Shown: one piece after another, positions 1 through 64,000 of the stretch
How the letters are laid out: every line of letters starts with the position of its first letter
How positions within the stretch are numbered: the first letter of the stretch is position 1
Virus record (IMG/VR): IMGVR_UViG_3300020578_000017
Location: 52,450 to 116,449 of that record
Length of the DNA stretch: 64,000 bases
Reading direction: 5' to 3' (one strand)
DNA from: a virus
Program-made: the position numbers and the translations under genes
Notes under the pieces: generated by a model
What the model saw: the letters and a program-made list of their open reading frames with translations, nothing else
Database searches by the model: none
Told to the model about the DNA's origin: nothing

Positions 1-86
1 CTTGTAATCATAAGCTGCACAGTTTGTCCAACTTTAAAGTCAGAGGTTTTAGCTGCAAATGGATATAAGGCAAACTTTTTAAACAT
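1..86 (-). CDS. N-terminus of an unidentified protein (runs off the left edge)
   Basis: The ATG lies at 86-84 and the frame stays open to the window edge, giving 28 residues beginning MFKKFALYPFAAKTS. The stop of the upstream gene abuts this region directly, as is usual in this operon. The N-terminus (hydrophobic/basic, with an AAK segment) is similar in style to other short N-terminal helices in the window. The function is unknown; only the start is visible. Confidence 0.6.
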   Translation of the reverse strand, partial: MFKKFALYPFAAKTSDFKVGQTVQLMIT

Positions 87-626
87 CTAATTTTCCTCTC
101 GTGGAAGAACATTTTCTAACTCATCCACGCGCTTACTTAATATTTCTGAATAACGCTTTATTGCCTCAAGATAGTTTGGCTGGCTATCTTGTTTTAACTC
201 AACACTTTCCTCTTTAAGCTCTTGTAGAGCCTGATGCCATAGCTCAATAAACTCTACTGGAATAAAGTTAGGCTTTGCATATCCTGAAGAGTTTTTTCTA
301 AACCAGAAGTATGGAGAGTTTGCTTCAGTTTGAGTGTAAATATAAGTCGGACTAAAAAGCTGAGCTACAAAAGGCTCATCTAATCTACCTAACATTTTTC
401 CATAATAAAAAACTTTATTTACAAAGTCATCCTCTGGGTTTGGATCGTTTTTAAATAAAATAGCTATGTTATGAGCATTAGAAGTGTCGTAAAAGTTTGA
501 TATTAGCACACCACGAACTTGATTATATAAAATCTTCTCTTTTTCGTTGAAGTTATCAATGCTAGCCTCAAATAAAGCATACTTATCTAAGTAAGCTTTT
601 AAAATGCGGCTATTTTTATCTTGCAT
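87..626 (-). CDS. Hypothetical protein in the packaging operon
   Basis: The protein has about 179 residues and no motif I recognise. It is mixed alpha/beta in the first 130 residues, with a charged helical C-terminus rich in Glu, Lys and Leu. I chose the ATG at 626, which overlaps the stop of the upstream gene as TGATG; a TTG one codon earlier is possible. It follows the portal gene and a small basic protein, so a head-completion or virion role is plausible but not shown. Confidence 0.7.
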   Translation of the reverse strand: MQDKNSRILKAYLDKYALFEASIDNFNEKEKILYNQVRGVLISNFYDTSNAHNIAILFKNDPNPEDDFVNKVFYYGKMLGRLDEPFVAQLFSPTYIYTQTEANSPYFWFRKNSSGYAKPNFIPVEFIELWHQALQELKEESVELKQDSQPNYLEAIKRYSEILSKRVDELENVLPREEN

Positions 627-907
627 CAATCTTTTTTCAAATCTGCAGTTAGATCTGGATCGCTGGTATCTCTTGTGCCTAAACTAGTGTCTGACCTATC
701 TCTGCGTTTATGATGAACGCCTACACCATTTCTTCTTTTGTTCTGTCTCTTACGATCTGACTTACGGCGATCCCTGGTTCTTTGTTCCTTGATGGTATCT
801 TTATCTTTTACTCTTTTTGCTAGTTTTATTGGATCGCTTGATAAAACTGCTGATAAATTATAAGATTTTGCAATCTTAATTAGTTCTAAGTAAAGATCAT
901 CCATCAT
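626..907 (-). CDS. Small, very basic hypothetical protein
   Basis: The protein has 93 residues. The first ~25 form an amphipathic helix (DLYLELIKIAKSYNL), followed by an Arg/Lys-rich central stretch (residues ~33-70) and an acidic end. The basic region could bind DNA or RNA; this is inference from composition. Two ATG codons are adjacent at 907-902. The N-terminal helix resembles those of several unrelated proteins in this window (see findings). It lies between the portal gene and a hypothetical gene. Confidence 0.65.
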   Translation of the reverse strand: MMDDLYLELIKIAKSYNLSAVLSSDPIKLAKRVKDKDTIKEQRTRDRRKSDRKRQNKRRNGVGVHHKRRDRSDTSLGTRDTSDPDLTADLKKD

Positions 908-930
908 ACTAATTATTTTTTACTAACGCT

Positions 931-2649
931 CTAAGCGGGAGTACCTTCTATTTCAGTTTGAGTTTCAGGAGCAGGAGTCTCTTCTGTTGGGGCTTCTTCA
1001 CCCCCAGATAAATCTGGAGCCCCTTCTTCACCTAAGTTAAGGTCACCACCTAATTGACCCAGGGTACCTCCACCAAATCCTCCCATATCGACCTCATTAC
1101 CGGAATCGCCTTCTTGATACTCTAGCTTAAGGTATTTAGCGAACCTTTCAGTAATATTAGACTTACCTACTAGATCCTGAGCTACATTTTGATAAATGCC
1201 ACGAAGTAGATCATTGAAGGCAGAATCGTTGACGGTGCCCATATCGGCTTCTAGCCTTTCGCGAGTTGCAATAGGATCGATATTCAACAAGTCAAGTATG
1301 GTTGCTATGTCTATTGATCCCTTTTGATACAAGCTATAGAGAGCTTCAAAAGTATCATTACTATCTCTTAGAGCTAATCTTCTGAAGGATAGTCTAGGGT
1401 AAATTAACTTTTCGTTACCGTCTTCATCTTTTTCTACAAAGCCATTTGCTTTTGCAACTGGTTTAAATAGAACCTCTTCAACAAAGTTTTGCATAACTTC
1501 CCTAAAAAGGAGATATCTGGTGTTCAGCACTTCAAGCGTAATCTTTGCACCGGCATAAGTCGCCTCACCTGACAAAAGCTCTGCTGTGACTCCTAATCCT
1601 GACATCAGTCGCGTTGCGATTCTACCATACTCGGAATCTAGAACAAGAAGTCGATCATTTGAGCCAATTTCTTGCCAGTTTAACTCATAGTTGGTGATAA
1701 TGCTGTAATCTGGATCAATCATTGAAGCTTCTACCTGCTCACGGAGACCTTCAACATCATCTTCAGATAATCCTTCAGCAGAAACAATTCTTTTCGGGGT
1801 CATGTTCCTGCTTGCAATTTGCGTTTGTGTCTGACGAAGCTTTTCGAACTCAAGAAGGTCTCGTAAAACTCTATCTAATATGCTAGTGCCTTGATCCTCA
1901 TAATCACTCATCTTTCTCGCTAGATGAAAAACATGACTACCAGAATAAGGGTCTGTATCTAATGGAATATTCTGCCCACGTTTAACATAATCAACAATAT
2001 CTGGTGGCATTGTCTTTAATGCCTTTAGAGCAGATTGATCGCCGTGATTAGCTCTCTCTACTAATTCTCTAGTTGCTGGGTCTGGTACAAGAGATACTTC
2101 AACATAATCTGTAAATGGGTACTTCTTAGTTTCTACTGTGTCTGGATCTAATACCTTAAGTGCTGACCAAGATTTTATCTCCTCATCCCACTCAGAGAAA
2201 ATATACACATCGCCAATAAGGTTATACTCATGTGCGATAGAGAGAAGCTTTTGGAATAAGTTGATTCTTTCAACCATAGCCTCATAGAATCTTAGAATCT
2301 TCTGAGCGGTTTTATAGTCCTTAGCCTTAGGAATAGTCAGTGTTACTTTAGAAAGTGGAATCTCTGAGTGTAAGTCGATAGCAGGACCGACTATAGGGTC
2401 ATTTTTATAGAAGTGACGGTACCATCTTCTCTTCTCTCTATTAGTTCTTGGGAGTTCGAGCATGTCCGTAGAAAGATACGGACTGAAAAACGGAGCTTCC
2501 TGTGTTTGAAGGATATCGCTTCCGGTTTTAAAAATGGAATCTAAACTGCTATTTCTATTAGCGGTTCTAGGTGCCCCCATTGCAGTAGTTGCATAGGGTT
2601 TCTTTGAATTTGCTGTTTTTGAGCTAGCAGTAGTTCGTCTTGTTGGCAC
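931..2649 (-). CDS. Phage portal protein
   Basis: The 572-residue length is typical of large portal proteins. The portal forms the dodecameric channel at the capsid vertex through which DNA is packaged. The central part has the family style: the IVGPAIDLHSE region near residue 85, a YNLIGDVYIFSEWD strand segment, and a helical region around residues 270-400 with the Q-T-Q-T and GLGVTAELLSGEATYAGA segments. The last ~50 residues are acidic and Gly-rich. The start is GTG at 2649 with AGGTG upstream. It is two genes downstream of the large terminase in the same operon, the usual order. Confidence 0.85.
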   Translation of the reverse strand: MPTRRTTASSKTANSKKPYATTAMGAPRTANRNSSLDSIFKTGSDILQTQEAPFFSPYLSTDMLELPRTNREKRRWYRHFYKNDPIVGPAIDLHSEIPLSKVTLTIPKAKDYKTAQKILRFYEAMVERINLFQKLLSIAHEYNLIGDVYIFSEWDEEIKSWSALKVLDPDTVETKKYPFTDYVEVSLVPDPATRELVERANHGDQSALKALKTMPPDIVDYVKRGQNIPLDTDPYSGSHVFHLARKMSDYEDQGTSILDRVLRDLLEFEKLRQTQTQIASRNMTPKRIVSAEGLSEDDVEGLREQVEASMIDPDYSIITNYELNWQEIGSNDRLLVLDSEYGRIATRLMSGLGVTAELLSGEATYAGAKITLEVLNTRYLLFREVMQNFVEEVLFKPVAKANGFVEKDEDGNEKLIYPRLSFRRLALRDSNDTFEALYSLYQKGSIDIATILDLLNIDPIATRERLEADMGTVNDSAFNDLLRGIYQNVAQDLVGKSNITERFAKYLKLEYQEGDSGNEVDMGGFGGGTLGQLGGDLNLGEEGAPDLSGGEEAPTEETPAPETQTEIEGTPA

Positions 2650-2654
2650 TTACA

Positions 2655-2972
2655 TCACCTGGTGTACTTCTTTATCGGAAGCTTATTTAAATTGACCGTA
2701 GTGTAATTATAGCGTTGATTACTTACGCTATCGCCACCGTCTTTTACTAACTGCTTGTGTTCATCAGCTGATTTTACAAAATCTTTTCTTGCTTCGTCTG
2801 CCCAGCGAATGATTCCTTGTAGTTTTCCTAAAGATCTTAAGTAACCACGAGAAGAACCTGCTCTTTTTGCAGACTGATGCATGCTTTGTAACTTATTTTC
2901 TAATGATGCAGCATCTTTCAGTAGCTTTTTTAATTCAGATTCAATTTTTTCTAAGTCACCATCATTGAACAC
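2655..2972 (-). CDS. Hypothetical coiled-coil protein between terminase and portal
   Basis: The protein has 105 residues. The first half is a long charged heptad-like helix (LEKIESELKKLLKDAASLENKL), probably a coiled coil. The start is GTG at 2972, which shares one base with the terminase stop (TAGTG), so translation is probably coupled. Its position between terL and portal suggests a packaging or head-assembly accessory, but no family is recognised. Confidence 0.7.
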   Translation of the reverse strand: MFNDGDLEKIESELKKLLKDAASLENKLQSMHQSAKRAGSSRGYLRSLGKLQGIIRWADEARKDFVKSADEHKQLVKDGGDSVSNQRYNYTTVNLNKLPIKKYTR

Positions 2973-4792
2973 TACTTTGGTTTCCTATTAGTTCGATAAG
3001 TATTCGTACCGTGTAGCTTTGAACGTTTTGTATGAAACGCGGTATAAGAAGATGCAGTTTTTCCTGCAGCCTCTCTAGCACTATAGGTGGGATATGTTTT
3101 TTTTCCAAAGCTGCTTTTGAATTTAGTCGCACAATAAGCCATTCTAGCTAAAGAGTCTGATTGATCATCGTGCATACCTTCAACTGGAGGGGCTTCTACT
3201 GTTATGACGTATTTTGAATGTTGGCTTTCTTCTAAGTTAAAAAGCTCTTTTATGAAAGGCTCTGACTCCGGAAATGCTAAATTATCCTTGAAATATTCAT
3301 GGGGAACTGGTAGTTGAATATTGTTTTCCGCAACTAATAAACCTAATGAAGAGTAAATTTCTGAGTTTAAGGTACGAGTTACTGTTAGCATCTCAAGGTG
3401 CCTAACGCCAGCCTCTTTAAGATGCTCTAGGAAAGGTAAACCACCGTATTGGTCAAAGTAACCTTTGACAATATAAAATCGCTTACAAATCTCCGCGACT
3501 TCACGCGAAATACTCCTTAATGACTGTGGAGTTTCTACAGGTAAACGTGAAAAGTCATATCTATCGGGTAATCCATAGTTGGTGTGATGTCCGTAATAAA
3601 CCCTAGAGTAATCAACAATTAAGCGGTCATCTTCCCAATGTCCTAAAGTTATAGCGGTTCCGTCATTAATAGAACCAACGTCCATCCCTAAAAAGTAAGG
3701 CTGCCCTAACTCACCTTTTAGCTTATAGTTTCCAGGTATAATGCACTTAGACTTAAAGGTATCTTTGTCCTTCAGCCACGATCTCTTACTGTCACCAAAT
3801 TCTGCACCGTACTCTACCATGAAAACGGAAGAGTCTCGCTTGAATCTTGATTTCAAGAACTCTGATTCAAGATTAGGGTTAATCTCCCAAGAAGGCATTT
3901 GAAGAATTAGTAGACCTGACTTTTTACCTTCAGACAAACCTTGTGTGTATAGTTTCCATAACTGCCCGGATCTGTTTAAAGGCGATGACAAAGAAATAAT
4001 CTTACCTTCTTGCTTGCCATTCTTGTTGACAAATGAAGATACTGAAGGGGTTAGTGCGTCATAAACTTTTTCTGAGCTAGCAACACCGCCGTTATCGATA
4101 AAGTGGGCTAACTCGTCCAGTACGACAACGATAGAGGAGCTACCACGCATTGTCCTTGAAAGTGAACCACCAGACTGTCCTACAATCGCTCCGTCTGCAT
4201 TAGGTTCGTTTTCAATTTCCCATTGTGTCCTGAATCTAACCTCTTGCTTTGTTATGTTAGATTTGAACCTATCCAAAATTGGAACTGTAGAGACAATATT
4301 TTTTACAGTATTGAAGATATTCTGTGCTGGCTTTTGTCCGTTAGCGATATTAATAATCTTAATTTCACCGCCACGCATTAGAGAGTAATACTCAAATGGA
4401 TCTGGTATATGTAAAATCTTATAATACTCATAAGCGGTAATCAAAGAAGTTACTGTAGATTTAGTTCCTCTTCTTCCGATGACCATCGCCATTTCATTAA
4501 ATTGATGACCGTCTTCATTTACATTACAACGGCCCTGGTTATATAAGTATTGCAGGTATTCGTATTCTGTAAGTTCAAATAACTGAGTTTCCCTGAACTT
4601 ATCAAACAATTTGATTGTCTTGTTCTGTCTGTCTAAAGGCATGCCGTAGAACATCTTTAAAACAAATCTTTGAATAGGGAATAGATTTACTTTAGCTCCC
4701 CAGTCACTTTCACAAAAAGAAACGACATCAGCAAGAGTTCTATCAGAGTTTCCTAAGAACTCACGATTGATAATGTCGTTAATGATTCCCAT
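2972..4792 (-). CDS. terL: Terminase large subunit (packaging ATPase/nuclease)
   Basis: The 606-residue protein powers DNA entry into the prohead and cuts the concatemer. An N-terminal ATPase has a Walker A-like GRRGTKST (residues 106-113) and a Walker B hydrophobic strand followed by DE (IVVVLDELAH, 221-230). A C-terminal RNase H-fold nuclease begins at FLGMDVGS, whose Asp (371) matches the first metal ligand; a late acidic HDDQSDSLARM segment supplies another. The ATG is at 4792. It is followed at once by a coiled-coil gene and the portal. Confidence 0.93.
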   Translation of the reverse strand: MGIINDIINREFLGNSDRTLADVVSFCESDWGAKVNLFPIQRFVLKMFYGMPLDRQNKTIKLFDKFRETQLFELTEYEYLQYLYNQGRCNVNEDGHQFNEMAMVIGRRGTKSTVTSLITAYEYYKILHIPDPFEYYSLMRGGEIKIINIANGQKPAQNIFNTVKNIVSTVPILDRFKSNITKQEVRFRTQWEIENEPNADGAIVGQSGGSLSRTMRGSSSIVVVLDELAHFIDNGGVASSEKVYDALTPSVSSFVNKNGKQEGKIISLSSPLNRSGQLWKLYTQGLSEGKKSGLLILQMPSWEINPNLESEFLKSRFKRDSSVFMVEYGAEFGDSKRSWLKDKDTFKSKCIIPGNYKLKGELGQPYFLGMDVGSINDGTAITLGHWEDDRLIVDYSRVYYGHHTNYGLPDRYDFSRLPVETPQSLRSISREVAEICKRFYIVKGYFDQYGGLPFLEHLKEAGVRHLEMLTVTRTLNSEIYSSLGLLVAENNIQLPVPHEYFKDNLAFPESEPFIKELFNLEESQHSKYVITVEAPPVEGMHDDQSDSLARMAYCATKFKSSFGKKTYPTYSAREAAGKTASSYTAFHTKRSKLHGTNTYRTNRKPK

Positions 4793-4794
4793 AA

Positions 4795-5259
4795 CTACTT
4801 AATGTTGTCGATATTTCTCTTGACTCTATCTTCTATGTCTATTAGCCTTTGGTTTATCTTATGAAAGAATACTTCTCTTTCATTGTCATTAACTTTTAGG
4901 TCACTAAGAACATCGTTTACAGAAGATAACATGGAGCGAATCAGTTCTACTACGTAAGGATTATGGAACGAGAATGTACTATCTGTCGCTGCTTTCTTTT
5001 GCTCTGTCGCAATGTCTGCTAATATTTTATATGCTCTTACAATTTTATCGCTAATATAAGAAGCATCGCCCTTAGCTCGTTCTATTTTTCTTCTTGCAAT
5101 TCTCATACTATCAATCTCCTCTGCTAATCCAGAAAGGATTATTGAGAAGAAGTCTGAACTGCCGGAAAAAGCTCGCTCTATCTTATCCTGGACTCTATCT
5201 TCAGGCCTAAGAAACTCACCCTCTGGCTCTCTCCGAGAAGGGGTGTTACTGGAGCTCAT
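4795..5259 (-). CDS. Hypothetical helical protein, possible small terminase-like partner
   Basis: The protein has 154 residues and is nearly all helical and charged. It begins with a Pro/Arg/Glu-rich segment; after residue ~60 come long helices that end in a coiled-coil-like stretch. The ATG overlaps the stop of the previous gene by 4 bases (ATGA). It lies 2 bases upstream of terL, the usual place for a small terminase subunit, but I see no convincing helix-turn-helix, so that role is only a positional inference. Confidence 0.7.
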   Translation of the reverse strand: MSSSNTPSRREPEGEFLRPEDRVQDKIERAFSGSSDFFSIILSGLAEEIDSMRIARRKIERAKGDASYISDKIVRAYKILADIATEQKKAATDSTFSFHNPYVVELIRSMLSSVNDVLSDLKVNDNEREVFFHKINQRLIDIEDRVKRNIDNIK

Positions 5260-6920
5260 AGATTAAACTGATTGAGTCCTTCAACCTCAATAGTTTCAAT
5301 GCTCTTAGGATTGTCTACAGAAACCATTCTATCTAAAGTAAGATCCTTATAGAAGGAGCCATAAAGATGATTGTCCTTCAGGGATTCTTTATCGAAGATG
5401 GCTTCTTGGACAAATGCCTTTTTAAGTAATGAACAGCCTGCGCCTGCGTTGTAAGAACAACCACCGCAACGGTTTCCAACCTTAATACTGGATACTAAAG
5501 CAAAAGACGAGTTATCACAAGAATCAAACTGATCAGGTGAAGCTGTCTTTACTTGTAGTATCGCTAAGTCTAAGGCTTTCTTCGCCTGATTAGTCCCAGA
5601 AATCTTAGAAGCAGCTTTAAGAACTCTGTTATAGGAATTACCATTTTTTAGTGCCTTGGCTGTCTTATTGATTAAATCTTCAGACATTACTGAAACCATG
5701 GGTAGTTCAGCAAATGCTGCAGAGATTTGCCTCGGAGCAGATTTTCTCTCTTGACTAAAAGCAGTTTTACTTACACCACAATGTGAAGACATGTCGTAAA
5801 CGCAACCCTGGCACTTAGCAGTTCTACTTAAAGATGAGGCATTTTTAAGTAACTCTGAATCGCAGCGAGCTACATCTGTTGGCACTGCAGAAAGCGAAGA
5901 AGCTGCCTTCGTGAAAACTTGATCTAAATAGTTATGTGGTACTTTTTCTGCGAACTTAACTTTAAGCTCTTCTACTGAGTATCCCTTTTGTAAATATTTA
6001 GCAGCTACCTTGACATAAGAATCTTCATTAAATGATTTCTTATTTTGAGCTAATGGAAGCTTTGCCTTTACACCAGCGACTCTTTGCTTAACTTCTTTCC
6101 TGGCAAGAAAAGCTTGTTGAAGCTTTTCTTTGTTTGCCAAAGAAGCATGCTTGCTTAAAAAGCTATCGTCTACTCTTTTAACTGAAAATAGGTAATCTAA
6201 GTATTGCTGCGTATTGTTATCAGTAAAAATTTCTTGTTTTGTGGCAATCTTCTTTGACACTAAAGCACATCGCCCAAAGTTATTAAAAGAACACCCACCG
6301 CAAGCGGAGGTTTTTAAAACAAACTTTGCTAACTTATTGTACTTATCGGTAACTTCTTTTGCCTTGTGACAGCTATCAAAGGCAGTAACATCAACATAAA
6401 CGTTTCCAAGTAAACCTTCTTCAGAAGCTAAAAGATTTCTGTTTGAAGCTGCTTTCTTCCACTCTTCTTGAGGCATATACTTACGTGCTTCAAGATTTAA
6501 ATTCTCGCCAGTATACCCTCTGTGCATTAGTCTTCTTAAGAACTTATGACTGTTTGTGGGTGAACCAGATGATGCAACTCTAGACACTGAGTTTGGTGCA
6601 TACTTATAAAGATTATCTGCTGTTTCTTCTGAATGATCCCAAAGGCTCTTCTTTTTAATCTGTTCTCTGATTGGTGGATTACCCTTTACTAGCTTGAAAG
6701 CCCCGTAAAGTGAATCTGTAGTGTCGCCCCAGGTATACTCAAGCTCAGAGTTCGCAGGCTCAATAGAGTTAGAATGCTTAAAGCTGATAGGCTCACTAAG
6801 CCAAGATAGGTCTACTATTGAAGCATCTTTGATTAGGTCAGTAATATCTCCTAAATCAACTTGCGGACCCTCACCGAATACGGAATCTAAGGACGGATTA
6901 GTTAGTTCATCTTCACGCAT
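5256..6920 (-). CDS. Large protein with three repeated four-cysteine modules
   Basis: The 554-residue protein is of unknown family. Three modules share the order C ... C-x2-C-x6-7-C: near residues 183-217 (SACGGCSFNNFGRCALV), 354-388 (KCQGCVYDMSSHCGV) and 470-500 (RCGGCSYNAGAGCSLL). Each has a further Cys 15-25 residues earlier, making four potential ligands for an Fe-S cluster or zinc. Between modules are Lys/Ala-rich helices. The start is ATG at 6920 with AAGGA upstream. It sits in the packaging operon, upstream of terL, so a virion or packaging role is likely. Metal type and function are unknown. Confidence 0.8.
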   Translation of the reverse strand: MREDELTNPSLDSVFGEGPQVDLGDITDLIKDASIVDLSWLSEPISFKHSNSIEPANSELEYTWGDTTDSLYGAFKLVKGNPPIREQIKKKSLWDHSEETADNLYKYAPNSVSRVASSGSPTNSHKFLRRLMHRGYTGENLNLEARKYMPQEEWKKAASNRNLLASEEGLLGNVYVDVTAFDSCHKAKEVTDKYNKLAKFVLKTSACGGCSFNNFGRCALVSKKIATKQEIFTDNNTQQYLDYLFSVKRVDDSFLSKHASLANKEKLQQAFLARKEVKQRVAGVKAKLPLAQNKKSFNEDSYVKVAAKYLQKGYSVEELKVKFAEKVPHNYLDQVFTKAASSLSAVPTDVARCDSELLKNASSLSRTAKCQGCVYDMSSHCGVSKTAFSQERKSAPRQISAAFAELPMVSVMSEDLINKTAKALKNGNSYNRVLKAASKISGTNQAKKALDLAILQVKTASPDQFDSCDNSSFALVSSIKVGNRCGGCSYNAGAGCSLLKKAFVQEAIFDKESLKDNHLYGSFYKDLTLDRMVSVDNPKSIETIEVEGLNQFNL

Positions 6921-6925
6921 AAAAG

Positions 6926-7117
6926 TTAATCCTTAATTGGACCTTGCTCATCATTGACAAGCTTTACGACATGTGTGCCGTCATCAGAAAGTTGCCAGAA
7001 ATCAAGCGTTGATTTGTGGATTAGAAGATTACTTGAACCAACTTTACTAAAGCCCTGAAGGTCTCTTAGTGAAGAAATCTTTAGAACTTTAAGATTATGC
7101 TCATTATCTTCTTGCAT
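6926..7117 (-). CDS. Small hypothetical protein
   Basis: The protein has 63 residues from the ATG at 7117; a TTG at 7126 or GTG at 7123 would add two or three residues. There is no Shine-Dalgarno site that decides between them. The sequence is mixed hydrophilic (SSLRDLQGF, HVVKLVNDEQG) with no motif I recognise. It ends 5 bases before the start of the cysteine-module gene, so it probably belongs to that transcript. Confidence 0.55.
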   Translation of the reverse strand: MQEDNEHNLKVLKISSLRDLQGFSKVGSSNLLIHKSTLDFWQLSDDGTHVVKLVNDEQGPIKD

Positions 7118-7164
7118 ATACACCAATACTTGTAAAGTAACTATTAAAATAATATAACTATATG

Positions 7165-7860
7165 TTACAAAGAAGGCTCTTCGCCGACATACTTTTCTAA
7201 AGTAGCTATGAACTCTTCTTCAGTTACCCAAAAGCTTGAAATATCCATATTTCTTACGATGTTTGGATTTTTTCTAATTAGCTCAAATGCACTGAAGTAA
7301 ACCCTATAAAGAGGGTCATTCTTGCTAAAGGCTTCAAGTATCTCCAATGATCTTAATAGACGATATCTAATTTGTCCCTGGGAAAATCCTAGCCTTCTTG
7401 CTACTCCTGACTGAGAAGAAGTCTCATACATCAAGATTAAAATCTCAACGTGAAGAGGATCTAGCATAATCCTGTCTAAATCTCTAATTAGTTTCTCTTT
7501 GCATAGCCTAGGGAGGACTGTTAAAAATTTAAGTCTCTCTACGGCTGTTTTGCATCTATAACTAACAGCGCCTTGAGTTATTCCGAAAATCTGGGCAATG
7601 TCATTCTGATCTTTATTGAGTTCAAAATACATATGAATGTAATCTCTCTCAATAGGATCTAAGTACTGTACTAGCTCAGATACCTGCGCTAACTGCTCTC
7701 TGAATATACGTCGTAATTCTGTTTCTTTAGCTTCTGCTTCCATATCTAAAACAATCTGCTCTTCTTCAGAATCTGGATCATAAGCTAAGTTAGAGTCTGC
7801 ACCAAAACGAGCTTCAAGCTCGCTGGGCTCCATAGAAAAAACAAACCAGTTAGAGCCCAT
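7165..7860 (-). CDS. DNA-binding protein with two sigma-region-4-like helix-turn-helix segments
   Basis: The protein has 231 residues. Residues ~67-110 (LDPIERDYIHMYF ... IAQIFGITQGAVSYR) match a sigma70 region 4 helix-turn-helix. A second unit follows at ~133-175 (LDPLHVEILILMY ... VARRLGFSQGQIRYR). No sigma region 2 is visible, so it is not a complete sigma factor. It probably binds phage promoters or partners RNA polymerase. It lies 4 bases downstream of a NusG-like gene, suggesting a transcription-control pair. The start is ATG at 7860 with a G-rich SD. Confidence 0.75.
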   Translation of the reverse strand: MGSNWFVFSMEPSELEARFGADSNLAYDPDSEEEQIVLDMEAEAKETELRRIFREQLAQVSELVQYLDPIERDYIHMYFELNKDQNDIAQIFGITQGAVSYRCKTAVERLKFLTVLPRLCKEKLIRDLDRIMLDPLHVEILILMYETSSQSGVARRLGFSQGQIRYRLLRSLEILEAFSKNDPLYRVYFSAFELIRKNPNIVRNMDISSFWVTEEEFIATLEKYVGEEPSL

Positions 7861-7864
7861 TAAT

Positions 7865-8392
7865 CTAAACCCCTGTCAAGCAAACTTGAGGAACTTCTAC
7901 TTCTAAAGTCTTTGAAGCTAGCTCAATCTTTACAATAGCGTTGCTGCTATCTAGTAGTTTTACAACTTTACCTTGAAGACTGCTGTAAAGGCCCTTAGTT
8001 ATAACAACATTTTGACCTTTTTGTAGATTAGCAAACATCATGTTATGAAGTTTATGCCTTAAAGAATTGATATAAGAGTCAGAGACCAGTTTTGCTCTTC
8101 TCTCTTTTCTGTTTTTTGTTATGGTGACAATATGATCAAAGAATCTGTTATTCTCTAGAAGATAAGGATTCTTCCTGATTGTATTAGTTTTTATAAAAAT
8201 ATAACCAGGCATTATGCTTTTGATTATTTTCTCGTTATCAATCTTCTCTGAAGAAGATGGAAAAAATATCTCACACTCACCTATGACATCAAAAACTTCT
8301 TGTTTAAGTACTTCCTCTGGTTGCTGTTCGCCAACATAACTTACGTTGACAATTATCCAGCCTGGATCTTCCTCTGTAAAAAACCTACTCAT
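7865..8392 (-). CDS. nusG: NusG-like transcription elongation factor
   Basis: The protein has about 175 residues, the usual NusG length. The N-terminal NGN-like domain has a WIIVNV strand and the family pattern ending SIMPGYIFIKT (near residue 65), equivalent to the FPGYVLV segment that contacts RNA polymerase. The C-terminal KOW domain is visible as LQKGQNVVITKGLYSSLQGKVV. NusG homologues bind the polymerase clamp and modulate pausing and termination; a phage copy could antiterminate phage operons. The ATG at 8392 overlaps the dnaX-like stop by 8 bases; a TTG one codon earlier is possible. Confidence 0.85.
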   Translation of the reverse strand: MSRFFTEEDPGWIIVNVSYVGEQQPEEVLKQEVFDVIGECEIFFPSSSEKIDNEKIIKSIMPGYIFIKTNTIRKNPYLLENNRFFDHIVTITKNRKERRAKLVSDSYINSLRHKLHNMMFANLQKGQNVVITKGLYSSLQGKVVKLLDSSNAIVKIELASKTLEVEVPQVCLTGV

Positions 8393-9641
8393 CAATTAAC
8401 CTGCCACCTAAAAGATTTGCTAGTTGCTCTGTAGAGCCCATATTTACGCCGCTTTGACTATGTGCGCTATTTCTATTGCGCTTTGGGTTTCTGGCTAGCT
8501 CTACAAGTGGCATAGCTTCAGACTTTCCATTTTTTATTGAGTTTACGAAAGTAGAAAGACTAGGCTGGCTGCTTAGTAAACTGTAAAGAGGGTTACCAAT
8601 TCTATTTCTAGCCTCAATTAATAATACGTCAGCTATTAGTGCTTCTTTAGTAAGACCAAAGTGAGGGCTTCCGAAAAACTTTGCAATAACTAAAAGCTCT
8701 TCGCCAAAAAGATCATAGGCATTTCTGGCTAATGCTTTATTAAAGAAGTCAACCTCTTTTAGTCCCTTTGCCTCGCTATAGGCATCGATAGAAGCCTTGG
8801 CTAAACCAAGACTGACATCTCTAGGTGACTTCTTTGTAAGCATTGTTTCTAGTATTTTAAGCGATTCAATGATATTGTTTGGAACATTAAGTATAACTTT
8901 GATAAAATCTTCTCTTATTTGAAGAGAAAAATGTTCTTTAACTAAGTTTTCAGTTATGCTTCCAAAGATACTAATCTTATCTAATAACATTATAGCATCG
9001 CGCATGTAGTTTTTTGAAAGTTGAGCTAACTGTAATAAAGCTTTTGTTTCAAAAATAAACCCTTCTTGCTCACTTATTAGTGCAAGGCGCTTGCAAATAT
9101 CATCAAGACTGACGTTTACTAACTCTAAATCAAAGCACCTTCCAGACAACTCCGGGGCAATTTTATTTGAGTCTGTGGTAACTAAAATAAGTATAATTTT
9201 ATCTGCAAGATCATCAATTACTTGCTTTAGAAGTATCTGACCTGACATTGAAATAGTATGAGCTTCATCAATAACAATAATCTTTCTTGAAGAAAACTGA
9301 GAAATCTTTTCTTTAAGAATTTTAATGTCATTTACGCTTGAAATACTACCGCCGTCTAACTCGATATAATCTTTGTGTGATTTTGCATAAAAATCTTTAC
9401 AAGACGGACACACAAGACACGGCTCTTGTTCTGCAGTTCTATTGTTGCATAAAATAGAGCTGCTAAATATTCTTGAAAGCGTTGTCTTTCCATTACCATG
9501 CGATCCCTCAAGTATGTAAGCAGCCTTAAAGGCGTTTCTAGCTAAAACAGCCTTTAATAACTTCACAGCACGAGTTTGCCCGACCACATCTTTGAATAGA
9601 TGTGGTCGGTACTTATTCGCGAGAGATACCGAAGTTTGCAC
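8385..9641 (-). CDS. dnaX: Clamp-loader subunit, DnaX (tau/gamma) type
   Basis: The 418-residue protein is an AAA+ ATPase that loads the sliding clamp. Walker A is GSHGNGKT (46-53). A DnaX-type zinc site follows with Cys 65, 75, 78 and 81, then a DEAH Walker B (125-128) and a sensor-1/SRC-like LSGRCF near 163. The zinc site places it with bacterial gamma/tau rather than the T4 gp44 family. The tail is short, so it resembles gamma more than tau. The start is GTG at 9641, 5 bases after the upstream stop. Likely delta and delta-prime partners are at 37728-39175. Confidence 0.88.
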   Translation of the reverse strand: MQTSVSLANKYRPHLFKDVVGQTRAVKLLKAVLARNAFKAAYILEGSHGNGKTTLSRIFSSSILCNNRTAEQEPCLVCPSCKDFYAKSHKDYIELDGGSISSVNDIKILKEKISQFSSRKIIVIDEAHTISMSGQILLKQVIDDLADKIILILVTTDSNKIAPELSGRCFDLELVNVSLDDICKRLALISEQEGFIFETKALLQLAQLSKNYMRDAIMLLDKISIFGSITENLVKEHFSLQIREDFIKVILNVPNNIIESLKILETMLTKKSPRDVSLGLAKASIDAYSEAKGLKEVDFFNKALARNAYDLFGEELLVIAKFFGSPHFGLTKEALIADVLLIEARNRIGNPLYSLLSSQPSLSTFVNSIKNGKSEAMPLVELARNPKRNRNSAHSQSGVNMGSTEQLANLLGGRLIDE

Positions 9642-9646
9642 TGAAA

Positions 9647-10690
9647 TTACGCCAGTTTTGGTAAGTCTAGGTTTAAAAGCGAACCAGCTAGTGACTCATA
9701 CCGTAGTCGGTGGTTGTCGTTCAAGTCCTGGGCTGATCTAGTGATAGTATTAGTAACCTGCCAGAAATTAGAAATATTAGGGTCTAATGCCTGGCCCTCA
9801 ACTGACTCAACAAAGTTTTTGTTAAGCCCTCTGCGGTTTTTAAGAGATGTAAAAAGATCTCTAACTTGATCATTTGATACCTTATGGTCAAGAGATAGAC
9901 GAATTCTTGCCATCATCTCAATCAAATCTTCTTGCATTCTATCTACACAGTTAGTTAGTATAGCAGATAAATCATCAGCCATTATATCTCTAAACTTAGA
10001 AGAAAAGTAAGAAGAGTTACCATACGTTACAATAGCTCCATTGCTACAGATTTTACGAAATAGTAACGCATCAAGCGTAAGTGCTCCCATACACAGTTCT
10101 GAAGACCTAAGATGGAAACCTAAACTACACTCTAGGCCGTCGCCTGGATCAAATGTATGATTTGTGAAAAATCTAGCATGAAAGTCCTCATCTTCCATAC
10201 CTGCACCAGAAGCAAAATCTAAGTTGATATTACCAGAGCCAAAGGATGCCGTAACAATATCAACAAGGTCTTTATTGTCTACAGGTACAATATCTTCGTC
10301 AATAATGGCCCTTACGTGCTTTGGTCCGTCTGTTGTCTCATAATAACGAATAATTTTATTGCTTGATAGTTTTGACTTCTTTGAACCTGAATCATCACCA
10401 GATAAAGCCCTATCAATCCAGAAATTCATAATACCGTCATTTAAGAAGTTTGGATTTTTAACGACAAATGCATGTGGTACTTTAATCATTCTACAAAGCT
10501 GCTTCAACGCAGTTTTTGTTTGAAGTACAAAATCTTCTTGCGTATTCCTATCATGCATGATATGTAATCCCGTCTCAGGGTCATGGCGATAGTCCATACT
10601 ACTCAAATCAATATATTGATTTTTTGTAACGTTTTTTGTGGCCCTTACTTCAGCGTCAAGGACTTCTAATTCACTAATACGATCTGACAC
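9647..10690 (-). CDS. DUF932-like phage protein
   Basis: The protein has 347 residues. The layout resembles DUF932/TIGR03299 phage and plasmid proteins: a central region on self-directed beta strands, then a FFTNHTFDPGDG segment and an ICSNGAIV motif like the C-x-N-G-M motif of that family, followed by helical C-terminal repeats. The biochemical role of this family is not established. The GTG start at 10690 has a strong SD (AGGAGG, 6-base spacing). It sits between primase and dnaX, suggesting a DNA-replication-linked job. Confidence 0.6.
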   Translation of the reverse strand: MSDRISELEVLDAEVRATKNVTKNQYIDLSSMDYRHDPETGLHIMHDRNTQEDFVLQTKTALKQLCRMIKVPHAFVVKNPNFLNDGIMNFWIDRALSGDDSGSKKSKLSSNKIIRYYETTDGPKHVRAIIDEDIVPVDNKDLVDIVTASFGSGNINLDFASGAGMEDEDFHARFFTNHTFDPGDGLECSLGFHLRSSELCMGALTLDALLFRKICSNGAIVTYGNSSYFSSKFRDIMADDLSAILTNCVDRMQEDLIEMMARIRLSLDHKVSNDQVRDLFTSLKNRRGLNKNFVESVEGQALDPNISNFWQVTNTITRSAQDLNDNHRLRYESLAGSLLNLDLPKLA

Positions 10691-10708
10691 GACGCCCTCC
10701 TGTATCGA

Positions 10709-11386
10709 TTATAGAGACAGCTTCTGGATCATATTTCTCGGATCAGACACCCACCACTCATTCAAATCCTTGTAGGGGTACTCCAGAATGCTGGCAGACT
10801 TTCCTACTTTCTGGAATCTGTCTTCCCAATACTCACATCCCTTTCTTCCTGGCTCATCCATATCGAAAGCTAGAATAAACTTGTCTGCATATCTGATAAT
10901 CCTCCTAAATTGTCCTTCAGTGAGTGTCCTTGTCAATGAACAAACCGAGTTTGGTTTTACGTGAGCAATAGAAAGTAAGTCAAATATACCTTCAGTTATG
11001 AAAACAGTCCTACTTTCCCATATATGCGGTAAGGCTTGTTTCCATCCCCAAAAGTTACCTTTAAATGAGGCATACTCTGGTATGAAATGTGAATAGTATT
11101 TAGACGACAATGATCTTGTTGAAAATGAAATAACACTGTTATTGTCATCATGATGTGGAAAGATAAGTCTATTTGTGGTAGGAAACTTACCTGAACAAAA
11201 AGTTTGATTCCACTGACTTGCTTCTATAGAGCTTCCTTGAAGTTGATAAAACTTCTTTATAAATCCTATTGAAAACTTATCTACTAATGAGCTTGTAATG
11301 TTTCTGGATTTTAAATAATCTAAAGCACTAGTTTCTTTCTTAAGTCTTTCATGGGCTTCGGTAGACCAGGCAGTAAGATTCAACAT
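10709..11386 (-). CDS. DnaG-type primase core (TOPRIM domain)
   Basis: The protein has 225 residues. The TOPRIM signature is clear: VFITEGIFDLLS (Glu of motif I) and FILAFDMDEPGRKG (D-x-D-x-x-G). The segment before it matches the DnaG RNA-polymerase-domain N-part (ALDYLKSRNIT and IFPHHD). There is no N-terminal zinc-binding domain and no C-terminal helicase-binding domain, so it is a minimal primase, as in several phages. It makes RNA primers for lagging-strand synthesis. The ATG at 11386 lies just downstream of a TATAAG box and an intrinsic terminator. Confidence 0.82.
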   Translation of the reverse strand: MLNLTAWSTEAHERLKKETSALDYLKSRNITSSLVDKFSIGFIKKFYQLQGSSIEASQWNQTFCSGKFPTTNRLIFPHHDDNNSVISFSTRSLSSKYYSHFIPEYASFKGNFWGWKQALPHIWESRTVFITEGIFDLLSIAHVKPNSVCSLTRTLTEGQFRRIIRYADKFILAFDMDEPGRKGCEYWEDRFQKVGKSASILEYPYKDLNEWWVSDPRNMIQKLSL

Positions 11387-11396
11387 AGGGTAAATA

Positions 11397-11402
11397 CTTA
11401 TA
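11397..11402 (-). promoter_or_regulatory. Putative -10 box for the primase operon
   Basis: TATAAG in the context TTCTATAAGT reads on the minus strand immediately after the terminator of the upstream gene and 10 bases before the primase ATG. No -35 match is seen. The leader would be about 4 bases. It matches the CTATAA-type boxes found elsewhere in the window. Confidence 0.45.
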
Positions 11403-11408
11403 GAAAAA

Positions 11409-11438
11409 GGGCCTGTTAGGTATTTACCTAACAGGCCC
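11409..11438 (-). terminator. Intrinsic terminator after the fibronectin-domain gene
   Basis: A perfect 14-base inverted repeat (GGGCCTGTTAGGTA and its complement, 2-base centre) is followed on the minus strand by CCCTTTTTCT. It separates the virion-type gene from the primase operon. Confidence 0.92.
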
Positions 11439-11453
11439 CAGTCTCTGTGTTTA

Positions 11454-12590
11454 CTAGGGAACGACTACCGTGTCAGTAGCGAATCTGGGTGAACCAGCTA
11501 CCCTTACGTGAATGTAAGCAGTACCGCCGCCAGCAAATGCTGCTAGGTTTAGGCCAGCAACATCAGTATCGGCATTGGCGACCCAGACTAAACCAGGTGT
11601 GCCGTTGTTATCGATCTGGTACTGGTAACCAACAGAACCGATATCAGCTACCGCAGTCCAAGAAGCAGTACCGCCTGCTAGTAAGGTAACAGTGGCAGGT
11701 GCTGGGAATAGGTTAACTGAGACAGGGTCGCTTAGCTCTGAGTAACGACCTGTGCTGCTGATTGCTCTGACCTTAAAAGAGAAAGTACCGTTTGATACCC
11801 TGTCTAAATTTACATCTTCGTTAGAAGCAGTAATGAACGCCGCATCTAGCAAACGGTTTGGAGTTGTGTTGGTCCAGGGATAATCGTAAGGTACGAGAAT
11901 GACACCATAGTCACCGTTCTCGTTGGCTTCCCATAGCTCCCAAGCTACTACTTCATCAGCGGCTGCAGCATTATCCCAGTTGAAAGTGATGCGATACTTG
12001 CCATCCATACCTAACCAGACAGATGAAGCCTCTAGGCCAGTTGGAGCCGCAGGATTGGTGAATGGGGACTCTTCTCTGCCGTAGTAAGGGTCAGAGTTTA
12101 CCATATCATTCATTGGGTCATTGTCACGTACAACAACACCAATTTCATTTAGTACAGGGACTTCATTTGCAACATCAGAATGTACACTGGTATCTACTGG
12201 ATCTAAAGCGCCCTGAGCGGATACTGGCTCCACTAAGGACTCTACGCGAGTGCGGGGGAAAGAGCTCTGCTCTTGTTGAGAGACCTGAAGACCTTCTGCT
12301 ACTTCTGCGGCAGTAAAGCCCTTGCGAAGTGTTACAGACTGATTTTCTACTTCAGAGTTTAAAATTGCTGCGGCGTGCTGACCATCTAGAGTTTCCTCGG
12401 ATGGGGCATAATCGCCTTGAGTATTGTCTGATAAGCCTAGATCATCAGAAATGTCACTGGATACACCATTACGCTCACTAGAGCTTGTAACGGTCCCAGG
12501 CGCTCCGCCAGTTACAGGGAATCTGTATTCTAATGAGGGTGATCCTGCAAAAGGATCAGAATGCTCGGCGTCTTGCGGACCAAGGGGCAT
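11454..12590 (-). CDS. Virion-type protein with fibronectin-III-like domains
   Basis: The protein has 378 residues. The N-terminal ~170 residues are hydrophilic, low in structure and rich in Ser/Glu/Asp/Pro. Residues ~180-290 form an FN3-like domain (PAAPTGLEASSVW ... FSFKVRAIS), and a second one at ~297-378 carries the GYQYQI and AYIHVRVAGS strands also seen in the fibre proteins at 27562-34559. GC content and codon use look richer than neighbours, an SD AGGAGG precedes the ATG at 12590, and a strong terminator follows. These are signs of an abundant, independently expressed structural protein such as a head decoration. Confidence 0.7.
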   Translation of the reverse strand: MPLGPQDAEHSDPFAGSPSLEYRFPVTGGAPGTVTSSSERNGVSSDISDDLGLSDNTQGDYAPSEETLDGQHAAAILNSEVENQSVTLRKGFTAAEVAEGLQVSQQEQSSFPRTRVESLVEPVSAQGALDPVDTSVHSDVANEVPVLNEIGVVVRDNDPMNDMVNSDPYYGREESPFTNPAAPTGLEASSVWLGMDGKYRITFNWDNAAAADEVVAWELWEANENGDYGVILVPYDYPWTNTTPNRLLDAAFITASNEDVNLDRVSNGTFSFKVRAISSTGRYSELSDPVSVNLFPAPATVTLLAGGTASWTAVADIGSVGYQYQIDNNGTPGLVWVANADTDVAGLNLAAFAGGGTAYIHVRVAGSPRFATDTVVVP

Positions 12591-12657
12591 AAGAAACCTC
12601 CTAAAAAGGGAAAAATAAATACCAGTAATCTAAAAGAAATACAATAATAAAGATTAA

Positions 12658-13185
12658 CTAATTGCCATCTTCAGGAAATAGTTTCTTCGTAAGCTCTTCT
12701 ACATTTTCTTCATTATCTAAAGATGATTTTCCAAACCTAAAGTTCGCCCACTCTTGGTTAGATATCCAAAACTTTATCTTATCTAAAAATGAAAGTTTAG
12801 GCAGGTTAGCTTCTTCCCCAAGTACCCACCTTAGCATATACATATCTCTAAACTCATGCTGTAGAACTTCAGGATCGGATATTTTTTCCATAAATTCTAC
12901 ATAGATATCTTGCTTGTTGTATCTTGGAGAAAAGTATTGACAAAATCTTGCATCTGCTACTGTTTCGCAGATGTTTCCTTCCCAGGAAGATGGATCTTCC
13001 GAGTTTAGCATACATAGCCCAACATGGTCTACAACTATCATATTATCCTTATTATTCAAATAAGAATGAACATGATTATGTAGACAATTATGAGGTTTTT
13101 TTCCTAGTTTTTTTTGAAATGCTTTTTCAAGATTTCTTCCCAGAAGCTGATGATACTTCTGTTTAACCTCTGACTCGTCTCTCAT
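12658..13185 (-). CDS. Hypothetical Cys/His-rich protein
   Basis: The protein has 175 residues. Four cysteines occur in the first half: 34 (NCLHNHVH), 58 (GLCML), 73 (ICETV) and 82 (FCQYF), with nearby histidines, so a metal site is possible. The C-terminus is acidic. It starts 4 bases after the Rad50-C-like stop in the recombination cluster. I do not recognise the family; a role in DNA repair is only a contextual guess. The ATG is at 13185. Confidence 0.7.
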   Translation of the reverse strand: MRDESEVKQKYHQLLGRNLEKAFQKKLGKKPHNCLHNHVHSYLNNKDNMIVVDHVGLCMLNSEDPSSWEGNICETVADARFCQYFSPRYNKQDIYVEFMEKISDPEVLQHEFRDMYMLRWVLGEEANLPKLSFLDKIKFWISNQEWANFRFGKSSLDNEENVEELTKKLFPEDGN

Positions 13186-13189
13186 GTAT

Positions 13190-13801
13190 TTAAACTTGCT
13201 TTATTACTAACTGGTTATGCGCCTTGTGGCACTTATATCTAATATGTGCATTTTCTGCAAACTGCTCTTGGTGAGTGACAAGTAGAAAATCACAACGCAT
13301 TCTCTCTGCCATTACCCTTAAAAATTCAGAGCATGGCTTTTGAAACTCTTCTGAAACGCCTGCAAAAATCTCATCACCAACAATCAACGGATAAAGCCCT
13401 AAGTTTGTAACAACAATGAGCCTTAAAATAAAACTGATAACACAAAGCATTCCGCCTCCAAAGCTATCGTCTAAAGAAGCCTCTACTCCGTCTACACTAA
13501 GCATAGGCTCATAGTGCAGTTGATCTCTTTTTACTGACTTCTTAAAGAAGAACTTTATATCTTCATAGACATGTCCAAAAATGCTCTTAAGTCCAAAAGT
13601 GACTAAACCCTCTATCTGATCTACATTGTCATGAGACATTTTGTCCAAAAGAACTTTTAGAACTTCATGGGTTTCAAGTAGCAGGGACTGTTCTTCAACT
13701 AAGCTAGTAATCTCATTCTCTAGCTCTTTTTTCCTGGACTTTAATTCGTCAAGTTTTCCAGACTGACGATCTATTTGTCTTTTAAGGGTTTCAAAATCCA
13801 A
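13190..13801 (-). CDS. Rad50/SbcC-like C-terminal ATPase half (separate gene)
   Basis: The protein has 203 residues. An N-terminal coiled coil (residues 1-55) leads into an ABC/SMC lobe with signature-like DSFGGG (112-117), Walker B LYPLIVGDE (136-144, D143/E144) and an H-loop LLVTHQE (174-179). There is no Walker A and no zinc hook; those lie in the separate gene at 16379-17563. The two products probably pair to make one Rad50-like ATPase with the Mre11-like nuclease. Alternatively it is a stand-alone ABC-type half protein. The ATG is at 13801, 4 bases from the upstream coiled-coil gene. Confidence 0.8.
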   Translation of the reverse strand: MDFETLKRQIDRQSGKLDELKSRKKELENEITSLVEEQSLLLETHEVLKVLLDKMSHDNVDQIEGLVTFGLKSIFGHVYEDIKFFFKKSVKRDQLHYEPMLSVDGVEASLDDSFGGGMLCVISFILRLIVVTNLGLYPLIVGDEIFAGVSEEFQKPCSEFLRVMAERMRCDFLLVTHQEQFAENAHIRYKCHKAHNQLVIKQV

Positions 13802-13805
13802 CTTA

Positions 13806-14087
13806 CTAAACCTCTTTTAGGCGATCTTGAATCTCTTGCAATGCGCTTGATAGAGAAGCAGTGTCTTTTTCAAAATTTGCAACTTCTTTCTCTAGCTCTT
13901 CTGTCTTTTCTTTGATAATGTCATCTAGTTTTTCAGGATCAAGGCCTAATGAGTTAAGTTGCTTAATCAAGTCTTCCCTTTGCTTGGTTAAGTTTGCCCT
14001 TCTTTCCTCAAGGCGTACTTTGTCTTCCTTTGCAGTATCAAGAGCTTTCTTGGTCTGCAGTACCCTGGCTTCTAAATCTAGTTCCAT
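13806..14087 (-). CDS. Coiled-coil protein in the recombination cluster
   Basis: The protein has 93 residues, almost entirely heptad-like helix (TKKALDTAKEDKVRLEERRANL) rich in Glu, Lys and Leu. I chose the ATG at 14087 because a perfect SD (AGGAGG at 14100-14095, 7-base spacing) precedes it; the frame is open further upstream but has no signal. It could supply a coiled-coil arm to the split Rad50, since it lies between the two halves and next to the C-terminal one. That is inference. Confidence 0.75.
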   Translation of the reverse strand: MELDLEARVLQTKKALDTAKEDKVRLEERRANLTKQREDLIKQLNSLGLDPEKLDDIIKEKTEELEKEVANFEKDTASLSSALQEIQDRLKEV

Positions 14088-14128
14088 GAACATTCCTCCT
14101 ATATTCATATAGAGACTGAGGGAAACAT

Positions 14129-14581
14129 ATGTTGAAACTTGTTCATCACACCGATGAGATATTACGTCAAGTCGCAAATCCGGTCAAAAAAATCACTCGA
14201 CAGGTAAGGTCTGACGTTTCTGAGATGTTTGACATTATGTATAAGTCTAAAGGTATAGGACTTTCTGCACCGCAAGTCGGTATATCTTTGCAAATTATAA
14301 CGATAGATACCGAAAATGACCCTTTTGTGCTGATAAATCCTAAGATTTTAAAGAAATCTCAGAAAACTATCACTAACATAGAGGCTTGTCTATCATTTCC
14401 TGATAGTTTTTATCAAGTTGAGAGAAGTAGCAGTATAGTAGTTGAGGCAAAAGACATTAATTTTAGAAAAATATCTTTCACTGCTACTGGAATTACGGCT
14501 ATTTGCATTCAACACGAGTATGATCACCTACTTGGTATCACATTTGATACCATAGGAACTCTAGTGCCTCTAAAAATCTAA
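14129..14581 (+). CDS. def: Peptide deformylase
   Basis: The 150-residue enzyme removes the formyl group from nascent N-terminal Met. All three motifs are intact: GIGLSAPQ (42-49, standing for GxGLAAxQ), EACLS (85-89, Cys metal ligand) and HEYDH (129-133). It lacks the C-terminal extension of bacterial enzymes, as phage deformylases usually do. It is the only plus-strand gene in the left 40 kb, divergent from the coiled-coil gene, and its end overlaps the convergent Cas4-like gene by 12 bases. Confidence 0.93.
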   Translation: MLKLVHHTDEILRQVANPVKKITRQVRSDVSEMFDIMYKSKGIGLSAPQVGISLQIITIDTENDPFVLINPKILKKSQKTITNIEACLSFPDSFYQVERSSSIVVEAKDINFRKISFTATGITAICIQHEYDHLLGITFDTIGTLVPLKI

Positions 14582-15418
14582 GTTAATTACCGAAGAATCG
14601 CCAAATTTGTCATGAATTTCCTTATTTTTGGCGTATTTTTTGTCGTTTTCCCAAAACTTCTTGGAATCGCACTCGTTTTTGTAAGCACAGAACCTGCAAC
14701 TTGCAAAACTTGGTGTAGCATTGAACTTTTTCTCTCTTATGGAGTCAAAAGTTGCTTTTAGATCCACCATGAACTTAGATAATACAGTGGGATCTACTTC
14801 ATATATATCAATATCACCATATCTTATATACTGGTAACCCACTCTTATCGGTACTTTTTCACCAAAAAAGGATCTAGCCATAAGAAAGTAAAAGTATAGC
14901 TGCCTAGAGTCCAGGTACTTGTCTCTTGTTTTTGATGTTTTTCCATCGATAATGAATAGAGTACCGTCTCTTAAGGTAATCAAGTCTATTCTTCCTGTAA
15001 TCTTTTTACCTTCTTCTATTTGTACTTTTCCTGGATTGACTTCTGCCTTCAATCCTGTGTTTAAAAAACCATCATCCTTTAGAGTTTTGAAGCATTTAGG
15101 TAAGCAATGAGCTGCTAACCCAAGAAGCTCTTGATACTCCTCGTCATGGTCCCAGATTATAAAGCTTTTTTCTACAATAGATGATCCAACGGTGTGGGCA
15201 TTATCTAGAATCCACTGCAACCAAGATTCTTCAGGCTGTAGGTGTATTTTATTTTTTACCCAAATCTCAAATAAATCAGCACATAATGTGCCAAAAAAAG
15301 CATTCTTTTTATTCTCAAGTTCCTTAGGCTGAACCCTGTCAATATATCTTAACTTATAACGTTCAGGGCATTCCTGATAATCCTTGAATCCGTGGAAAGA
15401 TAATACAATATCAGACAA
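14570..15418 (-). CDS. Cas4/RecB-type Fe-S exonuclease
   Basis: The protein has 282 residues. The PD-(D/E)xK core is visible as GRID (142-145), IIDGK (156-160, D158/K160) and the QLYFYFL helix after it (Gln 173). Four cysteines suit a [4Fe-4S] cluster: C17 in QECPERYK and C241, C244, C250 in CRFCAYKNEC, the Cas4/AddB arrangement. It probably processes DNA ends with the adjacent Mre11/Rad50-like proteins. The ATG at 15418 is 2 bases from the upstream stop. No cas1/cas2 or array is present, so this is not a CRISPR gene. Confidence 0.87.
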   Translation of the reverse strand: MSDIVLSFHGFKDYQECPERYKLRYIDRVQPKELENKKNAFFGTLCADLFEIWVKNKIHLQPEESWLQWILDNAHTVGSSIVEKSFIIWDHDEEYQELLGLAAHCLPKCFKTLKDDGFLNTGLKAEVNPGKVQIEEGKKITGRIDLITLRDGTLFIIDGKTSKTRDKYLDSRQLYFYFLMARSFFGEKVPIRVGYQYIRYGDIDIYEVDPTVLSKFMVDLKATFDSIREKKFNATPSFASCRFCAYKNECDSKKFWENDKKYAKNKEIHDKFGDSSVINLDF

Positions 15419-15420
15419 TT

Positions 15421-16389
15421 TTATAAACCTGAGTTCGTAAGATACTCAACTACGCGATCTCTTACTTTTCTAGATATTTCCATGTTGTCTAAAGTTGATG
15501 AGACCAGATCAGCACTTGCTGTTCTAGCCAAGTTTGTCTGTACTAGCTTATCGCAGAACTCTTTGAAAGAGTTCTGTACTTCCACTTGGTCTTCGTGCTT
15601 TCTAACATTGAATACTTTGCTTCCGTGGTTGATCTTAAGTGGAATACGACGCTGCCTGAACCTGACATCATTCTCAAACTTTTCTACGGTAAGCAGGGTA
15701 ACAACAACATCCCTATCAATATTATCAGTAGTTAAGGATCCTCTCATAAGGGAACCAGGTTGGTCAAATACCTTGCCTCCATACTCAAAGAACTTCTGAG
15801 GAGAATGATCATGTCCAACTAAAGTGTAATCAACTTCTGAGTCTGCCATGTCAATAAAAGACCACCGCTTCTCACCAAAGAAATCAGAACCTGATGCATC
15901 GCAAAACTCATGAACTACGGCAAGTAGAAAGTCTGAATCATTCTTCTTTATGTTTTTATAATCATCTAAAGTCTTACCATAGGCAACTCCAGCTACTTTG
16001 ACATTTAAGTCTTCTAACGTAAAGTCAATGTGGCTAGCGTCTATGTCCTCACAAGTGCCTGTTTGAAATAGAACACCTAATGGCTGTTGGGGAAGACTAT
16101 CCAATCGACCATGATATAAATCATGATTTCCTGCTACTGTTAAAAACCTAAAGCCTTCAAACTCTTTGATGATCCTGGAAACTAACCTGTGGCTAGTTTT
16201 GCTTGGAGTAGGATGATGAAAAACGTCACCAGTTGATATAAATGCTGACGCATCATGCTCCAACATGAGATTTTTAATCTGCCTTATTTTATCAAACATA
16301 GCAGCTTCGTAATCATCAATTCTTGACGAAGGAGCATTGTCTGCAAAGTGTATATCACCACACATGATAAAAGATATTTTAGCTGACAT
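15421..16389 (-). CDS. sbcD: Mre11/SbcD-like nuclease (T4 gp47 analogue)
   Basis: The protein has 322 residues. The metallophosphoesterase motifs are all present in order: GDIH (11-14), GDVFHH (54-59), GNHD (87-90), VHE (159-161) and GHDH (192-195). With a Rad50-like ATPase it trims double-strand ends for recombination-dependent replication. The ATG at 16389 overlaps the end of the Rad50-N gene by 11 bases, so the two subunits are translationally coupled. Confidence 0.92.
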   Translation of the reverse strand: MSAKISFIMCGDIHFADNAPSSRIDDYEAAMFDKIRQIKNLMLEHDASAFISTGDVFHHPTPSKTSHRLVSRIIKEFEGFRFLTVAGNHDLYHGRLDSLPQQPLGVLFQTGTCEDIDASHIDFTLEDLNVKVAGVAYGKTLDDYKNIKKNDSDFLLAVVHEFCDASGSDFFGEKRWSFIDMADSEVDYTLVGHDHSPQKFFEYGGKVFDQPGSLMRGSLTTDNIDRDVVVTLLTVEKFENDVRFRQRRIPLKINHGSKVFNVRKHEDQVEVQNSFKEFCDKLVQTNLARTASADLVSSTLDNMEISRKVRDRVVEYLTNSGL

Positions 16390-17563
16390 AATCTTTTTCC
16401 ATTACTCGATTACACAAAGGGCATTCTTCCATAGAGCCCATAAGATCATGTAGGTGATTATCTGCTTCCGATATGGAATATTCTGCAGATGAAATAGCTG
16501 AAGAAACTTCAGCTATTTGTTTGTCTAACTGCTTAATTTTTTCAAATGCTTTCTTCAATCCTTCAATCTTCTTTATTTCAGATTCTTTAACTTCTAGAGG
16601 AATATCAACTTCTGTAAGTTTATACAAAATCAGAATATTCTTTGATGCCTCTTTGTATGTTTTATTTATATCGCTAAGTTTTTTAATAAGCAAGAAGGCT
16701 TTTTCGTTAGGATATTCTGGAATAGATAAAGAAGAAATACTAGATAAGTTGTATATAGCTTCATCAACTTCCAAGAGGCTATCTCTGGTAGCTTTTAATG
16801 CTGCAAGGTTCTTTACTTCTTGTACCTCAACAGAGGTAGGAACTCTTACTTTTTTTAAGGTACTAAGAGAGGAAAGATTATTATCTATACTCGCTATTCT
16901 TGATTGTGCTTCTACCAGCAACCCAAGCTTATCCTGCTCTTCTTTGATGTATTGCTGAACTGCATCTAGAGACTCAGACATCAAAGAAACTTTTTCAAAG
17001 CCTTGGTACTTTACTAGTTTATTGTCTAATGACGCAAGATCATCATACCTGGTCTTAAGTAATGATTTCTTACCCTTAAGATCAGAGCTGCATTCCTTAC
17101 CTGCTTTAGTAATAACATCAAGCCTACCTAAGACAGAAAACACTTCTGATATTAGACTACCTTGTTCTCTAATTAAAAAGAGAATGTCAAACTGGTCCGT
17201 GCCCATTTGTGGACGTAGTTTTGAACGGGAAAGCTCGACCTCCTTAAAGCCCATATCTAGTATGGGCTGAGGAACTTCTGTACCGACCTTGTCAAACAGT
17301 AAGCTGCTTACCTGATAGTGATTTTTACCTGAACCTTTTGTCCAGATGATCTCGTGGTCATCTGTGGTAATAGTAACTTCAGAAAACTTCTCACCATTTC
17401 TTACAAATCCATCGCCTGTCCTATTGAATAAGGCACCTTCTATTGCTCTGCAGATTGCAGACTTACCAGAGTTGCTAGGACCCGTAAGTACTGTATACTT
17501 ATCGATCTCAAACTCTACGTTTTTGATAGATTGAAAGTTCTCAATTTTAATCTTGATGGACAA
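16379..17563 (-). CDS. sbcC: Rad50/SbcC-like N-terminal half with zinc hook
   Basis: The protein has 394 residues. Walker A GPSNSGKS is at 28-35, then an N-lobe to ~residue 150, a coiled-coil arm (~170-375) and a C-terminal zinc-hook motif CPLC (381-384), after which the protein ends. The returning arm, signature motif and Walker B are missing here; a matching C-lobe is encoded separately at 13190-13801. The start is TTG at 17563 with AGAGGA 7 bases upstream. The 11-base overlap with sbcD supports a complex. Confidence 0.87.
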   Translation of the reverse strand: MSIKIKIENFQSIKNVEFEIDKYTVLTGPSNSGKSAICRAIEGALFNRTGDGFVRNGEKFSEVTITTDDHEIIWTKGSGKNHYQVSSLLFDKVGTEVPQPILDMGFKEVELSRSKLRPQMGTDQFDILFLIREQGSLISEVFSVLGRLDVITKAGKECSSDLKGKKSLLKTRYDDLASLDNKLVKYQGFEKVSLMSESLDAVQQYIKEEQDKLGLLVEAQSRIASIDNNLSSLSTLKKVRVPTSVEVQEVKNLAALKATRDSLLEVDEAIYNLSSISSLSIPEYPNEKAFLLIKKLSDINKTYKEASKNILILYKLTEVDIPLEVKESEIKKIEGLKKAFEKIKQLDKQIAEVSSAISSAEYSISEADNHLHDLMGSMEECPLCNRVMEKDYVS

Positions 17564-17566
17564 ATA

Positions 17567-18028
17567 CTAATCCTCTTGATTTTTGTTCTTAGAAAGATCG
17601 ACTTGTTGATAAATGTGCTTGCCTTCTAAACCTACGGTAAGATCAGGATACGAGCTAATAGGTAAATTATGTCGCTCCCGTACTGCGTTATTGAACTCGC
17701 TATTATCTATGTCTAAGATTGCTTGTTCGTGCTGAGCGCGTTCTAACTGCCTCTGTAGATTTGAGATCCGCTGAGTAAGGTCCTGCTGTCTTACTAGTAG
17801 CTGATTGTGCCATTCTTGTTCTTCATCAGAAAGAGTGGCGACACATACGTTTTCAATCCTTGGCTTTTTAATGCCATCCCAAAGCCAACTATAACTATTT
17901 CTTGAATCGTTCATTGACCCCTTAAACAACTTACCTGGGTCAATGAACCACTTGCCGATGTAAAAGTTATTGAAATAACTGTCATCATTATTCTTGTTTG
18001 GATCGTTATTGAAAATATCATCAAACAT
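17567..18028 (-). CDS. Hypothetical protein between recA and sbcC
   Basis: The protein has 153 residues. The N-terminal third is rich in Asn, Asp and aromatics (NNFYIGKWFIDPGKLFKG). Residues ~70-110 form a Gln/Glu/Leu-rich coiled coil (ISNLQRQLERAQHEQ). No family is recognised. It is 2 bases downstream of recA and 3 bases upstream of the sbcC-like gene, so it is co-transcribed with recombination genes. Confidence 0.7.
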   Translation of the reverse strand: MFDDIFNNDPNKNNDDSYFNNFYIGKWFIDPGKLFKGSMNDSRNSYSWLWDGIKKPRIENVCVATLSDEEQEWHNQLLVRQQDLTQRISNLQRQLERAQHEQAILDIDNSEFNNAVRERHNLPISSYPDLTVGLEGKHIYQQVDLSKNKNQED

Positions 18029-18030
18029 GA

Positions 18031-19131
18031 TTAATCTACCTCAGTTAGTACTAAATCTTCTGGATTTATATCTTGATCTTCCGCTTCCTCAGCAGTTGGA
18101 GCTGATTTACCTGTTATGACATCCCACCTTAGGTTAGATACAATATCTTCATAGAGTGTCTGCATCTCAGGCTTAGCAAGGTTACGGGCAGCAGCATCTA
18201 CACCAACACCAATTTTGGTTCCCTGGTAAGAAAAAGTTGTTCCAGATTTTTGTACTACACCAGTTGAAGAACCACCTTCAATGACGGACAAGTAGTTGTC
18301 GAATCCCATACCGAATCGAACATAAAGTTCGCCAGACTTGAACGGTGAAGCAACTTTGTTTTTTGTGCACTTGACTTTGATCTTATTATAAATCTCCATC
18401 TGCTCATTCTTGCCCGTAATGTCATTATAAGCAGTTCCCTTGCCTGTACTAATACGGGTGAAGCTTAATGCAAGGCTCTTGTAGTATTTCAGGGCCTTGC
18501 CGCCCTTAGATTCCTCTTGAGGTCCCATCATTGAACCAAAACCAGATGAAATCTTAGTCTGAAGTTGGTTTACTACCAACATTGTAATGTTATGCTCGTT
18601 AAGAAGCTTAGTTGCCTTAAGCAAGAACTTGTTGATACCGCGAGCTTGAGCACCGATAGTGAGACTTTGATCGGCTGTCTTCTCAAATAACTCCCTGGGG
18701 TTCATCGCAGCCACTGAATCAATGATAATCAAGTCAGCAGCTTGATTAGGAAGAAGGACTTCATTGACGATATGATCGCCCTCTTCAAGATCGTTAGGCT
18801 GAAAAACTAGAAATGTATCATTTTTGGTATCAATACCCAATGATTTAACGTAATCAGGATCAAGAGAATGCTCATAATCTAAGTAAGCTACTGTTAGTCC
18901 CTGTTTTTGTGCATTTTTAGCAACAGACAAAGCTAAAGTTGTCTTACCTACAGATTCATTACCTACAATCTCAGTAATTCTTCCTTTTGGTATTCCGCCA
19001 ATTCCGGTAACCTTATCTACAATAAGTGAACCTGTAGAAATTACTTCAATAGGCTTTGGATCACCAAAGTCACTCCTGAAAATTCCCTTGAACTCTTTCT
19101 GTAGCAAATTTAACGCTTTTTGTTTAGACAC
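18031..19131 (-). CDS. recA: RecA-type recombinase
   Basis: The 366-residue protein is close to bacterial RecA length. It forms filaments on ssDNA and drives strand exchange. Visible features are Walker A GNESVGKTT (57-65), the YLDYEHSLD strand after it, Walker B LIIIDSVAAM, the L2-region VVNQLQTKISSGFG and an acidic C-terminal tail. The start is GTG at 19131 with GAGG 7 bases upstream, and a TATAAT box lies about 40 bases upstream. It is more RecA-like than UvsX-like in its core motifs. Confidence 0.93.
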   Translation of the reverse strand: MSKQKALNLLQKEFKGIFRSDFGDPKPIEVISTGSLIVDKVTGIGGIPKGRITEIVGNESVGKTTLALSVAKNAQKQGLTVAYLDYEHSLDPDYVKSLGIDTKNDTFLVFQPNDLEEGDHIVNEVLLPNQAADLIIIDSVAAMNPRELFEKTADQSLTIGAQARGINKFLLKATKLLNEHNITMLVVNQLQTKISSGFGSMMGPQEESKGGKALKYYKSLALSFTRISTGKGTAYNDITGKNEQMEIYNKIKVKCTKNKVASPFKSGELYVRFGMGFDNYLSVIEGGSSTGVVQKSGTTFSYQGTKIGVGVDAAARNLAKPEMQTLYEDIVSNLRWDVITGKSAPTAEEAEDQDINPEDLVLTEVD

Positions 19132-19170
19132 AGATTGCCTCGCTATTCAAGAAAAATCCCCTTCTACGGG

Positions 19171-19176
19171 ATTATA
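19171..19176 (-). promoter_or_regulatory. Putative -10 box for recA
   Basis: TATAAT in CTCCTATAATCCCG is on the minus strand, in the gap between the resolvase stop and recA. It predicts a leader of roughly 33 bases with the GAGG SD inside. No good -35 is visible. The box shares the CCTATAAT context with those at 20994 and 24417. Confidence 0.6.
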
Positions 19177-19209
19177 GGAGGGGTCAGTAAAATGATCTTG
19201 AAAACCTGG

Positions 19210-19830
19210 CTACGTCCTGTACGGGTAGTCTATTTCTCTGAAATCGTAAAAGGCTTGACCATCGTTATAAATCATGCCTCTTTTATGATCTTTTATTATT
19301 TTCTCAGAGGTTAACATGTCAATAGAAAAGCTATCTTGGATCATATCTTTAGAAAACGCCTGATGGAAGGCTATGCCTATCCTGGAAATCCAATAAGCGT
19401 CTGCTTCGTCTTGCCTAAACTTTGTCTTCGCGGCTTCACCAGCTAAGAAAACTATGTCTTTCTTCTGGAGCTTTTGGCTATAGGGCACTTTATATGCCCT
19501 GGCCCACTCTTGCATGAACCTATGAACCTGACGAGGTGCTGGTGAGCATACAAGCTGTTTATGGTACCAACATTCGTTTAGAATAAACTGATACAAAGCT
19601 TGAAGTGTTTCTGATGTAAAGCTTCCAAAGCTCGGACTCTCCACGCTTATTATGTCAGGATCGTATGACTCTATGAGACCTGATATTCTATCCGAGATAT
19701 ATCTTACTCGTATGACTAAGTACTCACCGGTTTTCGTGCTAAATCTATCTTTATACAATACCTTAAAGTTTTCATCAAGAACAACTATTCCAGTATTACT
19801 TAAAGATTGATCTATTCCTAAAGAGATCAC
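19210..19830 (-). CDS. ruvC: RuvC-like Holliday junction resolvase
   Basis: The 206-residue protein has an RNase H fold. The four acidic positions of RuvC are present: D7 in GIDQSLSNTG, E64 in SVESPSFG, and D141/D144 in FRQDEADAYWI. It would cut branched recombination intermediates before packaging. The C-terminus (~45 residues) goes beyond standard RuvC. It lies just upstream of recA but is separated from it by a promoter. Confidence 0.85.
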   Translation of the reverse strand: MISLGIDQSLSNTGIVVLDENFKVLYKDRFSTKTGEYLVIRVRYISDRISGLIESYDPDIISVESPSFGSFTSETLQALYQFILNECWYHKQLVCSPAPRQVHRFMQEWARAYKVPYSQKLQKKDIVFLAGEAAKTKFRQDEADAYWISRIGIAFHQAFSKDMIQDSFSIDMLTSEKIIKDHKRGMIYNDGQAFYDFREIDYPYRT

Positions 19831-19850
19831 TAATTAAACTATAGAAATAC

Positions 19851-20126
19851 TTAATCAGCGAGTTTTAAATCAGCAAGAAATGGATAAGATTTATTTTCTG
19901 GAAACTCTGCCATTTTGCTTTCTAGATAATCTTTAACTACTTTTTTTCTGCTTGGCTTTTTCTCTGCGTTTCTTCCAATCGGATAACGCTCCCAAGAAAT
20001 GAAACTTCCAGTGTTTTGATCAGGAAAAGTAAATTCCTGATCTTTTCTTTTTTTCTTTTTAGTCTTATGCTTTTCCTTAGGCTTGTTGTCTATGCCAAGC
20101 TTAGGTACTTTAATTTCTTCTTCCAT
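19851..20126 (-). CDS. Small basic hypothetical protein
   Basis: The protein has 91 residues. The N-terminal half is highly Lys-rich (KEKHKTKKKKRKDQE), followed by a short folded-looking part (FISWERYPIGRN) and an acidic C-terminus. It is probably a nucleic-acid-associated protein given composition and its place between SSB and the resolvase, but no family is known. It starts just after the SSB terminator. Confidence 0.6.
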   Translation of the reverse strand: MEEEIKVPKLGIDNKPKEKHKTKKKKRKDQEFTFPDQNTGSFISWERYPIGRNAEKKPSRKKVVKDYLESKMAEFPENKSYPFLADLKLAD

Positions 20127-20142
20127 ACAAACGCAAAGTAAA

Positions 20143-20174
20143 AGGCGGTTACACCAATTAAAGTGTAACCGCCT
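20143..20174 (-). terminator. Intrinsic terminator after the SSB gene
   Basis: A 12-base perfect inverted repeat (AGGCGGTTACAC/GTGTAACCGCCT) with an 8-base loop is followed on the minus strand by TTTTAC. It closes the single-gene SSB transcription unit that starts at the box at 20994. Confidence 0.88.
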
Positions 20175-20198
20175 CTGTCCTCTATTTAGTTTATTTTA

Positions 20199-20966
20199 TC
20201 AGTTCCCGAACTGAGCAAGAAGCTCAGATAGGTCATCAGCGGAGGGTGTGTCTGCGGGAACTGCTCCAGAACTAAGCCCAAACGCTTCACGAAGCTCATC
20301 AAGGCTACGCTCACGTCCAAGTTCACGCTTAAGAGTCTGCATCATAGAGGCAGCTTCATCGAGAATCTGATTCTCAATATCGGGATTAGCACGCCAGGCT
20401 GCGTCCTTACAAGGAGAGAAGTCGAGCTTCTGATAATCTTCTTCCGTACAAGTAACCATAAGGTCGTGTCTAATGAGGGGGAATTCCTTGTTCTTCATCC
20501 TAAGCGAGGTGTACTTAGGTTGGCTGAAAATCCAAGGCTTGACGACATAGTTGAAAGGCTTCTGAAGAGCGCCGGACTTATCAGTTGTGTAGTGGACAAC
20601 AGGCATAGCAATCTTTAGAGTAGGCTTGCCAGTATTTTCACAGCAAACTTCAGTATGGCCTGGCTTTGATAGGCAGAAGAAAACCCCTAGGTTCTTGAAC
20701 CTATCATTGTAGTGGACATGTGCAGCGACGGGAGAAAAATAATGAATATAGTGCTTGCCGTCGATAGTGGCCTTTTCCATATCACCAGACTCCACACGAG
20801 GTGCAATCTCAGAAAGCTTTTCCTTGCTGAACGAGGTAAGGGGGGTGCGGGTATAGATGAAGCCGATTCGATCTGTAACTCCACGCTTACCACGATACTT
20901 CTCTACTTCACCGCCGCGTACTGACGAGTCATTAAACCCGTCTAGGTTGACTAGAAAGTCACTCAT
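20199..20966 (-). CDS. gp32-like single-stranded DNA-binding protein
   Basis: The protein has 255 residues. A possible zinc site has the pattern H85-x12-C98-x9-C108, the same spacing as the first three ligands of T4 gp32; the fourth ligand is not at the gp32 position (C109 is adjacent instead). The C-terminal tail is acidic and ends DDLSELLAQFGN, a typical protein-interaction tip. It has its own promoter, strong SD (GGAGGAAAA) and terminator and relatively GC-rich codons, fitting a very abundant SSB. It lies beside recA and resolvase genes. Confidence 0.72.
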   Translation of the reverse strand: MSDFLVNLDGFNDSSVRGGEVEKYRGKRGVTDRIGFIYTRTPLTSFSKEKLSEIAPRVESGDMEKATIDGKHYIHYFSPVAAHVHYNDRFKNLGVFFCLSKPGHTEVCCENTGKPTLKIAMPVVHYTTDKSGALQKPFNYVVKPWIFSQPKYTSLRMKNKEFPLIRHDLMVTCTEEDYQKLDFSPCKDAAWRANPDIENQILDEAASMMQTLKRELGRERSLDELREAFGLSSGAVPADTPSADDLSELLAQFGN

Positions 20967-20993
20967 CTATATTTTCCTCCGATGATGTGACCT

Positions 20994-20999
20994 ATTATA
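20994..20999 (-). promoter_or_regulatory. Putative -10 box for the SSB gene
   Basis: TATAAT in TTCCTATAATAGGTCA is on the minus strand, 27 bases upstream of the SSB ATG, giving a short leader with a strong SD. There is no clear -35. It is among the best matches to the CCTATAAT context shared by several promoters here. Confidence 0.65.
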
Positions 21000-21025
21000 G
21001 GAACCTAGAATTTTTTCCGATAAAC

Positions 21026-21658
21026 TTATTTCTGGCCAAAAAACTCAGACAGGTCCAAGTCGTCATTGGCTAGTTTTCCTACGACTGGTGAAGAAGTAGC
21101 GCTTCCGAACTTCTTCAAGACTAGTGGAACATCAGGAAGCCTATCTATTGGGGTCTCCCCAAGCTTGATCCGTGAGTTCATGATATCCCACTGCGTCCTA
21201 ATATCGCTTCTTATGTCTTTAAGGAACTTGATTCTGTTTTCTACGATATCTAAAGCTGCTTCATGGGCTAAAACCATGTCCCTCAAGATTGTCAGCTCTC
21301 TAATCTCATCATCTAGCTTTGACTGTGCATAAGCTTCTTTGTGGTTTACCGCAGTTAATTGCTGAGCAAAAGGATCAGTGCTCATTATGTCCTGCTTCTT
21401 TACTTTTAGTAAAAGTTTTGCTGCGTTTTCTGCTCTTTTTACTTTAGTTAGCGCATCTCTTAATTTTGCTCTTTGAGTTTCTAGAGTTCTGAACTTTGTT
21501 TGCGCTTCAAATATCTTTTCTTCAATAAATCTAGGGCCTGCTTCAATAGAATCTGACGGCATTTCAACAATAGTAGCCATGGCTTCTTCCATGATACTAT
21601 TTAACTGGCTATCAGTAAAAGAACCGGCTACCCCTAACCATTCATTTCCTAAGCTCAC
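21026..21658 (-). CDS. Coiled-coil protein with an SSB-like acidic tip
   Basis: The protein has 210 residues. Residues ~45-165 are long helices of coiled-coil type. The last residues, ANDDLDLSEFFGQK, resemble the acidic tip of the neighbouring SSB. It might be a recombination mediator or SSB-linked loader (UvsY/gp59-like role), inferred from context only. The start is GTG at 21658, 5 bases after a perfect AGGAGG. It is downstream of two glycosyltransferase genes and upstream of SSB. Confidence 0.7.
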   Translation of the reverse strand: MSLGNEWLGVAGSFTDSQLNSIMEEAMATIVEMPSDSIEAGPRFIEEKIFEAQTKFRTLETQRAKLRDALTKVKRAENAAKLLLKVKKQDIMSTDPFAQQLTAVNHKEAYAQSKLDDEIRELTILRDMVLAHEAALDIVENRIKFLKDIRSDIRTQWDIMNSRIKLGETPIDRLPDVPLVLKKFGSATSSPVVGKLANDDLDLSEFFGQK

Positions 21659-21669
21659 AATAACCTCCT

Positions 21670-22797
21670 CTATGACTTATAGACTTCCTCTATTACCTTT
21701 GCTAAGGATTGTGACGCTTTTTTCCACGTCCAATCTTTGACGTGATTATGACCACTTAATCCTACTTCCTTATTCCTCTGCCTGTCATTAAAAGCCTGAG
21801 CAAGAATGTTAGATAGGCTTCCTGGATCGGGGTTAGCCCACTTATGGTCGTTATCTTGATCGGCAAAGTCAAAGCTTGGATGACGAACTGACTGCTTTGG
21901 AAGATCAACAAGATGATAGTCAATATGGTAAGCAACTTCTTTAGGTAAAATTTCAGCTGGTGCTGACCACCCAGTAACTGCAACTGGTGCGCCACACGCT
22001 GCAGCTTGTGGACCAGCATGTCCCCACGCTTCACCTCTTGTCGGCATTACAAAAAGATCTGCTGACTTAAACAATCTTGCCATAACTGGATATTTTAGAT
22101 AAGCACTTATGATATTTACTTCTGGTGCAAAAGCTTGATGATGTTGTCTGATATTTGCTATTAAATTCTTTAATGCAGATATCTCTTGCTCTGAATCTGA
22201 GTATACTTTGATAATTAATCTTGCATTTTGAACATTTGCAAATGTATAAAGGAAAGAATTTATAAGTACATCAAAACCTTTCCTGTTTTGCATGAGCCCA
22301 ACTGATACTACATTAAACTTATCGCTAAACTCATCCAAAGGCTTGACATTGATGTTAAAGTCACTAGCTATGCCATTAGGTACAACATAAACTGGAGTTT
22401 TCATCTCTTCTCTGGATTCAAAGATTTCCTTGTTGAAAACAGATGGAGATATAATGGCATCCATCGTGTTGCAAAAAGGTATCCAAGCCTTTGGAATTCT
22501 GTCTGTTTCAAAAACACCATAACCAATATTCTTAGGACAAAACTTTACCCATTCTGTAGCTAATATAGATTGAATAGATATACCCCTAGACATATCTATT
22601 CTGTTTTGAGACATTCTCTGCAATCTTTCAAAGATCCCAGGCTCAATATCGGCTCTTGTATAACTAGAGTCAAAGTTATCTAGCTGTATATGAAACTTAC
22701 TAGTATCTTCAAGACCTAATAATAAGTTTCTAGCTGTTTCTGAATAACCTGTTCCGTCAAGTACAGGAGCTCGATAGTAGACTGGAATCTTCGACAT
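21670..22797 (-). CDS. GT4-family glycosyltransferase
   Basis: The protein has 375 residues and a GT-B fold. The N-terminal lobe starts with an acceptor-binding loop (DGTGYSETARN). The C-terminal lobe has NVVSVGLMQNRKGFDVLI and the donor-binding E-x7-E region RGEAWGHAGPQAAACGAPV. It would transfer a sugar from a nucleotide donor to phage DNA, a virion protein or a surface glycan; the acceptor cannot be read from sequence. It is 4 bases downstream of a second GT4 gene. Confidence 0.85.
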   Translation of the reverse strand: MSKIPVYYRAPVLDGTGYSETARNLLLGLEDTSKFHIQLDNFDSSYTRADIEPGIFERLQRMSQNRIDMSRGISIQSILATEWVKFCPKNIGYGVFETDRIPKAWIPFCNTMDAIISPSVFNKEIFESREEMKTPVYVVPNGIASDFNINVKPLDEFSDKFNVVSVGLMQNRKGFDVLINSFLYTFANVQNARLIIKVYSDSEQEISALKNLIANIRQHHQAFAPEVNIISAYLKYPVMARLFKSADLFVMPTRGEAWGHAGPQAAACGAPVAVTGWSAPAEILPKEVAYHIDYHLVDLPKQSVRHPSFDFADQDNDHKWANPDPGSLSNILAQAFNDRQRNKEVGLSGHNHVKDWTWKKASQSLAKVIEEVYKS

Positions 22798-22801
22798 TTT
22801 T

Positions 22802-24052
22802 TTACGCCTTTTGAATCATTGCAGGAGAGATGCTATTTCTGGTTTTATCGAGGTAACCAGAAACTAGATTTGTCATAGTCCTACCAAGGTCAGACCAAGC
22901 ATGATCTTGTGCCCATAAATAGGCTGTTTGCGCCTTATCCTTTAGAGAATCCTGGTTCTCATAGGCATTCTTCATGGCCTCAGCTAGTTGTCTATGATCA
23001 ATAAGCCTTTGAACTACGTTATGTGTTGCGTATAAACCAGTAGGACACTCAATAGCTAAGCCTCGCTCTTCATTGTCACCTATTTGTTCACGGCAAGCGC
23101 TATTATCAGGAACAATTACAGGAACCCGAGAAGCCATAGCTTCTGTAATTGGAAGGCCCCAACCTTCTCCCATAGCCGTGCTTACAAATAGGTCACTAGC
23201 TTGGTAGATATTCGCTAATATATTTACTGGAATACCGTCATTAATATTATGGTTAGCTGGGAAAAATACATAAGGAGTAGCTTCTGGGCAGTCTCTCTTG
23301 ATAACCTCAGATAGTGGGAATCCGGCTGGATCATTATCTGCGGTATGCATGTAAACGGCTAAATCCTTCGGTACGCCGCCTAAGTTTCTTTCCCAGTGCG
23401 CTAAGGCCTGAATAATCGCCTGTGGATTCTTTCTTACGAAGTTTCTGCCTACCCATGAAATTAAAAACTTATCTTTAGCGAAAGGAAGTAACTTTGCCTT
23501 AAGGTCCTTCTTCTCTGATGGACTTACTGGCTTGAATACATTTGTATCAACACCATGATGAAGAACATCTACCTTAAGGTTATTTGTGACCTTCTCAATT
23601 TCACGCTTACCGTATTCTGTAAAGCAAACCAAACCATCAAACTGCTCAAGGAAAGGGACCCAGGGTAGAGGGAAGCAATCTCCATCGACAGGGAAATAGA
23701 ATACCTGACATACTTTGCCGCGATACTTCTGAACCTGTTGAGCTAAGTTACCCATAAGCATGAAAGTGTCTGCAATGTAGAAAATTACATCTGGTTTAAA
23801 GGATTCTACCACAACATCAAAAACATCGGCGCCAAATCTATTACCTAGTACATGATAGAACTTGGCGGGCACGCCAAAGCTTACTCGCTCTGACATCTCA
23901 TAATAAGTTGGTACGTAACCACTCCAACCCCAAGCCAAGAACCCTAAATCGAACTTTCTAGTGAAGGATTTAGCTAGGTTCCGCGAGACACCAGAATAAC
24001 CTGACGCGAAGTGCGGGCTTTCAGTTACAATAAGGATTCTTGGCTTAGCCAT
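22802..24052 (-). CDS. GT4-family glycosyltransferase
   Basis: The protein has 416 residues and a GT-B fold. It has an N-terminal ILIVTESPHFASGYSGVSR loop, HHGVDTNVFKP at the lobe boundary, SWVGRNFVRKNPQ, and an E-x7-E region GEGWGLPITEAMASRVPV. It is paired with the adjacent GT4 gene; the two are divergent enough to suggest different linkages. It shares the promoter at 24417 with a small upstream gene. Substrate is unknown. Confidence 0.87.
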   Translation of the reverse strand: MAKPRILIVTESPHFASGYSGVSRNLAKSFTRKFDLGFLAWGWSGYVPTYYEMSERVSFGVPAKFYHVLGNRFGADVFDVVVESFKPDVIFYIADTFMLMGNLAQQVQKYRGKVCQVFYFPVDGDCFPLPWVPFLEQFDGLVCFTEYGKREIEKVTNNLKVDVLHHGVDTNVFKPVSPSEKKDLKAKLLPFAKDKFLISWVGRNFVRKNPQAIIQALAHWERNLGGVPKDLAVYMHTADNDPAGFPLSEVIKRDCPEATPYVFFPANHNINDGIPVNILANIYQASDLFVSTAMGEGWGLPITEAMASRVPVIVPDNSACREQIGDNEERGLAIECPTGLYATHNVVQRLIDHRQLAEAMKNAYENQDSLKDKAQTAYLWAQDHAWSDLGRTMTNLVSGYLDKTRNSISPAMIQKA

Positions 24053-24054
24053 TT

Positions 24055-24390
24055 TTAGACACCTACCTGCTCAGTAGTTACTACTGGAAAGGCCTGAACT
24101 TCCTCAGTAGTTCTATTTTGATTAAGTAGCTCAGCCTGGACTAACTCAGTAAGTTGCTGTAAAAGCGTACTTACAGTCTCATGAACCTCTGTGCTAAGGC
24201 CATCTTGAGTTAAATCGAAAGTTCCAGCAGAAGTAACAGGAGTATAAGTTCCGTCATTCTTGTCAATTCCTGCACTTAGCCTGACCCTGACTAGATTGCT
24301 TGCTGGATTAACTAGAAGCTCCTCCACTCGAAAGGCGTTTAGTGTAACAGACTGTGGTTCTACTAACTTTCCAAATGTACTAGTAAGCAT
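24055..24390 (-). CDS. Hypothetical protein heading the glycosyltransferase operon
   Basis: The protein has 111 residues. The first ~75 look like beta strands (FRVEELLVNPASNLVRVRLSAG), followed by a Gln/Glu/Leu helix. The ATG is at 24390, preceded by GAGGTTATAG. It lies at the boundary between the fibre cluster and the glycosyltransferases. It might be a small virion protein, but nothing decisive is visible. Confidence 0.65.
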   Translation of the reverse strand: MLTSTFGKLVEPQSVTLNAFRVEELLVNPASNLVRVRLSAGIDKNDGTYTPVTSAGTFDLTQDGLSTEVHETVSTLLQQLTELVQAELLNQNRTTEEVQAFPVVTTEQVGV

Positions 24391-24416
24391 TTTCTATAAC
24401 CTCTTCTCTTGACGAG

Positions 24417-24422
24417 ATTATA
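24417..24422 (-). promoter_or_regulatory. Putative -10 box for the glycosyltransferase operon
   Basis: TATAAT in GCCCTATAATCTCG is on the minus strand, 27 bases before the ATG at 24390 and just after the end of the fibre gene. No -35 is evident. Confidence 0.6.
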
Positions 24423-24442
24423 GGGCTACACTTACTAAGAAA

Positions 24443-27400
24443 TTAGTTTAATTTCTGAATAATTATTGTACCATAAATGTTGGCTGTTCCAGAAGGAGAA
24501 CTATCTGTTTTTCTTGCCTGAGCGTAAATCTTTAAGTATCCTGGCTCGGTTACAGGTATGATCTCATCTAAGGTTATTGGGTAGTACCCATTAAGTAATC
24601 CGCCTGCATTTATAGGTGGTAAAAAAGTTTGCCCAGAAGTTACGAGAGTATATGAGGAATCCCTAAACTCATAGTAGAATCTCATGAAAGCTACAATGTT
24701 ATTAGCCGACATATCTACTCTTCCGTTGAAAGTAGATCGAACAAATTGATTTTCTTCTAAGGTAGTTTCATCTCTTACTTGAACCTCAGCGTAAGTGATC
24801 GTTGTCCAAGACGTTGAGCTGACTAGTATCTCACTTGACTGGAAGGTCTGAGAATAATCAATACCTTGTATGTAGTTTTTAATCACATCTTTGGTCTTTA
24901 CTAGACCAGCGGTAATAGTACCGGAGTGGTAAGAGAAAATTCTCTTGGTTCCAGTATAGAACGGAGCTACGTCAGGATAGACGTATGATGTATTCGTACC
25001 AGTGAATAGTACATTGTAAACTCCACCTATGGATATAGATGCTAGATTATTGTTGAAAGATGCCCATACTCTATAGCTAGAAGCCCCAGCAACAGGTAAC
25101 CAGCTAAAGGTTCTTGCATTAGGATAATTTTCTGTCCTTACAATATTTGAAGCACCAACTGCAAAACCATTTGCATCTAAAGCCTGTATGAAAAATGAAT
25201 GCTGCGTGCCTGTAGTGTCATTAATACTTAGGGTAGTTGACGGGAACTTATTGACCTGTATAGGCATAGCAGAATCAATTTTGTCGCCTACTGTAAGACC
25301 TGAATTTTCTACGCCATTACTTATAGTTTTTAGAATAATTTGAGAAGTCTCATCACCATTTGTTATGGTATTAAAATTAGTCTCGAAAGACCCAGAAAGC
25401 GTATCCTCACTGGCGCTGTTTTGTGCATAGAATTGCATAGATAATCCTATACCGCTCAACACTGTTACGCCGCTTGTTCTCCTAAAAAACTTAATAAAAT
25501 CTACAACGTTGTTGTTATCGTCGCTAGAATAAGTCCTTGCTGCTGTAAAGGGTATGCTAATATCTGCTTGACCAATTGATAAAGCTTCACCAGCTTCTAT
25601 CGTCCCACTTACTTCTAAGTTGCTCCTAAATAAACCACTACCACTAACATCAAAATCAGTAGTAGGATTGCTCGTAAGAACACCTACTCTAAGCGTATCA
25701 CCCCTTGTGGAAAGAATTGTGCTCCCAGCCCCCCCAGAAGCATCAGACCAAACTCTCCAGTAGCAACCAACCCTTTCATCTTGATTGGTTAAGTCAATAG
25801 ACCATTCTTGATTATCTGCTGTTGCTTCTAAAATAGTATTTGTGTATGGTTTAAGGTACTGGTTTCCTGATACATAAAGATTACCTGATACAGTAATATC
25901 ACTGCCAAAGTTAAGTGTACCACTGACTGATAGATCACCAGCTAAATCTATATCGCCAGCAAAGTAGTTTCGATCTCCCGTACCGGCCTGGTAAATACCC
26001 CAACCACCACTTACAACACCGACATCTTGAGACTCAATGTATAATCCGTAACTGTAAATGGGAGACTGGGTACCAAGGGGTGATCTTGTAGGTGCATTAG
26101 GTGAGCGAGCTAAAAAGTTAATCGCCTTGTAGTCTGGGTAATCTCCTCCAGCAAAAGAGGTTTCGTTATTACTGTCGTAAATGGCTTGAGCGGATATAGC
26201 TACTGAACCAGATAAACTACTAGTTCCTGATTCTGGTGCGGTTCTGACAAATAGTCCAGAAACAGCTTGTGCTGCATAACCACCTACAAAATTGTCGGAC
26301 AGGTTAGTTCTTATATTTTGAACCAGTAATACTGTTGTATTTATTGGATTACCAGGTGCTGTTACTAAGTTTCCAGAAGTTGAAAAACTAAACCCATAAT
26401 CGTTTGCCGTGTGTACTCCATTAAGCGCATCTATAGCGCCACTAAAGTTTAATCCAGATGGAGTAGATAGTACACCATTTACAGTTAAGTCATGAGTAGA
26501 TGTAGCGCCGCTAAGTAATGTAACACCTGAGTTTATGAAAGAAGAACCGCTTAAACCTTTCATCTCCGTCGTAAACGTTGAATTTCCGCTAAAGGTCGTT
26601 GTACTTTCAAATACAAAACTGCTTACTGCGTTTACCTGACCAGATGCTATACTGATTCCTGTTGTGCCTTGATTTATGATATTTAATCTTATCGATGAAC
26701 CGCTTACTTTAGACTCAACTCCAGTCATCTTATTAGAGTTATCTGAGCTAGATTCATCTTTATGCTTGAAAAGTAAGAATAAAGTACCGCTTGTTCCAGT
26801 ATCTACGTGACGTAGAGTAATGCCTTCTGTATAGGCAGTAGAACCTGATCCAGTCCTTACCTCTAGCTTTGGTGATGAATTTGGGAATAAATCTGATGAA
26901 CTATGAAAAGCTAAAACAGAATCAGAACCAATCGCTAATTTGTTGCTAGTATCTGCAGATATTAATGTGCTTGTACCAAGAGAGTCACTAGAACAAATTT
27001 TAAGCTTACCTGTATCACTTCCATCTATACCAAATGACCAAGTATTAGAATTCGTAAATCTAATTTTAGCATCACCTGAGCCAACTTGTTGTATCAGTAG
27101 CCCAGAACCAGAAGTATTATCCTCATATACATGTAATAAAGCTGATGGGTTTCCGGCAGTATCACCAATTCTTATACCAGATGAAGTTGCCCTTAAAGAC
27201 TCGAAGCCACCAACATATAAAGATGTATGTGTGGGTCGGATTGCTGTGCCAAAGTTTGCATAAGTATCATCACCAGATGGAAGATCGCTTACTAAACCAC
27301 TATCTTTTGTAGTAGTTGGATCACAAACTTCAAATACCGCACTACCGCTTTGATTGAAGTTTACTACTGAAGCGATTATATTGGTTGAATTTGCTCCAGT

Positions 27401-27541
27401 TTTTACAAATAATGTACCAGACTTTACTGAACCAGTATTAGATTCTAGGGTAAAAACGAAATCTGAAGGTTGCCAGGTTCCGTTTGTAGTCAAGATTTCT
27501 ATCTCAACTTCTGGTAAGTTATAAACGTACTCAAATGGCAT
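24443..27541 (-). CDS. Fibre-like virion protein (pair A, member 1)
   Basis: The protein has 1,032 residues. The N-terminal ~75 residues (EYVYNLPEVE ... GTLFVKTG) closely match those of the next gene upstream (27562-31143), suggesting a shared virion-attachment domain. The body is Ser/Thr/Gly-rich with short strand repeats (LSGSGNL-like, TVSGNLYVSGN), expected of trimeric beta-structured fibres. A GIYQAGTGDRNYFAG segment near 25,950-26,000 recurs in the fibre at 34596. The C-terminal ~300 residues look globular and may be the receptor-binding or knob part. Confidence 0.75.
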   Translation of the reverse strand: MPFEYVYNLPEVEIEILTTNGTWQPSDFVFTLESNTGSVKSGTLFVKTGANSTNIIASVVNFNQSGSAVFEVCDPTTTKDSGLVSDLPSGDDTYANFGTAIRPTHTSLYVGGFESLRATSSGIRIGDTAGNPSALLHVYEDNTSGSGLLIQQVGSGDAKIRFTNSNTWSFGIDGSDTGKLKICSSDSLGTSTLISADTSNKLAIGSDSVLAFHSSSDLFPNSSPKLEVRTGSGSTAYTEGITLRHVDTGTSGTLFLLFKHKDESSSDNSNKMTGVESKVSGSSIRLNIINQGTTGISIASGQVNAVSSFVFESTTTFSGNSTFTTEMKGLSGSSFINSGVTLLSGATSTHDLTVNGVLSTPSGLNFSGAIDALNGVHTANDYGFSFSTSGNLVTAPGNPINTTVLLVQNIRTNLSDNFVGGYAAQAVSGLFVRTAPESGTSSLSGSVAISAQAIYDSNNETSFAGGDYPDYKAINFLARSPNAPTRSPLGTQSPIYSYGLYIESQDVGVVSGGWGIYQAGTGDRNYFAGDIDLAGDLSVSGTLNFGSDITVSGNLYVSGNQYLKPYTNTILEATADNQEWSIDLTNQDERVGCYWRVWSDASGGAGSTILSTRGDTLRVGVLTSNPTTDFDVSGSGLFRSNLEVSGTIEAGEALSIGQADISIPFTAARTYSSDDNNNVVDFIKFFRRTSGVTVLSGIGLSMQFYAQNSASEDTLSGSFETNFNTITNGDETSQIILKTISNGVENSGLTVGDKIDSAMPIQVNKFPSTTLSINDTTGTQHSFFIQALDANGFAVGASNIVRTENYPNARTFSWLPVAGASSYRVWASFNNNLASISIGGVYNVLFTGTNTSYVYPDVAPFYTGTKRIFSYHSGTITAGLVKTKDVIKNYIQGIDYSQTFQSSEILVSSTSWTTITYAEVQVRDETTLEENQFVRSTFNGRVDMSANNIVAFMRFYYEFRDSSYTLVTSGQTFLPPINAGGLLNGYYPITLDEIIPVTEPGYLKIYAQARKTDSSPSGTANIYGTIIIQKLN

Positions 27542-27561
27542 TTAAATCGTACCTAATCACT

Positions 27562-30500
27562 CTACATTGGTGCCCCGCCACCACCGCCCATACCTGTATT
27601 TATGAGGGCAGAAGCAGAACCATAATTTATAGAATCAGTAACTCGAACAAAGAAGTATACAGTTTGACCGTTATATGATGAAACGTCTGTTTGTACAGAA
27701 GGTGGGAAGCTAAAAGGTGGCGTTGTCCAAACTGCACCTGTTGGAGTACTTGAAGTACCTATCTGATACTGATAAGAAGATGCACCAATTACTTGATCCC
27801 ATGTAGCATATCCAGTTGAATTAAACGTGACATTTGTTGGGGCACTGTAGTAAGGCCTTGCACCTGATATGGATGAACGGCTTGAAGGAGTATTGTTTCG
27901 CTGTACGATAAAATATAAAAGCTGTCCCTGGGATACCAGCATGCTTGAACCCATAACTGGAGGACCGGAATACTGAGTATTTTGCCAAGAACCTTCGTTA
28001 GGTGTAGAGGAAGAAGCAAACTGATATTGGTACAGAACATCTGGGTTGTAGGTCCAATTTCCGGTAGCAGAAGATAATCCTACATTTATAGATAACCCAC
28101 TAACTACAGAGGCAGGCTTTAATGCGCTTGTAAAGTTATAGAAGCTACCACCTGAAGCTCTTACAAAGAAGTAAAAAGTTTGACCTTCTGTGATGCTTGC
28201 CAAACTCACCGTTTCTGGTGGGTTGTCGGTAGCTGTCCACATGCCCACCATAGGGGCTGAAGTGGTTGATACTTGATACTCATAAGACCCATTAGCCCCA
28301 GGTATGATATCCCAGTTTGCCTCTCCTGTTGCAGGATCTATTGTTACGACTGGCATAGTATCGTCATCATATGATGCTGTAGCCGTAAGTCCGCTGGCCC
28401 TTACATGGAAGTATACTTGAGCACTAGAAGCATACTGAGAAAGATTTAACGATATAGGCTGTATTCCTATTACGGCTACCCAAGCCATAGCATTCGGTGA
28501 TGTGCTTTGATTGACTTGATATTGATAAGACAATCCAGAAATAGGTTCATTCCAAGTTGCCGTTCTGCTATCAGTATCTAAAAGAACACTGGTAAGGGCT
28601 GAAGGCATTGAGGAAGAAGTTGAAGCGTAAACTTCAGAATTTGCAACTTTTACATGTAGGTATACGGTCTGCCCTGCAGAGAAGCTGTCTAACATAACGT
28701 TGTTAGATTCTGTAGGCGTAGTAACCCAAACCTCTGGCGCTATGTCTGCATCTGAGTTCGTTGTGACTTTATACTTATAACCACCAACAAGATGAGAACC
28801 TGGTACCATATCCCAGCTTATACCGCTAGTATATGTATTAAACACTAGATTAGTTGGAACACCAGCCGCTACAGCACTATCGCTTCCATAATTATTTGCG
28901 GAACCAGATACCCGGACAAAAACGAATACCTCATCACCGGCATTACTAGATATATCTTCGCTTGAATAAAGATTTGTTGTTGTTGTCCAGTCTTCATCTA
29001 AAATCTCAGGAGTAGAACTAGTTGAGTATTGATACTGATAGTTTGTCGCATCTGTTACTGCAAACCAGCTTGCCTCACCATCAACAGTTAATATAATTCC
29101 AGTAGGCGCTGAAAAAGGTATATATGTCGAGTCAAAACTGGAATTGGTAGAGTCTGTAACTCTTACATGTAAGTAAGCTACTGTTCCGGTAAACCCAGAT
29201 AGACTTAGCCCAGTTACACTAGTAGTGACTACTTGGGAACTCCAGGTACCTGTTGCTGTAGAAATAGTAGAAAGCTGATACTGATAACCAGGAGCGTTAG
29301 TTACTGATGACCAAGATGCATCGCCGTTTTCGTCAAGAACGACGGTAACCGGAGCAGCAAAGTTTACATATACAGAATCGCTGCTATAACTAATTCCACC
29401 AAATGACTTTACAAAGAAATAAACGGTTTGACCGCCAAAAGAACTTATATTTTCACTTATTGTCAAATTAGAAGTTACTGACCAATCATTTTCATCAGGA
29501 ACTGCGTTATTTGTAAACTGATATTGATAACCAGATGTTGCCTCTGCAACAGAAGACCAAGATGCCTCACCATCTTCACTAAGTGTAACTGTATCTGGTG
29601 GGGTAACATAAACAGTTTGCATCTCATTTTGTTGCTTTATTCTAAAATGTAGAAGAGCAGAATTTCTGTCTGAATCAGAACTTCCGCCATCTTGAGCAAT
29701 AAGTAAAGTTAAAGAAGTAAAATTATCTTGCTCGGCAATAGATAAGTTGACTAATGGAGCATAAAAAGTGTCTGTATTTATACTGGAACCCGTACTTATG
29801 TAAGATGTGAAGCCATCTGCTAATACAGTGCCACTAGATATAATATTATTTTTTACAAGTAAGCCGCTTGTTGTAGTCAATCCTGAAACATTCAAGTTTC
29901 CTAATAAGTTGGTATTTCCAGTAACCGTAAGAGTAGAGCCAAACTCTATAGGTAGATTAGGATCAATTCCGCCAAGATTACTTGCCGTAATGTTGCCTTC
30001 TATAGTAACGTTGCCAGTTACAGTTACATTACCCTGGACATCTAAAGTATTTAATACGGTTAGACCACTAGTTGTAGTCAGCCCAGAGACAACAAGTGTT
30101 GACTCTAAAGTTGTCGCACCAGATACTTCAAGATTAGACTCTAAAACTGTTGAACCAGATACATTTAGAGTAGAACCTAGAATAATAGGTAGACTTGGAT
30201 CAAAAGGTGCTGATATACTATCTGAAATAATATTTCCAAGAACAGTCAAGTCACCCGTTACAGTTACGTTTCCAGTAACATCAACATCATTCTGTACAAC
30301 TAACCCACTTGTTGTAGTAAGCCCTGAAACTACTAAGGTACTATCTAAGGTAGCCGAGCCAGATACCTCAAGAGTATTTCCAAGAATAACTGGTGAGTTT
30401 AAATCGATAGTAGTGCCTAAATCGGCATAAATCATGCCACCAACAATCAAATCACCAGAAACATATGCATTACCTTGAATATCTAAATCACCAGAAGATA

Positions 30501-31143
30501 TTAGTTCACCTAAAGTTGAAGTTCCTGTTACTGATAAGCTGTTCTGAACAACAAGACCAGATAGAACTGTATCGCCAGATACTACTAGAGAGTCTGTAGT
30601 TGTAGCACCATCTACTGAAATACCACCTAGTAAACTAGATGAACCTGATACAGTTAGTGTACTCCCTAAAACAAATGGGTTTTGAAAGTTTAAATAACTG
30701 CTTAAATCTACAGTTAAGCTCCCACCTACAACCAAATCACCAGATAATACAGTATTTCCTGTAACTGCTAGGTTATCTAATGTGGTTCCAGTAAGAGTTA
30801 CCCGTACTTTTTCTGTATCATTAACATAGATAGAAGTAAAATCATTCCTGGAGGCTACTAAAAAGTCTGCACTAGTTTCTATACCAGACACAGGTAAACT
30901 TGATACTAAAGAATTTCCAGTATTAAGTACTGAATAGGAAGCTCCACCATTATTTGAGAAATTTAGTACGGAAGAAACAACATTGGTATTATCTTCGCCA
31001 ACTTTAATAAACAGAGTTCCTTTTTTAAGAAGCTCTGTATTTGTGGTTACTGAAAATATAAAGTCTTCAGGATTCCAATCACCAGATACAGAAAGTACTT
31101 CTAACTCTACTTCTGGCGAATTGTAGACATATTCGTTGGGCAT
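27562..31143 (-). CDS. Fibre-like virion protein with FN3-like repeats (pair A, member 2)
   Basis: The protein has 1,193 residues. The N-terminal domain is like the 24443 gene. Residues ~110-440 are short 'STL-VSG' strand repeats like those in the 31179 protein. From ~residue 510 there are about eight FN3-like modules, each with a G/SYQYQ strand, an S-x-x-STP loop and a Y-F/H-V-R/K strand. It ends in a Gly-rich GMGGGGGAPM tail. FN3-type modules are common on virion surfaces and may bind carbohydrate. The ATG is at 31143. Confidence 0.75.
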   Translation of the reverse strand: MPNEYVYNSPEVELEVLSVSGDWNPEDFIFSVTTNTELLKKGTLFIKVGEDNTNVVSSVLNFSNNGGASYSVLNTGNSLVSSLPVSGIETSADFLVASRNDFTSIYVNDTEKVRVTLTGTTLDNLAVTGNTVLSGDLVVGGSLTVDLSSYLNFQNPFVLGSTLTVSGSSSLLGGISVDGATTTDSLVVSGDTVLSGLVVQNSLSVTGTSTLGELISSGDLDIQGNAYVSGDLIVGGMIYADLGTTIDLNSPVILGNTLEVSGSATLDSTLVVSGLTTTSGLVVQNDVDVTGNVTVTGDLTVLGNIISDSISAPFDPSLPIILGSTLNVSGSTVLESNLEVSGATTLESTLVVSGLTTTSGLTVLNTLDVQGNVTVTGNVTIEGNITASNLGGIDPNLPIEFGSTLTVTGNTNLLGNLNVSGLTTTSGLLVKNNIISSGTVLADGFTSYISTGSSINTDTFYAPLVNLSIAEQDNFTSLTLLIAQDGGSSDSDRNSALLHFRIKQQNEMQTVYVTPPDTVTLSEDGEASWSSVAEATSGYQYQFTNNAVPDENDWSVTSNLTISENISSFGGQTVYFFVKSFGGISYSSDSVYVNFAAPVTVVLDENGDASWSSVTNAPGYQYQLSTISTATGTWSSQVVTTSVTGLSLSGFTGTVAYLHVRVTDSTNSSFDSTYIPFSAPTGIILTVDGEASWFAVTDATNYQYQYSTSSTPEILDEDWTTTTNLYSSEDISSNAGDEVFVFVRVSGSANNYGSDSAVAAGVPTNLVFNTYTSGISWDMVPGSHLVGGYKYKVTTNSDADIAPEVWVTTPTESNNVMLDSFSAGQTVYLHVKVANSEVYASTSSSMPSALTSVLLDTDSRTATWNEPISGLSYQYQVNQSTSPNAMAWVAVIGIQPISLNLSQYASSAQVYFHVRASGLTATASYDDDTMPVVTIDPATGEANWDIIPGANGSYEYQVSTTSAPMVGMWTATDNPPETVSLASITEGQTFYFFVRASGGSFYNFTSALKPASVVSGLSINVGLSSATGNWTYNPDVLYQYQFASSSTPNEGSWQNTQYSGPPVMGSSMLVSQGQLLYFIVQRNNTPSSRSSISGARPYYSAPTNVTFNSTGYATWDQVIGASSYQYQIGTSSTPTGAVWTTPPFSFPPSVQTDVSSYNGQTVYFFVRVTDSINYGSASALINTGMGGGGGAPM

Positions 31144-31178
31144 AGTATCTACTAAACCATTCTAAAGGCAATTAAAAA

Positions 31179-34100
31179 CTAAATAAAAATATCAGAAAGG
31201 TCTATTGTAGTTGTTTCTGACTCTATCGCTAAACCTGGTCTTACTGTTGAAAAGTCATGATTAGGAGAACTGAAATCTAAGACATCGATGTTTTCTGCTG
31301 GAACAACAACTGAATCTGATCCATAGTTTGGAGATGCAGCTACTCTGACAAAGAAATACCAAGTTTGCCCTATGTTTTCAGAAATATCAAAAAATGCTGT
31401 GAGATTTGAAGTGACAGACCAGCCTAATCCAGGTGTACTATCCGTAGAGTACTGATACTCATAACTACTTGCCCCAGAAACCGCAGACCAACTAGCGTTA
31501 CCTAAATCGTCAAGATTTACATTAGAGGGTGCGGGATAGTTTACAAAGACATACTGAGATGTATAAGAAGATGCCGGAACTGTTCTTACAAATACATAAA
31601 ATGTTTGTCCTATATAGCCTGAAATATCTTCAAATGCCTGTAATAACATGGTAGATAACCAAGCGTTTTCATCTGGTGTAGAAGAAGTGGAAAACTGATA
31701 TTGATAACCAGAAGTTGCCCCGGACACAGCAGACCATTGAGCTAATCCTGCTTCACTTAAAGTCAGAGTTCCTGGTGGCTCTGGTAATGCGTCAGCAAGA
31801 GTGTTCTGCTGCTTGACTCTAAGTTGAATGATGGCAGAGTTATGGTTGTTGCCGTCACCTCCACCATCTTGCGAAACCATAAGAGTCATGCTTATAAACT
31901 CACCTTGATCGTCAAGAGAAACCTCAACTACTGGTGCGTAGCTAGCACTTGTACCGACTGAACCACCTGATCCTATATAAGAGTTTAGGCCTTTTGTATA
32001 TAAGTTACCGCTTACAATAGCATCTGAACTTACAAAGATACCACTAGTACTTGTGTCACCCTCAACTAAAAGACTTTGTCTTAATGTTGTAGCACCTGAT
32101 ACTTCTAATGTACTACCTAACACTAAAGGTAGACTTGGATCAAAAGCTGCTGGAATACTATCTGAAATAATACTTCCTAAAACAGTGAGATCGCCTGTTA
32201 CCGTGACATTACCCGTAACATCAACATCGTTTTGAACAACTAAACCACTTAAAGTAGATAGACCAGAGACTACTAATGTATTATCTAAAGTTGTAGCACC
32301 AGAGACTTCAAGGGTTGACCCGAATACTAAAGGTGAGTTAAGATCAATAGTGCTACCTAAGTCAGCAAATATCTGACCATCAACTGTTAGATTACCGGTA
32401 ATTGTTACATTACCTGTTACGTCAACATCATTCTGTACAACTAATCCGCTTAGCGTAGACAGACCAGATACGAACAAAGTAGTGTCTAATGTTGTCGATC
32501 CAGATACTTCAAGAGTTGATTCAAGTATCGTAACACCACTTACGTTTAGCGTTGAACCTAGCGTCAATGGGAGACTTGGATCAAACGATGCTGGAATACT
32601 ATCTGAAATAATACTTCCTAAAACAGTAAGATCCCCTGTTACCGTGACATTACCCGTAACATCAACATCATTCTGTACAACTAATCCGCTTAGCGTAGAC
32701 AGACCAGATACGAACAAAGTAGTGTCTAATGTTGTCGATCCAGATACTTCAAGAGTTGATTCAAGTATCGTAACACCACTTACGTTTAGCGTTGAACCTA
32801 GCGTCAATGGGAGACTTGGATCAAACGATGCTGGAATACTGTCTGAAATAATACTTCCTAAAACAGTGAGATCGCCTGTTACCGTGACATTACCCGTAAC
32901 ATCAACATCGTTTTGAACAACTAAACCACTTAACGTAGATAGCCCAGAAACAACTAATGTACTATCTAATGTTGTCGATCCAGATACTTCAAGAGTTGAT
33001 TCAAGTATCGTAACACCACTTACGTTTAGCGTTGAACCTAGCGTCAATGGGAGACTTGGATCAAACGATGCTGGAATACTGTCAGAGATGATGTTGCCAA
33101 GGACAGTAAGATCCCCTGTTATAGTAACACTACCTGTAACATCAACATCATTCTGTACAACTAATCCGCTTAGCGTAGACAGACCAGAAACTAATAATGT
33201 ACTGTCTAAAGTAGTTGCTCCAGATACTTCTAAAGTATTACCTAATACAACTGGGGAGTTAAGGTCAATAGTGGTACCTAAATCGGCATAAATCATGCCC
33301 GCAACAGTCAAGTCACCTGAGATATAAGTATCACCTTGAATATTCGTGTCATGCTGAACTGTCAAACCACTTGTTGTGGTCAATCCGGATACGACTAAAG
33401 TAGTGTCTAATGTTGTAGAACCAGATACCTCAAGAGTTGACTCTAGTATAGTTACGCCTGATACAGTTAATGTAGACCCAAGAGTCAAAGGTAGACTTGG
33501 ATCAAACGCTGCTGGAATACTATCTGAAATAATATTACCTAGAACTGTCAGGTCACCTGTTATTGTCACATTACCAGTAACGTCAACATCATTCTGTACA
33601 GTCAACCCACTCAGAGTAGATAGACCTGAAACAAATAATGTACTGTCTAAGGTTGTAGCGCCAGATACTTCTAAAGTAGATTCTAATACTGTAACACCAC
33701 TTACATTAAGTGTTGAACCTAACGTTAGAGGAAGACTAGAATCAAATGCTGCTGGAATACTATCTGAAATGATATTACCAAGAACGGTTAGATCGCCTGT
33801 GACAGTAACATTACCAGTAACATCTACATCGTTCTGTACAACTAAACCGCTAAGAGTAGATAAGCCAGATACTACTAATGTTGACTCTAATGTAGTAGCC
33901 CCAGATACTTCTAAAGTTGAACCAAGAACTAAAGGTAAACTTGGATCAAAAGTCGCAGCTATATTATCTGCAATAACATTACCACTGACAATAAGGTCAC
34001 CAGTTATTGAAACACTGCCTTTTACATCTAAATTTGTCTCTACAGTAACACCTGTGTTGATTACCAGGATATTCTGTTCATCTGTACCATCGAAAGACAC

Positions 34101-34559
34101 TACAGCAAAGCTCGTAGTACCGGTAGGTGTTCCTACCCTATACTCAAGGTTAGAAGAACTTACAGCACCAGATGGGACAAACTGAACATAGCTAAAGGTG
34201 TTGTTGTTGGACCGGAAAAGCTTAAGATATACATCAGAGTTATTAGAAGAAGTAATCTCAACTCCACCCTGGCTTTCGACAAATAATCCTGTACCGCTTT
34301 GAACAGTTAAAGACCCCTTTATGGTAACTGAGTTAGCTAAAGAACCACCAGTTCCGCTAAAAGTAAGACTGTTACTGGTAGTAAAGTTACCGGTAGAGTC
34401 AAGAGTAAATATCTTTAGTGCAGCATCTAATGTACCTATTTGAGCATTAGACGCTATCCTAAGGCCATGAATAGAAGCCTCGCCAGCAACATCATCACTG
34501 GGACGAAGTTTTCTGTGAGTGTGGTTTATAAAATAAACTTGATCTAGTTCATTTGCCAT
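31179..34559 (-). CDS. Fibre-like virion protein with 80-residue tandem repeats (pair B, member 1)
   Basis: The protein has 1,126 residues. The N-terminal ~110 residues (VYFINHTHRKLRPSDD) match the next gene upstream (34596). The centre holds eight repeats built on GLxVQNDVDVTGNVT and LTVLGNIISDSIP, mostly 80 residues long, some nearly identical in DNA. A ~100-residue region (SQDGGGDG ... LRVKQQN) and two FN3-like modules follow, homologous to the 27562 protein. It is probably a trimeric fibre whose length depends on repeat number. The C-terminal tip is short and acidic. Confidence 0.77.
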   Translation of the reverse strand: MANELDQVYFINHTHRKLRPSDDVAGEASIHGLRIASNAQIGTLDAALKIFTLDSTGNFTTSNSLTFSGTGGSLANSVTIKGSLTVQSGTGLFVESQGGVEITSSNNSDVYLKLFRSNNNTFSYVQFVPSGAVSSSNLEYRVGTPTGTTSFAVVSFDGTDEQNILVINTGVTVETNLDVKGSVSITGDLIVSGNVIADNIAATFDPSLPLVLGSTLEVSGATTLESTLVVSGLSTLSGLVVQNDVDVTGNVTVTGDLTVLGNIISDSIPAAFDSSLPLTLGSTLNVSGVTVLESTLEVSGATTLDSTLFVSGLSTLSGLTVQNDVDVTGNVTITGDLTVLGNIISDSIPAAFDPSLPLTLGSTLTVSGVTILESTLEVSGSTTLDTTLVVSGLTTTSGLTVQHDTNIQGDTYISGDLTVAGMIYADLGTTIDLNSPVVLGNTLEVSGATTLDSTLLVSGLSTLSGLVVQNDVDVTGSVTITGDLTVLGNIISDSIPASFDPSLPLTLGSTLNVSGVTILESTLEVSGSTTLDSTLVVSGLSTLSGLVVQNDVDVTGNVTVTGDLTVLGSIISDSIPASFDPSLPLTLGSTLNVSGVTILESTLEVSGSTTLDTTLFVSGLSTLSGLVVQNDVDVTGNVTVTGDLTVLGSIISDSIPASFDPSLPLTLGSTLNVSGVTILESTLEVSGSTTLDTTLFVSGLSTLSGLVVQNDVDVTGNVTITGNLTVDGQIFADLGSTIDLNSPLVFGSTLEVSGATTLDNTLVVSGLSTLSGLVVQNDVDVTGNVTVTGDLTVLGSIISDSIPAAFDPSLPLVLGSTLEVSGATTLRQSLLVEGDTSTSGIFVSSDAIVSGNLYTKGLNSYIGSGGSVGTSASYAPVVEVSLDDQGEFISMTLMVSQDGGGDGNNHNSAIIQLRVKQQNTLADALPEPPGTLTLSEAGLAQWSAVSGATSGYQYQFSTSSTPDENAWLSTMLLQAFEDISGYIGQTFYVFVRTVPASSYTSQYVFVNYPAPSNVNLDDLGNASWSAVSGASSYEYQYSTDSTPGLGWSVTSNLTAFFDISENIGQTWYFFVRVAASPNYGSDSVVVPAENIDVLDFSSPNHDFSTVRPGLAIESETTTIDLSDIFI
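32461..33180 (-). repeat. Three near-identical 240-bp tandem repeats inside the fibre gene
   Basis: Units 32461-32700, 32701-32940 and 32941-33180 each encode 80 residues. Long stretches are identical between units (for example the 60 bases at 32521, 32761 and 33001), while other parts differ at a few synonymous sites. More diverged 240-base units continue on both sides to about 33900. Confidence 0.9.
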
Positions 34560-34595
34560 ATCTTATCTATCTCTAACATGTAATTTAATTGTATA

Positions 34596-37500
34596 CTAAT
34601 CAGAAAGATACCAAGTATTTCCAATTAAGACACACTTTAACCATTTAAATATCTTCAAGGACTTACCAACAGATAGAGCAGGATAAACCCCAACTGAACT
34701 ATGATCCAAAGGTGCAGATTGAGCATCCCATGGTATGTTGTCAGGATATGCTTCAGTAGAACTAGGCATTTCAATGTAATTTCCAGTAATATATGTAGCA
34801 ACTGGTGCACTTATATTATAAAACTTAAAAAATTGTTTTCCGTTAATGGTAAAATTATAAGAACTTTGTTCTAAAAATAGGTTGTATTCTGTACCGTTTA
34901 AAACATCATCATATGAAGGTAAAAATATAGTGTTTGAATAATAATTTGGAAATTTATAGTTTACATTGGATTCAAAAGTAGGATAAGCATTCGTAGCATT
35001 TGGTGATAAAAATAAGTGATTTTTTTTATTTTTGTTTATTGTAAATTGAAACTCTTCCCCAACATAACTCAATGGGTCACTTGAAGGCTCATTAAAGCTA
35101 TATGTTTCAAAGTTATTATGAAAAAATACATCATCGATTAGATGTGTACTACCGCTTACCGTAACTCCACTATGAAAAACAGCGTCGGTATTTACACTTA
35201 AACCGGATACTGGTGTTATGGTGTTTATGCCAACTTGAGATCCAGTAACCAGAGCTAATGAAACGTTTCCGCTAACTTTAATATTGTCTCTAAAAACTGT
35301 ACCTAAAGCAACATCTACTGGCCCCTCTAAAACAGAACCGAATGGTAAGCCTATACCTAATAAAGCTGATGAATCTGTAGATAAATAAGAAGAAAACTCT
35401 ACATTCAAAGCTGAACCTGAAATTAATGTATCAAAGAATCCATTTTTAGCATATATTCCGCTATTAAAAGTAACGTCTTTTTCAAAAGTAGTTTGACCCG
35501 CAAAGTAGTTTTGGTCATTTATCCCTTCTTGATAAATGCCATAGCCTTCATCTATTATTGCTGTGGATTTCTGAGGTTCAATGTAAATACCATAAGAATG
35601 TATTTCACCCGTGTGAGAACCACTTTTATTAGCTGCAATAGGACTTGCTGCTAATAAAGCTATTCCAGTAAAATTAGCTGAAGGTGATGAAGTAAACTTT
35701 GAATCTGAAGAAGATGAGTTTAATGCGTTTACATAAATACCAACTGTCTTATTTGTGAAGTTTTTAGATCCTGTCTCTATCGCTAACTTTATTGAAAGTC
35801 CAGTAGCCTTAGTTAACTGGGCAAACGGAAAACTTGGCGTTATTGAAGATGGGTTATTATATAAACTTAGGATCGTACCAGAATATTCAGAAATTGTATT
35901 TTCTAAGTTCCAGGTAGTATAAATCTCATGTGATACAGTATTACTACTTGTTAGCGTAGTAAAAAAGCTAGAATTACCCGTAACTCGTAAGCCATTATCA
36001 ACCGAAAATAGATATGAAGTACCATTGAAGTAGTTATGGTCTGTCGATGATGCTTGATAAATACCAATACCAGATGTAACTATTGACCCAGTTTTCTGAG
36101 GTTCAATGTATAAACCATAGGCAATTACAGAACCAGTAGTTCCTGCTTGTCTTGCTGTCACCTTAGGCGATAAAGCTACAAAAGAAATACCACTAAAACT
36201 ATCATTTCCATTAAATGCTGTTGTGGCAGTTGAACTTGCTATGGATTGAGCAGATACCGCTACCATTAGCTCTGACCTGGATGTTGTACCAGAGTTTGGA
36301 GTTAACCCAACATATAATCCATTAACTTGTTTATCATCAGCACCATTATTAGTAGAAGAATCTTTCTTTATAGAAAATACTGTATAGCTTTCTGGTACAT
36401 TCCCAAAAGAGTTAAGCTCTGGCCTGGTTACAAAATGATAGGCAGAAGGATTAGCGTTTATATAACCGTCTAAAATCTTGAAGAAGAAAGGACCATTTGT
36501 TTCTTTTAATAGATTACTGCCACTAATAATCCCGCTAACAAAAGTATTTCCACTTATTGTGGTGTTTCCAGAAATACTTACATTGCTTAAAAAGCTAGCA
36601 GACCCTCTTTGTGTAAGGGCACCAGATAATCCAATGGTTGCACCGCTAGCAACTAACGTGTTAACGACACTGGCGCCAGAAACATTTAGGTTTTGCTGAA
36701 CATTGACAGATGTGCCTGTTGCTGTAAGCGTATTTACAGTAGAAGCTCCACTAGCGCTAAACGAAGAACCTGTAACGTTTAGAGTATTAAAAGTAGCTGA
36801 CCCGCTTACATTAGCAAACGAACCAGTTACATCTAATGTATTTAATGTCGTGTCGCCTAGTACACCGAAGTCACCATCAAGCGTACTGCTTCCTCTGATT
36901 ACAAGTGATTCTAAAGTAGTTAGCCCTGTGACACTTAATGTGCCAGTAATGCTAACGTTATTTTTTACTGTTAAACCAGAAGCTAGAAAATCTCCTGTAA
37001 CATTTACTGTATTTAAAGTACTCAATCCAGATACGTTAGAGTTACCAGAAACAAAGCTATTTCCAGAGACGTTTGTATCCCCTAAAAAGGTAGCGTTACC
37101 TCTTTGAGTAAGCGTACCGGATATAGCAGCATTACCACTTATCGTAGTACCAGATTTAATAGTTACTAAACCTGCTGCAGATACGTTCAAGTAATCAGTG
37201 GTAGAAGTTCCATTATATGAAAGAAGAGAGAAACCAGTGCTACCGTAGTCAAAGCCAATGCTAAACTTGACATTTGCGCTACTCAAAGATCCGCTTGGTA
37301 TAAAGTTGACAACAGCCCGCTCAGAATTTGTAAAGCGAGTCAGGTCAATCAAAGTATCTGATGAGTCATCACCAATTACTCTTATGCCTTGTTGCGCTCT
37401 GACAAATAAACCGGATCCGCTTTCTACAGAAAGACCACCCTCTACCTTGACTAGATTACTCGTTGCTCCAGTTTCGCCTTTGAAAACCAGGCTGTTGCTG

Positions 37501-37682
37501 GTCTTGATATTTCCGGTACTGTCTAGTCTAAATAGCTTAAGAGCTGCATCTGCTGTTCCTATTTGAACATTAGATGCAACAGACAAACCATGAACGGAAG
37601 CTTCACCCTGAAGATCATCGCTGGGCCTTAGCTTTTTGTTTACGTGGTTCGTAAAATATACGGGATCTATTTCTTTAGACAT
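34596..37682 (-). CDS. Fibre-like virion protein (pair B, member 2)
   Basis: The protein has 1,028 residues. The N-terminal domain is shared with the 31179 protein (KLRPSDD, QIGT-DAALK, LDSTGN). Short strand repeats (VSGNSNVSGLSTLN and similar) occupy residues ~170-380. Two copies of a GIYQ ... NYF(A/N)G block lie near 36,050 and 35,510, related to the 24443 fibre. The C-terminal ~200 residues are unique and aromatic-rich, a likely distal knob. The ATG at 37682 is preceded by a hairpin at 37690-37717. Confidence 0.75.
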   Translation of the reverse strand: MSKEIDPVYFTNHVNKKLRPSDDLQGEASVHGLSVASNVQIGTADAALKLFRLDSTGNIKTSNSLVFKGETGATSNLVKVEGGLSVESGSGLFVRAQQGIRVIGDDSSDTLIDLTRFTNSERAVVNFIPSGSLSSANVKFSIGFDYGSTGFSLLSYNGTSTTDYLNVSAAGLVTIKSGTTISGNAAISGTLTQRGNATFLGDTNVSGNSFVSGNSNVSGLSTLNTVNVTGDFLASGLTVKNNVSITGTLSVTGLTTLESLVIRGSSTLDGDFGVLGDTTLNTLDVTGSFANVSGSATFNTLNVTGSSFSASGASTVNTLTATGTSVNVQQNLNVSGASVVNTLVASGATIGLSGALTQRGSASFLSNVSISGNTTISGNTFVSGIISGSNLLKETNGPFFFKILDGYINANPSAYHFVTRPELNSFGNVPESYTVFSIKKDSSTNNGADDKQVNGLYVGLTPNSGTTSRSELMVAVSAQSIASSTATTAFNGNDSFSGISFVALSPKVTARQAGTTGSVIAYGLYIEPQKTGSIVTSGIGIYQASSTDHNYFNGTSYLFSVDNGLRVTGNSSFFTTLTSSNTVSHEIYTTWNLENTISEYSGTILSLYNNPSSITPSFPFAQLTKATGLSIKLAIETGSKNFTNKTVGIYVNALNSSSSDSKFTSSPSANFTGIALLAASPIAANKSGSHTGEIHSYGIYIEPQKSTAIIDEGYGIYQEGINDQNYFAGQTTFEKDVTFNSGIYAKNGFFDTLISGSALNVEFSSYLSTDSSALLGIGLPFGSVLEGPVDVALGTVFRDNIKVSGNVSLALVTGSQVGINTITPVSGLSVNTDAVFHSGVTVSGSTHLIDDVFFHNNFETYSFNEPSSDPLSYVGEEFQFTINKNKKNHLFLSPNATNAYPTFESNVNYKFPNYYSNTIFLPSYDDVLNGTEYNLFLEQSSYNFTINGKQFFKFYNISAPVATYITGNYIEMPSSTEAYPDNIPWDAQSAPLDHSSVGVYPALSVGKSLKIFKWLKCVLIGNTWYLSD

Positions 37683-37689
37683 TATAAGT

Positions 37690-37717
37690 CAGTATTACAC
37701 ACCTAAATAATACTGAT
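37690..37717 (-). promoter_or_regulatory. Hairpin with an SD-like loop before the fibre gene
   Basis: TCAGTATTA and TAATACTGA form a 9-base-pair stem; the 10-base loop reads TTTAGGTGTG on the minus strand and carries the only SD-like sequence (AGGTG). Unfolded, the SD is ~20 bases from the ATG at 37682; folding would bring it closer. There is no U-tract, so it is not a terminator. Confidence 0.45.
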
Positions 37718-37727
37718 CATAAACAAC

Positions 37728-38309
37728 CTAAGAACCGCTACAAGCTGCAATCAAAAAGTTATGAAATCTTTCTCGCGACAGCAAGCCCTTGCTCTTGATG
37801 TCAATATCAAGCTCACATAAACCGTTGAGAATCTTAACTATCCTCTTTAACGAGTATCCGCTGATATACTTTTCTAGATTAGAAAACTCAAAGTGGCTTA
37901 TTCCCATCGACTCTCTAATGTGATGATCTTCCAGGTTCTTGTTTTTCTTTACGATAAAAACAAAAGCTTTGTCTAGCCACTTGAAGTAATAGTTTGCGAA
38001 AGATAAAAGAAATCCTTCATCCTGTATTTTATTGAACTCTTCCAGGCAAGCTTTGGTATTTTGCCCACCAATAGATTTAGTAAGCTTAAGGTATGTATCG
38101 AAGCTTCTCTTTACGAATAAATCTTCGAGGTCTCTAATATTGATTGATGTATCTATATCAAGAAGAAGATCTATCTTGTCTGCTGCTTTCTGCAGAAGAA
38201 CATCATTGTTTCCTATAAAAGAGACAATCTTTTCAAGTTGGTATTCTGGTAACGTTCTACCCAACTCAGATAGCTTGTTACGTAATAACTCTTTTGGCGC
38301 TGCACTCAT
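37728..38309 (-). CDS. DNA polymerase III delta (HolA)-like clamp-loader subunit
   Basis: The protein has 193 residues. It matches the C-terminal collar half of HolA: a helix set with AxxY-FKWLDKAFVF, then HIRESMGISHFEF, a LKRIVKILNGLCELDIDIKS stretch and the last helix, as in E. coli delta (IHPF ... LDLAIKSG). No AAA+ N-terminal part is visible, so it is shorter than bacterial delta. It overlaps the delta-prime-like gene by 4 bases, which supports the call. Confidence 0.7.
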   Translation of the reverse strand: MSAAPKELLRNKLSELGRTLPEYQLEKIVSFIGNNDVLLQKAADKIDLLLDIDTSINIRDLEDLFVKRSFDTYLKLTKSIGGQNTKACLEEFNKIQDEGFLLSFANYYFKWLDKAFVFIVKKNKNLEDHHIRESMGISHFEFSNLEKYISGYSLKRIVKILNGLCELDIDIKSKGLLSRERFHNFLIAACSGS

Positions 38310-39175
38310 AACGGTACTGAACCTAGCTTAAGCTTTAGGATTAAAGTCTTTAGATGAAGATCTTTATTGTAAAAGTTAGGGACATTTTTAATCAAGTCTC
38401 TAAAGCATATGATTGCAAAAACTGCAAAGTCAAAGCTATACCTATCTAGCCAGTTTTTATACTCGTCGATAAGGTCCGTGTTTACAACTAAATCTGTCTG
38501 TCCCTTGAAAACTTTAATTAAGTCATAAAGTAAGTTTAGTCCAATAGAGACAAACTCTTCCGTATTGTCTTTTAGCTTTTCTGGAACTGTTAGATTATCT
38601 TCAGTAATAAACTTTACTTCACTTAAAAATGACCAGACAAGATTACGGCTTTCGATAAAGTTACCAGAAGCGACTTCATCTGCTGTTTTGAATGAACCGT
38701 TTGCTATTTTTGCATAATGCTCATTCCAAAGATTGTACTTGTTTTGAAGATAGCTTGAAATAGATTCTTCTGTCAGCAAGTTGAACTCAAGCGTAACGCA
38801 CCTGGAGTAGATCGGATAAGATACTTTATCAGACTCTTTAGCGGTAAGTATGAAGTAGACTCCAGGCTTTGGATCTTCTAAGCTTTTTAGTAAGATAGAC
38901 GCTGATGGTCCTGTAAGCTTATCTACCTCGGCTATTAAGAAAACTGCCGAGGTATTCTCACGGTATAGCTTTAGTAGCTCTCTAACTTGATTGACTTTGA
39001 AGGAACCGTCTTCTGGATAGAACTCATAAATATTAAGAGAAATATGCTTGGCAAGCTCTCTTGCTGTAGTTACTTTTCCAACGCCATCTGGTCCGCAAAA
39101 CATCATCGTAGGAGGAAGATTAGTAATCCTGCTCTCTAAGAATTGTTTTACTTCGTTTTGTCCTAATATATCCAT
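38306..39175 (-). CDS. Clamp-loader delta-prime (HolB)-like AAA+ protein
   Basis: The protein has about 289 residues. Walker A is GPDGVGKVTTA, with Val where the Thr/Ser should be, as in non-hydrolysing delta-prime subunits. A KLTGPSASILLKSLEDPKPGVYFIL segment (the conserved N-x-L-L-K-x-L-E-E-P motif) follows, then a sensor-like YPIYSRC (SRC). Delta-prime completes the AAA+ ring with DnaX (8385) and delta (37728). The ATG is at 39175; a TTG at 39181 overlapping the upstream TGA is also possible. Confidence 0.85.
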   Translation of the reverse strand: MDILGQNEVKQFLESRITNLPPTMMFCGPDGVGKVTTARELAKHISLNIYEFYPEDGSFKVNQVRELLKLYRENTSAVFLIAEVDKLTGPSASILLKSLEDPKPGVYFILTAKESDKVSYPIYSRCVTLEFNLLTEESISSYLQNKYNLWNEHYAKIANGSFKTADEVASGNFIESRNLVWSFLSEVKFITEDNLTVPEKLKDNTEEFVSIGLNLLYDLIKVFKGQTDLVVNTDLIDEYKNWLDRYSFDFAVFAIICFRDLIKNVPNFYNKDLHLKTLILKLKLGSVPL

Positions 39176-39177
39176 AA

Positions 39178-39831
39178 TCAAAACAAGAACCTTGAAGGGC
39201 CGTTAACGCAGAGACTCTTGACTCTCTCAATATTATCATAGACCTCACAGTTACCCTTCAATGGGCAGAAGTTGCACTTACCTGTAACTTTGACACTGTA
39301 CTCACCTTTTGCTAGCCATGATGAAATACGCTGTATTATCTCAAAGTTTTCTACCGGAGGTTCGACTGACAAATGTTCTGTTCCAGTAGTCAGCCAGGCT
39401 CTGTCTGCCTTAACACCTAAATCTCTAAGAGCTTGTAAGGCTACACAGATAGATAGTAAATGATTATCTTTTATGTTTTTTGGCAAACTCTTCAGAAAGA
39501 ATATAGGCTCAACTAAACCACTGACGACCCTTACTGCGAAGCAGTTGACAAACACAGACAAGCTCTTGCTATAAAGCAAGACTTGTGAATCTTCGTCGTC
39601 ACCACCAAAGAAATAAGGTTCGTTGTCCCATAAGTTCTTGTTGCACACATTGTGCAGCATATCCATATAGGCAACAAGGTCCTCTCTATTGAGGACCTTG
39701 TCTTCTTCTGAAGCGTTAACTTCGTTTCTTAGTCTATAGAATTCGTGGCAGTAGTAATAAGCCAGGAGTTCATCTATTCTAAAAACCAAACGACTCACTA
39801 GTCTCCAGTTCATAGCTAAAGTAAAGTTCAT
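39178..39831 (-). CDS. Cas4-like Fe-S protein with degenerate nuclease core
   Basis: The protein has 217 residues. A Cys near the N-terminus (C28, YYYCHEFYRL) and C186, C189, C195 in CNFCPLKGNC match the Cas4/AddB [4Fe-4S] layout, with a further C208. The nuclease core seems eroded: the FFLKS region before NHLLSICVALQAL keeps the Lys but lacks the usual acidic residues. It probably binds Fe-S and DNA without cutting, or is an adaptor for the neighbouring clamp loader. The ATG at 39831 overlaps the upstream gene by ~53 bases; ATG 39813 is an alternative. Confidence 0.6.
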   Translation of the reverse strand: MNFTLAMNWRLVSRLVFRIDELLAYYYCHEFYRLRNEVNASEEDKVLNREDLVAYMDMLHNVCNKNLWDNEPYFFGGDDEDSQVLLYSKSLSVFVNCFAVRVVSGLVEPIFFLKSLPKNIKDNHLLSICVALQALRDLGVKADRAWLTTGTEHLSVEPPVENFEIIQRISSWLAKGEYSVKVTGKCNFCPLKGNCEVYDNIERVKSLCVNGPSRFLF

Positions 39832-40072
39832 CAATGCCTGAAATCGCAGTCAAAACATCTCTTACTGCATCTGCTTCATAATCCTGAAAAGGCTCTGGGT
39901 CCTTTACGATATGAAGACCTCGCTTTTTACTTGTACGAGCAAGCAAACGGGAGTCATCACCAAAATCAATATCTAGATTGTCAATTACTTTCTGAAGTTC
40001 CTTTGTTGTATCAAAGTCACCTACAACTTTAATCCAGATAGGCTCTTCAGTGTTGTTATCATTATACGACAT
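39779..40072 (-). CDS. Small hypothetical protein upstream of the clamp-loader genes
   Basis: The protein has 97 residues from ATG 40072; a TTG start at 40114 would add 14 residues, but neither has a good SD. It contains a ferredoxin-like alternation of strands and helices (IWIKVVGDFDT, LYFSYELET). Its 3' end overlaps the Cas4-like gene start. No family is recognised. Confidence 0.55.
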   Translation of the reverse strand: MSYNDNNTEEPIWIKVVGDFDTTKELQKVIDNLDIDFGDDSRLLARTSKKRGLHIVKDPEPFQDYEADAVRDVLTAISGIDELYFSYELETSESFGF

Positions 40073-40140
40073 GATATGTAATATCTTTTTCCTTTTATTA
40101 GTTACTACCGCCAAACCAATATAGTAAATACTGGATTCTC

Positions 40141-40572
40141 ATGATAAAGAATTTTCTAGCAACTGCTGTACTTCTTTGCTCTACCTACAAACCTGTTGAA
40201 TATCCTAAAAATATGGAAAGTCCACATTTTCATGTACAGGAAAATGGAGATGGCATCAAGTACTGGATAGTTCTAGAACCAAAGTGTGTAGTAGAAACCG
40301 TATACACCAAAGGCGATCCAATAGGAACTGAAATTACAATACTTGACCCAGAAAATACCGATCAAAAATCGATAGTTAATTTTGTCAACTCTATCGAAGG
40401 TATCGATCAAGAAACTTATCCTATGACCTTTGCCGGTATGAATGAAGATCATTCTCAAATGTATACGCTAACAAGCAGCGAACACATACTTTTGTGGAAA
40501 CGTAATCCTTCTACCGAAAAGATAGAAAAGATTATCATTGTCTACCACAAACAGAATGAGTTACACTTTTAA
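40141..40572 (+). CDS. Hypothetical protein with a possible signal sequence
   Basis: The protein has 143 residues. The N-terminus (MIKNFLATAVLLC) is a short basic-hydrophobic segment that could be a signal peptide; the Cys context does not fit a lipobox. The rest is beta-rich and acidic (IKYWIVLEPKCVVE, TILDPENTD). It is a lone plus-strand gene overlapping the papain-like gene convergently by 12 bases. Function is unknown. Confidence 0.6.
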   Translation: MIKNFLATAVLLCSTYKPVEYPKNMESPHFHVQENGDGIKYWIVLEPKCVVETVYTKGDPIGTEITILDPENTDQKSIVNFVNSIEGIDQETYPMTFAGMNEDHSQMYTLTSSEHILLWKRNPSTEKIEKIIIVYHKQNELHF

Positions 40573-41343
40573 AGCGTAACCTTCGATAAACATAAACTTG
40601 AACAGGTAGTACGGTAAATATCCGTAACCATGATCTCCCCAGCTTTTGCTCCAGGAGTTTCTGATAGTAAACCTTTGAAATAGGTCATCATACCCGACGA
40701 TAGTCACGGCGTGCTGGCCTATTTTCTTTCCATTTTTATCAGGAGGTGAAATCTCACCTGTCCGATAAACAAAAACCCCAAACAGGCTCTCATACACATC
40801 TAACAAGACAGCTACTGGTAGACCTTCTACCAAGCAAGCTTTGACTTCTTCTAACCTTTCAAGTCTGTAAGCTTTTTTAACTTTTGCAGATCTTGCTAAC
40901 ATTTCTATTTCATCGCTGCCATAAGATTGCAAAGTAGCTAAATTGTGTTCACCTAATCTTTCAGGACAGCAACCTTTAGTTCTTAGAACTTCAATTGCGT
41001 CTACAAAACTGGTAACTGTATTTCTTGAGTCAATGAAAAGGGCATTTTTGTCTTTATCATAAACATACAAAGAAGAAAGTCTATAGCTTTTTTCTGGGTA
41101 AGCCTTCTTAAAAACAAACTCAAGACAACCACTAACAAGAGAAATACCGATAGAAGATTCAATTGGACCTTGATCCATGACTTCTTCAAAAAGATTGGAA
41201 TCTCTTAGATCTACCTTCAAGGGTTTTTTGGCTAGAACCTTGAAAATATTTCTAAAAGCATATCTGTCAGTAAGTAGTAATCTCTTTAGATCTCTCTTAC
41301 TAGCTGAAGCTTTTACAGTATACACAGTATTTTTAGGTTTCAT
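40561..41343 (-). CDS. Papain-fold (C1A) protein with Ser in the catalytic Cys position
   Basis: The protein has 260 residues. The C1A layout is plain: VDLRD then DQGPIESSIG (57-66), where the usual G-S-C is replaced by E-S-S64. His211 in QHAVTIVGYDD and Asn229 in IRNSWSKSWGDHGYGYLP are intact. There is no propeptide and no signal peptide. The Cys-to-Ser change (codon TCT) would make it a poor cysteine protease, so it is either an inactive binder or a serine-based enzyme as in silicateins. It is preceded by a ~390-base region with a putative promoter. Confidence 0.85.
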   Translation of the reverse strand: MKPKNTVYTVKASASKRDLKRLLLTDRYAFRNIFKVLAKKPLKVDLRDSNLFEEVMDQGPIESSIGISLVSGCLEFVFKKAYPEKSYRLSSLYVYDKDKNALFIDSRNTVTSFVDAIEVLRTKGCCPERLGEHNLATLQSYGSDEIEMLARSAKVKKAYRLERLEEVKACLVEGLPVAVLLDVYESLFGVFVYRTGEISPPDKNGKKIGQHAVTIVGYDDLFQRFTIRNSWSKSWGDHGYGYLPYYLFKFMFIEGYALKV

Positions 41344-41734
41344 CTAAGAAATTAGTTTCAATAGAAACTTACTAAATTGTCAAAGTACTTTATTAGATCT
41401 TTTTATGATCTGAAAGATTTAATTTAATCACCTTACTACTAATCATACTCTTGAACGTTTTGAACTTCGTCTTCTTGCTTATCAGCTTTATCGTACTTGT
41501 TCTTATCGTCTTCGTCGTCGTCAACTTATTCGTCTTAGTTTTTTTTTAAAGTTTGATCCCTTTGGGATAATTCCAAAGTTAGATAGTTATCTACTTACTT
41601 GAATTGAAGTTCCGTGAGTAGCTGTAAGGAACGGATTGGTTTGCTTGACCGTGTACCGTAGCAATTTTCTGCTCCGTCTTCCAACTCCTTATAGGAGATT
41701 TACTGGAATCTTTTGAAAGAAATTATGAAAAAAT
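41344..41734 (-). other. Gap without a clear gene; acidic frame with three TAA codons
   Basis: No intact ORF is visible. One minus-strand frame from TTG 41684 to TAG 41439 has sensible stretches but three in-frame TAA codons (41597-41595, 41537-41535, 41528-41526). Its last 28 codons read as a very acidic peptide (VDDDEDDKNKYDKADK). A nine-A run, a small CTTTGG/CCAAAG hairpin and a TATAAG box at 41688 are also present. It could be a decayed gene or the long leader of the papain-like gene. Confidence 0.4.
41688..41693 (-). promoter_or_regulatory. Putative -10 box upstream of the papain-like gene
   Basis: TATAAG in TCTCCTATAAGGAG is on the minus strand. The CTCCTATAA context equals that of the recA box at 19171. 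It would give a ~340-base leader. Confidence 0.45.
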
Positions 41735-42076
41735 TTACAGTTCGCCGTCTTTGACGAGACCAGATTCTTCGATGAAACCTGTCGAAAAGTACTCAATAAG
41801 ATAAACATCAAGAGCTTCGTCAGGAGTAGAGTCACGATGCTCTCCTGTCTCCTGGCTGTAAATATCGTAATACGTATTTACCAAGAACAAGTCAAACTTC
41901 GTATTGACAAGAAGAGGCATCAAGCCTGTCTCTTTGAAATATCTTTCTATTTGTCCAAGATGTAAAAAATGTACGATGTTTTCCGTATTTTTTACTTTAT
42001 AGCTTTTACCGCCGAGAGATGCATATAGTGAAACTTCTCTGCGTACTAAGCTGATATCTTTCTTTGGAGGTTTCAA
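41735..42076 (-). CDS. Hypothetical protein
   Basis: The protein has about 113 residues. It starts at TTG 42076, 6 bases after GGGAGG (a second TTG at 42079 is 3 bases after it). The sequence (SLYASLGGKSYKVKNTENIVHFLHL) is not recognised. It is preceded by its own -10-like box at 42096 and ends next to the leader of the papain-like gene. Confidence 0.6.
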   Translation of the reverse strand: MKPPKKDISLVRREVSLYASLGGKSYKVKNTENIVHFLHLGQIERYFKETGLMPLLVNTKFDLFLVNTYYDIYSQETGEHRDSTPDEALDVYLIEYFSTGFIEESGLVKDGEL

Positions 42077-42095
42077 CAAATACCTCCCTTTACGG

Positions 42096-42101
42096 ATAAT
42101 A
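42096..42101 (-). promoter_or_regulatory. Putative -10 box
   Basis: TATTAT in ACACTATTATCCG is on the minus strand, 20 bases before the TTG start at 42076, with the SD GGGAGG between. There is no visible -35. Confidence 0.4.
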
Positions 42102-42125
42102 GTGTTGTTACTCTAACCTAAAATA

Positions 42126-42590
42126 TCAAAGAATCTTGGAAGACAAAACACAACCTGTCAGAAATTCTGCATCCTGAGGCTCTACACGGCCCTGTATGAC
42201 TTCTTTTAGAACGTCTAGATACTTCGGGAGGTTGAGTATTTCTGATTGAACCTCAAGCCTCTGAGATTCCCTTTCAGCAACATCCTCTACCTTGCCGACT
42301 CTTTTGAAGGTTGGTGCATGCTCTGAGTACAAGGATACTGTCTTCAGGCTATTAATGTTTATGTTTCCCTGGGCAGTTTCAAAAGCTTCTCTGTCAAGAC
42401 AATGATGAAAAATTCCATAATGTAAATTTTCTGGTGTTAGCTCAATGAACTCATCGAATGGCTCTAACCAGAAAAGATGAATGTCGATGTAGAAGCCATC
42501 TTGTTCGTGAGAATGGCGAAACCAACCTTTGAACTTAGTCCCGATCTCATCGCTTAGAGAGACCCAGGAATCATTCATCATAGTTTGCAT
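42126..42590 (-). CDS. Hypothetical protein
   Basis: The protein has 154 residues. It contains aromatic-rich strands (GFYIDIHLFWLEPFDEFIEL) in the first half and an acidic helical second half. The ATG at 42590 overlaps the upstream gene by 20 bases; ATGs at 42581 and 42578 would reduce the overlap. It is the last gene of a five-gene minus-strand run starting at 43724. Function is unknown. Confidence 0.6.
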   Translation of the reverse strand: MQTMMNDSWVSLSDEIGTKFKGWFRHSHEQDGFYIDIHLFWLEPFDEFIELTPENLHYGIFHHCLDREAFETAQGNININSLKTVSLYSEHAPTFKRVGKVEDVAERESQRLEVQSEILNLPKYLDVLKEVIQGRVEPQDAEFLTGCVLSSKIL

Positions 42591-42849
42591 CTTGTTCTTC
42601 CTGCATGGAAATCATACTTGCAATAAGTCCTGTTGCTCTGTACGTTTGTAAAAAAGCATCTTCTGGTCTTATATTCATATATAGTAAAGGTTGCCCTTTG
42701 TCAGGAACTACAATAGAAATTATACCTTTTAGAGTAATATCTTTTGTTTCTTCTACGATTGCATCAAATAACTCTCGGGTTTTTTCGTCGTTATACTTTG
42801 AAACATCGATAACCTTGAAAGACTTAATCTTCTTTTTCTTCTTTGACAT
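42571..42849 (-). CDS. Hypothetical protein
   Basis: The protein has 92 residues. A Lys-rich start (MSKKKKKIKSF) is followed by a compact alpha/beta-looking body (IISIVVPDKGQPLLYM). Both ends overlap neighbouring genes (26 bases with the DUF1003 gene), suggesting co-translation. No family is recognised. Confidence 0.6.
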   Translation of the reverse strand: MSKKKKKIKSFKVIDVSKYNDEKTRELFDAIVEETKDITLKGIISIVVPDKGQPLLYMNIRPEDAFLQTYRATGLIASMISMQEEQDANYDE

Positions 42850-43204
42850 TACTCTTACTCAATCTTTTGATAAGGTATTCAATTTTATCTAGCTTGTCAG
42901 CTATTTCTGCAACCGATAGTCTGTTTTCAAGATTACTTACATAAGACTCTTCCAAGGTTTTACGATCTCTATCCGCTGCTCTGTTTTGACTCATAAGAAC
43001 AAAACAAGCTGAGATAGCAGCTTCCGTAGATAAGGCAAGATTTAAAAAGATGAATGGAAAAGGATCAAAGACATAAGCGCTACCTGACGTATTGAAGGTA
43101 ACCCAAGCTATTATAAGAATAGCATGAAAAATAAAACCTTTCCAACTACCTACAAAGTTGGTTATATTATCACTTAAATGTTGTGTTAAAGATTTTTTTC
43201 TCAT
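42824..43204 (-). CDS. DUF1003-type membrane protein
   Basis: The 126-residue protein matches the DUF1003 layout: an entry segment (ITNFVGSWKGFIF), TM1 (IFHAILIIAWVTFN), the FDPFPFIFLNLALSTEAAI loop/TM2 with the conserved D-P-F/Y-P-F and E, then MSQNRAADRDR and a coiled-coil tail. The family occurs in bacterial inner membranes with no established biochemical function. Its presence in a phage suggests a membrane-level effect on the host, such as superinfection interference; that is inference. Confidence 0.85.
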   Translation of the reverse strand: MRKKSLTQHLSDNITNFVGSWKGFIFHAILIIAWVTFNTSGSAYVFDPFPFIFLNLALSTEAAISACFVLMSQNRAADRDRKTLEESYVSNLENRLSVAEIADKLDKIEYLIKRLSKSNVKEEKED

Positions 43205-43413
43205 TTACTGGCCTCAAACTCATCAGAAAGATGATTTCTGAAACATTCTTTACAAAAAGTGTATTGTTTTTTATATTTTCTGGTATCAGATTTCTTTGTT
43301 ACATAAAAAACATCTGCGTGAGTCATTAAATACTCCAGGCAGTTGGCACAATAAGATATTGCTCGTTCTGGTGCGTCAAAAGCGGATAGCTTCATTCTGA
43401 TTCGAAAAATCAT
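43201..43413 (-). CDS. Small zinc-ribbon-like protein
   Basis: The protein has 70 residues. Two C-x2-C pairs (CANC near residue 22 and CKEC near residue 54) are separated by about 28 residues, a zinc-ribbon spacing. The intervening part is basic and aromatic. The stop overlaps the DUF1003 start by 4 bases. Partner and target are unknown. The ATG is at 43413; an internal ATG seven codons later is possible. Confidence 0.65.
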   Translation of the reverse strand: MIFRIRMKLSAFDAPERAISYCANCLEYLMTHADVFYVTKKSDTRKYKKQYTFCKECFRNHLSDEFEASK

Positions 43414-43724
43414 AGGACGCTTCCAAAGGTAGGGGGAAGCGGAACGGGTGACATTGGCACAGGAGTGACGCTGACTTGTGCAGCAGGGCTACCAGCAGTG
43501 GATATGGTCCCTGGTGGAGCAATCAGTGCCGGTGGAATAGTCACGTTAACCTGAACCATGATGTTCTGAACAAAATCGGCAATAGCGTTGGATAACTCTG
43601 CAGCAAGTTCTTGAGCTTGAAGTTCGGCAGGCTTGTTAGTTTTTGAGTTCTGAACAGAGTTAAGGTAAACCTGAGTGAGCCTTGCCTGAAGCGCTAATTT
43701 ATTTACTGCGTGTGGAATACCCAT
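43410..43724 (-). CDS. Small virion-like protein with Pro-rich tail
   Basis: The protein has 104 residues. A helical N-terminal half (ELAAELSNAIADFVQNIMVQVNVTI) is followed by a Pro/Val/Ser-rich C-terminus (VSVTPVPMSPVPLPP). This composition resembles small phage structural proteins, but I cannot name a family. It is divergent from the pyrimidine operon leader; the ATG at 43724 is about 30 bases from that operon's putative -10 box. Confidence 0.6.
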   Translation of the reverse strand: MGIPHAVNKLALQARLTQVYLNSVQNSKTNKPAELQAQELAAELSNAIADFVQNIMVQVNVTIPPALIAPPGTISTAGSPAAQVSVTPVPMSPVPLPPTFGSVL

Positions 43725-43754
43725 AAAATTTCTTATACTTCTTTCGTTTCTCGC

Positions 43755-43760
43755 TTATAC
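43755..43760 (+). promoter_or_regulatory. Putative -10 box of the pyrimidine operon
   Basis: TTATAC in TCGCTTATACAAG is on the plus strand, upstream of the leader peptide; a second TTATAC lies 22 bases upstream (43733). There is no clear -35. The transcript would begin just before the leader ATG at 43779. Confidence 0.4.
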
Positions 43761-43778
43761 AAGAATAAGGTAATCTAA

Positions 43779-43832
43779 ATGTTATATCGAAATAACTTTA
43801 TTCAAGGACTAGCTTACCACGCCGGAGCCTAA
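43779..43832 (+). CDS. Leader peptide of the asparagine/pyrimidine operon
   Basis: A 17-codon ORF (MLYRNNFIQGLAYHAGA) is preceded by AAGG 8 bases before the ATG. Its stop codon (43830-43832) lies in the loop of the following terminator, and its last codons form the 5' arm of that stem. A ribosome finishing this peptide would cover the stem and block it. The leader is U-rich (TTATAT, CTTTATT), which would slow polymerase at low UTP. Codons 5 and 6 are two consecutive Asn codons. It is too short to be found by length cut-offs. Confidence 0.65.
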   Translation: MLYRNNFIQGLAYHAGA

Positions 43833-43850
43833 TGGCTCCGGCTTTTCTTT
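43821..43850 (+). terminator. Attenuator terminator in the pyrimidine operon leader
   Basis: GCCGGAGCC (43821-43829), loop TAAT and GGCTCCGGC (43834-43842) form a 9-base-pair GC-rich stem followed by TTTTCTTTT. It is active only in the plus direction (no U-tract on the minus strand) and sits upstream of, not after, the plus-strand genes. The next SD (AGGAG) begins 14 bases after the stem. This is the expected layout of a transcription attenuator. Confidence 0.88.
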
Positions 43851-43870
43851 TAACCAGGAGAATTTTATTA

Positions 43871-44908
43871 ATGAATACACACCAGCAAAAAGTAGCCCTA
43901 TTTAAAATGGCAAGCTCAGCCCTCAAGGGTGCGAGAAAATACCTAGATAGCCATAACTTCCATGATGTATCATTACAAATGCCTCACATCGTAGGCGTAA
44001 CTGGCGCTTGTGAGAATGTCAGTACTCTATTTAAAGTCGATTATTTTGGCAAGGAAGCTTTTTTGGCTCAGAGTAACCAACTTTACTTGGAGCTTTGGAC
44101 TCCACATTTGTTTAACGTATCTTGTTTAGTTCGTTCTTTCCGTGCAGAGCCAGATGTAGATGCCAGGCATCAAACTGAGTTTGGCCTACTTGAATTAGAG
44201 CTACTAGGCAACCTGGACCTTCTAATCGAAAGAATTAGTGGTACTGTGAGAGCAGCTTGTAATGAGGTTGCTTGGAATCACGGTGAAGAGCTAAATAATC
44301 TTTTTGGTCGCAATCCAAAAGATATCACAGACCTAAAATTCCAAAGAGTCACTTATGTTGAAGCTATTGAACTACTTAATCAAGATAAGTTCCCAGAACT
44401 AAAGTTTGGTGACGACCTAAAGGCAGATCACGAGCTACGTTTAACTGAGCTTCTAAACGGCCCAATCTTCATTACGCATTACCCCAAGGAAATCAAGTTC
44501 TTCAATATGAAGGCAAACGCTCAGAACGATAGACTAGTCAACTCAACAGACTTGATTCTTCCCTTGTCTGGAGAGTCTGCTGGCGCCGCTGAGCGTGAGA
44601 CTGACGTTTTCCAGATTTGCGAGAAGCTTCTCAGCAACAGCATGTACCGAATCCTCAAGGAGACAACCAATGTCCAGGACGAAGACTTCGACTGGTACCT
44701 CAACGCCCACCTTGAGGAGCCCCAAGAAAACGTATTGAAACTTTACCGCGAGCATATAATCAATGGGACTTCTCCCTTGAAGGCGAAGAAGATTCCACTA
44801 CACAGTGGCACGGGTATGGGCATGGATCGAATCATGCAGTTCATCATCGGTTCATCTGATATTCGTAAAGCAAGAGTATATCCCAGAAATGCAGCCTGCC
44901 TCGAATAA
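43871..44908 (+). CDS. Asparaginyl-tRNA-synthetase-like enzyme without anticodon domain (likely asparagine synthetase)
   Basis: The protein has 345 residues. It is a class II synthetase catalytic core of the Asp/Asn type: motif 2 region LVRSFRAEPDVDARHQTEFGLLE and motif 3 GTGMGMDRIMQFIIG with the YPRN end. The N-terminal OB anticodon-binding domain (~100 residues) is missing. Archaeal AsnRS paralogues of this shape make asparagine from aspartate (AS-AR, Pyrococcus abyssi); the same activity is likely here. The ATG at 43871 follows AGGAG. The second half (from ~44500) is visibly GC-richer than the first. Confidence 0.8.
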   Translation: MNTHQQKVALFKMASSALKGARKYLDSHNFHDVSLQMPHIVGVTGACENVSTLFKVDYFGKEAFLAQSNQLYLELWTPHLFNVSCLVRSFRAEPDVDARHQTEFGLLELELLGNLDLLIERISGTVRAACNEVAWNHGEELNNLFGRNPKDITDLKFQRVTYVEAIELLNQDKFPELKFGDDLKADHELRLTELLNGPIFITHYPKEIKFFNMKANAQNDRLVNSTDLILPLSGESAGAAERETDVFQICEKLLSNSMYRILKETTNVQDEDFDWYLNAHLEEPQENVLKLYREHIINGTSPLKAKKIPLHSGTGMGMDRIMQFIIGSSDIRKARVYPRNAACLE

Positions 44909-45584
44909 GTTAGCTGAAGCAATCAAATACAAGAAAACACATCTTTGTATCGGAATTGATCCTCCAGAGAAGTGTTATCCTTCAAAGATTGTCGATATAG
45001 TTAAAAATACCAAAGATTATTGTGTAGCCTATAAGATTAATTTGGCTCACTTTATTTCTAAGACTTCGTTTTACGAGCTATATCAAATAATTTCAGAAAT
45101 TACATCAATATGTCCTGAAAATGTTCTCATTCTTGACGGCAAGTTTGGTGACATTGGTTCAACAAATGATTACTATGCAAAATTGAATCAAGTAAAACAT
45201 ATTGACGGACTAACTTTAAACCCATACTGCGGCATAGATAACTTAGAGCCCTTCTTTAAACAGGAGGGCTCGCTCCATTTTGTATTAACAAGAATGTCTC
45301 AACCTAGTTTTGTACAGACTAGAGAAGTTTGTACAGAAATAGTAAAACAAACCAAAGGTCGTTGTGGTTATGTTTTAACCACAAGAGAAGAAGACTACTT
45401 CGACCTGGTTTGTGATCTTGCAGAAGATAGTTTTCTTCTTCTAGTTGGTATTGGTGCTCAAGGAGGAAAGATTAGCTTAATGAACAAGATTAAGCATAAT
45501 AACTTCATCTTTAACGTTAGTAGACCCTTCTTTGAAGATGAAAACGTAGTTAACACAGCAAAGTTTTATGCCGGAATCAAATAA
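44889..45584 (+). CDS. pyrF: Orotidine-5'-phosphate decarboxylase
   Basis: The 231-residue enzyme converts OMP to UMP. The active-site set is complete: D24 (CIGIDP), K49 (AYKIN), D83-x-K85-x2-D88 (LDGKFGDIGSTN), the NPYCGID strand, GIGAQGG and R212 (VSRPF) for phosphate. I chose ATG 44889, which overlaps the upstream gene by 20 bases; the frame is open further upstream but only inside that gene. It is translationally coupled to both neighbours. Confidence 0.92.
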   Translation: MQPASNKLAEAIKYKKTHLCIGIDPPEKCYPSKIVDIVKNTKDYCVAYKINLAHFISKTSFYELYQIISEITSICPENVLILDGKFGDIGSTNDYYAKLNQVKHIDGLTLNPYCGIDNLEPFFKQEGSLHFVLTRMSQPSFVQTREVCTEIVKQTKGRCGYVLTTREEDYFDLVCDLAEDSFLLLVGIGAQGGKISLMNKIKHNNFIFNVSRPFFEDENVVNTAKFYAGIK

Positions 45585-46143
45585 ACCACCAGCTATTAGA
45601 ATGTTTGAAACCTTTGGGGTTATAAACAAAGGTCACTTTCAACTAAGCTCCGGTAAGCATTCAGATACTTATCTACAATGTGCAAAGTTAGATGCTAGTC
45701 CTTATGCACTACTTTCTATTGCGGGTAAGTTATTCGACCAAAACCTTATGTGGAAGCATGATGTAACCCATGTAGTAGCTCCTGCTATGGGAGCGGTTCT
45801 TTTTGGTTATACTTTGGCACTAACCATGTCAAAAACATTTATGTACCTGGAGCGTGAAAACGGTGCTCTTACTTTTAGAAGAGGATTCAGCCTCCCTGAA
45901 GGTGCAAGAGTTTTATGCATAGAAGATGTAGTCACAACTGCAAAAACAATGAATGAAGTTGTGAGCATTGTAAACTCTTATGGTGCAAAAGTTGTAGATA
46001 GAGTTTGTATCGTCAATAGAAGTAATGACGATAGCTTAAAGAGCTTTGTAAAGCTAAAAGTAGAAACATGGGACCCAGAAGAGTGCCCCATGTGTGAAGA
46101 AGGCAAGATACCGGCTAGTTATCCGGGAAGTCGTAAGATCTAG
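45568..46143 (+). CDS. pyrE: Orotate phosphoribosyltransferase
   Basis: The 191-residue enzyme joins orotate and PRPP to OMP, the step before PyrF. Motifs are SSGKHSDTYLQC near the N-terminus, the PRPP loop LCIEDVVTTAKTM (117-128), ENGALTFRRGF and a C-terminal ECPMCEEGKI ... YPGSRK. The ATG at 45568 overlaps pyrF by 17 bases. The end overlaps the convergent gene by 29 bases. Together with PyrF it completes UMP synthesis from orotate. Confidence 0.92.
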   Translation: MPESNKPPAIRMFETFGVINKGHFQLSSGKHSDTYLQCAKLDASPYALLSIAGKLFDQNLMWKHDVTHVVAPAMGAVLFGYTLALTMSKTFMYLERENGALTFRRGFSLPEGARVLCIEDVVTTAKTMNEVVSIVNSYGAKVVDRVCIVNRSNDDSLKSFVKLKVETWDPEECPMCEEGKIPASYPGSRKI

Positions 46144-46315
46144 TATTGTCACCAATGACCTGAAGTGTGTGTATTCTAGATTGCAGGCAACGGTGAAGAT
46201 AATTATTTTGCTTCTTAGAGATAACTCTCTTCTTTTTTCGAGTAACCGTATACTTCGGTACGATTCTTAGAAACAAGCTAACAAGTAAAGCAAAAGTAGC
46301 TATAAGTATCTTCAC
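46115..46315 (-). CDS. Small membrane-anchored protein candidate
   Basis: The protein has 66 residues. An N-terminal hydrophobic segment (KILIATFALLVSLFL) is followed by a basic tail (TVTRKKKRVISKK). The start is GTG at 46315, 4 bases after the HNH gene, without a clear SD. It overlaps the end of pyrE on the other strand. It could be a small inner-membrane effector; evidence is limited to composition. Confidence 0.45.
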   Translation of the reverse strand: MKILIATFALLVSLFLRIVPKYTVTRKKKRVISKKQNNYLHRCLQSRIHTLQVIGDNTRSYDFPDN

Positions 46316-46319
46316 TTAG

Positions 46320-46844
46320 CTAAAAGTCCTTCCAAAAGTCTGAGTAAGATTCACCAACGCTATAGTCCTTGAGTTTTATGATAGGCATATTAGCCTCTTC
46401 AGGGGTCATATTTGCTTTTTTATTATTGCAAGGGTTACAACACGTCACCAGGTTATCCCAAGAATCCTGACCGCCTCGTGATTTAGGTATGATGTGGTCC
46501 AGAGTAAGCGCAGACTTAGATCCGCAATACTGACAAGTGTATCGATCACGCTTTAGTATGCCATTTCTGGACGGAGCTGTTCTTGACTTCAAGAACTTCT
46601 TGTCTACGGGATGTATAAGCCTGATACAGAATGGAATCTTGAAGGTATCTCCGCTGACTAGTTCTTGAAGATGTGTAGGAAATACGAACCTTCGGTTCCT
46701 ATTAAGTTTAATAAACCCTACGTACTTACCTTGAGTATGCTCCGCTGGTATGGCGCGGCCCGTAATCAGCATAATGACAGTGCGCCTAGCATCCAGCTTA
46801 GCTAGCGGGATGTAGTAACTGTCTATCAGGATGGTACTCTGCAT
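46320..46844 (-). CDS. HNH endonuclease
   Basis: The protein has 174 residues. The C-terminal half has a zinc-type HNH: CQYCGSKSALTLDHIIPKSRGG ... CCNPCNNKKAN, with both C-x2-C pairs, the catalytic DH and the final N/H-like position. The N-terminal ~85 residues (RRTVIMLITGRAIPAE) are of the type found in stand-alone HNH genes of bacteria and phages. It does not interrupt another gene. Role: nicking/cutting DNA, possibly a free-standing homing or anti-rival nuclease. Confidence 0.85.
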   Translation of the reverse strand: MQSTILIDSYYIPLAKLDARRTVIMLITGRAIPAEHTQGKYVGFIKLNRNRRFVFPTHLQELVSGDTFKIPFCIRLIHPVDKKFLKSRTAPSRNGILKRDRYTCQYCGSKSALTLDHIIPKSRGGQDSWDNLVTCCNPCNNKKANMTPEEANMPIIKLKDYSVGESYSDFWKDF

Positions 46845-46916
46845 CTACAAACCTGAACAATAAAAGACTTCTTAACTGTCTATAGTAGAGCAGAAGAGAG
46901 GAGGTTAGTTTATTCT

Positions 46917-47357
46917 ATGAATGCCTTAGATCAAACTAAGAATCCAGAGCTGATTTCAAAAATAGCTGCCGTGGCAAACTCATGCAAAGAGTCTTTTCCA
47001 AGGGCTGAAATACTTCTAGACCCTTTCAATAAAGAAACGATGGGTGAAAGCTGGGAAGACTACGTAGAGATGACGCAGAACTCTGTAGACCTGGCTATTA
47101 AAACAAAAGCTGGAGTGTTCTCTATCTACATTGTAGGTCAGGAAGAAGACCTTAAAAAGTGCCAGTTTGTTTGTATAGATTACGTTTCAGATAATCTTCA
47201 ACATGTATGGGAAGCAGAGTTTGACTTTCTAAAGAAGACAAAGAAAGAACTAATGCTTACCTGTAAAGAAAATGGAAACATTCCTAGTTACCTAAGAAGC
47301 AAGATCAATGATCTTTGCGGGAAGCTATTTTATATCTTTGACCCTTTAGCTAAGTAA
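46917..47357 (+). CDS. Hypothetical protein
   Basis: The protein has 146 residues and a mixed alpha/beta sequence with an acidic first half and no motif I recognise. AGGAGG precedes the ATG at 46917 (12-base spacing), and a TATAGT box lies about 45 bases upstream. It is divergent from the HNH gene at 46320 and overlaps the second HNH gene convergently by 28 bases. Confidence 0.65.
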   Translation: MNALDQTKNPELISKIAAVANSCKESFPRAEILLDPFNKETMGESWEDYVEMTQNSVDLAIKTKAGVFSIYIVGQEEDLKKCQFVCIDYVSDNLQHVWEAEFDFLKKTKKELMLTCKENGNIPSYLRSKINDLCGKLFYIFDPLAK

Positions 47358-47734
47358 GCTAAAACTACTCTTGAAACAGCGCTGCTCTTTTCCATGCTGC
47401 GCTCTAGCTTCTTTTTGGCTTTATAGTCCTTCTGAAGTACATCAGGGACATCTTTAGTTTTACGTATCTTATCAGAGATCGTATCTCTAATTAAACCAAG
47501 CTTTGGATCATCTACCCAAAGCTCTAGGTTTCCTATATTATTGTTGTCCTGTACGCCATCTTTGTGCTGAACTTGTTCGTTATTACGCAAGAATCTACCT
47601 AAGTATTGTTCCATAACGAGACGGTGCTCGTATATGTAACCGTTGCTCATCGCATTTGGATGATCAGGTAAATAAACCCAGACATAACCGTTAGAGTTTT
47701 CTGGATTATCATCGGCAAATTTTATAAGGCCCAT
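47330..47734 (-). CDS. HNH_3-type endonuclease
   Basis: The protein has 134 residues. The HNH_3 core is visible: NGYIYEHRLVMEQYLGR, then EQVQHKDGVQDNNNIGNLELW, giving His, His/Asp-Gly and Asn-Asn-...-N-L positions. The C-terminus is a basic helix. This family includes phage free-standing homing endonucleases. It overlaps the previous gene convergently. It is unrelated in sequence to the HNH at 46320. Confidence 0.8.
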   Translation of the reverse strand: MGLIKFADDNPENSNGYVWVYLPDHPNAMSNGYIYEHRLVMEQYLGRFLRNNEQVQHKDGVQDNNNIGNLELWVDDPKLGLIRDTISDKIRKTKDVPDVLQKDYKAKKKLERSMEKSSAVSRVVLAYLAKGSKI

Positions 47735-47759
47735 ATAAGAACTTTTTATAAAATTTATA

Positions 47760-47969
47760 TCAAATATGCATACACTTATTTAAGTGCTCAATTAAGTCCC
47801 GTACCACCATTTTCTTTGTGCTTGCAGGTTTATCATCCCTTCCAATTATGCCAAGCACAGAATGCTTTATTTTAAGATTTACTACCTTGACAGCGATATC
47901 GTCTTCGTAATCATTTTCTAAAAGGTAGTTCTTGTATTCAGATAGACTGAAAATGGTATCGTCTTTCAT
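47760..47969 (-). CDS. Small hypothetical protein
   Basis: The protein has 69 residues with an acidic start (KDDTIFSLSEYKNYL) and a short basic/hydrophobic end. A TATAAT (47985-47980, minus strand) lies 10 bases before its ATG at 47969, which would leave a ~4-base leader. No family is recognised. Confidence 0.5.
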   Translation of the reverse strand: MKDDTIFSLSEYKNYLLENDYEDDIAVKVVNLKIKHSVLGIIGRDDKPASTKKMVVRDLIEHLNKCMHI

Positions 47970-47980
47970 ATTTGTTAAAA

Positions 47981-48955
47981 TTATAGTTCTTTAAAAACGT
48001 CCTTGTTTCGTAAAGAAATAAGAGCCGGAATAAATAAATCATCAACAGCTTCACTGCACATATCTAGAAGATCGTTAGACTCTAATTTTAGTTTTCTGCT
48101 TGGTATAAAATACTCATCACTCTTTATTCCAGATATTTCTACTGAAAATGAAGTTTTACTGCCTAACTTTATTTCTGAAAAATCTAAACTAATGGTAATA
48201 GTAAGTTTTTTTACCTTTCTTAAGAATCCTGCTTTACTTTCCAGGGATACTGGAATTTTTAATGATAGAGTGTTGACAATTGTCTTATTCGTTTCATTTT
48301 CTTCAGATCCTACAACACGGACAATCTTATCTAAGGTAGAAATGTTCGTAACAGCACCTCGGGTCAAAGAGTCAAGGGAAAAGTAAGATTTCAATCTAGG
48401 GTTAGCCTGAATTTCTTTACTTAAAATGCCTAAAGTCATCTGCACGAAAGTCTTATACCAGAAAGACTTTGTTTTAACTTCTACAGGCCTCTTTTCATCC
48501 TGTATTTCGTCACTGAACTCTTGCCTAAGAGCTTGTAGCTTTTTTCTATTTTCGGCAATTTCATTTGAGCTAATAACACTATCTAAAGCTTTGCCTGGGA
48601 ATAGTTTTTTTAGCTTTTCTATCGCTTCATCAATATCGGCAATACCTAAAACATCAATGATTTCATCAAGAGTCATCCCTTTAGAAGTATCATCAATGGA
48701 ATCAAAAAAAGCCTTGCTTAAAGCTCTTGTTTGAATGAGATCAACAATATCACTCTTAAGCTTATTTTCAGTTTCGCCTTCATCTATGCCATCTCTTATT
48801 AGTTGAGAAACGGCATTCGCGATTTGGGCAATATGCTGATTAAGCTGCCTAGTAAAACCAGATTTTTCCTTAGTAGACGTATCTATTTTAGTTTTTCTGA
48901 TTTTATTTGAGAGTTGCAGCTTAGCAAACTGCATCAGATCAGATTCTAAAGACAT
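47981..48955 (-). CDS. Hypothetical protein paired with the 48955 gene
   Basis: The protein has 324 residues. The first ~170 are helical with an amphipathic start (SDLMQFAKLQLSNKI); the C-terminal ~130 look beta-rich (KKLTITISLDFSEIKLGSKTSF). The ATG at 48955 overlaps the stop of the upstream gene by one base. The pair could be virion or inner-head proteins, but no family is recognised. Confidence 0.65.
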   Translation of the reverse strand: MSLESDLMQFAKLQLSNKIRKTKIDTSTKEKSGFTRQLNQHIAQIANAVSQLIRDGIDEGETENKLKSDIVDLIQTRALSKAFFDSIDDTSKGMTLDEIIDVLGIADIDEAIEKLKKLFPGKALDSVISSNEIAENRKKLQALRQEFSDEIQDEKRPVEVKTKSFWYKTFVQMTLGILSKEIQANPRLKSYFSLDSLTRGAVTNISTLDKIVRVVGSEENETNKTIVNTLSLKIPVSLESKAGFLRKVKKLTITISLDFSEIKLGSKTSFSVEISGIKSDEYFIPSRKLKLESNDLLDMCSEAVDDLFIPALISLRNKDVFKEL

Positions 48956-50013
48956 TATTTACCTTGTAACTTTTTAAGCTCAGAAAGTAAGATATCTTTT
49001 TTAAATCCTGCAGCTAAAGCTTTGAAATAAAGCTGTTTAGCCTTTTCTACTTCGTTCCGTTTACCTAAACTGTGCATTCTTAAAGCAATATTTTTTGCAT
49101 TTGATAACTTTGGCTCATCCTCTCTTCTTTCAATAAGATATTTCCGAGTCTTATTATCAGTTGTACCATCAGACTTAGCCTTAACATCATCCTTTAAAGG
49201 TTCGTCTGAAAATTTAAGTTCTGTCTCTGGCTTAATCTTATCCCAATACTTGACTTTATCACGTGGGTATTTTTTACGGGCCAAAGGAATTAGCAAAGAT
49301 AGAGCGACGTTATGGTTATTTTTCTTAAGCTTATCCAAGAAGGAGTAAAGATAAGGAGACTCAGAAGCCATTTCAGCTCTGAATAAGAACTTCAAAATTT
49401 CCTGGGACAAATCAGAGTTGTCAAATGGATGACGTGCTGCAATTTCTTCAAAAACATCTAAGAAAGCCATCTTATCTTTTTTGAATGCGTGGTTTATTTG
49501 CTCAATTAAACCTTTTTGATGCATTAGGTCAACAAGCCTATCATCAGTCAGGAACTTCTTCACCCATAAAGAATTATCTTTATTTTTAGATAGCATGTTA
49601 CCCAAGTAATCAGCTACAGAAGCTCTGTCTAATGGATAAGGGTCACCATCCTCTTCGATAATATAAACCTTACCGCCCTTAGCAGCGGCGTTATCTAATA
49701 TCTCATCGTCAGGTATTCTACCGGCTCGCAAAGCTTGCATAAAGTTTGTAGCCCTTGTTTTTCTGTTTTCACTTGGTTCAAGGGTAGGTACAAATACAGG
49801 CTTCGCTTTAATTTTAAAGTAGTCATTCAAAAAATCTAGCTGTTCTTCAGAGCTAGAAACTTTCAATACATCTGGCAAAGATTTCTGTACAAAGTTAACC
49901 ACATGTGCAACTTTTGCATGCTGCTCATGGGTTGTCATAAGATCATTTTGAATGTGAATCAAATCTGTTTTGATCTGATTGTATGTTTTTCGATCAAATA
50001 AATTATCTTGCAT
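48955..50013 (-). CDS. Hypothetical helical protein
   Basis: The protein has 352 residues, mostly helical, with a charged linker (residues ~270-300) and a C-terminal TPR-like stretch (ALRMHSLGKRNEVEKAKQLYFKAL). The ATG is at 50013. It lies downstream of the terminator at 50067 and forms a two-gene unit with the 47981 gene. The first codon region resembles no family I know. Confidence 0.65.
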   Translation of the reverse strand: MQDNLFDRKTYNQIKTDLIHIQNDLMTTHEQHAKVAHVVNFVQKSLPDVLKVSSSEEQLDFLNDYFKIKAKPVFVPTLEPSENRKTRATNFMQALRAGRIPDDEILDNAAAKGGKVYIIEEDGDPYPLDRASVADYLGNMLSKNKDNSLWVKKFLTDDRLVDLMHQKGLIEQINHAFKKDKMAFLDVFEEIAARHPFDNSDLSQEILKFLFRAEMASESPYLYSFLDKLKKNNHNVALSLLIPLARKKYPRDKVKYWDKIKPETELKFSDEPLKDDVKAKSDGTTDNKTRKYLIERREDEPKLSNAKNIALRMHSLGKRNEVEKAKQLYFKALAAGFKKDILLSELKKLQGK

Positions 50014-50066
50014 TATTTATACCAATGGCGTCATAAGTATCTATAGTAACCTTTTTATAAAAGTAA

Positions 50067-50098
50067 AACACCAGGCACCTTTTAGGATGCCTGGTGTT
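50067..50098 (-). terminator. Intrinsic terminator after the GroEL unit
   Basis: AACACCAGGCA and TGCCTGGTGTT form an 11-base-pair stem with a 10-base loop; the minus strand continues GGTGTTTTACTTTT. It closes the groEL plus small-gene transcript. Confidence 0.9.
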
Positions 50099-50116
50099 CG
50101 TTATGGTTAAAGCTGA

Positions 50117-50341
50117 TTAACCGTTGTTCTTGATGTTATCGACTTCCTGGTTGTACGTATACTCAAGAAGATCATCAGCCTGCTTGCGAAGCGCCGCAAC
50201 CTTGATGCTTGCCTCTTCAATCATCGAAGTAATATCAACTCCCTGAGCGCTCAAGGCGTCAAGGTTGTCAATCTCGCTAGAAATAGCGTTGTTGGTCTCA
50301 TTGAAGAACTTGGTGACAGAGGCGAAAGGATTGGTATTCAT
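50117..50341 (-). CDS. Small acidic protein downstream of GroEL
   Basis: The protein has 74 residues from ATG 50341 (SD GAGGG 9 bases upstream; the frame extends further upstream without a signal). It is helical and acidic (SVTKFFNETNNAISSEIDNLDAL). Codons are GC-rich like groEL. It sits between a structured RNA and a strong terminator, so it is likely made in quantity with GroEL. It is too small and unlike GroES to be a co-chaperonin; function unknown. Confidence 0.65.
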   Translation of the reverse strand: MNTNPFASVTKFFNETNNAISSEIDNLDALSAQGVDITSMIEEASIKVAALRKQADDLLEYTYNQEVDNIKNNG

Positions 50342-50365
50342 TTTAGGTTCCCTCTTTAGCAACAA

Positions 50366-50431
50366 GGCCCGAAGCCTTTTGGGTGAAGGTTAGGTCTCTC
50401 AACCTTTCCAATCACCTATAGGCCTCGGGCC
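50366..50431 (-). ncRNA. Nested hairpin between groEL and the small gene
   Basis: Nested inverted repeats are visible: GGCCCGAAGCC with GGCCTCGGGCC (11 bp, one mismatch), GGTGA with TCACC, and AAGGTT with AACCTT, all centred on the same 9-base loop. The minus-strand sequence ends in TTGTTG, a weak U-tract. It could be a leaky terminator, an mRNA 3'-end stabiliser for groEL, or a regulatory element. The outer stem is compact enough to form in RNA. Confidence 0.6.
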
Positions 50432-50444
50432 ATTCCGTGTTCTA

Positions 50445-52043
<1,599 letters not shown>

Positions 52044-52064
52044 TTACGCTTCTCCTCGTATAGT

Positions 52065-52070
52065 TTTATA
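52065..52070 (-). promoter_or_regulatory. Putative -10 box for groEL
   Basis: TATAAA in CTCTATAAAAC is on the minus strand, 21 bases before the groEL ATG with the SD between. The context resembles the other CTATAA boxes. Confidence 0.5.
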
Positions 52071-52087
52071 GAGTAGGGTAAATGGTT

Positions 52088-52357
52088 TTACTTAAGGTTT
52101 TCTTTGATTCTTTTGGTAAGCTCAGCAACCTGTTCAGGAGTGTAGGATGACTTCTGAGACTGCTCTGAAATCTTATTGAAGTATTGATTAGTTTTGTATT
52201 GAATGATCGATTGAAGGTTTTTGATATCTTCAACCTTTTCAGACATCTCTTCCTCGCTCAACTTACCGGCAAGTTCAGCTAAGTCTTTAATTTTCTGGCT
52301 AATTTCTGCCCGAAACTTCTCTAGCTCTATTTTTAGTTGTGAAATTGGAAAATCCAT
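52088..52357 (-). CDS. Coiled-coil protein upstream of groEL
   Basis: The protein has 89 residues, almost wholly helical and charged (LAELAGKLSEEEMSEKVEDI). A TATAAT box lies 5 bases before its ATG (52357), so the mRNA may be leaderless. It precedes groEL by 45 bases but groEL has its own box. No family is recognised. Confidence 0.6.
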   Translation of the reverse strand: MDFPISQLKIELEKFRAEISQKIKDLAELAGKLSEEEMSEKVEDIKNLQSIIQYKTNQYFNKISEQSQKSSYTPEQVAELTKRIKENLK

Positions 52358-52362
52358 AAATT

Positions 52363-52368
52363 ATTATA
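52363..52368 (-). promoter_or_regulatory. TATAAT five bases before an ATG (leaderless candidate)
   Basis: On the minus strand TATAAT-AATTT-ATG. Transcription from the usual +1 distance would start at or within a base of the ATG at 52357. No SD is present. Confidence 0.55.
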
Positions 52369-52369
52369 G

Positions 52370-53191
52370 TTAAATCAAATAGTTAGCTTCGAAATATAAG
52401 CGCTGTTTTCGTATATAATTGTCAAAACCTTCTTGATCAAAATTAGATAGCTTATGGTAGTAATCATTGTTTGTATCGGCTATCTCTTTGTAATTAACTA
52501 AAGTCTTTACTGCAGTATCATGATGCAGATGTAGTGCCTCTCCATCCAAATAACATGCCTTACCTAAGTTGACAACTTTTAGTCCAAATGCATGATCTTC
52601 AGAACCATAACCTTTAAAAAACTCGTCCATTCCTCCAATTTTCAGATAGAACTCTTTGGTAAAGCAGAATGCCCCGCCTCCAAGAGGGGAGTCTGTTCGT
52701 TGCCTTGTTACTTCTCTTTTTTCTGAAAAAAGATCATCTGATTCAAGATTTATTTTTACGTCTCGTAACTTTCTAGCGTATGGTTTACTAAAATCGTAAC
52801 TTCCTAAATAAGCTAAGCAGTTATTTAAAATATGGAAATCCACAAGTATATCAGCATCGCAGAAAAATATTTTATTGTACTTGCATCTAATGACTGATAA
52901 ATTCATGAGTTTAGATTTTAAAAACAGTCCAGAGTCTTCAAATGAAACTTTCTCTACATCTTGGCTTACGTTTATCTTTGGTATATCTGAAAACTGTTCA
53001 GCTACTATGATTTGTGCTAAAGAATAATTTTTTCTGTAGTACCTTAAGCAAGCTTCAAGGTTTTTCAATCTTTTTTCATCATCAGTTTTCCTAAAGACGA
53101 AAATGATAGAAAAGTTCTCGTATTTATCCACTTCTTGAGGGAATAGCCTATCTACAGCCTTATTTGAAGGGAATATGTATCCATTAATCAT
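52370..53191 (-). CDS. GT-A fold glycosyltransferase
   Basis: The protein has 273 residues. A DxD metal motif CDADI (111-115), a preceding variable strand, and the GGGAFCFTKEFYLKIGGMDE ... GYGSEDHAFG region with the conserved E-D-H mark a GT2/GT7-like galactosyltransferase-type fold. It differs from the three GT4 enzymes in the window. Acceptor unknown. A TATTAT box lies 5 bases before the ATG (53191), another leaderless candidate. Confidence 0.8.
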   Translation of the reverse strand: MINGYIFPSNKAVDRLFPQEVDKYENFSIIFVFRKTDDEKRLKNLEACLRYYRKNYSLAQIIVAEQFSDIPKINVSQDVEKVSFEDSGLFLKSKLMNLSVIRCKYNKIFFCDADILVDFHILNNCLAYLGSYDFSKPYARKLRDVKINLESDDLFSEKREVTRQRTDSPLGGGAFCFTKEFYLKIGGMDEFFKGYGSEDHAFGLKVVNLGKACYLDGEALHLHHDTAVKTLVNYKEIADTNNDYYHKLSNFDQEGFDNYIRKQRLYFEANYLI

Positions 53192-53214
53192 CTCACATAA
53201 TAAATTTTATCAAA

Positions 53215-53544
53215 TCAATCGCCATTATTGGTGATGAGATGATCGAGGGCAAAGGTTCCACCCAGGATACTCAGCTTGTAAAACCAGTTGAGGTGCTTGC
53301 AGAAGTCCCAGAAGGTAACATTCTTGTTGTAGGATACATAGTCAAGAGAATCAGAGAAAGAGTTGCCAAACACATGGTCACCGAACTGAATCATAGGAAT
53401 CCAGGAAATAAGGACAAGCAATACAAAGACAGAGAAGATATGAATGCAAGCGACCAGAGCGTGCAGGCCAAGCTGCAGCGTAGTCTCGCTGATCTTCCAA
53501 AAAAGATTGCCGTCCTTATCCGACCAGATACTATAGATAACCAT
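53215..53544 (-). CDS. Small membrane protein
   Basis: The protein has 109 residues. A clear transmembrane segment (LHALVACIHIFSVFVLLVLISW) is flanked by soluble parts. The ATG at 53544 has a strong SD (GGAGG, 5-base spacing), and a consensus-like TTGACA-17-TACCTT promoter is just upstream. The opposite-strand ORF here is a shadow. It is probably an early host-interaction protein, inferred from promoter type and topology. Confidence 0.75.
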   Translation of the reverse strand: MVIYSIWSDKDGNLFWKISETTLQLGLHALVACIHIFSVFVLLVLISWIPMIQFGDHVFGNSFSDSLDYVSYNKNVTFWDFCKHLNWFYKLSILGGTFALDHLITNNGD

Positions 53545-53562
53545 TACGCCCTCCTGATTACT

Positions 53563-53591
53563 AAGGTATCACGATTTTTAGTTCTTGTCAA
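53563..53591 (-). promoter_or_regulatory. Sigma70-like promoter of the small membrane gene
   Basis: TTGACA (53591-53586) and TACCTT (53568-53563) are separated by exactly 17 bases on the minus strand, 19 bases upstream of the ATG at 53544. This -35 is much better than any at the CTATAAT boxes. Confidence 0.6.
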
Positions 53592-53607
53592 TAGTATGGT
53601 CAAAAAA

Positions 53608-53637
53608 ATCTCGCCAAGTTTGTATTCTTGGCGAGAT
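53608..53637 (-). terminator. Intrinsic terminator
   Basis: ATCTCGCCAAG and CTTGGCGAGAT form an 11-base-pair stem with an 8-base loop; the minus strand continues with seven U residues. It terminates the gene at 53649 before the next promoter. Confidence 0.93.
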
Positions 53638-53648
53638 AGTTAAATTTA

Positions 53649-53918
53649 CTAGTGGATCTCTTTGGCGGATTCTGCGACGGTCAGAGCATCAACGACTTCC
53701 ATCATAGAAGTAAGCACTTCTCCACGGACAATCATGATTCCAACTTTACCCTTAACCAGTATTCCGTGAGTAACACCGTGGTTGAACGTATTTTCGTACA
53801 CCTTCACAAAATCCTTGCGGAAATCCTGCTTGTGTATGAACTTAACGTTACCAGACCTAAGGGATGCTTTCAGAAACTGAAGTTTGAGAGATAAATTCGG
53901 TTCAATTTTCAATGACAA
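53649..53918 (-). CDS. Hypothetical protein
   Basis: The protein has about 89 residues. The start is uncertain: TTG 53918 with AGGAAGG 9 bases upstream is preferred; a TTG at 53942 is also in frame. It contains strand-like segments (VTHGILVKGKVGIMIVRGEVL) and a helical C-terminus. TTGACC-type -35 sequences occur about 80 bases upstream. Function is unknown. Confidence 0.6.
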   Translation of the reverse strand: MSLKIEPNLSLKLQFLKASLRSGNVKFIHKQDFRKDFVKVYENTFNHGVTHGILVKGKVGIMIVRGEVLTSMMEVVDALTVAESAKEIH

Positions 53919-54006
53919 TTTTCGAAGCCTTCCTTTGAGCAACGAAAACGCTGGTACGTTTCAGGTGCGGGACAAGGTCAACCTTAACAGAATCTGACCA
54001 CCACGG

Positions 54007-54177
54007 TCAAGGGTGACGCTTCGATTTTTTCCCTGGTTTCTGTCGTTCTTTTGTCACACGGTACTGGTCATCGCATCGAACAAATATTCGACCAGGTTGC
54101 AGACAAGCCTCACATGGGCCTAGTTCTATGCGACTATGAAAGCAAGAATACGCTTTATCGTGACAAGATACGCACAA
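54007..54177 (-). CDS. Small Cys-rich zinc-ribbon protein (short gene)
   Basis: The protein has 56 residues from TTG 54177. It has six Cys and two His in the zinc-ribbon order: CVSCH near the start, then SCFHSR, GPCEACLQPG and FVRCDD, followed by a basic tail (KERQKPGKKSKRHP). The GPCE-x-C block recurs in small proteins of many actinophages. A plus-strand frame on the opposite strand also looks protein-like but has no ATG until late; the Cys pattern and neighbour orientation favour the minus strand. There is no clear SD. Confidence 0.6.
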   Translation of the reverse strand: MCVSCHDKAYSCFHSRIELGPCEACLQPGRIFVRCDDQYRVTKERQKPGKKSKRHP

Positions 54178-54188
54178 AAATGACTATT

Positions 54189-54353
54189 CTACTTCATGCA
54201 TGTTTCAAATAACAAATTCTTATATAGAACGGGAAGTAGTACATACATAGCCCATCTTTCAGCTATCATCTTACTACTGAACCCAACGGCAATCATTTTA
54301 CCAATACGTACATTCCAATGTCCATATTTAGACTGAAAAACTTTAACTGCCAT
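54189..54353 (-). CDS. Small hypothetical protein
   Basis: The protein has 54 residues from ATG 54353 (SD GAGG about 10 bases upstream, inside the preceding gene). It contains aromatic and basic residues early (VFQSKYGHWNVRIG) and a hydrophobic C-terminal half (RWAMYVLLPVLYKNLL), perhaps membrane-associated. It overlaps the upstream gene by 11 bases. Confidence 0.55.
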   Translation of the reverse strand: MAVKVFQSKYGHWNVRIGKMIAVGFSSKMIAERWAMYVLLPVLYKNLLFETCMK

Positions 54354-54564
54354 TGTAAAGGCCCTCTTCAATCATTTCAATGCTATCGAAATGAATCCAA
54401 ATTGGCCTACCTGTAAATTCTATATTGCCTTGCTTTAGTCCTTGTAGACCAATAACGGGATAAACGAAATATAGTACTTCGTAGTTTTTCCAGTCACAGT
54501 CAGTATCCTTCCAGTAGACAGTTACCTGCTTGCCTACTAGTGGATGACTCTTATTGTGCCCCAT
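54343..54564 (-). CDS. Small hypothetical protein
   Basis: The protein has 73 residues. A beta-rich sequence (KQVTVYWKDTDCDWKNYEVLYF, GRPIWIHFDSIEM) suggests a small barrel or SH3-like fold. The ATG is at 54564. It is the first gene of a three-gene minus-strand run with the 54189 and 54007 genes. Function is unknown. Confidence 0.55.
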   Translation of the reverse strand: MGHNKSHPLVGKQVTVYWKDTDCDWKNYEVLYFVYPVIGLQGLKQGNIEFTGRPIWIHFDSIEMIEEGLYNGS

Positions 54565-54625
54565 ATACTTAATGATATTACTAGTATTCTAATAAGAACT
54601 GTCTGTAAGGAGAGCGTTTAATCCT

Positions 54626-55111
54626 TTGAGTAACGAATCCGAAGAGATCAAGCTTGGTAAGCTTTATCTTATCAAGACGATGGTTCAGGACCTTATAAAG
54701 CTCCTGGGACCAGAAACTACCGTGCAATCCGCAAAGGATATGTTTCCGCTCATTAGAATGATCGATGCATTAATTGACATATACGGAGAACACGCAACTC
54801 TTGCAGAAGTAGAAAACAGTGAAGCTCTAGCAGATCTTCAAGAAGAAAGAAACTTGAAAATCGCTCAGAAGGTAATCAAACTACCCGAGGGTAAACCTGC
54901 AACTATTTTAAATGTTATGCATACTTTAATCAATATGGGCTTTCCAGATTTAAGTATAAAAGAATTTAGAGAACATTATCTGACAAGCTCAAACGGAGTT
55001 CCAGATTTTATTACAACAAGACCACTTAAACTAATAGAAGATCTTGTAATAAAGCACGGACAAGCTGCTTCAGTTAGAGAAGTATACTACAGAGAAATCG
55101 AAGACTTCTAA
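54626..55111 (+). CDS. Hypothetical helical protein
   Basis: The protein has 161 residues. It starts at TTG 54626 with AAGGAGAG about 12 bases upstream. Two related helical blocks are visible, each ending in a 'Y/H G-x-A-(T/S)-x-x-E-V' phrase (YGEHATLAEVENSEAL and HGQAASVREVYY), which suggests internal duplication. It overlaps the alarmone-hydrolase gene convergently by 4 bases. Function is unknown. Confidence 0.6.
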   Translation: MSNESEEIKLGKLYLIKTMVQDLIKLLGPETTVQSAKDMFPLIRMIDALIDIYGEHATLAEVENSEALADLQEERNLKIAQKVIKLPEGKPATILNVMHTLINMGFPDLSIKEFREHYLTSSNGVPDFITTRPLKLIEDLVIKHGQAASVREVYYREIEDF

Positions 55112-55794
55112 GAGAACCAGGCTTCAGAATGTGGTGAATTCATGTAAGCATTGTATAGCTTTTGAAGTTCTACATTTGTTTCCTGATCGAACCAGTGCCC
55201 ATAGTCGCGTTCTGTCTCTTGCTTTAGCTTATTATACTTCTTAATAAACTTGGCTTGCATATCTTTATCATAACCACCACGAAGCCCATGAATAAACTTA
55301 AGTTTTGATATTCTGTCGGCTAATTTCACGTCACGTATAGGTTTAAAGCTATCTTTTAGCATCTTTTTTGTGTAGTAATCTTTCTTATCTTCGTCAGTTA
55401 AAGTAAGTTTACTTACATGATCGGCAATTTTGGCGTCAAACATAGACTTTAGCTCTTTAATTGTATAGGCATGGTCCTCAACTGTATCATGTAAAATAGC
55501 GACAGCTAAAGTGTGTGTATCTTCCACCCCAGAATCCAGTAGGTGCCTTACTACATCGATGATGTGAAAGATATAAGGTTGCGCCTGAACTCCACCGCGA
55601 CCCTTCCACCTGTACTGGCCAGCGTGAGCATTTTTAGCAGCATTAAATGCCTTTTTTAAAGTCTTATTTGATAATATATATTGTAGTGTGCGGCGCGCAC
55701 CGAAGTCGTCACGTAGCAGTTCCTGGAGTCTATTCTCCTGAGACTTGATGACTTTTTCTTTAACTTCGGCAAGGGCTGCGTAGATTTGAAACAC
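55108..55794 (-). CDS. Small alarmone hydrolase-like HD protein ((p)ppGpp hydrolase, SpoT/MESH1 type)
   Basis: The protein has 228 residues. The hydrolase HD layout is clear: AHAGQYRWKG (H57), PYIFHIIDV (H77), AILHDTVEDH (H102/D103, E106/D107), then KLADRISKL (D160). Spacing matches the SpoT/MESH1 hydrolase half; no synthetase domain is present. It would remove (p)ppGpp or pppApp, lowering the stringent response or neutralising alarmone-making toxins, as shown for a SAH of Salmonella phage SSU5. The start is GTG at 55794 with GAGG 8 bases upstream. Confidence 0.85.
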   Translation of the reverse strand: MFQIYAALAEVKEKVIKSQENRLQELLRDDFGARRTLQYILSNKTLKKAFNAAKNAHAGQYRWKGRGGVQAQPYIFHIIDVVRHLLDSGVEDTHTLAVAILHDTVEDHAYTIKELKSMFDAKIADHVSKLTLTDEDKKDYYTKKMLKDSFKPIRDVKLADRISKLKFIHGLRGGYDKDMQAKFIKKYNKLKQETERDYGHWFDQETNVELQKLYNAYMNSPHSEAWFS

Positions 55795-55956
55795 GATAGT
55801 GACCTCGAAACCGTCAAATTATCTATACTAGAAGATTTGAAAAATCATACTGAGCTAACATATCCGCATGATTATGTTGACTATATAGTAGAAAAAAAAA
55901 TGACAGTTAAAGAATTTTGCAAAGCCAATGGCATAAGATTTTTAGAACGTTATTGA
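55786..55956 (+). CDS. Small helix-turn-helix-like ORF (start uncertain)
   Basis: The ORF has 56 residues from TTG 55786, or 39 from TTG 55837. The C-terminal part (VEKKMTVKEFCKANGIRFLERY) reads like a DNA-binding helix-turn-helix. The 5' end overlaps the divergent SAH gene by 9 bases. There is no strong SD. Codon flow is good over the whole frame, but the call is tentative; it could be a fragment of a larger regulator. Confidence 0.4.
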   Translation: MKHDSDLETVKLSILEDLKNHTELTYPHDYVDYIVEKKMTVKEFCKANGIRFLERY

Positions 55957-55970
55957 ATCTCTTATAGTGT

Positions 55971-56330
55971 ATGGACCGCAGTTTAAATGAAAAAGGTAGG
56001 CGTTTTTCTGTAACCAGGAAAAACGCCGCTGTAGGCATGCTTCGTGAGATGCCAAACGCGACCCCCGAGGAGAAGGTCCTCATTCCTATTATCAATAGGT
56101 TACGTAGTGTTGCTAAGTCCTTATTGGATCTCGATATGCCTGACTTCTATGACATTGAGCAAGAGCTAGAAGGAGTAGACATGAAGATTCAGCAAGTTAT
56201 TGCTCACCATCGCAAAGAAAAGTACTTGCGTAGTGCCGGTGGCGACATGAAGAAGGCAATAGAGATGTACAATAGCGACTTGAAGAAGCATCATGGGCAA
56301 AATGATGCTGGTGCACAAAAGCAACAGTAA
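55971..56330 (+). CDS. Hypothetical helical protein
   Basis: The protein has 119 residues, charged and helical (EEKVLIPIINRLRSVAKSLLD), with a Gln/His-rich C-terminus. A TATAGT sits 2 bases before the ATG (55971), too close for a normal leader, and there is no SD; a later ATG (56037) is possible. It is followed by another small plus-strand gene. Function is unknown. Confidence 0.6.
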   Translation: MDRSLNEKGRRFSVTRKNAAVGMLREMPNATPEEKVLIPIINRLRSVAKSLLDLDMPDFYDIEQELEGVDMKIQQVIAHHRKEKYLRSAGGDMKKAIEMYNSDLKKHHGQNDAGAQKQQ

Positions 56331-56344
56331 CTTCCTGGCTGTGC

Positions 56345-56350
56345 TATAAT
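56345..56350 (+). promoter_or_regulatory. TATAAT five bases before an ATG (leaderless candidate)
   Basis: Plus strand TATAAT-AAGCT-ATG. The expected +1 coincides with the A of ATG 56356. No SD is present. The spacing is identical to the minus-strand box at 52363. Confidence 0.55.
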
Positions 56351-56355
56351 AAGCT

Positions 56356-56529
56356 ATGGATAGAGAAAAAGAGTTCAAAGGCATTCTTAACGGGGTGTCT
56401 GCAGAGGATATTAAAGATCTTCTTGATCAGCTTCCTGACGCCGAATCTGAGCGCGAAGGTTTAGAAGAAGATGATCATACTGACGTATGGGGTTCTTCTG
56501 GATCTTTAAAGTACCGACGCGATTACTGA
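56356..56529 (+). CDS. Small acidic protein (short gene)
   Basis: The protein has 57 residues. It starts MDREKEFKGILNG and is acidic throughout (DLLDQLPDAESEREGLEEDD), ending in a basic-aromatic SLKYRRDY. A TATAAT directly upstream suggests a leaderless mRNA. A GC-rich terminator follows 15 bases after the stop, which supports it as a real unit. Acidic small proteins of this type in phages often mimic DNA or inhibit host enzymes; not shown here. Confidence 0.6.
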   Translation: MDREKEFKGILNGVSAEDIKDLLDQLPDAESEREGLEEDDHTDVWGSSGSLKYRRDY

Positions 56530-56544
56530 GTGGAATGAAAAAAA

Positions 56545-56564
56545 GCCGCGCTAAAATGCGCGGC
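56545..56564. terminator. Bidirectional intrinsic terminator
   Basis: GCCGCGC (56545-56551) and GCGCGGC (56558-56564) are flanked by A-run and T-run on both sides, so it can work in both directions. It closes the plus-strand unit ending at 56529 and the minus-strand side alike. Confidence 0.9.
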
Positions 56565-56882
56565 TTTTTACTTGGGATAGTCATGCGCTGGCGCGGAACT
56601 TTTTTGATTTGGTAGAATACTTCAAGTTCTATAAAAATTTCTGACAAAAATTTCTAAACTTTTTTATTTTCAGGATAATTCAACCAAAACTAATGTTTAT
56701 TAACTAAAATTACAGTCATACAATCAAATCTATCAAATATGAAACCGTGATTTTCTACTGGTATTTATTTAATTTCTTGTGCGCGAAAAATTTTATTCGT
56801 GTTTTTATTCAAAAAGAAATCACGTATGCTAGAAATAAATCGGCAGAAACAAATGTAAGAAATGATATAATCAAAGAAAAGA
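56565..56882. other. AT-rich intergenic region
   Basis: No ORF above ~12 codons has a start signal here. It contains a short direct repeat (AAAAATTTCT twice around 56634-56658), a TATAAT on the plus strand near 56867, and AT-rich tracts. I see no iterons or large palindrome. It may hold promoters or act as a spacer. Confidence 0.5.
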
Positions 56883-57353
56883 TCAATCAGAAATATCTTT
56901 ACTCTTATTCAAGCACCAGGTAATAATATTATCTATATCTACCAAATCTTGATAATGTAACGTCATCTGTAAACTATCTGCTGCACAATCATAGGTATTC
57001 GTAACAAACTCATTCATATCATCTATTATTGCAACTTCAAAAGTAGCTTCATCACAGAAAGCTCCATCACCACCAAGAATAGAGACTATATACTTACCAA
57101 TATAAAGTATATAACCAACTTTTGTTTTAATATGACTGTAGTTACTGATAAGTTTAAGAAACTCTACAAAGTTTAGATTATCAGCAATACTACGTCTATT
57201 AGGTTTACTTAGGCTACTAAAAGATTGAGTCCATTTCTTGGCTATGTCACCAAAGTCCATATCATCAAGACCATACCTCGGATCTTTTTTAGCTTTAGCT
57301 ATACGTTTATTTAAAACGTCATAGTCAAAATTAATATGATCGTCTTCTTCCAT
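56883..57353 (-). CDS. Hypothetical protein
   Basis: The protein has 156 residues. The first third is acidic (EEDDHINFDYDV) and helical; the rest is mixed (VGYILYIGKYIVSILGGDGAF). The ATG is at 57353. A TATAAT box lies 13 bases upstream with AGGAAA in between, so the leader is very short. No family is recognised. Confidence 0.65.
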   Translation of the reverse strand: MEEDDHINFDYDVLNKRIAKAKKDPRYGLDDMDFGDIAKKWTQSFSSLSKPNRRSIADNLNFVEFLKLISNYSHIKTKVGYILYIGKYIVSILGGDGAFCDEATFEVAIIDDMNEFVTNTYDCAADSLQMTLHYQDLVDIDNIITWCLNKSKDISD

Positions 57354-57366
57354 TAATTAGTTTCCT

Positions 57367-57372
57367 ATTATA
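57367..57372 (-). promoter_or_regulatory. Putative -10 box
   Basis: TATAAT in ATCTTATAATAGGAAAC is on the minus strand, 13 bases before the ATG at 57353. The TATAATAGG form equals that at 20994 (SSB). Confidence 0.55.
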
Positions 57373-57425
57373 AGATATCAAATAAAACGTCAGGAGTGAA
57401 AAGTTATTATGGGAGATGATGATAA

Positions 57426-57728
57426 ATGCGCCTGTTACTTGACGAAGGGGCGCGGGCATTAGCTATATATGATGTTCATGGTCGTTTGCTTTATGAGACA
57501 TCTTTCAGTTTAAGTGATCCAGCAAGCATTGTTTGTCTGTCAAAGCGTGTGTGTGTGGTGGTCGAGACGGCTCATATTTTATTGCTTGAAGTAGTCGAGT
57601 ATCCATCGTTTATATTTTTAGGCGATTTGATTCTTGAGGGTTCCAGGCTGGTTGACTATCAAAAACAAACGAGTGGTTTGGATTTACGAGGCAAAGTCAG
57701 GCACCTTCTTTCCAACTATTTTGAATGA
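57426..57728 (+). CDS. Hypothetical protein
   Basis: The protein has 100 residues. Strands alternate with a conserved-looking LYETSFSLSDPASIVCL and a hydrophobic core (AHILLLEVVEYPSFIFL). GGGAG lies 10 bases before ATG 57426. It begins a plus-strand run of three genes (57426, 57777, 58034). GC content is higher than neighbours, perhaps a recent acquisition. Function is unknown. Confidence 0.6.
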   Translation: MRLLLDEGARALAIYDVHGRLLYETSFSLSDPASIVCLSKRVCVVVETAHILLLEVVEYPSFIFLGDLILEGSRLVDYQKQTSGLDLRGKVRHLLSNYFE

Positions 57729-57776
57729 TTAATAATCGCTTAATTGTGGGGTGTGAAAGCGGGGGATTGCGCTGTC

Positions 57777-58034
57777 ATGAAAATATTCAAAAAAGGTTGG
57801 CGCTTTTTACTACAGTTATTTGGCAAATCGTCTTATCAATTGGTCTTAACCCCGGTCATGGAATTTCAGGAAAATAATTTACTTTACCGTATTCTTGACA
57901 ATGGTCATGACTACGAGGTTGAGATCAATAAAGACGGCGATTTATTTTATCATAATACTGGATTTTCTAACTTTCAAGAAGCTTTGAGCTTTATCGAGTT
58001 TTTTAGAAACAATCTTCCAAGAGAGAAGGACTAA
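57777..58034 (+). CDS. Small hypothetical protein
   Basis: The protein has 85 residues from ATG 57777 (GGGGG about 10 bases upstream); earlier non-ATG starts are less convincing. It starts basic-hydrophobic (KIFKKGWRFLLQLFGKS) and continues with strands (YRILDNGHDYEVEINKDGDLFY). Its TAA overlaps the next ATG (TAATG), so the two are co-translated. Confidence 0.6.
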   Translation: MKIFKKGWRFLLQLFGKSSYQLVLTPVMEFQENNLLYRILDNGHDYEVEINKDGDLFYHNTGFSNFQEALSFIEFFRNNLPREKD

Positions 58035-58267
58035 TGCAAGAGCCTACATTAAATCTCATCAAATCTGGCAAAAGCATTGTGCCTAGTCTTGTAGACATTG
58101 GTCTGCACGCACATAGGCCTTTTGAAGCCATGACTGATGAAATACTGTCAATCAATCAAAAGTTCGCAAGCCAAGTGAGCAGCAGTGGAAAGCTTACAGA
58201 GTATCTACAGAAAGAACTGACGAAAGCTAAGAAAGCTTATAAAGAAAGAATTCAAGAGTTTCTGTAA
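58034..58267 (+). CDS. Small hypothetical protein
   Basis: The protein has 77 residues, helical with a basic C-terminal helix (LQKELTKAKKAYKERIQEFL). The start is fixed by the TAATG overlap with the previous stop. It overlaps the HExxH gene convergently by 16 bases. Function is unknown. Confidence 0.6.
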   Translation: MQEPTLNLIKSGKSIVPSLVDIGLHAHRPFEAMTDEILSINQKFASQVSSSGKLTEYLQKELTKAKKAYKERIQEFL

Positions 58268-58929
58268 AGAATACTGTAGAAATCACGTACAGCTTTTTGA
58301 TATCTTTTTGGTGCTCTATTCTTCAATGAAGTAAAGTATACAGATTCAGCAATAAAATCAGTTATATCATCTTTAGTATGATTACCTATTTTGAACTCTT
58401 CTACTTCATTAACTAGTTGTGTCTTGTATTCTATCGGTGATATAAAGTAATCTTCTTGTAGCTCTTGATACTTTTCGTACATATCTGTTTTTCCACCAAT
58501 AGACTTATTCGTATTGAACTGTATAAAATGAATCAGTTCATGGTGTATATCTTTTCTAAGTAATCTTAGAAGATAATGTAGCTTATCAAAATACTGTTTA
58601 GATAGAATAATATCTTTTGTACTCTCTAACAATTCTGGCATAAATATTTCAATACGATTATTTCGTTCATCATATTGAGCATCTATGTTTCCTTTGTTAG
58701 GCAAAATAGCCACACTGATTTTATTCTTGTTTAGCTTGGCGTAGTTAAGCTGTTTTACTTTAAACGTCTGAGAGTATGCGCGAGGTTTTTTATTACTGGC
58801 GATAAGCCTCAGATTGGCTGTATAGGGCAGTGCTACCCAGTCCATGATCTCATCAAGCAAGCCTTCTGGAAGCCTGGGTATTCGAGCAATCTTTTTGATA
58901 TAAGCCGCAACTACGTTATAAGTATTCAC
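58252..58929 (-). CDS. Predicted zinc metallopeptidase-like protein (HELIH)
   Basis: The protein has 225 residues. A zincin motif H130-E-L-I-H134 in KDIHHELIHFIQF is followed by a Glu-rich stretch (EYKTQLVNEVEEF, ~167-179) that can supply the third ligand, as in gluzincins. The N-terminus has an IKKIARIPRLPEGLL helix also seen in style in other phage proteins here. There is no signal peptide, so it would act in the host cytoplasm or in the virion. The start is GTG at 58929. Possible roles include prohead or host-protein cleavage. Confidence 0.65.
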   Translation of the reverse strand: MNTYNVVAAYIKKIARIPRLPEGLLDEIMDWVALPYTANLRLIASNKKPRAYSQTFKVKQLNYAKLNKNKISVAILPNKGNIDAQYDERNNRIEIFMPELLESTKDIILSKQYFDKLHYLLRLLRKDIHHELIHFIQFNTNKSIGGKTDMYEKYQELQEDYFISPIEYKTQLVNEVEEFKIGNHTKDDITDFIAESVYFTSLKNRAPKRYQKAVRDFYSILYRNS

Positions 58930-58956
58930 TATAATAATAGAAAGGATAAGTCATAT

Positions 58957-59562
58957 ATGAAAGTACGTTTTCTATCAAATATTCGCGCAAGCCTGACAAG
59001 ATTATATCGGAAATTTGTGTCGGTTATCAAGTTGCGTTTTTTAAGAAACCATAAGTTTGTAGCGTTTAACAATAACTATGCTGGACGTTCTTTCATAGGT
59101 CTTGCAAACGTACTTGAAGTTTTTGTTCCTTATCTTCAACTAGAGAAGGACACGAAGCTTTTTCAAACAGACATGCTTGAGCCTGGGCTTTTTTCTGAGC
59201 TTGGTTTTTGGATGGACGAACTCAAGACGGTTCATCAAGCAAATGAACTGTTATTCAAAGTAGCCGAAGGGTTTCTTCCACAAACAGGCTGGGACGATGT
59301 CACTGGCATGCGTGGGCGTGTTGTTGCTGTAGAAATCTGGGGTGTGTTGAATCATTCCTCAGAAATAAACACAAGAATATCTGATATGGTTGTCAATCTT
59401 GGCGAAGCATATGAATTCTCTCCTGTTTCTTATGGAAAGAAAACACTGAAAAGAATTGATCAAGTAGAAAAGCTTGAAATAGAAACCAGAAATAAAATCA
59501 GAGAACTTATGCTCGAAAGATCGAATAAAATTGGAAACGTTGAAATAAGACGTGAACTCTGA
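58957..59562 (+). CDS. Hypothetical protein
   Basis: The protein has 201 residues. It is basic at the start (SLTRLYRKFVSVIKLRFL), followed by a helical body (GLANVLEVFVPYLQLEKD) and a charged C-terminus. A TATAAT (58930) lies upstream, then AAAGGA and ATG 58957. The TGA stop overlaps a following ATG as TGATG. Function is unknown. Confidence 0.65.
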   Translation: MKVRFLSNIRASLTRLYRKFVSVIKLRFLRNHKFVAFNNNYAGRSFIGLANVLEVFVPYLQLEKDTKLFQTDMLEPGLFSELGFWMDELKTVHQANELLFKVAEGFLPQTGWDDVTGMRGRVVAVEIWGVLNHSSEINTRISDMVVNLGEAYEFSPVSYGKKTLKRIDQVEKLEIETRNKIRELMLERSNKIGNVEIRREL

Positions 59563-59711
59563 TGTGAAACAAGGAACTTCAAAAGCAAGCTGAATCTATC
59601 GTACAAAACTTGAGTCGAATCAGTCACTTCGGTGATATGGTCAAGTTTTATGAAGCTTTAGAGTTATATACTTCTAGTTTCAAGAAGCAGTTAGAATATT
59701 TTAATAAATAA
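59562..59711 (+). pseudogene. Short frame with ATG immediately followed by TGA
   Basis: ATG (59562-59564) overlaps the previous stop as TGATG, but the next codon is TGA (59565-59567). The same frame then runs open for 47 codons (NKELQKQAESIVQNLSRI ...) to TAA at 59711, with natural codon flow. This looks like a small gene broken at codon 2, or one that starts at TTG 59610. A GTG frame at 59564 stops after nine codons. Confidence 0.5.
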
Positions 59712-59732
59712 TAATTGTAGTGAGGTATAAAC

Positions 59733-60161
59733 ATGAGAAATTCTGAAAAAGCAACCAATAATCTTCTTCGCATCGCAAGAGATCTTAAATGGCTAAGTGA
59801 GCGACTTGAGGCTGCTGATGTCGAAGAAGGTACAGATTGGTTTGAGAATGACGCACATAAGCAAGTAGGTAAAGAAGAAGTCGTTAGTTATGTCGAAGAG
59901 GTTACTGCGCCATCAAAACTGGTAAACCACTTAGAGATGGTAGCTTTACATCTTGCTGAAGCTGCTGATCTAGTCACGAAGAATCTGGCTGCAATTGAGA
60001 AAGCGGTTGCTGAAAAAACAGTTTCTCCAATACCTGGACTGCTCAAGGAGATGTCAGAGAAGCTTGGCGATGTAAGTCATCATGCTTCGCAGTTTCCGCA
60101 TACTCTATCTGAATACGCTTATGAGCTAAAAGATCGTATTGAAATCTTTGGCTTAGATTAA
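59733..60161 (+). CDS. Hypothetical helical protein
   Basis: The protein has 142 residues. The amphipathic N-terminus (NLLRIARDLKWLSERLEA) resembles that of the next gene; the rest is helical with acidic and Ala-rich segments (HLAEAADLVTKNLAAIEKAV). GTGAGG is 8 bases before the ATG. It is the first of three tightly spaced plus-strand genes. Function is unknown. Confidence 0.65.
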   Translation: MRNSEKATNNLLRIARDLKWLSERLEAADVEEGTDWFENDAHKQVGKEEVVSYVEEVTAPSKLVNHLEMVALHLAEAADLVTKNLAAIEKAVAEKTVSPIPGLLKEMSEKLGDVSHHASQFPHTLSEYAYELKDRIEIFGLD

Positions 60162-60190
60162 TATTTACTATTATATAGAGGTATATAAAG

Positions 60191-60502
60191 TTGTACAATA
60201 AATTTCAAAAAGTAGCAGCAGAACTGCAGAAGCTATCTGAAGCTCTTAAGGGTCTTCCAAAAAAGGCTTCTGGTACAGAAGATAGCTTGAACGAGCTAAA
60301 GGGCCTTGGTAATGATCTTATTGCTGACGTAGATACAGCTCTTAAGAGCTTAGGCAATCTAAGTGAGATGGATTTGTCTGATATGCGTAATACAGTCGGA
60401 GCCATCTCTGCTTGTTTTGATAGTGTAGAATACGAATTAGAAGAAGAAATGAACGAAGATTCGGAAAACGAAGATTCGGAAGAAGAATCATGGACTCAAT
60501 AG
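60191..60502 (+). CDS. Hypothetical acidic helical protein
   Basis: The protein has 103 residues. It starts at TTG 60191 with GAGG 9 bases upstream (no in-frame ATG nearby). The N-terminal helix KFQKVAAELQKLSEALKGL is followed by an acidic C-terminus with repeated Glu-Asp-Ser-Glu (NEDSENEDSEEESW). It overlaps the next gene by 13 bases. Function is unknown. Confidence 0.65.
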   Translation: MYNKFQKVAAELQKLSEALKGLPKKASGTEDSLNELKGLGNDLIADVDTALKSLGNLSEMDLSDMRNTVGAISACFDSVEYELEEEMNEDSENEDSEEESWTQ

Positions 60503-60990
60503 ACGAATTGATTCATTTTGTCGAGAACGATATAGCTAAGAGCAAGCAAGCTTCTCTACTCGTAGAAAAGCTTGAGAACATGCTTGTTGTGGCTAACTTT
60601 GTTCGCGACACGCTGAATGACAAATCTGGTGCTTTCAAGAAGCATGCCAAAATAGGCATTGTCAATCTTACAGATAGTGTTGAAGAACTTTCTAATTTGA
60701 TTAATAGCATACAGCATCATCACGTTGTCAAGAAAGCATCGCGAGTAGAGATAGGAGAATATGACGTTTGTCCTCATATGGCTCCCGCTTTGCATTACGG
60801 TGACTTTGAGATGAAGCATATGGACCTTTCTGACGAGTCCAAGCTTGTCATTAGAAAGTTTGAGCATGAATTACGTTCAAAGCATGGTGCTGTAGAGTTT
60901 GCCGTAGAAGAAGGCAGGCACTTCGGCAAGTGCCATTTGACGGGTGAGCCAGGTATGGTCGTCACCGTCAAGGCTTACGCCAACAAGTAA
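60490..60990 (+). CDS. Hypothetical protein
   Basis: The protein has 166 residues. A helical first half is followed by a compact second half with His/Cys residues (VCPHMAPALHYGDFEMKHMD, HFGKCHLTGEPG), perhaps metal binding. The ATG at 60490 lies inside the end of the previous gene. No family is recognised. Confidence 0.6.
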   Translation: MDSIDELIHFVENDIAKSKQASLLVEKLENMLVVANFVRDTLNDKSGAFKKHAKIGIVNLTDSVEELSNLINSIQHHHVVKKASRVEIGEYDVCPHMAPALHYGDFEMKHMDLSDESKLVIRKFEHELRSKHGAVEFAVEEGRHFGKCHLTGEPGMVVTVKAYANK

Positions 60991-61022
60991 GTCTTATAAA
61001 ATAAAAGAGGGCAGTTAAAAAA

Positions 61023-62168
61023 CTACCATCTTTTTATCATGTTATAGGCTTCTATAGTTTGCCTGGCTGCTGCATACCAGTTATATCCAGAGATCATCTG
61101 CTTAAGAAGATCTCTTCTGCTTGTATCTTTTGCGTGATTCTCAAATGCCGTCTGGATAGCAACTTTTATACTTTGAAAATCAAAAGGATCGCAATAATAA
61201 GCGTACTCTTTGAAATACTCAATCTCAGCAGATCTGTTTCCGACAACAAGATTGCATGCCCCAGATAAGCCTGCCTCTAAAGAAGAAAGAGATGGTGTCT
61301 CACAAAAGCTTGCGTTTACATGAACATGAGCGTGCTGATAAAAACTTGCTACCTCTTTTTGCTCAAGCTTGTCTATCAGAATAGTCTTCTTGGATTTTCT
61401 CTTTCGTAGAATGTCCATATATTCTTTAAATGGTTCAGCGCCAATAACAATCCAGCGGTAATCAAGCTGCTTTACTGCCTCTGCAATTAAAATAAGATTC
61501 TTTCTATCATCTTTACGCGCTACAGATAGAACATAAGGCTCTTTACCAATTAGTGGGTGCTTTTCTATTTTTTTAGAAAACTTCTCTGCATTTACAGCAT
61601 TTGTTACAACTTTGAATGGTATATTCGGCAAAAGAAGACTATGCTGTACATTTTGAGCTTCAAGATAAGAGTTAGGTAAAAATATATCCGCCTCTTTAAA
61701 TATTAGTCGCCAAAACTGCTCATTTTTACTTTCAGTAATCGGCTTGTATCGGCTATAGACAAACTTTTTACCTCCTTCTCCATTTAGTGCAAGAGTCTTG
61801 GTTGACAGAGCCTGAAGAAAGCTATCTTCGTTGATATTGTTGCCGTCTTGACTAAAGAAAGATTTGATACAAGTCGAGGCATATTCTGTTTCTGCCTGGT
61901 CCCAATAAATAGTTGAGATGGCTAATGGAATATTATGCTTATCTTTTGCATCAAATATTTTTATAACTTCTGTTGAACTCATGTATTGAGCGTTGAAGAA
62001 ATGATAGATATCAAAATCTACGTGCTTGCTTTCGTCAAATTGATCAGAAGTTATGATTTCTACTTCATGTCCATAAAATCTAATTGCGTTTGCTGTCTCT
62101 AACGCTTGAACGAGATCGCCACCCTTGGTCTTATAAAGATTAGGATGCGTTATGAAAAGAATACGCAT
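61023..62168 (-). CDS. GT4-family glycosyltransferase
   Basis: The protein has 381 residues and a GT-B fold. It starts MRILFITHPNLYKTKGGDLVQ; the second lobe has YVLSVARKDDRKN and an E-x7-E region ASFCETPSLSSLEAGLSGACNLV. It is distinct from the pair at 21670-24052 and lies alone. A TATAAT lies 6 bases before the ATG and a conserved palindromic element lies about 25 bases further upstream. Acceptor unknown. Confidence 0.82.
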   Translation of the reverse strand: MRILFITHPNLYKTKGGDLVQALETANAIRFYGHEVEIITSDQFDESKHVDFDIYHFFNAQYMSSTEVIKIFDAKDKHNIPLAISTIYWDQAETEYASTCIKSFFSQDGNNINEDSFLQALSTKTLALNGEGGKKFVYSRYKPITESKNEQFWRLIFKEADIFLPNSYLEAQNVQHSLLLPNIPFKVVTNAVNAEKFSKKIEKHPLIGKEPYVLSVARKDDRKNLILIAEAVKQLDYRWIVIGAEPFKEYMDILRKRKSKKTILIDKLEQKEVASFYQHAHVHVNASFCETPSLSSLEAGLSGACNLVVGNRSAEIEYFKEYAYYCDPFDFQSIKVAIQTAFENHAKDTSRRDLLKQMISGYNWYAAARQTIEAYNMIKRW

Positions 62169-62174
62169 ATATTT

Positions 62175-62180
62175 ATTATA
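62175..62180 (-). promoter_or_regulatory. TATAAT six bases before the glycosyltransferase ATG
   Basis: Minus strand TATAAT-AAATAT-ATG (62168). It predicts a leaderless or nearly leaderless mRNA. No SD is present. Confidence 0.55.
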
Positions 62181-62200
62181 GAAGTTGAATTTCTTTTTTT

Positions 62201-62230
62201 ATTGTTGGGTACGTACCCATACTTTCATTT
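62201..62230 (-). promoter_or_regulatory. Conserved palindromic element, copy 1
   Basis: On the minus strand AAATGAAAGTATGGG-TACGT-ACCCAACAAT: a TGGGT/ACCCA palindrome with flanks identical to copy 2 at 63797. It lies just upstream of the -10 of the GT4 gene, about where a -35 or operator would be. Confidence 0.6.
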
Positions 62231-62234
62231 AAAA

Positions 62235-62263
62235 AGGCCCCGTATAGGTTATATACGAGGCCT
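62235..62263 (-). terminator. Intrinsic terminator after the 62275 gene
   Basis: AGGCCCCGTATA and TATACGAGGCCT form a stem of about 11 base pairs with one mismatch and a 5-base loop. The minus strand continues TTTTTAAAT; on the plus strand CCTTTTCG follows, so weak action in both directions is possible. Confidence 0.85.
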
Positions 62264-62274
62264 TTTCGTTTACC

Positions 62275-62529
62275 CTAGTCCTGAGACAGGCGATCCGTTT
62301 CTTCCTGAACCAGGTCATTCAACCTTTCAATGGAAGAAGAAGCCTCATGAATATCGCTCTTCATATCATTGATATAATGAACGATATTATGGTTCTTGCC
62401 GTCAGCGTAGTTCTTGTTAATCGATTCACAACTCTGAACAAGAGCCCTTGCCGCCGCATAGACTTCTTCGAACTCTTGATAAATCTGAGTATCAAGATAT
62501 TCTTTAATCTTTTCAAGTGACTGGGACAT
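62275..62529 (-). CDS. Small helical protein with SD inside a hairpin
   Basis: The protein has 84 residues, a charged helical sequence (EYLDTQIYQEFEEVYAAARAL). A strong SD AGGAGG lies before ATG 62529, flanked by CCTTAA and TTAAGG so that it can sit in the loop of a six-base-pair hairpin. A TTGACA-17-TAGTTT promoter precedes it and a terminator follows, so it is a monocistronic, probably early, unit. Function is unknown. Confidence 0.7.
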   Translation of the reverse strand: MSQSLEKIKEYLDTQIYQEFEEVYAAARALVQSCESINKNYADGKNHNIVHYINDMKSDIHEASSSIERLNDLVQEETDRLSQD

Positions 62530-62579
62530 TGCCTTAACCTCCTTTAAGGTTAATAGGGTGCGTCATTCGCACAGAAAAG

Positions 62580-62608
62580 AAACTAACACAAGACAAGAGG
62601 TGTGTCAA
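62580..62608 (-). promoter_or_regulatory. Sigma70-like promoter of the 62275 gene
   Basis: TTGACA (62608-62603) and TAGTTT (62585-62580) are separated by 17 bases on the minus strand, about 50 bases upstream of the ATG. The region further upstream contains a TTGC/GCAA palindrome and a GC-rich stretch before the end of the next gene. Confidence 0.6.
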
Positions 62609-62691
62609 TAGAAATTGTGCAGAAAAATTTTGCGTAGCAACAAGAAACTGCAAGACAAATTACAGCAGTCAGGGCGGCGGCGGGGCGCCAG

Positions 62692-63219
62692 CTACCCGAT
62701 GTAAATCTTGCCGTCGTCCCCGACGTAAAGGTCCTGCTCACCAAAGTTCTTGGAAATATCCGTAAGCTTTTGAGCGATCTGGTCATCAGCCCAGGGCTTG
62801 CCCTGGTTGTCCCAGAAGCCACTACCATGGCCGTTCCTGGTCAACCAGAAATCATGAGCTAGGTCAGACAGATTGAAGTTGTGGTCTGGAATTAGACGGC
62901 TTACTTGCTTGGTGAAATCAAATAATTCATTGAGCATGGTAGATTTGGCAGACTCGGACAAATCTGACATATCATATTCTTTATCAAGAGGCTCGCCTTC
63001 GTCATCTGTAGAAGACCAAATAGCAGTCACGGCATATTGCGTGAAAGCCTCTTTTACTTCAGGAGAGTTCAACGTAAGTTGATCACGCATACGTCTACGT
63101 AGCCCCTGCATGAATGGATCTTTCAACTCCTTCTCACGCTCTTTACGCTCTTATTCAGGAGTGTCCATGGCAGCTAGCTTGTTAGCCAGCTTACGTAGTT
63201 CGCGAGATAGATCTTTCAT
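62692..63219 (-). pseudogene. Paralogue of the repeat-protein gene, interrupted by TAA at codon 23
   Basis: From ATG 63219 the first 22 codons match those of the intact paralogue at 63763 almost perfectly, then TAA (63153-63151) replaces AGG. The frame continues with shared residues (DPFMQGLR-RM) for ~20 codons and then an unrelated part that has HDFWLTRNGHGSGFWD, a phrase common in phage proteins. Re-initiation at TTG 63126, which follows a strong AAGGAG, would make a 144-residue protein, so the product may still be made. Confidence 0.65.
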
Positions 63220-63239
63220 ATTAAACTAAACTATCAAGG
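63098..63239. repeat. Direct repeat, copy 1 (142 bp)
   Basis: It matches 63642-63783 base for base at an offset of 544 with only a handful of substitutions and no gap. It covers the 5' part of the 62692 gene and its upstream leader. Confidence 0.9.
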
Positions 63240-63241
63240 TT

Positions 63242-63763
63242 CTAGCGAACTTTTTTGCCGTATTGATACCACTCGTGATTGCCATCAGGACTCACAATGG
63301 CAGGGCCATCGTCTCGATGGAGCATGCCACCTTGAAGATACTTTTGAGTGCCGTCAGCATATACCACTGCAGGGCCGTTGGACCGATGAGGGCGATTATT
63401 ATAATACCAGAACTCATCGCCATTTGGATTGACGACAGCAGGACCGTCCTCACGATGGAGCTTGCCGTTGAGATACCACATCTTGCGTCCATCGCCATAC
63501 TCAACTGCTGGCCCACCCTTACGATGGAGCTTGCCGTTTTTATCTAGCCAGCGGATAGTACCGTCCTTGTCTTTTGTCGGTGTAGATTCACTTTCCTGCA
63601 TACGCTCACGTAGCACTTTATACCTAGGGTCCATACGCTCACGTAGCCCCTGCATGAATGGATCTTTCAACTCCTTCTCACGCTCTTCACGCTCCCTTTC
63701 AGGAGTGTCGATAGCAGCTAGCTTGTTAGCCAGTTTACGTAGTTCGCGAGATAGATCTTTCAT
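63242..63763 (-). CDS. LHREDGPAV-repeat protein
   Basis: The protein has 173 residues. An N-terminal amphipathic helix (LSRELRKLANKLAA) and a charged linker lead to four ~22-residue MORN-like repeats, each with a W-Y-x-N-G, L-H-R-x-D/G-G-P-A-V phrase (KLHREDGPAVVNPNGD and kin). Such repeats are widespread in phage genomes with no fixed role. The ATG is at 63763. Its 5' region is duplicated at 63098-63239. Confidence 0.75.
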   Translation of the reverse strand: MKDLSRELRKLANKLAAIDTPEREREEREKELKDPFMQGLRERMDPRYKVLRERMQESESTPTKDKDGTIRWLDKNGKLHRKGGPAVEYGDGRKMWYLNGKLHREDGPAVVNPNGDEFWYYNNRPHRSNGPAVVYADGTQKYLQGGMLHRDDGPAIVSPDGNHEWYQYGKKVR

Positions 63764-63783
63764 ATTAAACTAAACTATCAAGG
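63642..63783. repeat. Direct repeat, copy 2 (142 bp)
   Basis: This is the second copy of the repeat at 63098-63239. It contains the 5' coding part of the intact gene at 63242-63763 and its leader CCTTGATAGTTTAGTTTAAT (on the minus strand). Confidence 0.9.
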
Positions 63784-63796
63784 GTTTCTTACTTAT

Positions 63797-63825
63797 ATTG
63801 TTGGGTTATACCCATACTTTCATTT
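63797..63825 (-). promoter_or_regulatory. Conserved palindromic element, copy 2
   Basis: On the minus strand AAATGAAAGTATGGG-TATA-ACCCAACAAT, equal to copy 1 at 62201 except for the 4- versus 5-base centre. It is about 35 bases upstream of the LHREDGPAV gene start (63763). Confidence 0.6.
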
Positions 63826-63841
63826 CTTTTATAGATGTAAA

Positions 63842-63875
63842 ATAGCCGCTAGCGAGAGTTAACGCTAACGGCTAT
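63842..63875 (-). terminator. Intrinsic terminator after the gene at the right edge
   Basis: ATAGCCGCTAGCG and CGCTAACGGCTAT form a 13-base stem with one mismatch and an 8-base loop; the minus strand continues TTTTACATC. It closes the partial gene at 63895. Confidence 0.85.
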
Positions 63876-63894
63876 GATAATCGTATTATAGATT

Positions 63895-64000
63895 CTAGTC
63901 TTCGATTTTGACAGCAGTCAAGCCTAGTTTACGCGCTTGTTCTTTGGTTACAGGAATACCCTTGAGGATGGCTTCGTGAAGTTCTTGGGGAGACTTGAAC
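63895..64000 (-). CDS. C-terminus of an unidentified protein (runs off the right edge)
   Basis: The visible part has 34 residues ending GLTAVKIED, stop TAG at 63897-63895. The piece FKSPQELHEAILKGIPVTK is hydrophilic and helical. It continues upstream beyond the window, so no function can be given. A terminator follows the stop. Confidence 0.55.
   Translation of the reverse strand, partial: FKSPQELHEAILKGIPVTKEQARKLGLTAVKIED

Follow-up and report, generated by a model that had tools for sequence, protein, structure and literature searches.

The window analysed here is a stretch of 64,000 nucleotides, part of a virus record of 116,449 bases, and it holds a gene for a papain-fold protein of 260 amino acids that runs from 41343 to 40561 on the minus strand, ATG to TAA. 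The plus-strand reading of this interval is full of stops, and the strand had been left out of the initial annotation. The features of the locus are:

40561..41343, minus strand: predicted xylellain-type C1A papain-fold protein, nucleophile Cys replaced by Ser64 (PF00112, 3ois, AlphaFold2, structural alignment)
41224..41343, minus strand: N-terminal extension, residues 1-40, in a propeptide-like position and of low model confidence (predicted structure, structural alignment, propeptide-motif count)
41170..41172, minus strand: codon 58, oxyanion-hole Gln, kept (alignments)
41158..41160, minus strand: codon 62, GAA, Glu, where 211/274 homologues have Gly and 2/274 have Glu beside an intact Cys (sequence, alignment)
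41152..41154, minus strand: codon 64, TCT, Ser in place of the catalytic Cys (sequence, alignments)
41014..41016, minus strand: codon 110, Val, where 272/274 homologues have Gly; aligns with the Gly-Gly-Gly-Tyr segment of cathepsin K (alignments)
40711..40713, minus strand: codon 211, catalytic His, kept (alignments)
40657..40659, minus strand: codon 229, catalytic Asn, kept (alignments)
40559..40581, minus strand: terminator-like hairpin at the stop codon, between the papain gene and ORF 40141-40572 (plus strand) (consensus match, chance frequency)

The gene is isolated: upstream lies a 391-base gap (41344-41734), which lacks a good ORF and holds a short acidic reading ending in a stop, and on the other side is the convergent ORF 40141-40572 (plus strand), with clamp-loader genes beyond. 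Rfam gave no match in 41344-41734, and neither RNA families nor a tRNA were found in the window. Sites resembling promoters and terminators occur around the gene about as often as chance predicts (8 versus 7.4 and 1 versus 1.2, respectively). Its synonymous codon score of 0.138 is typical of the phage (42 genes of the window have a mean of 0.104 with a standard deviation of 0.054), and the true coding frame outscores the other five. The open 260-codon frame, together with the codon usage, shows that this is a resident coding gene, and says nothing of selection after the loss of the Cys. There is no second papain copy in the 116-kb record. Based on its portal, terminase, clamp-loader and UvsX-like genes, and on terminase matches to phages of 485 kb (31.8% identity) and 309 kb (28.3% identity), we infer that the record is a fragment of a jumbo-type phage.

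Sequence and predicted structure place the protein in the xylellain-type bacterial C1A papain family, with the papain fold of two domains. Residues 41-241 match Pfam PF00112 (Peptidase_C1; E 9e-12, 46 bits against a cut-off of 20.7), while NCBIfam assigns no family to the 260-residue protein. The best PDB sequence match is 3ois, xylellain (E 9e-17), which a profile of the protein and 78 homologues retrieves at 3e-89. The AlphaFold2 model built with 78 homologues has a mean pLDDT of 86.6 and a pTM of 0.87, and in structural comparison (Foldseek and VIA-align) xylellain again ranks first (E 4.4e-20; 3ois_B with Z 28.2, rmsd 2.9, 243 aligned residues and 28% identity). The fit to C25S mutants of cathepsins K (5ja7, Z 22.8) and S (1glo, Z 22.3) is about as good as that to active cathepsins, and thus a Ser at this position need not disturb the papain fold. 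Xylellain itself (the Xylella fastidiosa cysteine protease) is of the same length class, has an N-terminal extension, and belongs to a short bacterial C1A family. It differs in having the Cys, where the phage protein has Ser64 and has also lost the WPY motif, G110, P142 and G180.

The initial annotation had described the protein as lacking both a propeptide and a signal peptide, and had taken this to indicate cytoplasmic action. The first point is doubtful, because the N-terminal part, an extension of some 40 residues as in xylellain and other homologues, overlies the propeptide residues of procathepsins and the N-terminus of xylellain in the structural alignment. Residues 1-30 are modelled with low confidence (pLDDT of about 45-57). 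The phage protein has neither of two propeptide motifs, G-[WYF] and D-x-R-D, which occur together and in the set order in 75/249 homologues, the first being present in 148/249 and the second in 156/249; this count is too loose to weigh. A signal peptide is indeed lacking, as it is in phage homologues that carry the Cys, so that its absence is nothing special.

At the catalytic position, where homologues read D-Q-G-x-[LIV]-G-S-C, the phage protein reads D57-Q-G-P-I-E62-S63-S64, with the last three codons being GAA TCT TCT. The replacement of the catalytic Cys by Ser in a papain-fold phage protein, the E-S-S64 reading in place of G-S-C, and the retention of His211 and Asn229, all of which the initial annotation had reported, are borne out by the codons, the family and structure matches, and the alignments. 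In a first homologue set, all 171 sequences covering the column have Cys (174 examined, 3 without the region), and in a larger non-redundant set Cys is found in 273/273 covering sequences among the matches listed (274 examined, one gap). The larger set has His at 211 and Asn at 229 in 274/274 each, and Gln at 58 in 273/274 (one gap). These sequences were drawn from bacterial genomes and plasmids as well as from phages and viral contigs, each search giving its best 80 matches, with further homologues from tblastn in phage and plasmid records (14 records taken in) and a profile search of related phage records. Left out were L006, L007 and L009 (no covering frame, table 11), the repeats L267, L268 and L271, and identical or contained sequences. 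The search patterns were built on the His and Asn motifs alone and no search demanded Cys, so that the absence of Cys would not by itself have hidden a Ser form. As the collections may omit records very close to the window, there may be close relatives, and also rarer Ser forms, beyond the matches listed. Given Cys in every covering homologue, the alignments indicate that Ser64 is a derived change, and among the sequences searched it is known only in this protein. Of what an active C1A peptidase requires, the protein has the His, the Asn and the oxyanion Gln, along with Trp231 and Trp235, and lacks the Cys. Cys73 was considered as an alternative nucleophile and rejected, since in the model it lies nine residues on in the same helix (64-81), and hence presumably on the opposite face.

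The claim of the initial annotation that all surrounding C1A motifs are kept proved too strong. Six of the 24 columns conserved at 95% or more in 169 homologues are changed (C64S, G110V, P142G, G180L, G210Q, G232S), whereas the other homologues depart at a mean of 0.64 of these columns and only 3/169 reach 6 or more. The Gly-Gly-Gly-Tyr segment of cathepsin K lines the S2/S3 pockets, and we take the G110 column to be its substrate-lining Gly65, so that G110V would be expected to disturb the substrate cleft. However, the long-branched homologues L005, L013 and L015 depart at 8/24 near-invariant columns yet keep the Cys, and therefore drift alone is no proof of inactivity. In addition, G210Q also occurs in L005, and the G232 column is Ser in 9/274 homologues.

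We propose that the protein is probably a catalytically dead pseudoprotease that retains the papain fold and works by binding, with the Plasmodium protein SERA5 as the model. Under this proposal, a xylellain-type C1A member in a jumbo phage would have turned into a pseudoprotease through loss of the catalytic cysteine, retaining the fold, the interdomain cleft and the His/Asn/Gln/Trp frame, with a Ser64 that would be unable to serve as a thiolate nucleophile, while cleft-lining positions would have drifted. A peptide or protein would then be bound in or near the old cleft, inside the infected cell, candidate ligands being a partner, a substrate held uncut, or a protease inhibitor drawn off an active enzyme. 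As for the last of these, no chagasin-type inhibitor (PF09394) was found in the 116-kb record, which is a fragment. The loss of ordinary cysteine proteolysis would follow from the absence of the thiolate, and the protein is unlikely to cut in this way, as the initial annotation had argued from the retained fold and the Ser; the binding role and the intracellular site of action are our reading of what replaced it. In favour of a pseudoprotease are the invariant Cys of the homologues, the six near-invariant changes, the intact predicted fold, the typical codon usage and the SERA5 precedent. Against it, there is a single sequence with no close relative among those searched, the Cys-bearing L005, L013 and L015 have drifted further, two of the six changes occur elsewhere, and the record yielded no inhibitor-type partner. 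Moreover, the His, Asn, Gln and both Trp residues are kept, a pattern that long relaxed selection would not be expected to leave and that allows for some remaining chemistry.

SERA5 comes from a gene family in which several members are of the Ser type, and an older study reportedly credited its central domain with chymotrypsin-like activity (PMC3265493). According to a later study, SERA5 has a papain-like domain with Ser for the catalytic Cys, shows no protease activity, becomes active as S596C, and has a non-enzymatic role (PMC4671257). The phage protein presents the same combination, namely a Ser at the nucleophile position within an otherwise preserved catalytic frame. SERA5 is eukaryotic and is found in the parasitophorous vacuole; we treat it as an analogue only and imply no common descent of the Ser. 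The silicateins, sponge cathepsin-L homologues, share this change from Cys to Ser within a cathepsin fold, and the chimera 'Cathsilicatein' (2vhs) matches the predicted phage fold at Z 22.3. The silicatein parallel drawn in the initial annotation extends to this shared substitution and no further: in a mutagenesis study, silicatein is argued not to act through the triad (PMC6233156). Furthermore, silicateins are secreted biomineralisation proteins, whereas no biomineralisation feature was seen in the phage protein, and silica condensation by a secreted spicule protein is implausible in a phage setting.

In the sequence as it stands, then, the substitution is real, is unique in what could be searched and lies in a known family, and Ser-type papain pseudoproteases are known elsewhere. 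The movement of xylellain-type C1A genes into Caudoviricetes is already in print (PMC10380794). Among the papers listed in literature searches on phage pseudoproteases, papain pseudoenzymes and papain-family proteases of phages, none reported a pseudoprotease or papain pseudoenzyme in a phage. Papain-like peptidases are widespread in phages, where their role is largely untested, and a protein that kept the fold and dropped the nucleophile makes it possible to ask whether phage papains partly bind rather than cut. The Ser64 protein would be a prokaryotic-virus counterpart to the SERA-type pseudoproteases.

What else might account for the Ser? One option, which we hold to be unlikely, is a decaying gene: the peptidase would be dispensable in this phage, would have lost its nucleophile, and would be heading for loss with no present function. 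This is consistent with the tree, in which the Ser64 protein sits on an end branch of 2.64 (median of 0.29) and has no well-supported sister, and with the loss of 20/58 columns conserved at 75% or more (other homologues, mean of 5.8, n=169), including the W131-P132-Y133 motif, which has become G-E-H. A grouping with L005 and L013 (SH-aLRT 75) was among the joins flagged as long-branch meetings and was discarded. The gene is also patchy among related jumbo phages, with a papain-like gene in 11 of 82 records with related terminases (the best 80 of 181 viral-contig matches and two named phages), many of these records being fragments; two of the 11 (G042 and G079) are apparent copies of one contig. 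The peptidases of these phages (loci L258-L271) are of the same family and size, and their terminases are about 30-35% identical to that of the present phage; they differ in that all 12 papain-like proteins examined carry the Cys, and with about 24% identity between the Ser64 protein and the reference L269, their orthology is putative. Decay fits poorly with a 260-codon frame that is intact and phage-typical in its codons after long divergence, with a confidently predicted fold, and with the retention of every catalytic-frame residue besides the nucleophile.

A second option is that the Ser is a one-codon error or an individual mutation (TGT to TCT, a single transversion), the natural protein being a divergent but active cysteine peptidase. 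TCT is indeed one base from a Cys codon, and searches of viral_contigs and genome_contigs turned up no second, independent sequence. Exact peptide patterns for close relatives returned 13 stretches from the former and 46 from the latter, with no relative in either, and the terminase and clamp loader as single-protein queries found no sister phages, a terminase profile reaching distant jumbo phages only. No homologue among the matches listed is more than about 36% identical to the Ser64 protein, and every distant one covering codon 64 has Cys. The co-occurrence of E62 and S64 was considered as an argument against a one-base error and is weakened by L270, which reads Glu-Ser-Cys; a Glu at 62 thus needs no inactive site. 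Against an error or private mutation, which we hold to be improbable, five more near-invariant positions are altered, some of them cleft-lining, which fits a site freed from catalysis.

We give about the same low credence to a phage having converted a protease of host type, either to a new function in which a Ser nucleophile works on the intact His-Asn-Gln frame (for example as a serine acyl-transferase or esterase), or to a dedicated decoy catching host peptides or protease inhibitors in the course of infection. Least probable of all is a serine-type hydrolase or transferase on the papain scaffold, with Ser64 working together with His211 and Asn229: Gln58, His211, Asn229 and Trp231 are retained and Ser-type papain homologues exist (SERA5, silicatein), but SERA5 gains protease activity only as S596C (PMC4671257), silicatein activity is argued to be independent of the triad (PMC6233156), and G110V would be expected to disturb the substrate cleft. 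Hence we rank a binding pseudoprotease first, followed by a decaying gene, a one-base error or private mutation, and lastly Ser-type hydrolysis.

The genes around the homologues are mixed. Among eight loci scanned (L017, L018, L020, L024, L027, L028, L029 and L033), L018 has a tail protein and an amidase next to it, and a tail-fibre-like gene adjoins L020; the neighbours of L028 are a ribonucleotide reductase and a methylase, and a DnaB-like helicase gene is found near L029, so that no single role follows. In Alicyclobacillus phage MMB025 (L003:3785-6046), a papain-like domain with the Cys makes up the N-terminal part of a longer protein that carries an endolysin annotation.

Elsewhere in the window, three clamp-loader-like genes lie within 37728-39181 and 8385-9641 (minus strand), with 37728-38309 showing only a weak, sub-cut-off likeness to the C-terminal domain of DNA polymerase III delta. 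The 218-residue protein at 39178-39834 (minus strand) has no Pfam, PHROG or NCBIfam match and ends in a CxxC-x5-C cluster resembling those of Cas4/AddB-type nucleases. The cluster at 43832-46143 (plus strand) holds pyrimidine synthesis genes in a phage: an orotate phosphoribosyltransferase above the TIGR01367 cut-off and an OMP decarboxylase below its cut-off, along with an AsnRS/asparagine-synthetase-like class II synthetase (358 residues, C-terminal catalytic part; far below the NCBIfam asnS cut-off). Four consecutive proteins of 1028-1193 residues at 24443-37682 (minus strand) show partial paralogy, with identity reaching 46% across 591 residues, and look tail-fibre-like. Finally, a full GroEL chaperonin is encoded in this phage at 50445-52043 (minus strand; TIGR02348, 679.5 bits against a cut-off of 582.1).

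Follow-up and report, generated by a model that had tools for sequence, protein, structure and literature searches.

A candidate translation-coupled attenuator, with the leader stop codon in the terminator loop, ahead of pyrF and pyrE in a phage

How is an operon for UMP synthesis expressed in a phage when a strong intrinsic terminator stands directly ahead of its first gene, and what is the role of the short open reading frame (ORF) that runs into this terminator? We examined this locus in a window of 64,000 nt (the whole stretch of DNA presented here), which is part of the 116,449-base virus record that was analysed. The first-pass annotation had described a 17-codon leader ORF with a Shine-Dalgarno sequence (SD), a stop codon in the terminator loop, last codons forming the stem, and pyrF and pyrE downstream, and had interpreted the whole as an attenuator of the pyrBI/pyrE type. 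The physical layout so described is present, and its features are as follows.

43410–43724, − strand: divergent ORF of 104 aa with no Pfam match, the start of which bounds the intergenic leader region.
43763–43803, + strand: weak hairpin GAATAAGGT / ACTTTATTC, in which the leader SD pairs with codons 6–9 (−6.1 kcal/mol).
43767–43770, + strand: AAGG, Shine-Dalgarno-like, 8 nt before the leader ATG, read directly and scored as an SD.
43779–43832, + strand: leader ORF of 17 codons, MLYRNNFIQGLAYHAGA followed by a stop codon, bounded on its 5′ side by an in-frame TAA at 43776–43778.
43821–43842, + strand: intrinsic terminator hairpin GCCGGAGCC-TAAT-GGCTCCGGC (−20.1 kcal/mol), present as a single copy in the contig.
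43843–43851, + strand: T tract of the terminator, TTTTCTTTT.
43856–43860, + strand: AGGAG, SD of the first operon gene, read directly.
43871–44908, + strand: AsnRS-like class II catalytic core of 345 aa, without an anticodon-binding domain (PF00152, E 3.4e-36; match to PDB 1x54).
44889–45584, + strand: pyrF, orotidine-5′-phosphate decarboxylase (PF00215, E 2.2e-18; TIGR02127, E 1.9e-24, below cut-off).
45568–46143, + strand: pyrE, orotate phosphoribosyltransferase (TIGR01367, 153.0 bits, above the cut-off of 150.25; PF00156).

The terminator stem is a perfect 9 bp closed by a 4-nt loop, and the hairpin is more stable than expected by chance (z = −6.9). The ORF and the hairpin overlap: the last three sense codons of the leader (Ala-Gly-Ala) encode the 5′ arm of the stem, and the leader stop codon (TAA, 43830–43832) supplies the first three bases of the loop. 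Only 42 nt separate the leader ATG from the start of the hairpin. The upstream hairpin at 43763–43803, a candidate for sequestering the leader SD, was rejected; its z of −2.4 was obtained against shuffled sequences, but 38% of random 44-mers from the contig are equally stable. No Rfam leader or riboswitch family gave a covariance-model match at E values up to 5 within 40000–50000. Promoter-like matches near the leader are no commoner than in shuffled sequences. The motif CTATAAT is enriched before genes of the contig (5 seen versus 0.8 expected), and TTATACT at 43733–43739 resembles it, a likeness that is no proof of a promoter. CTATAAT itself occurs ahead of four − strand genes (starts at 50013, 19131, 20966 and 24390), where such sites are possible phage promoter elements; in the first of these genes, TATAAATA directly adjoins the start codon.

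Downstream of the leader, the three + strand genes overlap one another, with the pyrF ATG sitting within the 3′ end of the AsnRS-like gene and 17 nt shared by pyrF and pyrE; from this arrangement on one strand, pyrF and pyrE are probably cotranscribed. The first gene had been called asparagine-synthetase-like, and while a gene is indeed present at this position, its best match is instead the catalytic core of AsnRS. The best NCBIfam match of the protein is likewise asparagine--tRNA ligase, at a score below cut-off. The core lacks the anticodon-binding domain that full-length phage AsnRS of other large phages retain. Three identities are conceivable for the protein: a truncated AsnRS, a paralogue of the asparagine synthetase type, or an adenylating enzyme that acts on its own. 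The operon forms an island of + strand genes amid a mostly − strand region, with HNH endonuclease genes on the − strand just past it (46320–46844 and 47330–47734), and may have been inserted recently. Elsewhere in the window, 50445–52043 encodes a 532-aa protein that by eye resembles a GroEL chaperonin (...TLGPKGRNV).

Whether the terminator at 43821 ends a gene or precedes one can be judged against the other terminators of the contig. A relaxed search returned nine strong terminators, counting as strong those with a proper T tract and a hairpin of about −17 kcal/mol or below, and the one at the contig end (63842–63875) was left out of the comparison of neighbours. The other eight have a known upstream neighbour, and seven of them lie 8–32 nt behind a same-strand stop codon. 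The terminator at 43821 is alone among the eight in having no same-strand gene upstream; the nearest upstream gene is divergent and starts at 43724. On its downstream side, only 28 nt separate the hairpin from the operon ATG, and this gap contains the T tract and the SD, with no −10-like element. Since a promoter would not fit into these 28 nt, transcription of the operon has to run through the terminator, and we infer this passage as the firmest part of the case. The hairpin is thus probably a leader terminator and, because no same-strand gene lies ahead of it and no promoter fits between it and the operon, most likely a leader attenuator. Two other strong terminators, 20141–20176 and 11408–11439, are followed by a same-strand gene start after only 14 and 21 nt, and the genes behind them may depend on readthrough or may have their true starts further in.

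The same comparison bears on the idea that the leader stands alone as a mini-gene or small RNA that ends at this terminator, and that the operon is served by an unrecognised promoter or by readthrough only. The ORF does have a start codon, an SD and a terminator, and other terminators of the contig do end genes. However, the other strong terminators begin 8–32 nt past the stop codon and not in it, the T tract and SD occupy the space in which an operon promoter would have to lie, and an exact degenerate pattern for the peptide finds no homologue in IMG/VR. We consider this reading highly unlikely.

A related question is whether an ORF of this kind would arise by chance in front of such a hairpin. 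We kept the hairpin and dinucleotide-shuffled the 96-nt leader, with the stop triplet held fixed since it lies in the loop, and counted ORFs that start with ATG behind a 4-nt SD, span 8 codons or more, and end inside the hairpin or no more than 12 nt from it. Such an ORF appears in 0.3% of shuffled leaders and in 3.6% of random contig stretches. The excess over chance is suggestive, not conclusive, the figure of up to 3.6% being modest.

These frequencies can be read in two ways. Partial terminators and antitermination are common in phages, and the terminator could be leaky or phage-antiterminated, setting the level or timing of the operon with the short ORF incidental. This is in keeping with the general habits of phages, with the up to 3.6% of contig stretches in which an ORF with an SD ends in or near the hairpin by chance, and with the presence of another contig gene only 14 nt behind the strong terminator at 20141–20176. 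On the other side, chance would seldom (0.3–3.6%) yield a 17-codon ORF with an ATG and an SD whose stop codon falls precisely within the loop. We regard an incidental ORF as a somewhat unlikely explanation, although it is one that carries appreciable weight.

If the ORF does take part in regulation, the manner in which it could do so is constrained by the lack of a competing structure. At best, the upstream leader pairs with the 5′ arm of the terminator at −5.2 kcal/mol, which is weaker than the mean of −7.9 kcal/mol for random stretches, in agreement with the earlier remark that no strong anti-terminator is seen. With no antiterminator, ribosome occlusion or a trans-acting factor remain as means of opening the terminator.

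This result bears on asparagine sensing, which the first-pass annotation had entertained as a second input on the basis of two adjacent Asn codons. These codons are present (Asn5-Asn6, 43791–43796), and the first gene of the operon is AsnRS-like; both could be taken in favour of amino-acid attenuation. A ribosome stalled at 43791–43796, however, would cover the transcript to about 43811, some 10 nt short of the stem at 43821, and would leave the stem free; scarce asparagine would then keep the terminator on and shut the operon, which is the wrong sign and disfavours this mechanism. In addition, there is no mutually exclusive antiterminator helix, two adjacent Asn codons in 17 are a 4% event in the proteins of this phage, and in amino-acid attenuators the leader stop codon and the terminator following it are kept more than 20 bp apart (PMC4824070). 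Amino-acid attenuation by asparagine is hardly credible.

UTP sensing of the pyrBI/pyrE type makes a more specific demand on the leader. In such a device, low UTP causes polymerase to pause at U-rich leader sites, the ribosome gains on it and keeps the terminator from forming, and the genes for UMP synthesis are turned on. The phage locus shares with E. coli pyrBI, and its leader pyrL, a leader ORF that runs into an intrinsic terminator, a ribosome position that would be decisive, pyrimidine genes downstream and the lack of an antiterminator; it also has a stop codon that overlaps the hairpin. Yet the U-rich leader reported earlier does not hold up: T makes up 31.7% of 43739–43842 versus 31.5% of the window, and T runs before the hairpin reach at most 3. 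The critical 37 nt between exposure of the ribosome site and completion of the hairpin are C-rich (6 T, 13 C, 11 G and 7 A). What T-rich sequence there is lies ahead of the ATG and has already been transcribed by the time a ribosome can load, so slowing there would not help the ribosome to catch up. By comparison, pyrL has 44 codons, 88 nt from ATG to hairpin with a T5 run (GTTTTTCTTCCC) in the approach, and a stop codon beyond the terminator, whereas the phage leader has 17 codons, 42 nt and a stop codon in the loop. The pyr genes are also second and third in the operon, after the AsnRS-like gene. A toy kinetic model found no U preference for the phage leader and none for the pyrL control either, and so cannot discriminate. 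Together, the short T runs, the C-rich 37-nt stretch and the placement of the T-rich part before the ATG mean that the defining U-rich pause is absent. The earlier proposal thus survives in part: the geometry is that of an attenuator, with a transcript that crosses the terminator, a stop codon in the hairpin and no antiterminator, but the leader sequence does not support the label of a UTP sensor, and we judge UTP sensing itself distinctly unlikely.

The alternative that fares best, with roughly even chances of being correct, is a leader attenuator that is coupled to translation and works by direct occlusion. Within it, occlusion of the 5′ arm by the ribosome is the best-supported switch, because there is no competing antiterminator and the stop codon lies inside the hairpin. 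Transcription of the operon would start at a putative promoter within 43725–43778, and the strong intrinsic terminator (43821–43851) would halt most polymerases by default. If ribosomes load on the 17-codon ORF fast enough relative to polymerase, a ribosome would reach the stop codon in the loop, cover the 5′ arm and block the hairpin, allowing readthrough into the asnS-like gene, pyrF and pyrE. Expression would be expected to rise with faster initiation on the leader ORF or with slower polymerase over the next ~40 nt, for example through a shortage of NTPs late in infection. In this scheme the promoter, termination in the cell, translation of the leader ORF, readthrough that depends on the ribosome and the signal to which the device responds are all predictions.

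Direct occlusion has precedents. Termination dropped from ~90% to <10% once a stop codon, at first 28 bp ahead of a terminator, was placed 5 bp from it, and the effect was lost when translation was removed (PMC4824070). In the pil1 leader of Streptococcus gallolyticus, a stop codon inside or near the hairpin turns the operon on in a translation-dependent manner (PMC3894217). Given the 42 nt between ATG and hairpin, default termination is expected in the phage leader, with readthrough if polymerase is slow or initiation is fast. Several considerations count against its working in this way. In E. coli, a terminator located in the first ~100 bp of an ORF escapes repression unless polymerase pauses (PMC4824070). 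No pause signal is evident in this short leader. The device would also require a host that couples translation to transcription. The lack of an excess of promoter-like matches and the modest chance figure for the ORF weigh on the same side. Finally, the collections searched yielded no relative that has the leader, so that selection cannot be shown for either the ORF or the hairpin.

Among known systems, pil1 is one of the closest: it combines translation-dependent opening of a terminator with a leader stop inside or near the hairpin and needs no metabolite, and the phage leader would act likewise. The two differ in that pil1, which serves another kind of operon, is controlled by phase variation of a GCAGA repeat that is absent in the phage leader (PMC3894217). 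The E. coli rph-pyrE attenuator also couples translation to an intrinsic terminator before pyrE, but its leader is the full gene rph, whereas the phage has a mini-ORF and pyrE as the third gene. Attenuators of the his/trp type share the short leader ORF ahead of a terminator, and the phage leader differs from them in having no antiterminator, a terminator not more than 20 bp past the stop codon, and only two Asn residues as cognate codons. In a phage element, translation of nested genes reportedly controls termination in the immunity region of phage P4, as Forti et al. 1999 are said to have described. The two cases would have in common that translation controls transcription termination; P4 differs in that the control lies in an immunity region and, reportedly, in architecture. 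A limited literature search returned no described phage case of such geometry before metabolic genes. The leader is, from its sequence, a plausible further case of the known direct-occlusion attenuators.

Relatives were sought with exact peptides of the terminase, portal, AsnRS-like and PyrE proteins and with DNA. No close relative was found among INPHARED phages (DNA or protein) or in IMG/VR (protein), and patterns for the leader peptide and the exact hairpin had no match in IMG/VR. A terminase alignment yielded 80 distant relatives, a wide assortment of large phages with identities of roughly 30–35%. OMP decarboxylase (PF00215) occurs in three of the 50 larger records of this group (G006, G021 and G039), and in none of 37 further records consisting of smaller ones and AsnRS-bearing ones. 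No terminator hairpin lies directly upstream of the three pyrF genes; as gene order differs in these records, this neither supports nor refutes the device. Relatives of the AsnRS-like protein in IMG/VR and GTDB genomes are at most 34% identical. The IMG/VR relatives inspected are full-length AsnRS with no same-strand leader terminator, and no pyrF or pyrE match was found beside any of these. In two of the distant large phages, G039 and G021, pyrF and pyrE are fused (L097:6515–7639 and L098:6887–8026, respectively), and the fusion has a neighbour whose start (VIGGQWGDEGKGK) by eye resembles adenylosuccinate synthetase. The fusion and its neighbour suggest wider nucleotide synthesis in this phage group.

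A more specific form of the direct-occlusion reading is that the phage has evolved a minimal attenuator that opens its UMP operon when nucleotide depletion in the course of infection slows polymerase, with neither a U-run pause nor an antiterminator, and that thus senses the general pace of ribosome relative to polymerase rather than UTP; we consider this form unlikely. Should the leader not work by occlusion, it would be no more than a leader terminator of the usual sort, preceded by an ORF that arose by chance. Having no parts but one mini-ORF and one hairpin, the locus offers a small and simple setting in which to test direct occlusion by the ribosome. Under the proposed mechanism, a lytic phage would be setting the timing of its nucleotide synthesis by the pace at which host translation and transcription run.
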